Origin: Candidatus Zipacnadia bacterium
GTDB lineage: Bacteria; Armatimonadota; Zipacnadia; Zipacnadales; Zipacnadaceae
Reading direction: 5' to 3'
Assembly: GCA_029821195.1 (NCBI GenBank)
Contig: JALGTU010000014.1
Coordinates: forward strand, 1 to 32,612
DNA: 32,612 nucleotides
The notes under the pieces are model-generated. The model saw nothing but the letters and a program-made list of their open reading frames with translations, had not been told where the DNA came from and ran no database searches. Shown one piece after another: positions 1 through 32,612 of this stretch (positions within the stretch are counted from its first letter, which is position 1; every line of letters begins with the position of its first letter). Position numbers and translations under genes: made by a program.

Positions 1-288
1 TACTGCTGCGTGCGGCCAACTCGGCGTCCCCCCCAATATGATGGCGGTCAAGCAGGGTGACATGGGCAACGGTAACTGTCTACTCATTCCCCGTCCGGCT
101 CAGAACTCCTCCCGTCAGTTCAATCGGCCTCCGGGGGCTGTCCGCGCCCGGCCGGCGTACCGAGTATGCTGCACTGAAGGCCACATGGGTGGATGGAGCC
201 ATGCTTGCGGGTAGCGTTCTACTCGCGGCAGCCTGCATCTACGCCCGCCTGGCCGGCTGCGGCGAGCTGCTGCCGAGGCTGTGAGGGG
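1..288. other. Left edge, no confident gene
   Basis: This stretch lies beyond the 3' end of pcrA. One plus-strand frame is open from base 2 to about 220, and another gives a 75-codon GTG-started frame (57-284) with a hydrophobic C-terminal part. A minus-strand frame starting at an ATG at 85-87 runs off the left edge. None has a convincing ribosome binding site or a family I recognise, so I call no gene. A neighbouring gene could begin or end here just outside the window. Confidence 0.3.
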
Positions 289-2577
289 CTAGACCTTCTC
301 CAGCCCCGCATACTGTGCCAGCAGCTTCTTTACGCCCTTCTCGGGAAAGGCTACTACGAGCGTGGCGCCCGTCTCCTCTTCCTTAATGCTGACCACCATG
401 CCCTCGCCGAACTGGGTGTGCCGCACCCTGTCGCCTACCGAGTATTCGCCGGCGGTGTACGGCTCAGTCTTCTCTTTCGTATGCGCGCGGGGCTTGCGGC
501 GCTTCCTGGTAGGTTCTTGTGGCTCAGGCTGAGGCGCTGAGTCGCCCGCTTTTGCCCGCGAGAGCACCGCGGTCAGGTCGAGGCGACGGCCGGTCATCTG
601 CATCTCAGACTCGAGTTCCGGGCTCTCGATGAGTTGACGGTCAGCCAGCGGGGCACCGCATTGCTGTACAATGTCGGCAGGGAGATGCTTCAGGAAGCGC
701 GAAGGCGCCATCTGTCTGGTCTCGCCAAAGATCGTCCGGCGGCTGCAGTGGCTGATGTAGAGCTGCTTCTGGGCCCGAGTCATGCCCACGTAGCACAGTC
801 GGCGCTCCTCCTCAATTTCGGCCGGGTCATTCATGCTGCGATAGTGGGGCAGGACCTCTTCCTCCATCCCCACCAGAAAGACGGTGGGGAACTCCAGGCC
901 CTTGGCGCTGTGCAGGGTCATCAGGGAGACTGCCGAGTCTAGGGACTCTGCCTCGTCAATGTCGGCGATTAAAGCGATACGCTCGAGGAAAGCGGCCAGG
1001 GATGGGTCCTGCGCTGTGCTGCCAAAGCGCGCCGCGGCGCTGATGAACTCCTCGACGTTCTCGGCCCGTTCGGCATCGTCGGCCCGCCCGGACTCGTGGA
1101 GCCGAGTCAGGTAGCCACTGCGGGTGACCACTTCCTGGACTAACCCGCGCAGCGGTAGCTGGTCTACCTGCTGGTGTAGCGCGCTCATCATATCGTAGAA
1201 ATCGGCCACGGCGTGCTGCTGCGCCAGCCGCAGCGGCTCATACACTTCAGGCATTCCACAGACCTCGAATAGCGGCTTGTTCAGCTTGCGGGCGGCGGCG
1301 TCCAGCGTTTGCAGCGTCCTGGCGCCGATGCCCCGCGTCGGCCTGTTAATGATGCGGCGCAACGAGATGGCATCGTTGGGGTTAAACAGCACCTTCAGGT
1401 AGGCAATAATGTCCTTGATCTCGGCACGCTCGTAGAAGCGGATGCCGCCGACCACCTCGTAAGGGATTCCTGTATCCACCAGCGTCTCTTCCAGGATCCG
1501 CGACATCGCGTTGGTCCGGTACAGTACGGCATAATGTCCTGGTTCAGCCTGGTGGACGAGGACGTCGGTGTGAATCTGGCCCACCACCCATTCGGCCTCT
1601 TCCTGCTGGTTGACCGCATGGTAGACCACCGGCTGATCCCCCGGAGGATTGTTGGTCCACATCTGCTTGTCGGCGCGGCTGGAGTTGTGTTTGATGACCT
1701 CATGGGCGCAGCGGATAATATTGCCGGTGGAGCGGTAGTTCTGCTCGAGCTTGAAGACGCTGGCCTCGGGATAGTGCTCCTCGAAGGCGAGAATCAGCCG
1801 CACGTTGGCCCCCCGCCAGCCATAAATGCTCTGGTCGTCATCGCCCACCACGCATAGATTGCGATGCTGCTTGCTCAGCAGGTCAACGAGGGTGAACTGC
1901 GCCAAGTTGATGTCCTGGTACTCGTCCACCAGGACGTACTTGTATTGCTTCTGGTATTTCTTGCGGATCTTGGCGGAATCCTGCAGTAGCCGCACTGCGT
2001 TCATTATCAGATCGTCAAAGTCCAGCGCCTGGTTAGCCTGCAGTCGCTCCTGGTAGGCGCGGTAGACGCGCTTGGCCTCCATCTGAAGGGGATTATTGCT
2101 TGCCGCCACATAATCGGAGGGGGCCAGCAGATCGTTTTTCGCGTTGCTGATCTCCCAGCGGATGCTCTCGGGTGGATACAGCCCGGCGTCTATGTTAAGC
2201 GCTGATACGGCCTCCTTGACCAGCGCCTGCTGGTCGGCCTCGTCGTAGATGACAAAGTTGGGGTCAATACCGAGGGCCTGGCCGTCGGTGCGGAGCATCC
2301 GGGAGCAGAACGAGTGGAACGTCCCCGCCCATACCCTGGCTGCCTTCTCACCCACGAGTTGCTCGATGCGCTCTTTCATCTCCCCGGCGGCCTTGTTGGT
2401 GAAGGTGACCGCCAGGATCTGTTCCGGGGGCACGTCCAGCTCGTGGACCATATAAGCGATACGGTAGGTGAGCACGCGGGTCTTGCCGCTACCAGCGCCG
2501 GCAAAAACAAGCACCGGCCCGTCTACAGCCCGTACTGCTTCCTGTTGCTGTGGATTGAGATCGTCGAGAATACTCAA
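289..2577 (-). CDS. pcrA: UvrD/PcrA-type ATP-dependent DNA helicase
   Basis: Superfamily 1A 3'-5' DNA helicase that unwinds DNA in nucleotide-excision and mismatch repair and clears replication-transcription conflicts in the cytoplasm. The 762-residue length is normal for PcrA/UvrD. Visible motifs are the Walker A AGAGSGKT (26-33), Walker B VDEYQD (217-222), motif III GDDDQSIYGWRG (245-256), motif V TLHSAKGLEF and motif VI YVGMTRAQ. The C-terminus carries a basic linker and then the small HTQFGEGMV...F-type domain that ends PcrA proteins and is absent from RecB-like relatives. The ATG start gives the usual short N-terminus before the Q-motif-like region (LNPQQQEAV). It is the last gene of the minus-strand block, 228 bases after the preceding gene, so it may also have its own promoter. 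PcrA is preferred over Rep because of this C-terminal domain. Confidence 0.95.
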   Translation of the reverse strand: MSILDDLNPQQQEAVRAVDGPVLVFAGAGSGKTRVLTYRIAYMVHELDVPPEQILAVTFTNKAAGEMKERIEQLVGEKAARVWAGTFHSFCSRMLRTDGQALGIDPNFVIYDEADQQALVKEAVSALNIDAGLYPPESIRWEISNAKNDLLAPSDYVAASNNPLQMEAKRVYRAYQERLQANQALDFDDLIMNAVRLLQDSAKIRKKYQKQYKYVLVDEYQDINLAQFTLVDLLSKQHRNLCVVGDDDQSIYGWRGANVRLILAFEEHYPEASVFKLEQNYRSTGNIIRCAHEVIKHNSSRADKQMWTNNPPGDQPVVYHAVNQQEEAEWVVGQIHTDVLVHQAEPGHYAVLYRTNAMSRILEETLVDTGIPYEVVGGIRFYERAEIKDIIAYLKVLFNPNDAISLRRIINRPTRGIGARTLQTLDAAARKLNKPLFEVCGMPEVYEPLRLAQQHAVADFYDMMSALHQQVDQLPLRGLVQEVVTRSGYLTRLHESGRADDAERAENVEEFISAAARFGSTAQDPSLAAFLERIALIADIDEAESLDSAVSLMTLHSAKGLEFPTVFLVGMEEEVLPHYRSMNDPAEIEEERRLCYVGMTRAQKQLYISHCSRRTIFGETRQMAPSRFLKHLPADIVQQCGAPLADRQLIESPELESEMQMTGRRLDLTAVLSRAKAGDSAPQPEPQEPTRKRRKPRAHTKEKTEPYTAGEYSVGDRVRHTQFGEGMVVSIKEEETGATLVVAFPEKGVKKLLAQYAGLEKV

Positions 2578-2805
2578 GCTATGTTACCACAATAGATGTA
2601 ATCTCTTGGCAAGCGGCTGACGACTGGCGCATGGCACAGTCAAGCGGCCTGGAGGATCCGGCTGGGGGCGGGGCACGCCAGGAGAGCAGTGGTAGCAGAA
2701 GAATCAGTTGACTGCCGCCTATTGGGTCACCGAGCGCACCCGATCGGTCATTGGTAACGTAACACCCGCTCGCGCCGAGGCGAGGTCGCTCTTCGTAAGA
2801 GATAG

Positions 2806-3318
2806 TCAGCTTTCCCCTTCAATCTGTTCTACCTCTGCTGGTCCGGTTTGCTCTTCCGCTTGTGCCACTACCTGCTCATCTACGCTCTTTGCCTCCACTG
2901 TGACGCTGGCCACATCTTCGGACGGCTCTTCGTGCTCCGCCACCGGTGTCTCATTCTCCATGTCCAGCGCTAGGTCGGGGCTGACGCCGGCCTGGCGGCG
3001 GATCTCTTCGATCTGGGCCTGGAGCTGCTGTATCTCGGCTTCGATTTCGTCTATGTGCAGGCAATCAGCGAGAATGTCGCGGTTGCGCACCTTGCCACGG
3101 GTGTGCAGCGAGTAGGCCTTCTTACCCATCGTTAGGAGAAACTGGTGGCGCTGGCGTCGGAGCAGGCGAATCCGCGCCGCCAGCTTCTGGATCCCGGCCT
3201 GGCGATCGAAAGTCTCAGCCAGGCTCGATACTGTCTTCTGGCTGCCGCGGAAGAACTCGCGGAGTACCTGTTTGATCTGTCCCCAGAGGTTATCCGCAGA
3301 TCTATCACTGGTTCTCAT
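2806..3318 (-). CDS. Hypothetical coiled-coil protein with acidic tail
   Basis: I do not recognise this 170-residue protein. The N-terminal half is basic and helical. Around residues 90-115 lies a short heptad-like coiled coil (IDEIEAEIQQLQAQIEEIRR). From about residue 120 to the end it is strongly acidic, rich in Glu, Ala and Val, and probably disordered. There is no signal peptide and no membrane span. The ATG at 3318 is preceded closely by AGGAG, which supports the start. It lies 48 bases downstream of the radical SAM gene in the same direction and is probably co-transcribed. The layout of basic helices, coiled coil and acidic tail could suit an adaptor or envelope-associated protein, but no function can be assigned. 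Confidence 0.75.
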   Translation of the reverse strand: MRTSDRSADNLWGQIKQVLREFFRGSQKTVSSLAETFDRQAGIQKLAARIRLLRRQRHQFLLTMGKKAYSLHTRGKVRNRDILADCLHIDEIEAEIQQLQAQIEEIRRQAGVSPDLALDMENETPVAEHEEPSEDVASVTVEAKSVDEQVVAQAEEQTGPAEVEQIEGES

Positions 3319-3366
3319 ATTCTCCTGTGGCCTTCCATATTATCTCACCGCGCGAGAGTTGCTCGC

Positions 3367-4314
3367 TTACCCGCGCAGAATCGAAAGCGGGCGCTCGTCC
3401 AGGCGATGCAGGCCGGCGTCCAGTGCCGCTTGCACCGCGGCCCCGTACTCGGCCACGGTCAGGCGCCGGCTGATCTCTTGGACTTCGCTGGCCCTGTAGC
3501 AGGGCCGATACTGCGCCATTACATTGACATAGGTGTCGGGGCTCAGGTTCGCCAGGAACTGCATGATATCGGCGGTTCCTGCCAGGTTATTGGGCAAGAC
3601 CAAGTGCCGGACCAACAGCCCTCGCTGCGCTAGGCCACGCTCGTCAATCTGCAAGTCCCCGACCTGCCGGTGCATCTCCGCGATTGCCGCCTGCATACGC
3701 TGTGGATAGTCCTCCGCGCCGGACAGACGCGCCGCAACCCGGCCGTCGCTGTACTTAGCGTCGGGCATGTATATATCTATAACGCCCTCCAGCAGCTTGA
3801 GGGTTTCCACCGACTCGTAGCCGCCGCAGTTGTAGACCAGCGGCACCTCCAGCCCCTGCTCGGCGGCAATTACCAGGGCCTCGAGTATCTGAGGCACGAA
3901 GTGAGTTGGGGTTACCAGGTTAATATTATGGCATCCGAGTCGTTGCAGCTCGAGCATGAATTCAGCGAGCCGCTCGGTGCTGACTGCGCGCCCGCGGCCC
4001 AGATGACTGATATCGTAATTCTGGCAGAATATGCAGCCCAGCGAACAGTTGGCAAAGAAGATCGTCCCCGAGCCGTCGAGGCCGACCAGCGGGCGCTCTT
4101 CGCCAAAATGGGGGCCATGACTGGCCACCAGCGCCTGCCGGCCGCTGCGGCAGAAACCCGCCTCGCCCGCGAGCCGATCTACCCGACATTCCCGGGAGCA
4201 GAGCCGACACTGGCCCAGTATAGCCAGGGCCTGGTCACGGCGCCGCGCCAGCTCGCCGTTGTCCAGCAGGCGGAGGTAACTCGGCTCAAACGTGTCACCA
4301 CTCGCGTAAGTCAT
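3367..4314 (-). CDS. Radical SAM protein, PflX/PflA-like (COG1313)
   Basis: Cytoplasmic iron-sulfur protein of the radical SAM superfamily, close to the pyruvate-formate-lyase-activating-enzyme-like PflX group whose substrate is not established. The hallmark CxxxCxxC is seen as CSLGCIFC at residues 90-97 and would bind the 4Fe-4S cluster used with S-adenosylmethionine. Ahead of it is a second cysteine-rich stretch (C36, C39, C43, C55), typical of this subgroup and likely to hold another metal site. The 315 residues fit the family. The start overlaps the end of surE by 20 bases, so the two are translationally linked. No pyruvate formate-lyase or other glycyl-radical enzyme is visible in the window, so the name activase would be unsupported. 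Confidence 0.88.
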   Translation of the reverse strand: MTYASGDTFEPSYLRLLDNGELARRRDQALAILGQCRLCSRECRVDRLAGEAGFCRSGRQALVASHGPHFGEERPLVGLDGSGTIFFANCSLGCIFCQNYDISHLGRGRAVSTERLAEFMLELQRLGCHNINLVTPTHFVPQILEALVIAAEQGLEVPLVYNCGGYESVETLKLLEGVIDIYMPDAKYSDGRVAARLSGAEDYPQRMQAAIAEMHRQVGDLQIDERGLAQRGLLVRHLVLPNNLAGTADIMQFLANLSPDTYVNVMAQYRPCYRASEVQEISRRLTVAEYGAAVQAALDAGLHRLDERPLSILRG

Positions 4315-5062
4315 TGACCAGTGAACCGAGACTATCCATGACGTGGTAACTGGTCACGTCAAAGTGGGTCGGAGTGATTGATATCTTGTTCTGTGCGATA
4401 GCCGCGATGTCGGTGTCTGGGGCGGAATCGGTTTCTGTGGGTGCTCCAGAGAACCAGTAGTAGGGATCACCGCGGGGGTCTTCACGCTTTTCGATGGTGT
4501 TCAGATAACCTCTTCGCCCCAGCCGGGTAATAGCGATGCCGGCAATCTCTTCATAGGGTACCGCCGGCACATTTACGTTCAGGAAGCAACGGGAGGGCAG
4601 ATCAATGTGGGGCAAGACAGTCGCCAGCCGGGCGGCGAAGCGAGCGGCCGGGCTGAAATCAGGCTTGTCATAGGAAGTTACCGAAATCGCGAAGCTGCGT
4701 AGCCCCTGGATAGTCGCCTCCATTGCCGCCGAGACGGTACCCGAGTAGAGTACCTCCTCGCCCAGATTGGCACCACCGTTGATGCCCGAGACCACCAGGT
4801 CCGGTGGCTGGGGGTTGGTCAACTGGCCCAGCACCACACAGTCAGCCGGGGTGCCGTTGCAGGCGAAGACCTCCCCGCGGACGCCAGGCAGCTCGACGGG
4901 CTTCAACCGCAGCGGCTGGTGCAGGGTGACAGCGTGGCCGGCAGCGCTTTGCTCGCGGTCGGGCGCCACCACCCGCACCTCGCCTACTTCCTGCAAGCTT
5001 ATCAACAGGGCGTACAATCCGGGAGCGTGGATGCCGTCGTCATTGGTTACCAGTATGCGCAT
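4295..5062 (-). CDS. surE: 5'/3'-nucleotidase SurE
   Basis: Metal-dependent phosphatase that removes phosphate from nucleoside 5'- and 3'-monophosphates and short polyphosphates, a stress-survival and housekeeping activity in the cytoplasm. The protein starts with the diagnostic MRILVTNDDGIHAPG; D8 and D9 are metal ligands, with S38 in the DREQSAAGH motif and N94 in SGINGGANLG completing the site. The length of 255 residues is normal. It follows serA after a 90-base gap that holds a paired-palindrome element, and it overlaps the radical SAM gene at its 3' end. The ATG start is unambiguous from the family N-terminus. Confidence 0.95.
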   Translation of the reverse strand: MRILVTNDDGIHAPGLYALLISLQEVGEVRVVAPDREQSAAGHAVTLHQPLRLKPVELPGVRGEVFACNGTPADCVVLGQLTNPQPPDLVVSGINGGANLGEEVLYSGTVSAAMEATIQGLRSFAISVTSYDKPDFSPAARFAARLATVLPHIDLPSRCFLNVNVPAVPYEEIAGIAITRLGRRGYLNTIEKREDPRGDPYYWFSGAPTETDSAPDTDIAAIAQNKISITPTHFDVTSYHVMDSLGSLVNDLREW

Positions 5063-5077
5063 TCGCTTTGTCCTTAC

Positions 5078-5132
5078 AGTACGACGGGTGTCCCGCCCGC
5101 CGCCGGGGGACAGGCGAGACGCCTGCCCTGCC
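5078..5132. repeat. Paired-palindrome (REPIN/BIME-like) element, copy 1
   Basis: Two imperfectly palindromic units face each other. The right unit (5108-5132) contains the core CAGGCGAGACGCCTG, a perfect 7-base-arm palindrome. The left unit (5078-5098, TACGACGGGTGTCCCGCCC) is a diverged inverted copy. The same arrangement with better-conserved units occurs at 12315-12397. The element fills the serA-surE gap and could fold in the mRNA between them. REP-type sequences are known to be spread by RAYT transposases; none is present here. Confidence 0.7.
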
Positions 5133-5152
5133 GTGCTTCGTAGTATTAGTGT

Positions 5153-6745
5153 TTAGTCGAACTCAACCAGTTCAGTCCTGGTGACACCGCGCAGGTCTCT
5201 GATCTGTGCGAGGAGGTTCGCCGCGAGATGCTCGGTGAGCTGTACGACCATCAAGCCTTCTCCGCGGACCTCGCCCTGGGCCACCTGGAGGCCCTGAATA
5301 GATATCTCGGCGTCACCCAGCAGCGTGCCCAGCCGTCCCACGAACCCGGGCTGCTCCGGCTCGGCATTCCAGATGAGCAGCATTACTCCGCCCGGCACCA
5401 GGTCGGTCTCGAACCCGGCCACTGCTACTATCCGGACCTGATCATCGTCGGCCAGAGTACCCGATATGACCAGCCGCTCGCCGTCCGCCTCGGTGACGGT
5501 CTCCAGCAGATTCCGGTAGTCGCCGGCGTCGCCCATCTTGCTCTGCACCACCTCGATGCCCCGGTCCTGAGCGATGGCGAAAGCATTGACATAGTTCACT
5601 GGCTCCTCGACCACTGGCGAGAGTAGCCCGACCAGGAAGTAGCGGGTCAGCATTTCCAGACGATCGGCGGACGGCTCGCCGCTGCCGCGGACGGTTATCC
5701 GCGCTACCGACTGCGGCGCCAGCACGTGCTGGACACGGGCCAGGCTATCAATCAGCGGCGAGTAGCGCCGCACCATCGCCAGCGTTTCGGGCGGGAGAGT
5801 GGGCATGTTTACCGGCCAGCGCGGCGGCCGGTTCTCCAGTGCATCAACCACCTGCTGGGCTGCGTCAACGGCCACGTTCGCCTGGGCCTCGCTTGTTGAA
5901 GCACCCAGGTGGGGAGTGACAATGACGTTGTCCAGCGCCAACAGCTCGGGGTCGGGCTGAGAACCGCCCTCAAAAACGTCCAGGGCGGCTGCAGATAGAT
6001 GCCCTTCGGTAAGTGCCGCCACCAGCGCCGGCTCGTCAACAATCCCGCCCCGAGCACAGTTGATGAGCACGGCCTGCGGCTTCATCAGTGCCAGTTGCTC
6101 GGCGCCGATCATGCCGGCGGTCTCGTTGGTCAGCGCGGTGTGGATGGTCAGAAAGTCAGCGCGCTGAAGGACTTCTTCCAGGCTTAACATCTCGGCTCCC
6201 AGGCTGTCGGCGTGCTGGGGCGCGATATAGGGGTCGTGAGCGACGATTTTCATACCCAGGCCGCGGGCGCGGCGGGCTACTTCTGAGCCGATCTTGCCCA
6301 GCCCAATAATGCCCAGGGTCTTCCCGGTTACCTGTCGGCCCACAAAGCGCTTGCGCTCCCACTTGCCCGCTTGCAAACTCGCGTGGGCTTGCGGGATATT
6401 ACGTGCCGCCGCCATCAGCAAAGCGATGGTGTGTTCCGCGGTGGCCACGGTATTGCCAGTGGGGCAGTTTACCACCAGTACGCCGCGCCGTGTCGCCGCC
6501 GGGACATCAATATTGTCAACACCCACGCCGGCGCGCGCGATGATCTTCAGCTTATCTGCCGCCTCGATGACTCTTTCCGTGATCTCGGCACCACTGCGCA
6601 CCACCAGGCCATCGGCACCGACCACTGCCTGCGCGAGCTGCTGCTCGCTAAGCCCGGGCCGCAGCTCCACCTCGGCGATAGACTCGAGTATCGCCATGCC
6701 CTCGGGCGCAATTGGATCACAGACCAGCACTCGGTAGCTATTCAC
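5153..6745 (-). CDS. serA: D-3-phosphoglycerate dehydrogenase, catalytic Glu apparently missing
   Basis: NAD-dependent oxidation of 3-phosphoglycerate to 3-phosphohydroxypyruvate, the first step of serine synthesis. The architecture is that of long-form SerA: substrate and NAD domains (GLGKIG at residues 155-160, counted from an upstream TTG at 6766), an intervening ASB-type domain, and a C-terminal ACT-type regulatory domain. The superfamily triad is Arg-Glu-His. Arg239 (CARGG) and His286 (PHLGAST) are present, but the position 29 residues after the Arg, Glu in E. coli and human enzymes, is Gly268 in DVFEGGSQ. A nearby Glu266 might substitute. The start is uncertain: a TTG at 6766 overlaps the aminotransferase stop, but a GTG at 6745 gives the family-like N-terminus VNSYRVLVCDP, so I prefer it. 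The aminotransferase gene is directly upstream. Confidence 0.9.
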   Translation of the reverse strand: MNSYRVLVCDPIAPEGMAILESIAEVELRPGLSEQQLAQAVVGADGLVVRSGAEITERVIEAADKLKIIARAGVGVDNIDVPAATRRGVLVVNCPTGNTVATAEHTIALLMAAARNIPQAHASLQAGKWERKRFVGRQVTGKTLGIIGLGKIGSEVARRARGLGMKIVAHDPYIAPQHADSLGAEMLSLEEVLQRADFLTIHTALTNETAGMIGAEQLALMKPQAVLINCARGGIVDEPALVAALTEGHLSAAALDVFEGGSQPDPELLALDNVIVTPHLGASTSEAQANVAVDAAQQVVDALENRPPRWPVNMPTLPPETLAMVRRYSPLIDSLARVQHVLAPQSVARITVRGSGEPSADRLEMLTRYFLVGLLSPVVEEPVNYVNAFAIAQDRGIEVVQSKMGDAGDYRNLLETVTEADGERLVISGTLADDDQVRIVAVAGFETDLVPGGVMLLIWNAEPEQPGFVGRLGTLLGDAEISIQGLQVAQGEVRGEGLMVVQLTEHLAANLLAQIRDLRGVTRTELVEFD

Positions 6746-6762
6746 TGTTCTTCGTCCGGTAG

Positions 6763-7905
6763 TCAATCATTAGCGATAACCTCTTCAATGGCCTGGAGCG
6801 CCGCGTCCATGCTGCATTGGTAACCCAGACGCGCCAGACTTGCGGCGACTGCCTTTACGGTGCGCCGAATATCGCTTAGGCCCGCGTAGCCCAGGTGACC
6901 GATGCGGAAGATCTTACCTTTTAGCTCGCTCTGGCCGCCGGAAATCAGGATATTGTGCTCGTCGCGCACCTGGTCCACGAGTTGGGCCGAGTCCAGCCCT
7001 TCGGGTGACTGCACCGCGGTGACCACGTCCGATGCGTACTCCGGGTCAGCGAACAGCGCCAGGCCCAGCGCCTGCATCGCCGCCCGCGTGGCCTCGCCCA
7101 TCTGGTGGTGGCGGCGATAGACGTTAGGCAGGCCTTCGGCCTGAATCAGTGCTACCACCTCGGCCAATGCGACGATCATATTGACGTTCGGCGTATAGGG
7201 GGTCTGTCCCTTCTCGGCGGAGTTGTGGGCGGCCCGCAAATCGAAGTAATAGCGGGGCATTTGCGCGTGCTCCGCGGCCTGCCAGGCCCGCTCGCTCACT
7301 GCTACAAAGGCCAGTCCCGGGGGCAGCATCAGCGCCTTCTGTGACCCCGACATCACCACGTCCACCGCCCAACTGTCCATCTCGAAGGGAATTCCGCCCA
7401 GGCTGCTGACAGCATCAACAAGGACCAGCGCGCCGTGGCTGGCGGCCACCTGGGTCAGTGCCGCTACGTCCTGGCAGACGCCCGTGGAAGTCTCATTTTG
7501 CGCAAGCAGCACGGCCACCGGGCTGAGGTCGCCGGCCAGGGCATCGAGCATGTCCGGCGTCGCGGCCCGCCCCGGCTCCACAGTCAGCCAGCTTACCTCG
7601 GCCCCGAATGCGCTAGCGATCTCGCCCAGCCGCTCCCCGAACTTCCCGGAGTTGATGGCTATAACTCGGTCACCCGGCGAGAGGAAGTTGACGATGCCTG
7701 CCTCCATTGCGCCAGTGCTGGAGGAGGTGAGAATCAGCACGTCGCTCTCGGTACCGAACAGCGGTTTGAGGCCCTTGCTGCATACCTCAAGCAGTTGGGC
7801 AAACTGGCTGCCACGGTGATAGATTGAGGGCTGGCTGAGCGCCTCGCGCACGGGCTCCGGGAGATTAGTTGGCCCGGGGATCATTAACAGGGGCTCACTG
7901 CTCAT
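6763..7905 (-). CDS. Class V aminotransferase (probable phosphoserine or serine-glyoxylate type)
   Basis: PLP-dependent aminotransferase of the alanine/serine-glyoxylate group. The PLP lysine is K190 in SGSQKAL, preceded by the cofactor-binding Asp164 in VDAVSS; the N-terminal IPGPTNLP motif is typical. The 380 residues fit the family. The gene sits between the nucleotidyltransferase (11-base overlap) and serA (abutting). Such adjacency with serA suggests it makes phosphoserine from phosphohydroxypyruvate, as members of this family do in some bacteria that lack SerC. That assignment rests on context; sequence alone also allows serine-pyruvate or alanine-glyoxylate transamination. The ATG start with MSSEPLLMIPGPTN agrees with relatives. 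Confidence 0.9.
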   Translation of the reverse strand: MSSEPLLMIPGPTNLPEPVREALSQPSIYHRGSQFAQLLEVCSKGLKPLFGTESDVLILTSSSTGAMEAGIVNFLSPGDRVIAINSGKFGERLGEIASAFGAEVSWLTVEPGRAATPDMLDALAGDLSPVAVLLAQNETSTGVCQDVAALTQVAASHGALVLVDAVSSLGGIPFEMDSWAVDVVMSGSQKALMLPPGLAFVAVSERAWQAAEHAQMPRYYFDLRAAHNSAEKGQTPYTPNVNMIVALAEVVALIQAEGLPNVYRRHHQMGEATRAAMQALGLALFADPEYASDVVTAVQSPEGLDSAQLVDQVRDEHNILISGGQSELKGKIFRIGHLGYAGLSDIRRTVKAVAASLARLGYQCSMDAALQAIEEVIAND

Positions 7906-8932
7906 AACTGCAAAACACTCCTCCGGTCTGACGATGTCCCGCCGGGACGATTTCGTTTTCTGCCACGATTACTGATTGGAGCACAGCCCCGGCTCCGATA
8001 GCCGCGCCCGGCTGGACAATGCAGTCGTGTAAGATTGCTTCTGGCTCCACCTGTGCGCCCGGTCCCAGCGTGACGTACGGCCCGATCCGCACGCCTGCAC
8101 CGATAGTTACATCCGGGTCGCAGCAGGTAGGCGTTTCTATGGTGATGTTGCCCGCCGTCGGCTCGGCGGCACACTCCCGCCAGTTTACCCAGGGGAGATG
8201 GCCACTAAGCAGATCGCGGTTGGCCGCGAGATAGGTATCCAGGCGGCCTACGTCCGTCCAGTAGCCTTCGCTCTCCGGTAGATACCCGTACATCGGGACA
8301 TCGCTCGCCAGCAGGGCCGGAAATAGTCCGGTTTCATTGGAGTATGGCTGCTCCGCCGGGATATGCTCCAGCACCTGCGGCGACATAACATAAATGCCGC
8401 TGTTGACGGTGTTCTGGCCCGTTTCGTCCACTGCAACCTTCTCCAGAAACGCGGTGATAAAGCCACGCTCGTCGCGCTGGATCAGCCCGAAATGGCTGAT
8501 ATCCTCAACGCGCCGCAGCAGTATTGTTACCATTGCCCCCGACTGTCGGTGGACGCGGGCAAGCTCGGTCAGATCACAGTCCAGAATCAAGTCGCCATTG
8601 CAGGCGAAGAAGTCGTCCCGGATGAGCAGTTCGGCATTCTTGATCGCGCCAGCGGTCCCCAGCGGCTTTTCCTCGCGGACGTAGGCGAGCTTGGTCCCCC
8701 AGCTTTGGCCCGTTGCGAGGGCCGGTCGAAGCTGATCGGCGTGGTAAGCAGTGGACAGGATGACCTCCGCGACCGCGTGGCGGCCCAGCAGCTCCAGCTC
8801 GTAGGAGATCAGCGGCCGATTCAGCACCGGCAGCAGGGCTTTGGGCGTCCGGTAGGTCAGCGGCCGCAGCCGCGTTCCCGGTCCACCCACCAGCAGTACC
8901 GCCTGTGATATTGGAGACTCGCTTGCCGCCAT
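7895..8932 (-). CDS. Sugar-1-phosphate nucleotidyltransferase with left-handed beta-helix tail
   Basis: NTP-transferase family enzyme that joins a sugar-1-phosphate and an NTP to make an NDP-sugar and pyrophosphate. The signature GGPGTRLRPLT lies at residues 16-26, followed by the PKALLPV loop with its conserved lysine and the metal-binding NGD at 112-114. The last roughly 80 residues are hexapeptide-like repeats (such as IGAGVRIGPYVTLGPGAQV), the left-handed beta-helix seen in GDP-mannose and glucose-1-phosphate enzymes. The length of 345 residues is usual. The base and sugar cannot be read from the sequence. It is translationally coupled to the aminotransferase by an 11-base overlap and lies 13 bases after the YjbQ gene. 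A link to the glucuronokinase far to the right is possible but unsupported. Confidence 0.9.
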   Translation of the reverse strand: MAASESPISQAVLLVGGPGTRLRPLTYRTPKALLPVLNRPLISYELELLGRHAVAEVILSTAYHADQLRPALATGQSWGTKLAYVREEKPLGTAGAIKNAELLIRDDFFACNGDLILDCDLTELARVHRQSGAMVTILLRRVEDISHFGLIQRDERGFITAFLEKVAVDETGQNTVNSGIYVMSPQVLEHIPAEQPYSNETGLFPALLASDVPMYGYLPESEGYWTDVGRLDTYLAANRDLLSGHLPWVNWRECAAEPTAGNITIETPTCCDPDVTIGAGVRIGPYVTLGPGAQVEPEAILHDCIVQPGAAIGAGAVLQSVIVAENEIVPAGHRQTGGVFCSYEQ

Positions 8933-8945
8933 TGGATACCTCTGA

Positions 8946-9347
8946 TTACCCGGACACCACCGTCACCGTCACGCGCCGGTCGCGCGGGCCATCCAGTTCC
9001 ACCAGCATTATCCGCTGCCATGTGCCCAGCTCGACCTGCCCCCCACTGACCGGCAGGCAAATGCTGTTGCCCATCACCGCGGCGGCCAGATGGGCATCGG
9101 CATTGTCGTCAATACGATCGTGCCGCCAGGACGTGCCAGCGGTTAACTTGCCTATCAACTCGAGCGTATCGGCAATCAGGCCGGTCTCGTTTTCGTTCAC
9201 GTAAACAGTACAGGTGCAGTGCGGAGCGGTTACGCACGCCAGACCTTCCTCACAGCCCGATTGGCTGACTGCCTGTTGGACTTCCCCGGTTATGTCAACG
9301 ATCTCGCGGCGAGAGCTGGTGCGAATGTGAAATCTCTGGAGGGGCAT
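8946..9347 (-). CDS. YjbQ family protein (UPF0047)
   Basis: Small cytoplasmic protein of the YjbQ/UPF0047 family, annotated in databases as secondary thiamine-phosphate synthase because some members replace ThiE weakly; the physiological role is unsettled. Visible family features are HCTCTVYVNENETG (43-56), the DDNADAHLAA segment (80-89) with the conserved Asp and His, and the ending LGTWQRIMLVELDGPRDRRV (108-127). Members commonly have HTTAAV-like residues at the first motif, so HCTCTV is a mild variant. The 133-residue length is normal. It is packed 9 bases after recJ and 13 before the nucleotidyltransferase, so it is in the same operon. Confidence 0.92.
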   Translation of the reverse strand: MPLQRFHIRTSSRREIVDITGEVQQAVSQSGCEEGLACVTAPHCTCTVYVNENETGLIADTLELIGKLTAGTSWRHDRIDDNADAHLAAAVMGNSICLPVSGGQVELGTWQRIMLVELDGPRDRRVTVTVVSG

Positions 9348-9356
9348 TGTAGTAGA

Positions 9357-11087
9357 CTAACCTCCCTGGTCCTGCCGGCTGGGCCGTACTGCTTCCAGGC
9401 GCAATTGCAGTTCCCGGCTGCCCATATACTCATTGATCTCCGGAGTGAAGCACAGGTCAACTCGCTGCTGAGGCCTTATCCGTCCAGCAGCAGCTCCCAG
9501 CCCGAAACCGATGCAATCCCAGCCGCGGCCGTCGGCCAGTACCTGTAGCTTCAGATGGCGATCATCGGTGCCCACCCGGCGGCAACTCGTGACCTTCAGC
9601 CCCAGAGCTGCGAACAGCGGCTGGGGATTGTCCTGGCCGCACGGCTCCAGGGCTTGCAGGTCGTCCAGAAGTTGCTCGTCTATCTCCCCCAGTGACACTT
9701 CGGCGTCTACGTGCAGCTTCGGATGCCTCGTCTCGGGGCCGATTGCCTTCGCTGCCAACTCGTTGAGGCACTGGCGGAAGGCAGGCAAGTTATCCTGCGC
9801 GATGGTCACGCCGGCCGCGGCGGCGTGACCGCCGTGTTTCACCAGCAGGTCGGTACACTGCTGGAAGGCACCGGCAATGTCGAAGCCTTCGATGCTCCGG
9901 GCCGATCCGCGGGCCTGCTCACCCTCGTGGGCCAATACTACCGCCGGCCGCCGATAGCGCTCCAGCAACTTGGAGGCCACGATACCCACGACGCCGATGT
10001 GCCAGCCGGGAGAATCAAGTACCAGCACCGGTGCCTCCTGGAGATGCTCCTGCTCGTCAATCAGCGCCAGGGCCTCCAGATAGACCCGCTCCTGCTCGTG
10101 CTGGCGCTCGCGATTGATACTGTCCAGGTACAGCGCCATGCGTCGGCCTTCGACCTCATCATCGGTCAGCAGCAACTGCAGCGCTTCAGTGGCATCACCG
10201 AGCCGGCCTACGGCGTTCAGGCGCGGCGCCAGCCGGTACGAGATATCCCGGGCACTCACTATCGAATTAAGCCGGCATACGTCCAGCAGCGCACGCAGTC
10301 CGACTTTGCGCGTCTGGGGCAGCAGCTTCAGTCCCAGGGCGGCCATCGTGCGGTTCTCGCCGCGCAGGGGCACCATATCGGCCACGGTGCCCAGCGCCAC
10401 CAGGTCCAGGAAGGCGCGTTGGAGTGAGCTCTGCGAGACGTCCAACGCCTCGCAGACCGCCGAAGCTACCTTGAAGCACAGTCCCACCGCCGCCAGTTCG
10501 CGTTCCGGGTAGCTGGAATCGCTGCGTTTAGGATTGACGATCAATGCCTCAGCGGGCAGCTCCGGCCCGGGCTCGTGATGGTCTATGACGATCACATCTG
10601 CCCCGCCGGCTCGGGCGGCAGCAATCGGCTTGAGCGCACGCACACCGCAGTCGGCGGCGATTATCAGCTTGATTCCTTCGGCCGTCGCCCGCTCAACCGC
10701 CTCCTGGCTCAATCCGTATTGGTCTTTGACTCGATGTGGGAGGTAATAGCTGACGTTCACACCCAGGGTCGAGAGGAACCTGGTCATCAAGGCGCAGGCG
10801 GTAATACCGTCTACGTCGTAGTCGCCGTGGACCAGCACGCGCTCCTGGTTAGCGACGGCGTCAACCAGGCGCGCGACTGTCGGCTCGATATCGGGGAGGG
10901 TCGCCGGGCCATGCAGACTCTCCACCGATGGTCCCAGGAACTCGCGGATTGCCGCTTCGGTCGTCAGCCCGCGGTTGCGCAGAGTCGCCGCCATCAGGGG
11001 GTGAACCCCAACGGCCTGCGCGATTTGCTGTTCAAATTCGCGATCCCGTGGTGATATGAGCCACTGCTCTTGGACAGGCGGGGACAT
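9357..11087 (-). CDS. recJ: Single-stranded-DNA-specific exonuclease RecJ
   Basis: 5'-3' exonuclease on single-stranded DNA, acting in recombination and in base-excision and mismatch repair. DHH-superfamily motifs are in order: HGDYDVDG (87-94), DCG (146-148), DHHE (169-172), and later the DHHA1-domain KHGGHAAAAG. The 576 residues match bacterial RecJ. The C-terminal OB-like region is present. The gene is first in the minus-strand block, about 30-40 bases downstream of a near-consensus promoter. The ATG start gives the usual short lead (MSPPVQEQWLISP) and GGAAAGG lies upstream as a plausible ribosome binding site. Confidence 0.95.
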   Translation of the reverse strand: MSPPVQEQWLISPRDREFEQQIAQAVGVHPLMAATLRNRGLTTEAAIREFLGPSVESLHGPATLPDIEPTVARLVDAVANQERVLVHGDYDVDGITACALMTRFLSTLGVNVSYYLPHRVKDQYGLSQEAVERATAEGIKLIIAADCGVRALKPIAAARAGGADVIVIDHHEPGPELPAEALIVNPKRSDSSYPERELAAVGLCFKVASAVCEALDVSQSSLQRAFLDLVALGTVADMVPLRGENRTMAALGLKLLPQTRKVGLRALLDVCRLNSIVSARDISYRLAPRLNAVGRLGDATEALQLLLTDDEVEGRRMALYLDSINRERQHEQERVYLEALALIDEQEHLQEAPVLVLDSPGWHIGVVGIVASKLLERYRRPAVVLAHEGEQARGSARSIEGFDIAGAFQQCTDLLVKHGGHAAAAGVTIAQDNLPAFRQCLNELAAKAIGPETRHPKLHVDAEVSLGEIDEQLLDDLQALEPCGQDNPQPLFAALGLKVTSCRRVGTDDRHLKLQVLADGRGWDCIGFGLGAAAGRIRPQQRVDLCFTPEINEYMGSRELQLRLEAVRPSRQDQGG

Positions 11088-11124
11088 ACCGGCGCACCTT
11101 TCCGCAATAGGTCAGTTCGCTCCC

Positions 11125-11154
11125 AGTATAGGCCATTGATTTGACCACTGTCAA
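11125..11154 (-). promoter_or_regulatory. Sigma-70-type promoter for the recJ-led operon, overlapping a dyad
   Basis: Read on the minus strand, a perfect -35 TTGACA (11154-11149) is separated by 18 bases from a -10 TATACT (11130-11125, 5 of 6 consensus). Transcription would begin near 11118, just ahead of recJ. The -35 hexamer lies inside a perfect inverted repeat, TTGAC-CACT-GTCAA (11141-11154), that could be an operator. Confidence 0.7.
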
Positions 11155-11256
11155 TGTGGCTGGCTACGCGTTGCGCCCGCGGCCGTGCAACGGGAAGGAC
11201 TTTGGTGAGGGGGCGGTGAATATAAAGTATCCACCACAGGATAGAAAGGGTAACCA

Positions 11257-12279
11257 GTGAGCCGAGCGAAGGTCGTTGTCACCGACTACATTGAACCTGA
11301 TCTGGACTGGGAGGCCGGAGAGCTGGCCAAGCGCGACATCGAGTTCGCCGCCTACCAGCTCAAGTTCGCGCCTCAGGAGGAGGTTATTGCCGCGATCCGC
11401 GATGCGGACGTGCTCATCGTCAATATGAGGCCGATTACTGCCGAGATCATCAACGCCCTGGAGCGGTGCAAGCTCATCATCCGCCACGGGGTGGGCTACG
11501 ACAACATAGACCTGGGGGCGGCGGCGGCCCGTGGGATTCGCGTGGCCAACGAGCCCGAGTATTGCCTGGAGGAAGTAGCTGAGCAGACCGTAGCCCTGAT
11601 GATGGCATGTGCGCGCGGCTTGTTTCAGAGCCGGCATCTACTAGAGTTGGCGGTCGAAAAGGGCCAGTGGGATTTCTCGGGCCTCAGGCCGGCTCATCGC
11701 CTCAAGAGCCAGACGCTGGGCATCATCGGCTGCGGGCGCATCGGCTCGCGCGTCTATCACCGCACCGAAGGCTTCGGGATGCGCCGGATCATTTGCGATC
11801 CCTACCTCCCTGAGAAGCACCTGCGGTATCTGGGCATTGACCGGCGCTACGAACTGGACGAGCTGCTGGCCGAATCCGACATCGTCACTCTTCATTGCCC
11901 GCTCAACGACGAGACGCGCCATATGATTAACGAAGAGAAGCTCCAGATGATGAAGCCGAGCGCTTATCTGGTTAACACCGCCCGGGGGGCGATTGTGGAT
12001 ACCGAGGCGCTCACGAAGGCTCTGGAAGAGGGCTGGATCGCCGGGGCGGGTGTTGACGTCTACGAAATCGAGCCGCCGCCGGGGGACCTGGGCCTGCTCC
12101 AGCAGGAGAATGCCACTCTATCGGCCCATCTCGCCTGGTACTCGGAGGAGTCCGGCTGGCAGATCCGGGAGGATATCCTGGAAGATGTCTACCGCTGTCT
12201 GGCAGGCGAGCCGCCTCTCTCGACCATCAATCCGCAAGTCGAGCAAGTGCTCGGTGACCGGGTATATCGCGAAGTGTAG
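11257..12279 (+). CDS. D-isomer-specific 2-hydroxyacid dehydrogenase, CtBP-like
   Basis: NAD(P)-dependent reductase or dehydrogenase of D-2-hydroxyacids. The Rossmann motif GCGRIG is at residues 158-163. The full catalytic triad is present: R243 (TARGA), E272 (VYEIEPP) and H291 (SAHLAWYSEES). The HxAWYSE pattern after the catalytic His is the one seen in the C-terminal-binding-protein subgroup, whose bacterial members have no agreed substrate. It is 340 residues long, normal for a form without an ACT domain, so it is not a second SerA. The GTG start at 11257 has GAAAGGG at good spacing. It stands first in the plus-strand set and may feed a keto acid into the following genes, which is inference from position only. 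Confidence 0.88.
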   Translation: MSRAKVVVTDYIEPDLDWEAGELAKRDIEFAAYQLKFAPQEEVIAAIRDADVLIVNMRPITAEIINALERCKLIIRHGVGYDNIDLGAAAARGIRVANEPEYCLEEVAEQTVALMMACARGLFQSRHLLELAVEKGQWDFSGLRPAHRLKSQTLGIIGCGRIGSRVYHRTEGFGMRRIICDPYLPEKHLRYLGIDRRYELDELLAESDIVTLHCPLNDETRHMINEEKLQMMKPSAYLVNTARGAIVDTEALTKALEEGWIAGAGVDVYEIEPPPGDLGLLQQENATLSAHLAWYSEESGWQIREDILEDVYRCLAGEPPLSTINPQVEQVLGDRVYREV

Positions 12280-12314
12280 GAGAGCGCCCTATGTTTTTTT
12301 GCTCGTCGCCGTTC

Positions 12315-12397
12315 GGTACGACAGGCGTCTCGCCTGTCGAGCATTGGGCAGTATCGTGTGATGCTTAAGACCGGACAGGCGAGACGCCTGTCCTACC
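12315..12397. repeat. Paired-palindrome (REPIN/BIME-like) element, copy 2
   Basis: Two palindromic units in opposite orientation: the left unit 12315-12338 contains ACAGGCGTCTCGCCTGT, and the right unit 12373-12397 contains ACAGGCGAGACGCCTGT. The outer flanks are inverted copies as well (GGTACG on the left, CTACC on the right). The 34-base centre is unique. The same core occurs at 5108-5132, where it is also paired. It lies between the dehydrogenase and the aminotransferase and may attenuate or stabilise the transcript. No encoding transposase is seen. Confidence 0.75.
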
Positions 12398-12431
12398 ATC
12401 CGAGAGTAGCACTAGCTGAGTTTATGCAGAG

Positions 12432-13748
12432 GTGAGCACACTGGAACCCAAGTATCACATACCAGGACCCAAGTCAGCGGAGTTGCTTGCGCTGTCTGAT
12501 ACCTATGAGCCCGGCTGCACCAGCCAGCAGGCGCCAATCGTCTGGGACCACGCCGCAGGCTGTCGCGTCTGGGATGTGGACGGCAACGAGTACATAGACT
12601 GGACCTCGGGCGTGCTGGTGACCAACGTGGGTCACTGCCACCCCCAGCACGTCGAGTACATCCGAGAACAGGCCGGTCGCCTGCTGAATCCCTACGACTT
12701 TCCCACCCCGGAGCGCGTCACGCTGGCGCGGCGGCTGGTGGAGCTTACGCCCGACAATCTCGACAACTGCTTTATGCTTACCACCGGCAGCGAGGCCACC
12801 GAGGCGGCCATGCGTGTGGCCAGGCGTTACACCGGCCGACACGAAATCATCAGCTTCTGGGGCGGCTTCCACGGTCGAACGTATGGCGCGATGTCTATGG
12901 CCGGAAAGATGGGCACGAAGAAGAATTTCGGGCCGCTGATGCCCGGCTGCATCTACCTGCCCTATCCGTATTGCTTCCGCTGCCCGTTCCGGCTGCATCC
13001 GGACGAGTGCGGCTTCTTCTGCCTGGAGCAGTTCGCCGACCGGATCATTGAGGTCAGCTCGACGGGCGATCTCGCCGCGCTGATCATCGAGCCATACCAG
13101 GGCGGCAGCGGCTTCATCTTCCCGCCCGACGGCTGGCTCAGCCGTCTCCAGGAGTGGGCAAAGGAACGCGATCTGATCTTCATTCTCGACGAAGTGCAGT
13201 CCTCATTCGGGCGCACCGGCAAGATGTTGGCGCTTGAGCACGAAGACCTGCGGCCCAACCTGCTCTGCCTGGGCAAGGGCATCGGTAGCGGTGTACCGAC
13301 GGCGGCGCTATTGGCCGAATCGCGTCTAATGCAGTCGCTGGGCCCCGGGGAGATGAGCAGTACCACCGGCGGCAACCCGCTCTCGTGTGCCGCCGCCCAC
13401 GCTGTCCTCGACATAATGGCAGAGGAGAACTTGCCGGAGAACTCTCGGCGGATCGGTGAGTATATGCTCGGTAGGCTCCAGAAGCTGGCCGAAGAAGTTG
13501 AAGTCCTCGGGGACGCTCGGGGCAAGGGCCTGGTGATAGGGCTGGAGTTCGTCAAGGATATGGAGAGCCTGGAGCCGGCGCCAGATATCACTGAGGAGGT
13601 CATTATGCGCTGCTGCGAGCGGGGCCTGTTGGTGGGTAAGGTGGGTTTCTACGGTAACGTGATCCGCGTCGCGCCCCCGCTGGTCATCACCGAGGAACAA
13701 GCCGAGCAGTCGGTGGACATTATGGCAGCAGTAGTGCGCAGCCTCTAA
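12432..13748 (+). CDS. Class III aminotransferase (4-aminobutyrate/acetylornithine type)
   Basis: PLP-dependent omega-aminotransferase that moves an amino group between an amine or omega-amino acid and a keto acid. The PLP lysine is K282 in LGKGIGSGVP, with the conserved ILDEVQSSFGRTG (251-263) holding cofactor-binding D253. The 438 residues fit the family. A cysteine cluster, C181, C184, C193 and C197 (CFRC...ECGFFC), resembles a metal-binding insertion and is unusual for textbook GABA transaminases. The GTG start at 12432 is the only reasonable one, because an ATG 8 bases earlier meets a stop after three codons; no well-spaced ribosome binding site is visible. The M20 gene follows after 5 bases, so the two probably act in one pathway. 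The substrate is unknown. Confidence 0.88.
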   Translation: MSTLEPKYHIPGPKSAELLALSDTYEPGCTSQQAPIVWDHAAGCRVWDVDGNEYIDWTSGVLVTNVGHCHPQHVEYIREQAGRLLNPYDFPTPERVTLARRLVELTPDNLDNCFMLTTGSEATEAAMRVARRYTGRHEIISFWGGFHGRTYGAMSMAGKMGTKKNFGPLMPGCIYLPYPYCFRCPFRLHPDECGFFCLEQFADRIIEVSSTGDLAALIIEPYQGGSGFIFPPDGWLSRLQEWAKERDLIFILDEVQSSFGRTGKMLALEHEDLRPNLLCLGKGIGSGVPTAALLAESRLMQSLGPGEMSSTTGGNPLSCAAAHAVLDIMAEENLPENSRRIGEYMLGRLQKLAEEVEVLGDARGKGLVIGLEFVKDMESLEPAPDITEEVIMRCCERGLLVGKVGFYGNVIRVAPPLVITEEQAEQSVDIMAAVVRSL

Positions 13749-13753
13749 GGAGT

Positions 13754-15001
13754 ATGCCAGTTGTGGACGAGCAGAACATAGCAGCTTACCTGGGAAATCA
13801 GGCCGACCGCGCGACGGGGATACTCAGCCGGCTCATTGAGATCCCGTCGGTTGCCGGCGGCGAGGGACCGGTGGCGGAATATCTGCACGAGCTGCTCGCC
13901 GGCGTCGCCGACGTGTGTGAGTTCGTGCCGGTAACCGAGGCGATCAAAGCCGACCCCGACTACTCTTCGCCGCTCAAGGGGCTCAAATACGGCGACCGGC
14001 CTAATCTGCGGGTGGTCCGCCAGGGCAGCGGCGGGGGCAAGTCGGTGATCTTCAACACCCACATGGATGTCGTGCCGCCGTCCCGGCAGCACGAGCAGCC
14101 CTTTACTGCGCGGTTGGTGGACGGCAATATCTACGGGCGTGGTGCGTGTGACGCCAAGGGGCAGATTGCCACGCTTTGCCTGCTGCTCATGGCACTTGAC
14201 GAGCTGGCGATCCCGCTGGCTGGCGACGTGGAGGTGCACTTTGTCATCGAAGAGGAGGTCGGTGGCAACGGGACAGTCGCGATGGTGCGTCAAGAACCCC
14301 GTGCGGACGCCTGCATCGTGCTGGAGCCGACCGGCTTTGGGATCCACCCCCAGATTCGCGGCGCGGTCTGGTTCGAGGTCAGCGTCTACGGCCGGGCTGG
14401 TCACAGCGGCGCGCCCGGCGGGACGGTCAGTGCGTTGTACAAGGCAATAGACGCAATTGAGATATTCAAGAGCTACCACAAGCGCATCCTGGCCGAAAGC
14501 CGTGGGCACTATCCGTTGTTCGATCAGTTTGAGAACCCGATGCCGCTGACCATCGGTCAGCTCGAAGCCGGCGACTTCCCCTCTCAGGCCCCGCAGACCG
14601 CTGTCTTCAAGGGCGTGTTGGGGTTGCTGCCGGACCGCACCAAGGAGCAGGTAATGGCCGAGATGCGCCAGGCTCTGCGCACCGAGGGCGACGAGTGGCT
14701 GGCCGAGCATTTCGAGATTGATTTCACCTACCGCCACGATGCCAGCATCATTGAGCCGGACCACGAGCTGGTTCAGGCGCTTGAGCGGGCCGCCGGCGCG
14801 CAGGGCGTGGCGGCCGAGGTAGCCGCGATGACCGCGTCGTGTGACGCCTGGATGTACAATAACCAGCTCGGGATCCCTACGGTGGTCTTTGGGCCGGGCG
14901 AGCTGGGTGTGGCGCACAGTAACCAGGAGCATATTGCCGGGGGCGACCTGCTCACGGGTGCTGGCATCCTGCTGGACTTTGTGCGAAGCTGGTGTGGCTA
15001 G
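13754..15001 (+). CDS. M20 family metallo-deacylase/peptidase (ArgE/DapE type)
   Basis: Zinc hydrolase that cuts an amide bond, as in acetylornithine deacetylase, succinyl-diaminopimelate desuccinylase or carboxypeptidases. Metal-site motifs are visible: H103 and D105 (NTHMDVVP), D133 in GRGACDAKG, and the general-base and metal glutamates E166-E167 (VIEEEVGGNG). A dimerisation domain begins near GAVWFEVSVYGRAGHSG. The 415-residue length is normal and there is no signal peptide, so it is cytoplasmic. AAGGAG ends one base before the ATG at 13754, too close; a GTG at 13763 lies ten bases from it and may be the real start. Pairing with the aminotransferase suggests removal of an acyl group from an amino compound, but the compound cannot be named. 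Confidence 0.9.
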   Translation: MPVVDEQNIAAYLGNQADRATGILSRLIEIPSVAGGEGPVAEYLHELLAGVADVCEFVPVTEAIKADPDYSSPLKGLKYGDRPNLRVVRQGSGGGKSVIFNTHMDVVPPSRQHEQPFTARLVDGNIYGRGACDAKGQIATLCLLLMALDELAIPLAGDVEVHFVIEEEVGGNGTVAMVRQEPRADACIVLEPTGFGIHPQIRGAVWFEVSVYGRAGHSGAPGGTVSALYKAIDAIEIFKSYHKRILAESRGHYPLFDQFENPMPLTIGQLEAGDFPSQAPQTAVFKGVLGLLPDRTKEQVMAEMRQALRTEGDEWLAEHFEIDFTYRHDASIIEPDHELVQALERAAGAQGVAAEVAAMTASCDAWMYNNQLGIPTVVFGPGELGVAHSNQEHIAGGDLLTGAGILLDFVRSWCG

Positions 15002-15020
15002 CGTAAGGGGAGGTATGTAG

Positions 15021-16058
15021 ATGTTGGCTCTGGTTAAGACTGCTAAAGGGCCGGGCAATATGGAGCTGCGAGACATGCCCAAGCCCAGCCCTGAGCCCGG
15101 AGAAGTGCTGATTGAGGTAAAGGCAGCCGGCGTGTGCGGCACCGACATTCACGTGCGGCACGATCAGTTCCCGTACTGGCCGCCGGTGATTATGGGGCAC
15201 GAGTTCGCGGGGGTGATCGCGGAGCTTGGTGAGGGCGTTGCGGACTACCAGCCTGGCGAGCGGGTGGTCGCCGAGCCGCATACCCGGGCCTGCGGCAAGT
15301 GTTACCTGTGCCGCACCGGCAATCGCCAACTCTGTGCAGATAAGCGTGCGCCCGGTTGGGGCATTGACGGCGCGTTCACCAAATACCTGGTAATGCCGGA
15401 GGAACTGCTCCACCGCCTGCCCGACAATGTCTCGTTCGAGGCCGGCGCTCTCGTTGAGCCGCTGGCGAATGTGGTAGACGACGTGCTGCTCAATGCCCGC
15501 ATGGAGGCGGAGGATTTCGTGGTGGTGTTGGGACCCGGGCCAATCGGGCTGATGGCGGCGATGTGCTGCAAGGCTGAAGGTGCAGCGGAAGTGATGATTG
15601 TGGGGACACCCGCCGATGCCGAACTGCGCCTGCCGACGGCGGAGAAAGTCGGTATTGACCATGTGGTCAACCTCGCCGAGCAGGATCCGTTGGCGCTGAC
15701 CGTGGAGCTGACCGGTGGGCGGGGTGCGGATCTGGTGGTGGAATGCTCTGGTGCCGGGCCGGCGATCAACGCGGCTTTTCAGCACGTCCGCAAGCAGGGC
15801 CGTATCTGCGCGATCGGTATGGCGGGCGGCAAGAAGATCGAACTGGACTGGGACCAGGCGATGTTCAAAGATTGCACGGTCTACTTCAACCTGTCTACCC
15901 GTTATGAGGCCTGGGATCGCACCATAAGTCTGCTGGCGAAGGGCAAGATTGATGCTGATGCACTCATATCCCATCGCGAGCGGCTGGAGAACTGGGAGCA
16001 GGTCTTCGCCGACATTGAGAGCCAGAAGGCGCTCAAAGCTCTTCTCATTCCCTCGTGA
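15021..16058 (+). CDS. Zinc-dependent alcohol dehydrogenase (threonine/sorbitol dehydrogenase-like)
   Basis: Medium-chain NAD(P)-dependent dehydrogenase oxidising a secondary alcohol or polyol. Catalytic zinc ligands are C39 (GVCGTD), H60 and E61 (MGHEFAG). The structural zinc site is complete, with C91, C94, C97 and C105. The Rossmann motif GPGPIG follows at about residues 176-181. The length of 345 residues is typical. A GGGAGG sequence stands 7 bases before the ATG, so the start is secure. It lies 19 bases after the M20 gene and 32 before the Gfo/Idh/MocA gene. Sorbitol, L-threonine and L-iditol dehydrogenases share this pattern, so the substrate is left open. Confidence 0.9.
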   Translation: MLALVKTAKGPGNMELRDMPKPSPEPGEVLIEVKAAGVCGTDIHVRHDQFPYWPPVIMGHEFAGVIAELGEGVADYQPGERVVAEPHTRACGKCYLCRTGNRQLCADKRAPGWGIDGAFTKYLVMPEELLHRLPDNVSFEAGALVEPLANVVDDVLLNARMEAEDFVVVLGPGPIGLMAAMCCKAEGAAEVMIVGTPADAELRLPTAEKVGIDHVVNLAEQDPLALTVELTGGRGADLVVECSGAGPAINAAFQHVRKQGRICAIGMAGGKKIELDWDQAMFKDCTVYFNLSTRYEAWDRTISLLAKGKIDADALISHRERLENWEQVFADIESQKALKALLIPS

Positions 16059-16090
16059 TCGCCAAAACCTGTCAAGGAAGGTGGTACTGA

Positions 16091-17152
16091 ATGCGTGAGC
16101 GTATTCGTTTTGGGTTGCTGGGCTGTGGGATGGTGTCTCAGTTCCACTGCGACGCGCTGATTCACTCCGACGAGGCCGAGCTGGCGGCCGTCGCTGATGT
16201 CGTCGAGGATAGAGCGCGCGAGGTGGCCGAGAAGTACTACTGTGAGGCAGTGAGCGTTGATGAGCTGTTCGAGCGCGACGACATTGACGTGATAAATGTG
16301 CTCACGCCCAATGCCACGCACGCCGACAACGCCATCCGCGTGGCCCAGGCTGGTAAGCACTGCGTCGTCGAGAAGCCGCCGGATATGAAGCTGTCCCAGG
16401 TAGACGCGATGGCCGCGGCCTTCGCCGCGGCAGGCCGCAAGCTGGCGATATGTCTCAACGTGCGGTTCCGACCGGCCATTGAGGCGATGAAGCAGGCCTG
16501 CGAGACGGGCCGATTCGGCAAGATTCTCCAGGGTGATGCCTATGTCAAGTGGTACCGGCCGGCGGATTACTATCAACGTGCCCCGTGGCTGCAGGACCGT
16601 AGCCAGGGCGCGGGGGTGACCATCCAGCAGGGCATCCACTATATTGACCTGCTTCAACATCTGGTGGGTCCGGTGGCCAGGGTATGGGCGGAGATGACCA
16701 ACGTGGCCCACCGGGATGTGCCTACGGTCGAAGACACGCTGCTGGCAACGTTGCACTTTGAGAAGGGGGCCCGCGGCGTCGTCCAGGCCTCAACTGCCTT
16801 CTATCCGGGTACAGACATCCGCATCGAGATCAACGGGACGCAGGGGACGGCGGTAATGGTTGGTGAACGGCTGGAGATGTGGGACTTCGAGCATGAGCAG
16901 CCCGGTGACCAGGAGGCGCGGCGGATCGGCAGCGCTGCGGCGCTCACCGGTGCCGGGGGGGCTGCGGATATCGGCTATATGGAGCACCAGCGGGTAATGG
17001 AGGATATGGTCGCGGCCATTCGTGAAGACCGCGAGCCGCGCGTCACTGCCCAGAGCGCGCGCCATACCCTCGAGATCGCGCTGGCCATGTACAAGTCAGC
17101 CGATAGCGGCGAAGAAGTAGCCCTGCCTCTGGATCCGTCCTTCGAACTGTGA
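16091..17152 (+). CDS. Gfo/Idh/MocA family oxidoreductase
   Basis: NAD(P)-dependent oxidoreductase acting on sugars, inositols or related polyols. The N-terminal Rossmann fold starts with FGLLGCGMVSQFH, and the family EKP motif is at 94-96. A conserved HYIDLL segment near residue 182 fits the catalytic His region. It is 353 residues long, as usual, with no Tat or Sec signal, unlike many planctomycete relatives. The ATG at 16091 has AAGGAAGG upstream. It closes the plus-strand operon, and a hairpin terminator lies between it and the convergent DUF4838 gene. Together with the alcohol dehydrogenase it suggests oxidation of a sugar or polyol-like moiety. Confidence 0.92.
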   Translation: MRERIRFGLLGCGMVSQFHCDALIHSDEAELAAVADVVEDRAREVAEKYYCEAVSVDELFERDDIDVINVLTPNATHADNAIRVAQAGKHCVVEKPPDMKLSQVDAMAAAFAAAGRKLAICLNVRFRPAIEAMKQACETGRFGKILQGDAYVKWYRPADYYQRAPWLQDRSQGAGVTIQQGIHYIDLLQHLVGPVARVWAEMTNVAHRDVPTVEDTLLATLHFEKGARGVVQASTAFYPGTDIRIEINGTQGTAVMVGERLEMWDFEHEQPGDQEARRIGSAAALTGAGGAADIGYMEHQRVMEDMVAAIREDREPRVTAQSARHTLEIALAMYKSADSGEEVALPLDPSFEL

Positions 17153-17200
17153 GCCGCCGGATTGCCCGCCGCAGTCGTCTGTCATGCACAGGAAAGAAGA

Positions 17201-17230
17201 AGCCGGCACCGCCTTGAGACGGTACCGGCT
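17201..17230 (-). terminator. Rho-independent terminator-like hairpin between convergent genes
   Basis: An 11-base stem with one mismatch, AGCCGGCACCG (17201-17211) against CGGTACCGGCT (17220-17230), encloses an 8-base loop. Read on the minus strand the hairpin is followed by TCTTCTTTCC, a T-rich run, so it best serves the minus-strand DUF4838 operon ending at 17262. It could also stop plus-strand transcription, though that side has no T-run. Confidence 0.65.
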
Positions 17231-17261
17231 CTGGCGCTGAGTTCACGGGTCACCTCGGACA

Positions 17262-19682
17262 TCACTGGAACTTCAGCGCGCCCCAGTACTTGGGATTGCA
17301 AGCAAAGCCGCCCTTACTCTCGCGGGTCTGGCCCTCTGGCTGCCAACTCAGAACGTAGGGGGTCTTGCCCCGCTTGCTCAGCATAATCGGCTTGACCAGG
17401 ATTAGCGGGCTCTTCAGCTTGTAGTAGGAGACGATCTTGGCATTGACCTTCCAGCCTTCTGCCGGATCTTCCATGCCCAGGCTGGCCAACGGGATCTTGA
17501 TCTCCAGCAGCCACTGGCCCTCGCTGCGGCTGTCGGCCACCTCCGCCTGGGGCGACCAGGCCTTGCTGGCGCTATTCTCCGGTTGATGGTACAGCTTGCC
17601 ACTGGCCTTGCCCGCGCCGTTGACCGACAGTACGTAACGCTGCCCCTGCGGCGAGCAGAACATCGCCTGGAAGCTCTCGGCCTTCTTCTTGGGGTCTTCA
17701 TCCGAGCCTACGCGCACGCCCAGATAGAGGGCATCGTCGGAGTAGACAATCTGGCAGCTGCTGCCCAGATAGTCGTAGAAGCCGCCGCGCTCCGCCGTCC
17801 CCTGGGTGCGATAGAAGGTCATCGGTTCGGCCGCCAGCCAGCACGGATCGTCGAGCTCACCGTCCAGATTCGGAACCGCGGATATGGCGGCATAAGTCGG
17901 CGGGTTGGCCTTCTGGTCCAGCAAGGTTTCCCAGGGCTGATAGTCGTGGATGAGCATGTCAATCCGCTGGGCGTACTTGCTGCCGTCGGGCACCTGCTGG
18001 CGGGCCTCGCGGAGCCGCTTCATACAAAGCTGGGCGAAGGGCAACTCGTATTTGTCTTCGCGCCGACCGCGCTCGGGGTGGCTTTCGCTCCAGGCTCGCT
18101 GCAGCTCCTCGTAGAATACCCGCATGGTCCTCTCCGCCGGCCCGTAGAAGCGCCGGTAGTACTCGTCGAGCATCTCTTCGATGTCCTGGTCGGGGTCTTC
18201 CATAAAGCGGGCGGTGACGTAGAGGTTTAGCCCGTCCATCGCAATGTGGCCGTTCTCCACCAAAGCGTGCTGAAACAGCGACTCGATCTCGATCTGCTCG
18301 CCCTTGATCTTGCCACTCATAAACTGGAAGTCCTTAGCAATCACCCGCGGGCAGATCAGCGGGATAGGATTAGCCCAGTATTTGTACAGATAGTACTCCC
18401 AGATCGAGATGTTGGGAGTCATCTTTGACCAGGTGCTAATCCGTGCCCAGTCGCGGTCCCAGGTTTCTTGGTTCATATACAGGCTGACGCGCTCTTTACA
18501 GATCTGCACGCCGATGTTATCCGGTAGTTCAGTCATGCCCTCGGGCGGGATGCCGTAGGTGGCGTAAGCGCAGTTGGTGATGTAATACTGGGGGAAGCGG
18601 TCCTTCACCAGTTCAGCCACCTTGACCACCAGCGGCCAGACTACGTGTGAGGTGTAGTCCTGGCTGTGGAAGGGCAGGCCCCCCTCCTCCTGCTTGCGCA
18701 GCCCCAGCTTCCTATCCATGATACACAGCGGGCAGTCGCAGATGTGCGTGGCGTTGAAGCCGTCCGGCGGCATTATCGGATATGAAGCCCCCGGGGCCAG
18801 ATTGTGGCCCTCGAAGTACTTGATAGCCTGCTCGGCGTAGAACTCCGGCAGCCCGGGCGCATTCGTGCACAGATAAACCGGGTAGCTCTTACTCACTAAT
18901 GTTTTGCCGTTTTTCATCGCGAAGAACTCGTTGTGTCCGGAGGCGATAATGGCCTTGGCGATCTTGTGCCAGCTATGGTTGGCCATCGGGCACGGGCCGG
19001 CCCCGCCAAAGCCGACGCGGAAATGCCACTTGACGAACTCCGGATTGCAGACATTGAGCGGGGCGCGGATATCGCGGAAATTCAGAGTCGGTTTCTTGCG
19101 GATCTGCACCGACCCGGGGAACTCCAGGGCCGTCGCCTCAGGTACTTCCTCGCCAATTTCAGTGGGCAGATACCAGCGTACGTCGCCGTAGTCGCGCAGG
19201 AAATGCCATACGCCCCGGCAGGTGCCCATGCTGGTGCGCCGGGAAACCCCTTCTATGCTCGAGGGCCGATCATCGTTCTTCTTGACCTCGGCGTCGGGGT
19301 CGTACGGCTCATCTCGGCCCACAATGACCAACTGTCCCGAATCGGTCCCGCCGGCCATCACGTACTCATCCGGGTCTAGCTCGCCGACCTCGGCGAGCAG
19401 CGCCTTGCCGGGCGCCGTAGCGCCGACGTAGATGACGAAGTGGCCCTCCGTTTTACGGTAGGCCATTTCCCGAATTGCCTGAAAGCGCACCCCCGCAATC
19501 TTGCCCAGGTAAGTCACCAGGTCGTCCGCGGCCCACGACTCGAGCACGTTTGGCGCGTCGGGGATCACCACATCCACGGCAGGCGCGCCGTCCTTCACCA
19601 GCGCAATATTGCCCGCCGCGCAGTTGACCACACACAGCGCAGTCATCGCCCCCACTAACAGCATTACTACGTGCAATTTCAT
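17262..19682 (-). CDS. Secreted DUF4838 protein with GH67-like N-domain and CBM9-like C-domain (array copy 1)
   Basis: The 806-residue product opens with a Sec-type signal peptide (MKLHVVMLLVGAMTALCVV). A GH67 alpha-glucuronidase-like N-terminal domain follows to about residue 200, including ADDLVTYLGKIAG. The DUF4838 core runs to about 580, with NHSW, the cysteine motif CDCPLC, a WEYY segment whose Glu is kept in all paralogues here, and MEDPDQDIEEMLDEYY. The C-terminal 200 residues resemble a CBM9/DOMON-like sandwich of the kind that binds sugars. I chose the ATG at 19682 because AAAGGAGG stands in front; an in-frame ATG 11 codons upstream would spoil the signal peptide. DUF4838 proteins are widely predicted glycoside hydrolases but few are characterised. 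Uronosidase activity is inference. Confidence 0.88.
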   Translation of the reverse strand: MKLHVVMLLVGAMTALCVVNCAAGNIALVKDGAPAVDVVIPDAPNVLESWAADDLVTYLGKIAGVRFQAIREMAYRKTEGHFVIYVGATAPGKALLAEVGELDPDEYVMAGGTDSGQLVIVGRDEPYDPDAEVKKNDDRPSSIEGVSRRTSMGTCRGVWHFLRDYGDVRWYLPTEIGEEVPEATALEFPGSVQIRKKPTLNFRDIRAPLNVCNPEFVKWHFRVGFGGAGPCPMANHSWHKIAKAIIASGHNEFFAMKNGKTLVSKSYPVYLCTNAPGLPEFYAEQAIKYFEGHNLAPGASYPIMPPDGFNATHICDCPLCIMDRKLGLRKQEEGGLPFHSQDYTSHVVWPLVVKVAELVKDRFPQYYITNCAYATYGIPPEGMTELPDNIGVQICKERVSLYMNQETWDRDWARISTWSKMTPNISIWEYYLYKYWANPIPLICPRVIAKDFQFMSGKIKGEQIEIESLFQHALVENGHIAMDGLNLYVTARFMEDPDQDIEEMLDEYYRRFYGPAERTMRVFYEELQRAWSESHPERGRREDKYELPFAQLCMKRLREARQQVPDGSKYAQRIDMLIHDYQPWETLLDQKANPPTYAAISAVPNLDGELDDPCWLAAEPMTFYRTQGTAERGGFYDYLGSSCQIVYSDDALYLGVRVGSDEDPKKKAESFQAMFCSPQGQRYVLSVNGAGKASGKLYHQPENSASKAWSPQAEVADSRSEGQWLLEIKIPLASLGMEDPAEGWKVNAKIVSYYKLKSPLILVKPIMLSKRGKTPYVLSWQPEGQTRESKGGFACNPKYWGALKFQ

Positions 19683-19732
19683 CTTGCCATCCTCCTTTGT
19701 CAAGCTATTATGCACGTCCGAAGATTGAGCTA

Positions 19733-19748
19733 TTCGGCAAGTGCCGAA
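19733..19748. promoter_or_regulatory. Dyad in array spacer, possible operator
   Basis: TTCGGCA-AG-TGCCGAA is an inverted repeat with perfect 7-base arms, about 50 bases upstream of array copy 1. Its core GGCAAGTGCC is kept in the spacer upstream of copy 3 (24782-24791) although surrounding bases differ, which hints at a binding site. A two-base loop makes an RNA hairpin unlikely. No regulator gene is visible nearby. Confidence 0.35.
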
Positions 19749-19795
19749 CCCAATGCTTTTCTATTCGCCAGACCTGCGCGTTATCCTCCCCTGCA

Positions 19796-22192
19796 TTACT
19801 CGAATTGGAGGCTCCCGTAGTACTTGGGATTGTAGGCGAAGCCGCCGAGGCTGGCCTTGGTCTGGCCCTCTGGCTGCCAGGTGCAGATGTGCATAATCTT
19901 GCCCCGATAGTGCTGCATATACGGCTTGCCCAGGAGCAGCGGACTATGAATTATGCGATGCGACCAGAGCTTGGCGTTGATCCGCCAGCCGTCTTCGGGC
20001 TTCTCTATGCCGAGGTCGGCCAACGGCAGCCGCATCTCGAAGGTCCATTCGCCCTCGCCGAGCTTGTCGGTGACCTCGCCATGAAACGGCCATTTCGCCT
20101 TTTCGTCTGAATTGGGGGCGTAAGTGGCCGAGGTCTTTGCGCCGTGGCTGACCCGCAGCATATACCGGCGCCCTTCCGGCGAGCAGAAGATAAGCTCGAA
20201 CTTCTCATTTCCCCGGCGCTTGCGTTCTGTCGGCCCGGCGTCAGTGCCCACTCGCACCGCCACGTAGAGGTCGTCGGCGTTGCGAATGATGCAGCAATAG
20301 CTGCCCAGGCCATCGGGGAAGCCGCCTCTGTCCGGATAGCCCTGAGACAGGTAGAACTGCATCTGCTGCACGCTGATCCAGCAAGCGTCGTCAAGCACAG
20401 CATCCAGGTTGGGAATTGCTTCTGACACCCGGCAGCGGTACGTGCGCGGGTTGACTTTTTGGTCCAGCAGCGTCACCCACGGCTGGTAGTCGTGGATTAG
20501 CATATCAATGCGCTGAGCGTACTTGCTGTCTTCGGGCACCTGCCGGCGTGCCTGGTGCAGTCGGTCCATCATACTGCGGGCAAACTCAGCGCTATCGTCG
20601 TACGATTCTGCATGGTAGGCCGACCTGGGGCGCTTGGGCCATTCATATTCGATGTCGTGATAGAAGGCTGCCATGGTCTTGGCCGCAGGGCCGTAGAACA
20701 AGTCAAAATACTCGGCGAGGACCTGGTCAACGTCCTGGTCGGCATCTTCCAGGAAGCGGGCGGTGATGTAGTAGTTCAATCCGTCCATCGCGAGCAGTCC
20801 GCCTTCTAACGGAGCGGTGAGGAACGTGGAGCTTGTTTCCGCCCTCAGGCCCTCCACGTTCCTCCCCTTGGCAAACTGCCATAGCTCGGCAACGCGATGT
20901 GGGTCAACCACCGGGTCAGCGCGGGTCCAGTAGTGCCAGAGGTACCACTCCCGGATACCAATGTGCTTGACCTTCTCGGACCACAGGCCGATCGTTTCGA
21001 CCGAGGGACCACACAGCTCGATGCCCACGTTGTCGGGGAAGACCTCGATGTCCTCCGGTGGCATGCTGTAGTTGCTGTAAGCGAAACAGGTCACGAAATG
21101 CTCCGGAACCCGATCCTTGACTAGCTTTGCCACCTTCGCCACGATGGGGAAGACGTAGTCTGAGCAATAGTTTCGGCGGGAGAAGCCTGGGTTCGGGTTC
21201 TCCTGCTGGCGCCGCTCGGCCTCGCGCTTGTCCAGGATGCACAGCGGGCACTCGCAGATGTGCGCGGGGCCGTAGCCGTCCATCGGCCCCAGCAAGTACG
21301 AACTGCCTGGGGCATAGTTATGCGTCTCGAAGTACTCCACCATCAGGTCGGCGATGAACTCGGGCAGGCCTGGTGCATTCAGGCACAGGTAGCCAGTGCC
21401 TCGTTTGGTCCCGTCCGCTTTCAGCGCCAGGAAGTCGGTCCGGCCCGCCTTCTCGGCCGCCTTGCCAATCTTGCTATGGCTGTGGTGACAGAAAACTCCC
21501 GGGCCGGGCCAGCCGTAGCCGACTCGGAAATACCAGCGGACGAACTCCTCGGTGGTCCAGTTTAGCCCCGGGCGCAAGTCGCGCATCGGAAAATCGGGGA
21601 CCTTGCGGATCAGTACCGACGACGGGAAATCGAGCATCTCCGCGGGCGGGACAACTTCACCGAGCTCCCCCGGAAGATACCAGCGCACCCCACCGTACTT
21701 GCGCAGCAGGTGCCAGACACCCCGACACGTCCCCAGGTTGCTGCGCGTGCCGATACCCTTGATCACACTCTCCCGCTCCTCTTGCTTCTTGACCTCGGCC
21801 TCCGGGTCGTAGGGCTCATCTCGGCCCACAATGACCAACTGTCCGGAATCCGTGCCTCCGGCCATTATGAACTCATCGGGTCTGAGTTCGCCGGCCTCGG
21901 CGAGCAGCGCCTTGCCGGGCCCGGTAGTGCCGACGTAGATCACAAACCGGCCTTCGGCTTTGGCGTAGGCCATTTCCCGGACGGCCTGAAAGCGTACGCC
22001 CGCCATCTTGCCCAGGTAGGTCACCAGGTCGTCCGCTGCCCACGACTCGATCGCGTTCGGCGTATTCGGAATCACGACATCCACGGCGGGCTGGCCGTTC
22101 TTGACCAAATCAATGCCCTCCGCCGCCGCGCAGCTAGCAACGCGCACGGCAATGCTCACTACCATCAACAACACCAGTATTTGCAGTTTCAT
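19796..22192 (-). CDS. Secreted DUF4838 protein with GH67-like N-domain and CBM9-like C-domain (array copy 2)
   Basis: Middle paralogue of the tandem array, 798 residues. It has a signal peptide (MKLQILVLLMVVSIAVRVA), the GH67-like N-domain (ADDLVTYLGKMAG), the DUF4838 core with HHSHSK, CECPLC and LEDADQDVDQVLAEYF, and a C-terminal sandwich ending YNPKYYGSLQFE. The Trp of the WEYY segment is replaced (REWYLWHYW) but the Glu is kept. GGAGGATGGCAGAATG supports the start. It is the most diverged of the three in the spacer and core, so it may prefer a different linkage or sugar; this is inference from divergence only. It lies 113 bases upstream of copy 1 in the direction of transcription, presumably on one message. 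Confidence 0.88.
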   Translation of the reverse strand: MKLQILVLLMVVSIAVRVASCAAAEGIDLVKNGQPAVDVVIPNTPNAIESWAADDLVTYLGKMAGVRFQAVREMAYAKAEGRFVIYVGTTGPGKALLAEAGELRPDEFIMAGGTDSGQLVIVGRDEPYDPEAEVKKQEERESVIKGIGTRSNLGTCRGVWHLLRKYGGVRWYLPGELGEVVPPAEMLDFPSSVLIRKVPDFPMRDLRPGLNWTTEEFVRWYFRVGYGWPGPGVFCHHSHSKIGKAAEKAGRTDFLALKADGTKRGTGYLCLNAPGLPEFIADLMVEYFETHNYAPGSSYLLGPMDGYGPAHICECPLCILDKREAERRQQENPNPGFSRRNYCSDYVFPIVAKVAKLVKDRVPEHFVTCFAYSNYSMPPEDIEVFPDNVGIELCGPSVETIGLWSEKVKHIGIREWYLWHYWTRADPVVDPHRVAELWQFAKGRNVEGLRAETSSTFLTAPLEGGLLAMDGLNYYITARFLEDADQDVDQVLAEYFDLFYGPAAKTMAAFYHDIEYEWPKRPRSAYHAESYDDSAEFARSMMDRLHQARRQVPEDSKYAQRIDMLIHDYQPWVTLLDQKVNPRTYRCRVSEAIPNLDAVLDDACWISVQQMQFYLSQGYPDRGGFPDGLGSYCCIIRNADDLYVAVRVGTDAGPTERKRRGNEKFELIFCSPEGRRYMLRVSHGAKTSATYAPNSDEKAKWPFHGEVTDKLGEGEWTFEMRLPLADLGIEKPEDGWRINAKLWSHRIIHSPLLLGKPYMQHYRGKIMHICTWQPEGQTKASLGGFAYNPKYYGSLQFE

Positions 22193-22299
22193 TCTGCCAT
22201 CCTCCTGTAGGACAAGTATTGAGATAGCCCGACAATACGTGGTGCCAAGACCGATTGTGATTTTGCTGTTCGCCAGACCTGGGCACTATCCTGCGCACC

Positions 22300-24726
22300 T
22301 CACTCGAACTGGAGGGTCCCGTAGTACTTGGGATTGTACGAGAAGCCCTTGGCCTCTGGCTGCCAGGTGAGGACATAGCGAGTATTACCCCGGCGTTGGG
22401 ACATAATCGGCTCGGCCCAGATGAGCGGACTCTTTAGCATGCGCCAGGAGCGCAGCTTCACGTTCATCCGCCATCCGCTCGCCAACGGGTCCGTACCCAG
22501 ATCGGCCAGCGGCAGCTTGACTTCCACTTGCCACGTGTTCTTGTCATTGCCAAAATAGCGGGAGTTGTCGGCAACCTCAACATCAACCGGCCATTCTTCG
22601 CTTTCATCTGCGCCGGGCGCATAAACGGTGCTCTGGACCTTGCGGGGGAGAACCACTGTGAGCACATACCGTCGTCCCTCTGGTGAACAAAGCGCGACCT
22701 CAAGCTGCTCGGGTACGCGTCCCCGGTTCTTCCGGTCGGCGTCACTGGGGACCCGTGCCCCCACCCATAGAGCGTCGGTAGTATGCACCATGCGGCAGTC
22801 AATCCCCATGGTATCGGGGAAGCCGCCCCGTTCCGCATACCCCATCGTGAGATACAGGGGTATCTGGTCGGCCCCGTCCCAGCAGGCCTCGTCCAACTCG
22901 CCGTCCACTTGAGGAGCAGTCTGGGCCTTCCTGCATCGGTACGCCGGCGGATTCATCTTCTGCTCCACCAGGTTGAGCCAGGGCTGGTAGTCGTATATCA
23001 GCATATCAATGCGCGTGGCGTACTTACTGTCGTCGGGAACCTGTTGGCGTGCGTTGTGCAGACGATTCAACGCCTGGCGGGCAAACTCGACGTCGTACCA
23101 GTCCTCCTCGGAGCCGGCCTGGGGCTTGTAGGGAGCCTCCTCTTCGATCATCCGATAAAAGCTCTGGATCGTCTTCGCCGCGGGGCCGTAGTAGCGGTCA
23201 AAGTACTCCGCCAGCACCTGCTCGATATCCTGGTCGGCATCCTCCAGGAAGCGACCGGTGACGTAGTAGGTCAGCCCGTTCATTCCCAGGTACCCGCCGT
23301 CGAGTGGCGACCGGTTGAACAGGTGATACACTTCTATCTGCTCACCGAGTGACTTGCCCTTGAGCCATTGTAAGTCTTCGGCGATGAGATGAGGCACCAC
23401 CATGGGCTCGGGACGGGCCCAGTAGTGCTGCAGATAGTACTCCCACACGGATAGCGCCTGGCACTTCTCGGCCCAGGCCCTTATCTTGGCACGGGCTGCT
23501 TCCTTTCTGGTGGGGTCTGTATAGCCGTGCCGGGCTTTGCAGATCTGAATGCCCACGTTGTCCGGGAACCGCTCGACGTTCTGAGGTGGTTGACCGTAGT
23601 TGGCGTACGCGATGCAGCTTATGAAGTGATCGGGCACTCGCTCCTTGACCAGCGCGGCCACCTTCGCCACGATGGGAAAGACGTAGTGCGAGCAGTAGTT
23701 GCGGTTTTGGAAGCCCTCGTGCTCGTGCCGGGCCTCCCGCCGCTCACCCTCGCGCTTATCCAGGATGCACAGCGGGCATTCACAGATGTTTCTGACGCTG
23801 TAGCCGTCTGCTGGCGATATGGGGTACGAACTGCCAGGAGGAAGCGGGTTGTCCTCGAAGTACTTCACCACCTGGTCAGCCCAGAACGCCGGCAAGCCCG
23901 GCGCGTTGAGACACAGGTAGACGGGGTAGGACGTCCGCACATTGGTCTTGCCGTCGTACATCGCGTAGAACTCGTTGTGGCCGGATTCCTTTATCGCAGG
24001 TCCAATCCAATGATGACTGTGATTAGCCCAGGGCGCAGCGCCCGCCCAGCCGTAGCCCACTCGGAAATACCAACGCGTGAAATCGAGGGACGTCCGGTTC
24101 AGCGGCGCACGCAAATCGCGCATCTGAAAGTCCGGCGCCTTGCGGACCCGCACTGAGGCGGGCAGACTTAGTGTATCGGAGCTCGGCACCTCCTCACCGA
24201 TCTCGCCAGGGATGTACCAGCGTACGCCGCCATAGTTGCGCAGAAGATACCATACGCCCCGGCAAGTGCCGAGACTGCTGCGCGCGCCGATGCCCTCGAT
24301 GAGGCTACCCCGGTCGTTTTGTTTCTTGATTTCAGCCTCGGGATCGTACGGCTCGTCTCGGCCGATGATGACCAGTTGGCCTGAGTCGGTCCCTCCGGCC
24401 ATTATGAACTCATCGGGTCCAAGTTCGCCAGCCTCGGCGAGCAGCGCCTGGCCGGGGGCCGTCGCGCCCACGTAGATCACGAACTTACCTTCGTCTTTCG
24501 TGAACTGGCTCTCCGGAACTGGCTCGAACGTCGCTCGCGCCATCTTGCCCAGGTACAGCGCCAGGTCCTCGGCAGCCCACTTCTCCACCGGGTTCATCCC
24601 ATCGGGGACCACGATGTCCACGGCGGGCTGACCGTTTTTGACCAGGGCAATACTGCCCGCCGCGCAGTTGACCACAGACAGCGCAGTGATCGCCCCCACC
24701 AACAGCATTACTATGTGCAATTTCAT
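22300..24726 (-). CDS. Secreted DUF4838 protein with GH67-like N-domain and CBM9-like C-domain (array copy 3)
   Basis: First complete paralogue of the array in transcription order, 808 residues. The signal peptide MKLHIVMLLVGAITALSVV is nearly the same as in copy 1, which marks these two as close relatives at the 5' end. The domains follow the same order, with NHSHHW, CECPLC, VWEYYLQHYW, LEDADQDIEQVLAEYF and the ending YNPKYYGTLQFE. The N-domain differs locally (WAAEDLALYLGKMARATFEPVPESQ). An ATG 20 codons upstream (24786) is open, but AAAGGAGG lies 7 bases before 24726 and only this start leaves the signal peptide at the N-terminus. Just upstream lies a relic of a further copy. Confidence 0.88.
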   Translation of the reverse strand: MKLHIVMLLVGAITALSVVNCAAGSIALVKNGQPAVDIVVPDGMNPVEKWAAEDLALYLGKMARATFEPVPESQFTKDEGKFVIYVGATAPGQALLAEAGELGPDEFIMAGGTDSGQLVIIGRDEPYDPEAEIKKQNDRGSLIEGIGARSSLGTCRGVWYLLRNYGGVRWYIPGEIGEEVPSSDTLSLPASVRVRKAPDFQMRDLRAPLNRTSLDFTRWYFRVGYGWAGAAPWANHSHHWIGPAIKESGHNEFYAMYDGKTNVRTSYPVYLCLNAPGLPAFWADQVVKYFEDNPLPPGSSYPISPADGYSVRNICECPLCILDKREGERREARHEHEGFQNRNYCSHYVFPIVAKVAALVKERVPDHFISCIAYANYGQPPQNVERFPDNVGIQICKARHGYTDPTRKEAARAKIRAWAEKCQALSVWEYYLQHYWARPEPMVVPHLIAEDLQWLKGKSLGEQIEVYHLFNRSPLDGGYLGMNGLTYYVTGRFLEDADQDIEQVLAEYFDRYYGPAAKTIQSFYRMIEEEAPYKPQAGSEEDWYDVEFARQALNRLHNARQQVPDDSKYATRIDMLIYDYQPWLNLVEQKMNPPAYRCRKAQTAPQVDGELDEACWDGADQIPLYLTMGYAERGGFPDTMGIDCRMVHTTDALWVGARVPSDADRKNRGRVPEQLEVALCSPEGRRYVLTVVLPRKVQSTVYAPGADESEEWPVDVEVADNSRYFGNDKNTWQVEVKLPLADLGTDPLASGWRMNVKLRSWRMLKSPLIWAEPIMSQRRGNTRYVLTWQPEAKGFSYNPKYYGTLQFE

Positions 24727-24816
24727 TCTGCCGTCCTCCTTTGTCAAGCTAGAGTATCGGTACGCAAAGACCACATTGCTCGGCAAGTGCCAAACCTAGT
24801 ACTTTTCTATGACATC

Positions 24817-24855
24817 TTACTCGAACTCAAGGGTCCCATAGTACTTGGGATTGTA
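24817..24855 (-). pseudogene. C-terminal relic of an additional DUF4838 copy
   Basis: On the minus strand these 39 bases read LYNPKYYGTLEFE then TAA, matching the last 12 residues of copies 2 and 3 (YNPKYYGSLQFE, YNPKYYGTLQFE). The match stops abruptly upstream, where a stop codon occurs in frame and no homology continues. It sits at the spacing from copy 3 that a preceding array member would have. The simplest reading is deletion of nearly all of another unit. Confidence 0.8.
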
Positions 24856-24925
24856 CAAGGCAGGCCACTACCACGACCATTGCGAACTGCAGTTCGGCTC
24901 TCAACTGTGAACGCCCCTCTTTGTG

Positions 24926-26485
24926 CTAGTCGGATAAGCGCACAGTGGTGTGATCAAAAGAGGCAAAGTATTTGGGCAAGTCGTAGGGCATCATCAAGTA
25001 CAGGTGCATCGGCTCGGGCGCGTACTTGCGGAACTGCTCTGCATACTCACGATACTCGTAGAGCATCTGCCGGTAGCTGCGCTGGGCAGCCCGAGCCGTC
25101 TGGAATGCCTGGGTAAACTGGCCAGCGTCACACTCCTGCGCGCTCTGTTGCTTGAGCGCGATTGCCTTGTTGTAGGCAGCGCGCGCTGCCGGCACATCCA
25201 CATCCAGGTCCAGCAAGTGCCGGTTGACGTAGTACATCTTCTCGTGCAGGTAGCGCAGCAGTGCCTGGGCCGTCGCAGCGGCCTCGGGTAGGCGCTCGCT
25301 GATCTGTGCGGCGTGCTCAAACTGGCAGGAGCCGGCCTCTTCGATGACGATAGTGTCACATATTTCGACATCGTGTGGGCCGACGATGAGCTGCCCACCT
25401 TCTTCGCGCAGCGGCACCGGCTCCAGCGTGGGAAAGCCGAAGCTATACGCGCGCAGCTCGCCCTCGAGCTGGGGCGGGCGTGGCAAGGTGAGTTCTACCT
25501 GGCTCAGCGCCTCGTCCATAGCGTAAGTGTAGTTATCGCGGATGAGGCTAGCTATCAGGATAGTGTGGTCGGCCAGGTCAATGCGCCCCACGTCAATCTC
25601 GGGGTCGGCGCATGCCGCGCCGTCGCGCACCTCATCGCCGGCGACTATCTCATCACCAATGACTTCCAGCTCTAGAGCGATTATCACCGACTCGGCCGTG
25701 CGGTCACCGTTGTCCATATCCGGCGGGAGCAGGCCGCGGTCTTTCCAGAACATAAAGCCGCGCAGGCCGTGGGCGATTGATCCCCAGCACAGCAGCCGGA
25801 ACTGCCCGGGCGCGGGGTACTGCTGCATATCCTTCCAGGTAAAGCCCATCCGCCCATGGGCGCCGTAAATAGAGGCGCTCTGCATCGCCGTCCACATATA
25901 CTTGCGGCCCACGCCGTAGCGCAGCTTATCCAGGAAGTCCTCGAAATACCAGCGGAAGCCGTACCGGGGCAGCGGGTAGGCGTAGGGTGCGTAGATGTCC
26001 AGGATATCCACGAACAGGATGTCCGATTCGATAGAGCGGCCGTTGAGGTCGGCGGTAGTGGGATGGCTCTGGTCAACTTTGCGGATCTGCTCGACGATCT
26101 TGAGTTGTTTCTCTCGTCCCTTCTGCCCGGCCACGTCGTCGCCGGTAAAGTAGGCGATCATTGCGGGATGGTGGACCACCCACTCGGGCGGCGACTTCGT
26201 GGTAGAGCTGTGCGGCGCCATCAGATAGATGCCCACCTCCGCCGCCTCGTCGAACTGAGCCTGGCTTAGCTTGCCCAGGCAGGCATTGAAGTGGAACTTC
26301 TTCATCTCTTCGAAGGAGTTGGCGCCGCTGCGCCAGATGAATCCCCAGAAGAAAAACGGCTTGCCGTCAACGTAGAGCTTTTCGTCCTCGAAGCGGACGT
26401 TGTCCACGCCTGCTGTAGCCTGACTAATCATCGTCAGACCCGTAGTGACAATTAGAGCCGCAAGCAATAACTGGTTGATTCGCAT
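24926..26485 (-). CDS. Secreted TIM-barrel glycosidase-like protein
   Basis: The 519-residue product starts with a signal peptide (MRINQLLLAALIVTTGLTMISQATA), then FEDEKLYVDGKPFFFWGF, the opening beta-strand pattern common to GH2/GH5/GH42-like barrels. Next comes HHPAMIAYFTGDD, where such barrels often read HPALxAWYxxDEP; the usual Glu is replaced by Asp. The middle contains LDIYAPYAYP and FRLLCWGSIAHGLRGFMFWKD, typical of beta-galactosidase-like folds. The C-terminal 130 residues are helical. It is probably the first gene of the minus operon, upstream of the DUF4838 array, with GGAGAGG before the ATG. No exact family is recognised and the altered acidic motif leaves catalysis uncertain. Confidence 0.75.
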   Translation of the reverse strand: MRINQLLLAALIVTTGLTMISQATAGVDNVRFEDEKLYVDGKPFFFWGFIWRSGANSFEEMKKFHFNACLGKLSQAQFDEAAEVGIYLMAPHSSTTKSPPEWVVHHPAMIAYFTGDDVAGQKGREKQLKIVEQIRKVDQSHPTTADLNGRSIESDILFVDILDIYAPYAYPLPRYGFRWYFEDFLDKLRYGVGRKYMWTAMQSASIYGAHGRMGFTWKDMQQYPAPGQFRLLCWGSIAHGLRGFMFWKDRGLLPPDMDNGDRTAESVIIALELEVIGDEIVAGDEVRDGAACADPEIDVGRIDLADHTILIASLIRDNYTYAMDEALSQVELTLPRPPQLEGELRAYSFGFPTLEPVPLREEGGQLIVGPHDVEICDTIVIEEAGSCQFEHAAQISERLPEAAATAQALLRYLHEKMYYVNRHLLDLDVDVPAARAAYNKAIALKQQSAQECDAGQFTQAFQTARAAQRSYRQMLYEYREYAEQFRKYAPEPMHLYLMMPYDLPKYFASFDHTTVRLSD

Positions 26486-26602
26486 GAGTCGGCCACCTCT
26501 CCATCGCCCGGTCGTGCCTGTCAGTTGTCAATGGTTGGTTCCTCGTTGGTGGGGTTATGACCTTCCTGTGCTTGCTCTGGGCGCTCACCACCCGACGTAA
26601 CT

Positions 26603-26618
26603 GGCGAGCACGCTCGCC
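26603..26618. promoter_or_regulatory. Inverted repeat abutting the -35, possible operator
   Basis: GGCGAGC-AC-GCTCGCC has perfect 7-base arms and ends 3 bases before the -35 of the promoter at 26622-26650. In the divergent gap between the two glycan gene sets, this is a natural place for a regulator to act on one or both. No regulator is encoded in the window. Confidence 0.4.
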
Positions 26619-26621
26619 TGG

Positions 26622-26650
26622 TTGACGGGCGGGGTGGTGCAAAGTAAAAT
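26622..26650 (+). promoter_or_regulatory. Sigma-70-type promoter for the glucuronokinase-DUF4838 operon
   Basis: TTGACG (26622-26627) and TAAAAT (26645-26650) are each 5 of 6 to consensus with the ideal 17-base spacer. Transcription should start near 26657, giving a leader of about 58 bases before the GTG at 26715. I found no equally good promoter for the divergent minus-strand operon in the same gap. Confidence 0.65.
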
Positions 26651-26714
26651 GGATAGTGAGTTCGTAGCGGTTCAGATGGCGATGGTCTATCGTAGGAAGG
26701 CGTGGGGAATGTAA

Positions 26715-27749
26715 GTGATTCACAAATACGTCGGCTCCCGTGTCGGGTTGCTGGGTAACCCCTCCGACGGATTCGGGGGCAAAACTATCGCAGCAATGAT
26801 TGATAACTTCTGGGCTTCGGTCACGATACGTTATAGCCCGCAGGTCCGGATTATCCCCCATCCCCACTTCGATCCCTTCAGCTTCAGCAGCTTCGATGAA
26901 CTGGCCCGGGTCGCCTCTCGCGACGGCTACCACGGCGGTATCCGCCTGGTTTACGCGGCGTGCAAGCGGTTCTATGATTATTGCCGCGAGCACGATATCG
27001 CTCTCGCCGACGACTGCTTTACCATCCAGTATGACACCAATATCCCTCGCCAGGTCGGACTGGCCGGCTCCAGTGCCATTGTCACCGCCACTATCCAGGG
27101 GCTGATGGAGTTCTACGAACTGACCGATGATGACATTCCCCGGCACTTGCAGCCCCACCTGGTGTTGTCGGTGGAGACGGAGGAGCTCGATATTCAGGCC
27201 GGTCTTCAAGACCGCGTCGTCCAGGTCTACGGCGGCGCCGTCTATATGGACTTCAACCCGGAATATATGGCGCAGCACGGCCACGGGGGCTACGAGCCAA
27301 TACCTCTGGAGTTGTTGCCCCCGATGTACGTCGCCTGGAACCCGCACGCAACGGTTACCTCCGGCAAGGCTCATAATCCGATGCGGTTCCGCTACGACGA
27401 GGGTGACCCCGAGGTCATCGCCGGGATGAAGGAGCTTGCCGATTATGCCGCTGCGGGCTACGCGGCGCTGCAAAACGGCGATTTTCGGACTTTCGGTGAG
27501 TTGATGGACAACAACTTCGACCTGCGCCGGCGGCTGTACGGTGACGAGGCCCTCGGTCAGCAAAACCTGGCGATGATTGAGATTGCTCGCCGGCACGGGC
27601 TTCCGGCCAAGTTCCCCGGCTCGGGCGGCGCGATCGTAGGCATATATGACGATCCTGACCGGGTCGAGTGCGTTGGCGAAGACCTGGCCAAGGCAGGTTA
27701 TCGCTTCACGCTGGTGAAATCCACTCGCGGCATAAGCGAAAAACAGTAA
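26715..27749 (+). CDS. GHMP kinase resembling plant glucuronokinase
   Basis: Predicted to phosphorylate D-glucuronate at C1 to glucuronate-1-phosphate, with ATP, in the cytoplasm. The GHMP phosphate loop is PRQVGLAGSSA (111-121), and the third motif PGSGG is at 301-305. From memory, Arabidopsis glucuronokinase shares many blocks in the same order: RxGxLGNPSD (9-18), NFWASV (31-36), GYxGGxRL (71-78), YDTNIPRQ (106-113), AGLQDRVxQVYGG (162-174) with putative catalytic D166, NFDLRRR and KFxGSGGA. Other GHMP kinases such as galactokinase or the heptose kinases do not share all of these. The length of 344 residues fits. The GTG at 26715 has GGGGA six bases upstream. It is the first gene of an operon with two secreted DUF4838 proteins, which suits uptake and salvage of a released uronic acid. 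Enzyme activity remains a prediction. Confidence 0.85.
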   Translation: MIHKYVGSRVGLLGNPSDGFGGKTIAAMIDNFWASVTIRYSPQVRIIPHPHFDPFSFSSFDELARVASRDGYHGGIRLVYAACKRFYDYCREHDIALADDCFTIQYDTNIPRQVGLAGSSAIVTATIQGLMEFYELTDDDIPRHLQPHLVLSVETEELDIQAGLQDRVVQVYGGAVYMDFNPEYMAQHGHGGYEPIPLELLPPMYVAWNPHATVTSGKAHNPMRFRYDEGDPEVIAGMKELADYAAAGYAALQNGDFRTFGELMDNNFDLRRRLYGDEALGQQNLAMIEIARRHGLPAKFPGSGGAIVGIYDDPDRVECVGEDLAKAGYRFTLVKSTRGISEKQ

Positions 27750-27823
27750 CCGCCGGCCCAAACACCAGGCCCACAAGTCTGAGCCGGCCCATTAGCCCCT
27801 GCGCAAAACAGAGGTGACAACCC

Positions 27824-29635
27824 ATGCCCCGACTGGTATCCCGGACGCTCGTAGCCTTCGCTGTCATATCAATCGCCGGGCTGGCGCATCCGGCCGAGGG
27901 CACCGCCGCCCTGGTCATCGTCCAGGATGGTCAACCCCGGGCCACTATTGTGGTGGCCGATGAGCCCGACGCGATCATAAGCTGGGTCAAACAAGGGGCT
28001 TTCAAGGCAAACTTGACCACTCAATATGCCGCCGAGCAGTTGCAGCTATACCTGGCAAAGGTCACTGGGGCGAAGCTGCCTATTGTCAAAGAGTCGCAAG
28101 CGCCCACTGGCCAGACGCTCATTCTGCTGGGACGCAGCGGCTTCAACGAGCAACGCGGGGTTACCCCTGATGGTCTGGACCCCGAGGGCTTTATCATCCG
28201 CACTGACCCCGGCTCTATTAGCATTGTCGGCGAGATCGGCCCCGAGGGCAACTGGCAGGCGGGGATAGACCGCGGGACGTTGTGGGGAGTTTACGAGTTT
28301 CTCGAGCGTGTCTGCGGCATTCGCTGGTATTTTGCCGGCGAAGACGATCTGGGCATTGTCATCCCTAAGCAGCAAACGATTACCGTGCCACCGATGACGC
28401 TGGTCAAGGCTCCGGCCTACCAATACCGCACCGGGGCGGTTCCCTCCTCCGGCATTGACTGGTTCCCGGTGGCCCGGCCCGGTAATTCCACCGGCTTCTG
28501 GGCCAACCATACTCACGGGCTTCCGTGGGCCAAGGCCTTCGGCGCTGAGCATCCCGAATACTTCGCTCTCCGGCGCGACGGCACCCGGATGATGGATCCC
28601 GAAGACACCTCCTGTCATACCAACCACCTCTGTTACACCGAGCCGGGCGTGCTCGCCCAGGAGATAAAGAACATCGCGGAGTACGACAAGACCGGCCGCA
28701 GCGTCTGGATGGACTCGTATACTCGTCCCACCGCCTGGTACGTCAAGTTTTGTCCTCAGGATACGGAGGTCGTGCGCCATTGCACCTGCCCGCGCTGCCA
28801 GGCCCTCTGGCGCCCGTACGAGGGAGTTGGCGGGCAGGACGCCAAGCTCTCCGAAATCGTATTCGGGTATGCCGCCCGGCTGGCCAATGCGGTCGGCGAG
28901 CGCTGGCCGGGCCGGCGGGTGGGTGCAAATGCGTACGCCGGCTTCCTCAACGTGCCCCGTACCGTGGAGATACCCGATAATCTCGACGTGATGTACTGTA
29001 TGTTCTGGGGCAGCACACTCCAGAAGGAGCCGGAGTTCTGGGAGCAGGAACGCAAGCGCATCAGTGAATGGGTCGAACTGCTTGGCCACGACCGCAGCCG
29101 CTTCTATATCTGGGAATACTTCTACTATCCCAACCGCTTCGGCGAAGCGCCCATGTTTTCGCCGCACGTAATGTGGCGCTTCTACCGCGAGAACCAGCCC
29201 CACGTAAAGGGTGCCTTCAACAACGGTCTGGGCATACGGTACGGCAACAAGAGCAAGCTGACCTGGCTGATTGCCTATTTATGGCACAGAGTCCTGTGGG
29301 ACCCCAGCCAGGACGTAGATGAACTGCTGGCTGAGTTTTACCAGAAGATGTTTGGCCCGGCCGAAAAGCCAATGAAAGAATTCTTTACACTGATCATTGA
29401 CCGCTGGGAAGGTACCGACTGGGTTGGGCGGGCGCCGGGCTGGGGTTACGGTGTCACCAAGGGTCAACTCTACTACGAGACCTATCCCCGCGAAGTGATC
29501 GAGCGGCTGATCGCTCTGCTGGAAAGGGCCAAGATGATGGCGACGGAGGGCAGTATCTACGCGCGGCGAGTGCAGTGGTACGCCGACGCTCACTCGGATT
29601 TCTTCGCAGAAGCGAAGAAGTCTCAGAAGTGGTAG
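27824..29635 (+). CDS. Secreted DUF4838 protein without C-terminal sugar-binding domain (copy 4)
   Basis: The 603-residue product has a signal peptide (MPRLVSRTLVAFAVISIAGLAHP), a GH67-like N-domain (AAEQLQLYLAKVTGAKLPIV) and a DUF4838 core with NHTHGLPW, CTCPRC, IWEYFYYPNR and QDVDELLAEFY. It ends at SDFFAEAKKSQKW, exactly where copy 5 continues into its CBM9-like domain, so it is a naturally shorter form or a truncated one. The start follows AGAGGTGAC at good spacing. It lies 74 bases after the kinase. It is closer to copy 5 than to the minus-strand copies, with long near-identical stretches at the DNA level (for example around 28540-28640 and 30380-30500), pointing to a fairly recent tandem duplication. 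Confidence 0.9.
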   Translation: MPRLVSRTLVAFAVISIAGLAHPAEGTAALVIVQDGQPRATIVVADEPDAIISWVKQGAFKANLTTQYAAEQLQLYLAKVTGAKLPIVKESQAPTGQTLILLGRSGFNEQRGVTPDGLDPEGFIIRTDPGSISIVGEIGPEGNWQAGIDRGTLWGVYEFLERVCGIRWYFAGEDDLGIVIPKQQTITVPPMTLVKAPAYQYRTGAVPSSGIDWFPVARPGNSTGFWANHTHGLPWAKAFGAEHPEYFALRRDGTRMMDPEDTSCHTNHLCYTEPGVLAQEIKNIAEYDKTGRSVWMDSYTRPTAWYVKFCPQDTEVVRHCTCPRCQALWRPYEGVGGQDAKLSEIVFGYAARLANAVGERWPGRRVGANAYAGFLNVPRTVEIPDNLDVMYCMFWGSTLQKEPEFWEQERKRISEWVELLGHDRSRFYIWEYFYYPNRFGEAPMFSPHVMWRFYRENQPHVKGAFNNGLGIRYGNKSKLTWLIAYLWHRVLWDPSQDVDELLAEFYQKMFGPAEKPMKEFFTLIIDRWEGTDWVGRAPGWGYGVTKGQLYYETYPREVIERLIALLERAKMMATEGSIYARRVQWYADAHSDFFAEAKKSQKW

Positions 29636-29675
29636 TAACTGTGCAGCATCGCATAATTGAGAAAGGGTGAATGAA

Positions 29676-32089
29676 GTGAACCGATTCTTTTCGTTTGCTG
29701 CAGTTATCTGGATGTTTATCCTTGTCGGTGCGGCCCTCGCCGCAGAAGAAGCGCCCAAGCTGGTCATAGTCAAAGATGGCCAGCCCGCTGCGACCATTGT
29801 CGTGGCCGACGAGCCTGACGCGATCATCAGCCGGGTCAAGGCCGGCGGCTTCAGCGCCAGTCTGACCACCGAATACGCGGCGGAGCAGCTTCAGCTCTAT
29901 GTCGAGCAGGTCACCGGGGCCAAGCTGCCTATCGTCAAGGCCTCGCAAGCACCCGACGACCAGATTCTGATCCTGGTGGGCCGCAGTTCGCTTACCAAGC
30001 AGCGCAACATAACCCCTGAGGGTCTGAAGCCCGAGGGGTTTATTATTCGCACCGATGCCGACTCGGTCACGATCCTCGGCGAAATCGCACCCGAGGGCAA
30101 CTGGCAGGCGGGCATAGACCGCGGGACGCTGTGGGGAGTTTACGAATTCCTGGAACGCGTTGCCGGGGTACGGTGGTATTTCCCCGGCGAGCTGGGCACG
30201 GTTATTCCCGCGAAAAAGACGCTGGTGGTCGAGCCGATGACCGTGGTGATGGCGCCCGCTTTCCAGTTGCGTCTGGGCGGAGGTATTGGTTCCGGACCTG
30301 AGTGGCTGCCGGTCGCTCGGCCTGGCAACAGCACCGGCTTCTGGGCGAATCACACTCACGGCTTGCCGTGGGCGAAGGCGTTTGGCGCTGAGCATCCCGA
30401 ATACTTCGCCCTCCGCCCCGACGGCACCCGGATGATGGACCCCGAAGACACTTCCTGTCACACGAATCACCTCTGTTATACCGAGCCGGGCGTGGTTGAG
30501 CAGGACCTGGCGAATATCGCCCAATACGATAAGACCGGCAAGAGCGTCTGGATGAGTTCGTACACCCGACCCAACGCCTGGTACGTCAAGTTTTGCCCAC
30601 AGGACAGTGAGAAGATATTTCACTGCACTTGCCCACGCTGCCGCGCTAAGTGGCGACTTAATGACCCTCGGGGCAAGCTCTCTGAGATAATCTTCGGCTA
30701 CGCTGCCGCACTGGCGCGCGGGGTTGCCCAACGCTGGCCAGGCCGGCGGGTCGGCGCCAACGCCTACTCCGGCTTCGAGACCATCCCGCACACCGTGGAG
30801 ATCCCGGACAACCTCGACATAATGTACTGTATGCTAAGCGGGACGACGATGCAGAAAGAGCCGTGGATATGGGACGTCGAGCACAAGGTCATTGACGAGT
30901 GGATTGAGCTGCTCGGCCACGACCGCAAGCGCTTCTATATCTGGGAGTATTTCTACTATCCCAACCGCTTCCACGAAGCGCCGATGTACTCCCCGCACGT
31001 GCTGTTCCGCTTCTATCGCGAGTACCAGCCCTTTGTTATGGGTGTATTCAACAACGGCTTGAGCCAGAAATATGGCAACAAAGCTAAGTTGACACTGCTG
31101 ATCGGGTGGCTGAACCACAAGGCCCTGTGGAACCCCGGGCAGCGGGTGGACAGGCTACTCAGCGATTTCTATGACAAGATGTTCGGCCCGGCAAAGCAGC
31201 CGATGGGCAAATTCTTCAACCTGCAAATCAGCACCTGGGAGAACAGTCGCTGGATTACTCGTGCTCCCGAGGACGTCTACAATTGCACCAAGCAGCAGAT
31301 TTACGGCGAGACCTACACAGCCGACGTCGTTGACCAGCTCAGAGCATATCTCGACGAAGCCCGGGCCGCCGCACCTGAGGGGAGTATATATGCCCAGAGG
31401 GTCGAGTTCTATGCAGAGGCCCACGCCGACTTCTTCGCCGAGGCTGCGCAGTTCCGGAAGTACGGCGGCCCCGCGCCCGAGTTCACAGCTAAGCGGGTGC
31501 AAGCGCCGCCGGTGCCCAACGGCGTGCTTGACGAGGCAAGCTGGCAGCAACCTGCGCCCATTTCGCTGGTGAAGTGGGAAATGGGGGAGACGCCCGAGGC
31601 GGCGACGAATGTTTGGCTGGCGCACGATGACGAGCGCCTCTTCATCGCGGCTCGGTTGGCCGAGGCGACGCCGGATCAGTTGGTCGCTAACGCAGCCGAG
31701 CGTGACGACCCGGCGGGCACCGGTGACGACCTGTTTGGCATCCAGATAGACTCAGGCCGGGGCTTTCCGCTGGGCCTGCCGAGCTATTACGAGATACTGG
31801 TCAACTCGCGGGGCCAGATCCTGGACTCGCTCAAGTACGAGCCGATCTTCTGGGATGGCTACCACCACAGCGCCGAGTGTGAGGCCTGGGATGCCGAGGG
31901 CCTCAAGGCCGCCGCGCAGGTCGGCTGGCGGCCATTCCCGAGTGGCAGGAGCATGTGCCCGACACAATCCGCGTGCAGGTCGTTCGCTCCAAGCGCACTC
32001 AGCCCGGCGAGAAGACGATATGGTGGCCGACGCTGGCGCCCAGCTACGAGAACCCGACCTCCCGCTTCGTCTCCGTCCGGTTGGACTAG
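29676..32089 (+). CDS. Secreted DUF4838 protein with CBM9-like domain, frameshifted near its end (copy 5)
   Basis: Signal peptide (MNRFFSFAAVIWMFILVGAALA), GH67-like N-domain, DUF4838 core (NHTHGLPW, CTCPRC, IWEYFYYPNR) and a CBM9-like domain beginning near VPNGVLDEASWQQ. In one frame the reading stays protein-like to about 31930 (KAAAQVGWR) and then turns into Arg/Pro/Ser-rich nonsense, ending at 32132. One frame over, from about 31931, it reads AIPEWQEHVPDTI and continues as a normal sandwich end to FVSVRLD and a TAG at 32087-32089, so one base has been lost near 31923-31934. It could be a real mutation or a sequencing error. GTG at 29676 is preferred over the in-frame GTG at 29667 because AAAGGG lies at good distance. 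Confidence 0.85.
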
Positions 32090-32107
32090 GCCAGGCGCGG
32101 CACCCAA

Positions 32108-32612
32108 CTACTCAGTCCACGGTGCGCTGTAGTCCTGCACATCATCGCGCAGGCGAGCCAGTTCTGCTTTGAGTTCCCGGACGGTCTCGGCGTAGGCCGG
32201 CTCGGCGTAGACGCTGTTCATCTCCATGGGGTCGTTGTCGAGATCGAACAGCTCCCACTCGGGCGGCCGGGGATCGTCAATCGCGCCCGGCGCATCCAGC
32301 GCCTCGCCGTAGTAGTAGATCAGCTTGTATCGCTTTGTGCGCACGCCGTAGTGGGCGCAAACCGTGTGCCCACCACCACGGTGCATCCAGTAGCGGTAGT
32401 ACATTGACGTCTGCCAGTCTTCAGGAGTCTGCCCTTGCAGCAAGGGGCGGATGCTGCTGCCCTGAAGGTCGTCGGGAATGTCCAGGCCGGCGTAGTCGAG
32501 GAACGTCGGCGCGAAGTCGTTGTTCAAAATCATATCCGCGTTAGATGTAGCCGGCTTGATTTCCCTCGGATAGCGCACAATGAAAGGCATCCGCAGCGAT
32601 TCTTCGTACATA
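32108..32612 (-). CDS. Sulfatase, C-terminal part (runs off the window)
   Basis: C-terminal 168 residues or so of a type I sulfatase (arylsulfatase A-like), which hydrolyses sulfate esters. The visible start MYEESLRMPFIVRYP is an internal motif of these enzymes, normally preceded by a GxHGxxDK-type segment, and it is followed by NNDFAPTFLDYAG and, near the end, YKLIYYYG and WELFDLDNDPMEMNSVY. The catalytic formylglycine motif and signal peptide lie beyond the right edge, so activity cannot be judged. It converges on copy 5 with only 18 bases between the stops when the frameshift is corrected. A sulfatase next to glycan-acting genes is common in loci for sulfated polysaccharides. Confidence 0.88.
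   Translation of the reverse strand, partial: MYEESLRMPFIVRYPREIKPATSNADMILNNDFAPTFLDYAGLDIPDDLQGSSIRPLLQGQTPEDWQTSMYYRYWMHRGGGHTVCAHYGVRTKRYKLIYYYGEALDAPGAIDDPRPPEWELFDLDNDPMEMNSVYAEPAYAETVRELKAELARLRDDVQDYSAPWTE

Follow-up and report, generated by a model that had tools for sequence, protein, structure and literature searches.

Gene content and conservation of the locus

The window, by which we mean the entire analysed stretch of 32,612 nucleotides from Candidatus Zipacnadia bacterium, encodes a GHMP kinase surrounded by five genes for secreted DUF4838 proteins, with a partial sulfatase gene at its end. The features relevant to the present analysis are:

26715..27749, plus strand: GHMP sugar-1-kinase, treated here as a putative member of the glucuronokinase family (344 aa, GTG start)
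27824..29635, plus strand: secreted DUF4838 protein of 603 aa; co-transcription with the kinase is possible in this species, but the link is not conserved
29667..32132, plus strand: secreted DUF4838 protein (821-aa ORF) with a sub-threshold GH67 N-domain
32108..32611, minus strand: SGSH_C-type sulfatase, C-terminal fragment truncated at the contig end
24926..26485, minus strand: secreted protein, divergent neighbor of the kinase with a weak GH42-like match only and a putative relation to it
17262-19715, 19796-22192 and 22300-24786, minus strand: three more secreted proteins with the DUF4838 domain

The 344-residue kinase reading frame reported in the initial annotation is present on the plus strand, and its product matches the Pfam domains GHMP_kinases_N and GHMP_kinases_C, both above their cut-offs. 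The AlphaFold model of the protein (pLDDT 91.9, pTM 0.91) adopts the GHMP fold, the closest solved folds being those of mevalonate kinase, galactokinase and the heptose kinases at about 13-20% identity. The closest orthologue, from a sister species, is 81% identical to the window kinase. The nucleotide differences between the two genes are mainly at third codon positions, and this, taken together with the excess of synonymous over nonsynonymous change (dN 0.12, dS 0.61, dN/dS about 0.19), suggests that the gene is under purifying selection and does not represent a chance reading frame. The genome encodes two copies of the kinase, which are 58% identical to each other.

The first of the downstream DUF4838 genes has its ATG start 75 bases past the kinase stop codon, with AGAGGTGA just upstream, and a gap of 31 bases separates it from the second. 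The last 60 or so residues of the second reading frame are rich in Arg, Pro and Ser and overrun the sulfatase gene on the opposite strand (31900-32132); it is likely that a frameshift, either real or due to an assembly error, is present near position 31950. Elsewhere in the window, a run of same-strand genes at 11257-17152 encodes hydroxyacid dehydrogenase-like, class III aminotransferase-like and peptidase/deacylase-like proteins, a zinc alcohol dehydrogenase resembling threonine or scyllo-inosose dehydrogenase, and a Gfo/Idh/MocA dehydrogenase. This run looks like a separate catabolic operon.

Affinities of the kinase within the GHMP fold

The window kinase recovers the curated NCBIfam equivalogs of the GHMP fold with very low scores, namely 33.8 bits against a cut-off of 163 for mevalonate kinase, 28.4 against 600 for HddA, and 15.5 against 443 for GalK, and the Pfam search reported no galactokinase-specific domain. 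Its best relative with a solved structure is HddA (PDB: 3k85, 4n3o), at only 24% identity, and long alignments with the solved GHMP members in general show about 24% identity or less. No glucuronokinase was found among the solved structures. The plant reference used in our comparisons was a provisional Arabidopsis GlcAK1 sequence that does not come from a database record, and the results that depend on it are to be taken as leads. This provisional sequence is 47% identical to the window kinase over 329 residues, and with another Armatimonadota protein its identity reaches 56%. In the tree the provisional sequence is nested within the bacterial family (SH-aLRT 99), with only the Hebobacterum version (L114) falling outside, and the bacterial family as a whole forms a clade separate from the galactokinases, heptose-phosphate kinases and mevalonate kinases. 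Of the 60 columns that are conserved across 35 bacterial kinases, the provisional sequence matches 58; other GHMP kinases match far fewer of the family-conserved columns (HddA 25 of 53, MvaK 17 of 57, E. coli GalK 19 of 54). Given the 47% identity, the nesting and the agreement in conserved columns, we treat the window kinase as a probable member of the glucuronokinase family, with the reservation that the reference is a provisional sequence.

The sequence blocks of plant glucuronokinases that had initially been described in this protein are present when judged against the provisional Arabidopsis sequence. Its assignment to the glucuronokinases, as opposed to the galactokinases or heptose kinases, is supported by the equivalog scores, the solved relatives and the conserved columns, as well as by the GHMP tree, in which it groups with the provisional GlcAK1 and apart from both of these lineages. 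The common GHMP fold and the weak profile matches might be taken to indicate an ordinary galactokinase, heptose-phosphate kinase or mevalonate kinase that has been misread; however, with every score far under the curated cut-off, low identity to all solved members and a separate clade in the tree, this proposal is already contradicted and we regard it as exceedingly improbable. A deeper paralogue, 30% identical (L028; G021:C179:6818-7753), is possibly a kinase of another sugar.

Phyletic patterns and conserved gene neighborhoods

In a scan that used a single genome for each species, at least 474 relatives of the kinase were recovered from approximately a dozen phyla. The best 80 of these at least 474 relatives come from Armatimonadota, Poribacteria, Latescibacterota, Hydrogenedentota, Bacteroidota, Verrucomicrobiota, Planctomycetota, Acidobacteriota, Chloroflexota, KSB1 and Pseudomonadota, and in the phylum of the window the kinase is present in 42 of 237 genomes. 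The family is widespread in bacteria, and its members include one encoded on a plasmid of Rufibacter tibetensis, where galU directly follows the kinase gene. Versions with 51% and 42% identity are also found on two IMG/VR "viral" contigs (L130 and L131), which are either phage-borne or misassigned bacterial DNA; no eukaryotic glucuronokinase was recognized in the viral contigs, and none in phages.

The commonest neighbor of the kinase is a GalU-type uridylyltransferase, which in 17 of 80 loci immediately adjoins it in the same orientation, with a spacing of 1-112 bases in all of these cases but one. With GalU homologues making up 22 of the 820 genes, the hypergeometric probability of this adjacency is about 9e-13, a value to be read with the caveat that related loci do not count as independent. 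This linkage undergoes at least nine changes of state on the tree, suggesting that it has been repeatedly gained or lost, and is also seen beside the most basal member of the family, L114. In two genera (L054 and L055) the gene immediately upstream of the kinase encodes a UDP-glucuronate decarboxylase, as indicated by a score of 297 bits to UXS1 structures versus 121 to the next epimerase kind and by the signature YDEGKR. In two Hydrogenedentota loci the kinase is preceded, at a distance of 40 bases, by a sodium:solute symporter gene, whose homologue in a Latescibacterota locus comes after the kinase-GalU pair. The window kinase itself is adjoined by no GalU, UXS or transporter gene. On the whole, these computations establish that the kinases form a GHMP family of their own, with a wide bacterial spread, a linkage to GalU and, in two genera, a linkage to UXS.

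Other neighborhoods recur in certain lineages. Seven loci from Hydrogenedentota and related contigs (cluster c7: L092, L095, L097, L102, L103, L116 and L121) have, directly after the kinase, an rsmI-like methyltransferase gene, an assignment made by eye from the sequence; this arrangement has no apparent functional reason. In the KSB1-type genomes (L098 and L123) the kinase is flanked on one side by a carbamoyltransferase gene and on the other by a MutY-like one.

The second copy of the kinase in the genome of the window (contig C182) is embedded in an exosortase-type exopolysaccharide cluster together with genes for a polyprenyl sugar phosphotransferase, the exosortase, a GalU (253 bits to TIGR01099) and a UDP-GlcA-4-epimerase-like protein. 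The solved relatives of the latter include 6zl6 and 6kv9, which we take to be UDP-glucuronate 4-epimerases, the top one being 5u4q, labelled as a dTDP-glucose 4,6-dehydratase. A UDP-glucuronate 4-epimerase has been described from Bacillus cereus (PMC7984243). In the genome G006, the exopolysaccharide cluster of the second kinase copy also holds a UDP-glucose dehydrogenase.

The linkage to GalU and exopolysaccharide genes is compatible with any sugar-1-phosphate, and GHMP kinases are known to switch substrate. The family could therefore be conceived of as sugar-1-kinases feeding UDP-sugar synthesis from another sugar, such as galacturonate, N-acetyl-hexosaminuronate, rhamnose, a pentose or a neutral hexose, with the likeness to the plant enzyme reflecting common descent and not a shared substrate. 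The WbpP/TviC-type affinities of the epimerase in the cluster of the second copy and an L-rhamnose mutarotase in the sister-species locus could be accommodated by such a proposal. Nevertheless, the near-complete agreement of the provisional plant sequence with the family-conserved columns, the decarboxylase and 4-epimerase-like neighbors that point toward UDP-glucuronate, and the selectivity of the characterized zebrafish member for glucuronate (PMC3938481) argue against it, and we consider a different substrate to be unlikely.

Genomic setting of the window copy

The sulfatase at the end of the window is clearly orthologous to the one beside the kinase of the sister species (84% identity, the next best match being 34%), and in both species the sulfatase gene is located downstream of the kinase and in the reverse orientation to it. 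Also encoded in the sister-species locus are TauE/SafE, GH38 and L-rhamnose mutarotase proteins, a GH2/heparinase II-III-like protein, and another whose GH67 N-domain scores above the cut-off. This conserved sulfatase linkage, in conjunction with the gene content of the sister locus, favors placing the window copy in a glycan-degradation setting, one which is absent from two orthologous loci of the same genus (L031 and L032). The genome as a whole (G000, contigs C8-C216, 3.0 Mb) contains 32 sulfatase matches and 24 DUF4838 genes, pointing to a strong expansion of its genes for secreted glycan-processing proteins; the sister genome G003 has 9 sulfatase matches.

The degradative context had originally been framed as an operon of the kinase with GH67-like DUF4838 proteins. 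Of this, the context itself is retained, resting on the conserved sulfatase and on the GH67 N-domain and heparinase-like genes of the sister locus, whereas the operon is not. The proposal of a dedicated operon, with the DUF4838 proteins as alpha-glucuronidases supplying glucuronate to the adjacent kinase, is consistent with the shared strand and the short gaps of about 75 and 31 bases, and with the GH67 N-domain protein next to the sister-species kinase. It also draws on a structure model of DUF4838, but this model is weak (pLDDT 60) and matches the folds of GH115, GH84, GH20 and GH67 alike. Against this, about 100 other loci showed no DUF4838 gene that shares an operon with the kinase, the two matches there being distant and on the opposite strand, and the DUF4838 genes number 24 in this genome; the arrangement is hence not a conserved unit. 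Membership of the DUF4838 proteins in GH67 also fails to find support: the N-domain (PF03648) reaches 17.9 bits, below the cut-off of 24.3, in the protein encoded at 29667-32132, no match to it was reported in the one at 27824-29635 or in the other DUF4838 proteins, and the Pfam search recovered no GH67 catalytic domain in any of them. Given these observations, we regard the dedicated operon as quite improbable.

A predicted route from glucuronate to UDP-glucuronate

The above analysis leads us to favor, as the likely explanation, a bacterial glucuronokinase that salvages glycan-derived glucuronate by way of GlcA-1-P and, through GalU, UDP-GlcA for exopolysaccharide. Glucuronate would be set free from glycans, probably sulfated ones, and the kinase is predicted to phosphorylate it at C1 (ATP + D-glucuronate -> D-glucuronate-1-phosphate + ADP). 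A GalU-type uridylyltransferase, with a putative activity on GlcA-1-P, would then generate UDP-GlcA, which could enter exopolysaccharide synthesis directly or via 4-epimerization or decarboxylation. GalU normally produces UDP-glucose. We infer that D-glucuronate is the substrate, that the reaction occurs at C1, that the sugar is imported, and that any part of the DUF4838 proteins would lie in glucuronate release.

The linkage to a uridylyltransferase, which UDP-GlcA salvage would predict, is seen both for the family and in the cluster of the second copy. UxaC was not found in this 95%-complete genome, with seven control genomes giving positives, as would be anticipated if glucuronate is not sent to the isomerase pathway. 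Along with the GalU, UDP-GlcA decarboxylase and UDP-GlcA epimerase-like neighbors in relatives or in the cluster of the second copy, this supports the salvage role put forward in the initial annotation. The accompanying suggestion that the route bypasses the isomerase/Entner-Doudoroff pathway is more readily understood as activation to UDP-GlcA and less so as catabolism.

The nucleotidyltransferase at 7895-8932, which had been raised as a candidate for the next step, has as its best NCBIfam match the mannose-1-phosphate guanylyltransferase model. It lies 18 kb from the kinase on the opposite strand, in a different neighborhood with genes for a 3-phosphoglycerate-dehydrogenase-like protein, an aminotransferase and RecJ. 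Given its ManC-like nature and the presence of a GalU homologue in the exopolysaccharide cluster, it was rejected as the pyrophosphorylase.

A full UDP-glucose dehydrogenase was not found in this 95%-complete genome; a member of the dehydrogenase family is present in 195 of the 237 genomes of the phylum. It is missing from 18 of 42 kinase-positive genomes versus 24 of 195 kinase-negative ones, but as 10 of the 11 kinase-negative genomes of the same order also lack it, its absence appears to be a trait of the clade and gives no sign of replacement by the kinase, a reading that was accordingly set aside. The genome has a UDP-glucuronate decarboxylase homologue (L144; G000:C89:5773-6711), and such homologues (within L136-L148) also occur in several members of the order whose genomes lack both the dehydrogenase and the kinase. 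In a search for myo-inositol oxygenase as a candidate source of glucuronate, no control gave a match. A more far-reaching scenario, which we hold to be doubtful, is that the lineage without UDP-glucose dehydrogenase depends on salvage alone for its UDP-GlcA, with the duplicated glucuronokinases joining the degradation of foreign sulfated glycans (the window copy) to the synthesis of its own exopolysaccharide (the second copy), and with the plant enzyme derived from the bacterial family by gene transfer.

Comparison with known systems

Bacteria are generally taught to make UDP-glucuronate by oxidizing UDP-glucose. If the proposed salvage is correct, many uncultured phyla would have a further route to it, shared with plants and fish, that starts from free glucuronate; hundreds of proteins annotated as "GHMP kinase" would gain a testable name, and a bacterial outgroup would become available for the origin of the plant enzyme. 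The plant and zebrafish glucuronokinases are established, together with a pyrophosphorylase, and for bacteria and archaea only the pyrophosphorylase is reported in the same study (PMC3938481). We found no biochemical report of a bacterial glucuronokinase in the open-access literature; the function has been predicted from annotation in algal-associated bacteria (PMC8571626). Hence, the kind of enzyme is already known, and the reportable part is its bacterial spread, its pairing with GalU and its double setting.

Among the known systems, HddA (the D-glycero-D-manno-heptose phosphate kinase) shares the GHMP fold and provides the best solved relatives, but is set apart from the window kinase by the identity, profile scores and conserved columns given above. 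The DUF4838 neighbors resemble the GH67 alpha-glucuronidases in their secreted, glycosidase-like architecture and weak N-domain match, and differ from them in scoring below the Pfam cut-off, in the lack of the catalytic domain and in a predicted fold that is equally close to GH115, GH84 and GH20. Plant glucuronokinase (Arabidopsis GlcAK1, EC 2.7.1.43) belongs, by its provisional sequence, to the same GHMP family and has the same proposed conversion of GlcA to GlcA-1-P and UDP-GlcA. Its GlcA comes from myo-inositol oxygenase or wall turnover (PMC3938481), and its partner is a broad UDP-sugar pyrophosphorylase, whereas the bacterial kinase is paired with GalU and occurs in exopolysaccharide or glycan-degradation loci. 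Zebrafish DrGKUP, a fusion of glucuronokinase and putative pyrophosphorylase (PMC3938481), resembles the bacterial pair in combining the kinase with a bacterial-type short nucleotidyltransferase in UDP-GlcA salvage, the two activities being fused in animals and encoded by separate adjacent genes in bacteria.
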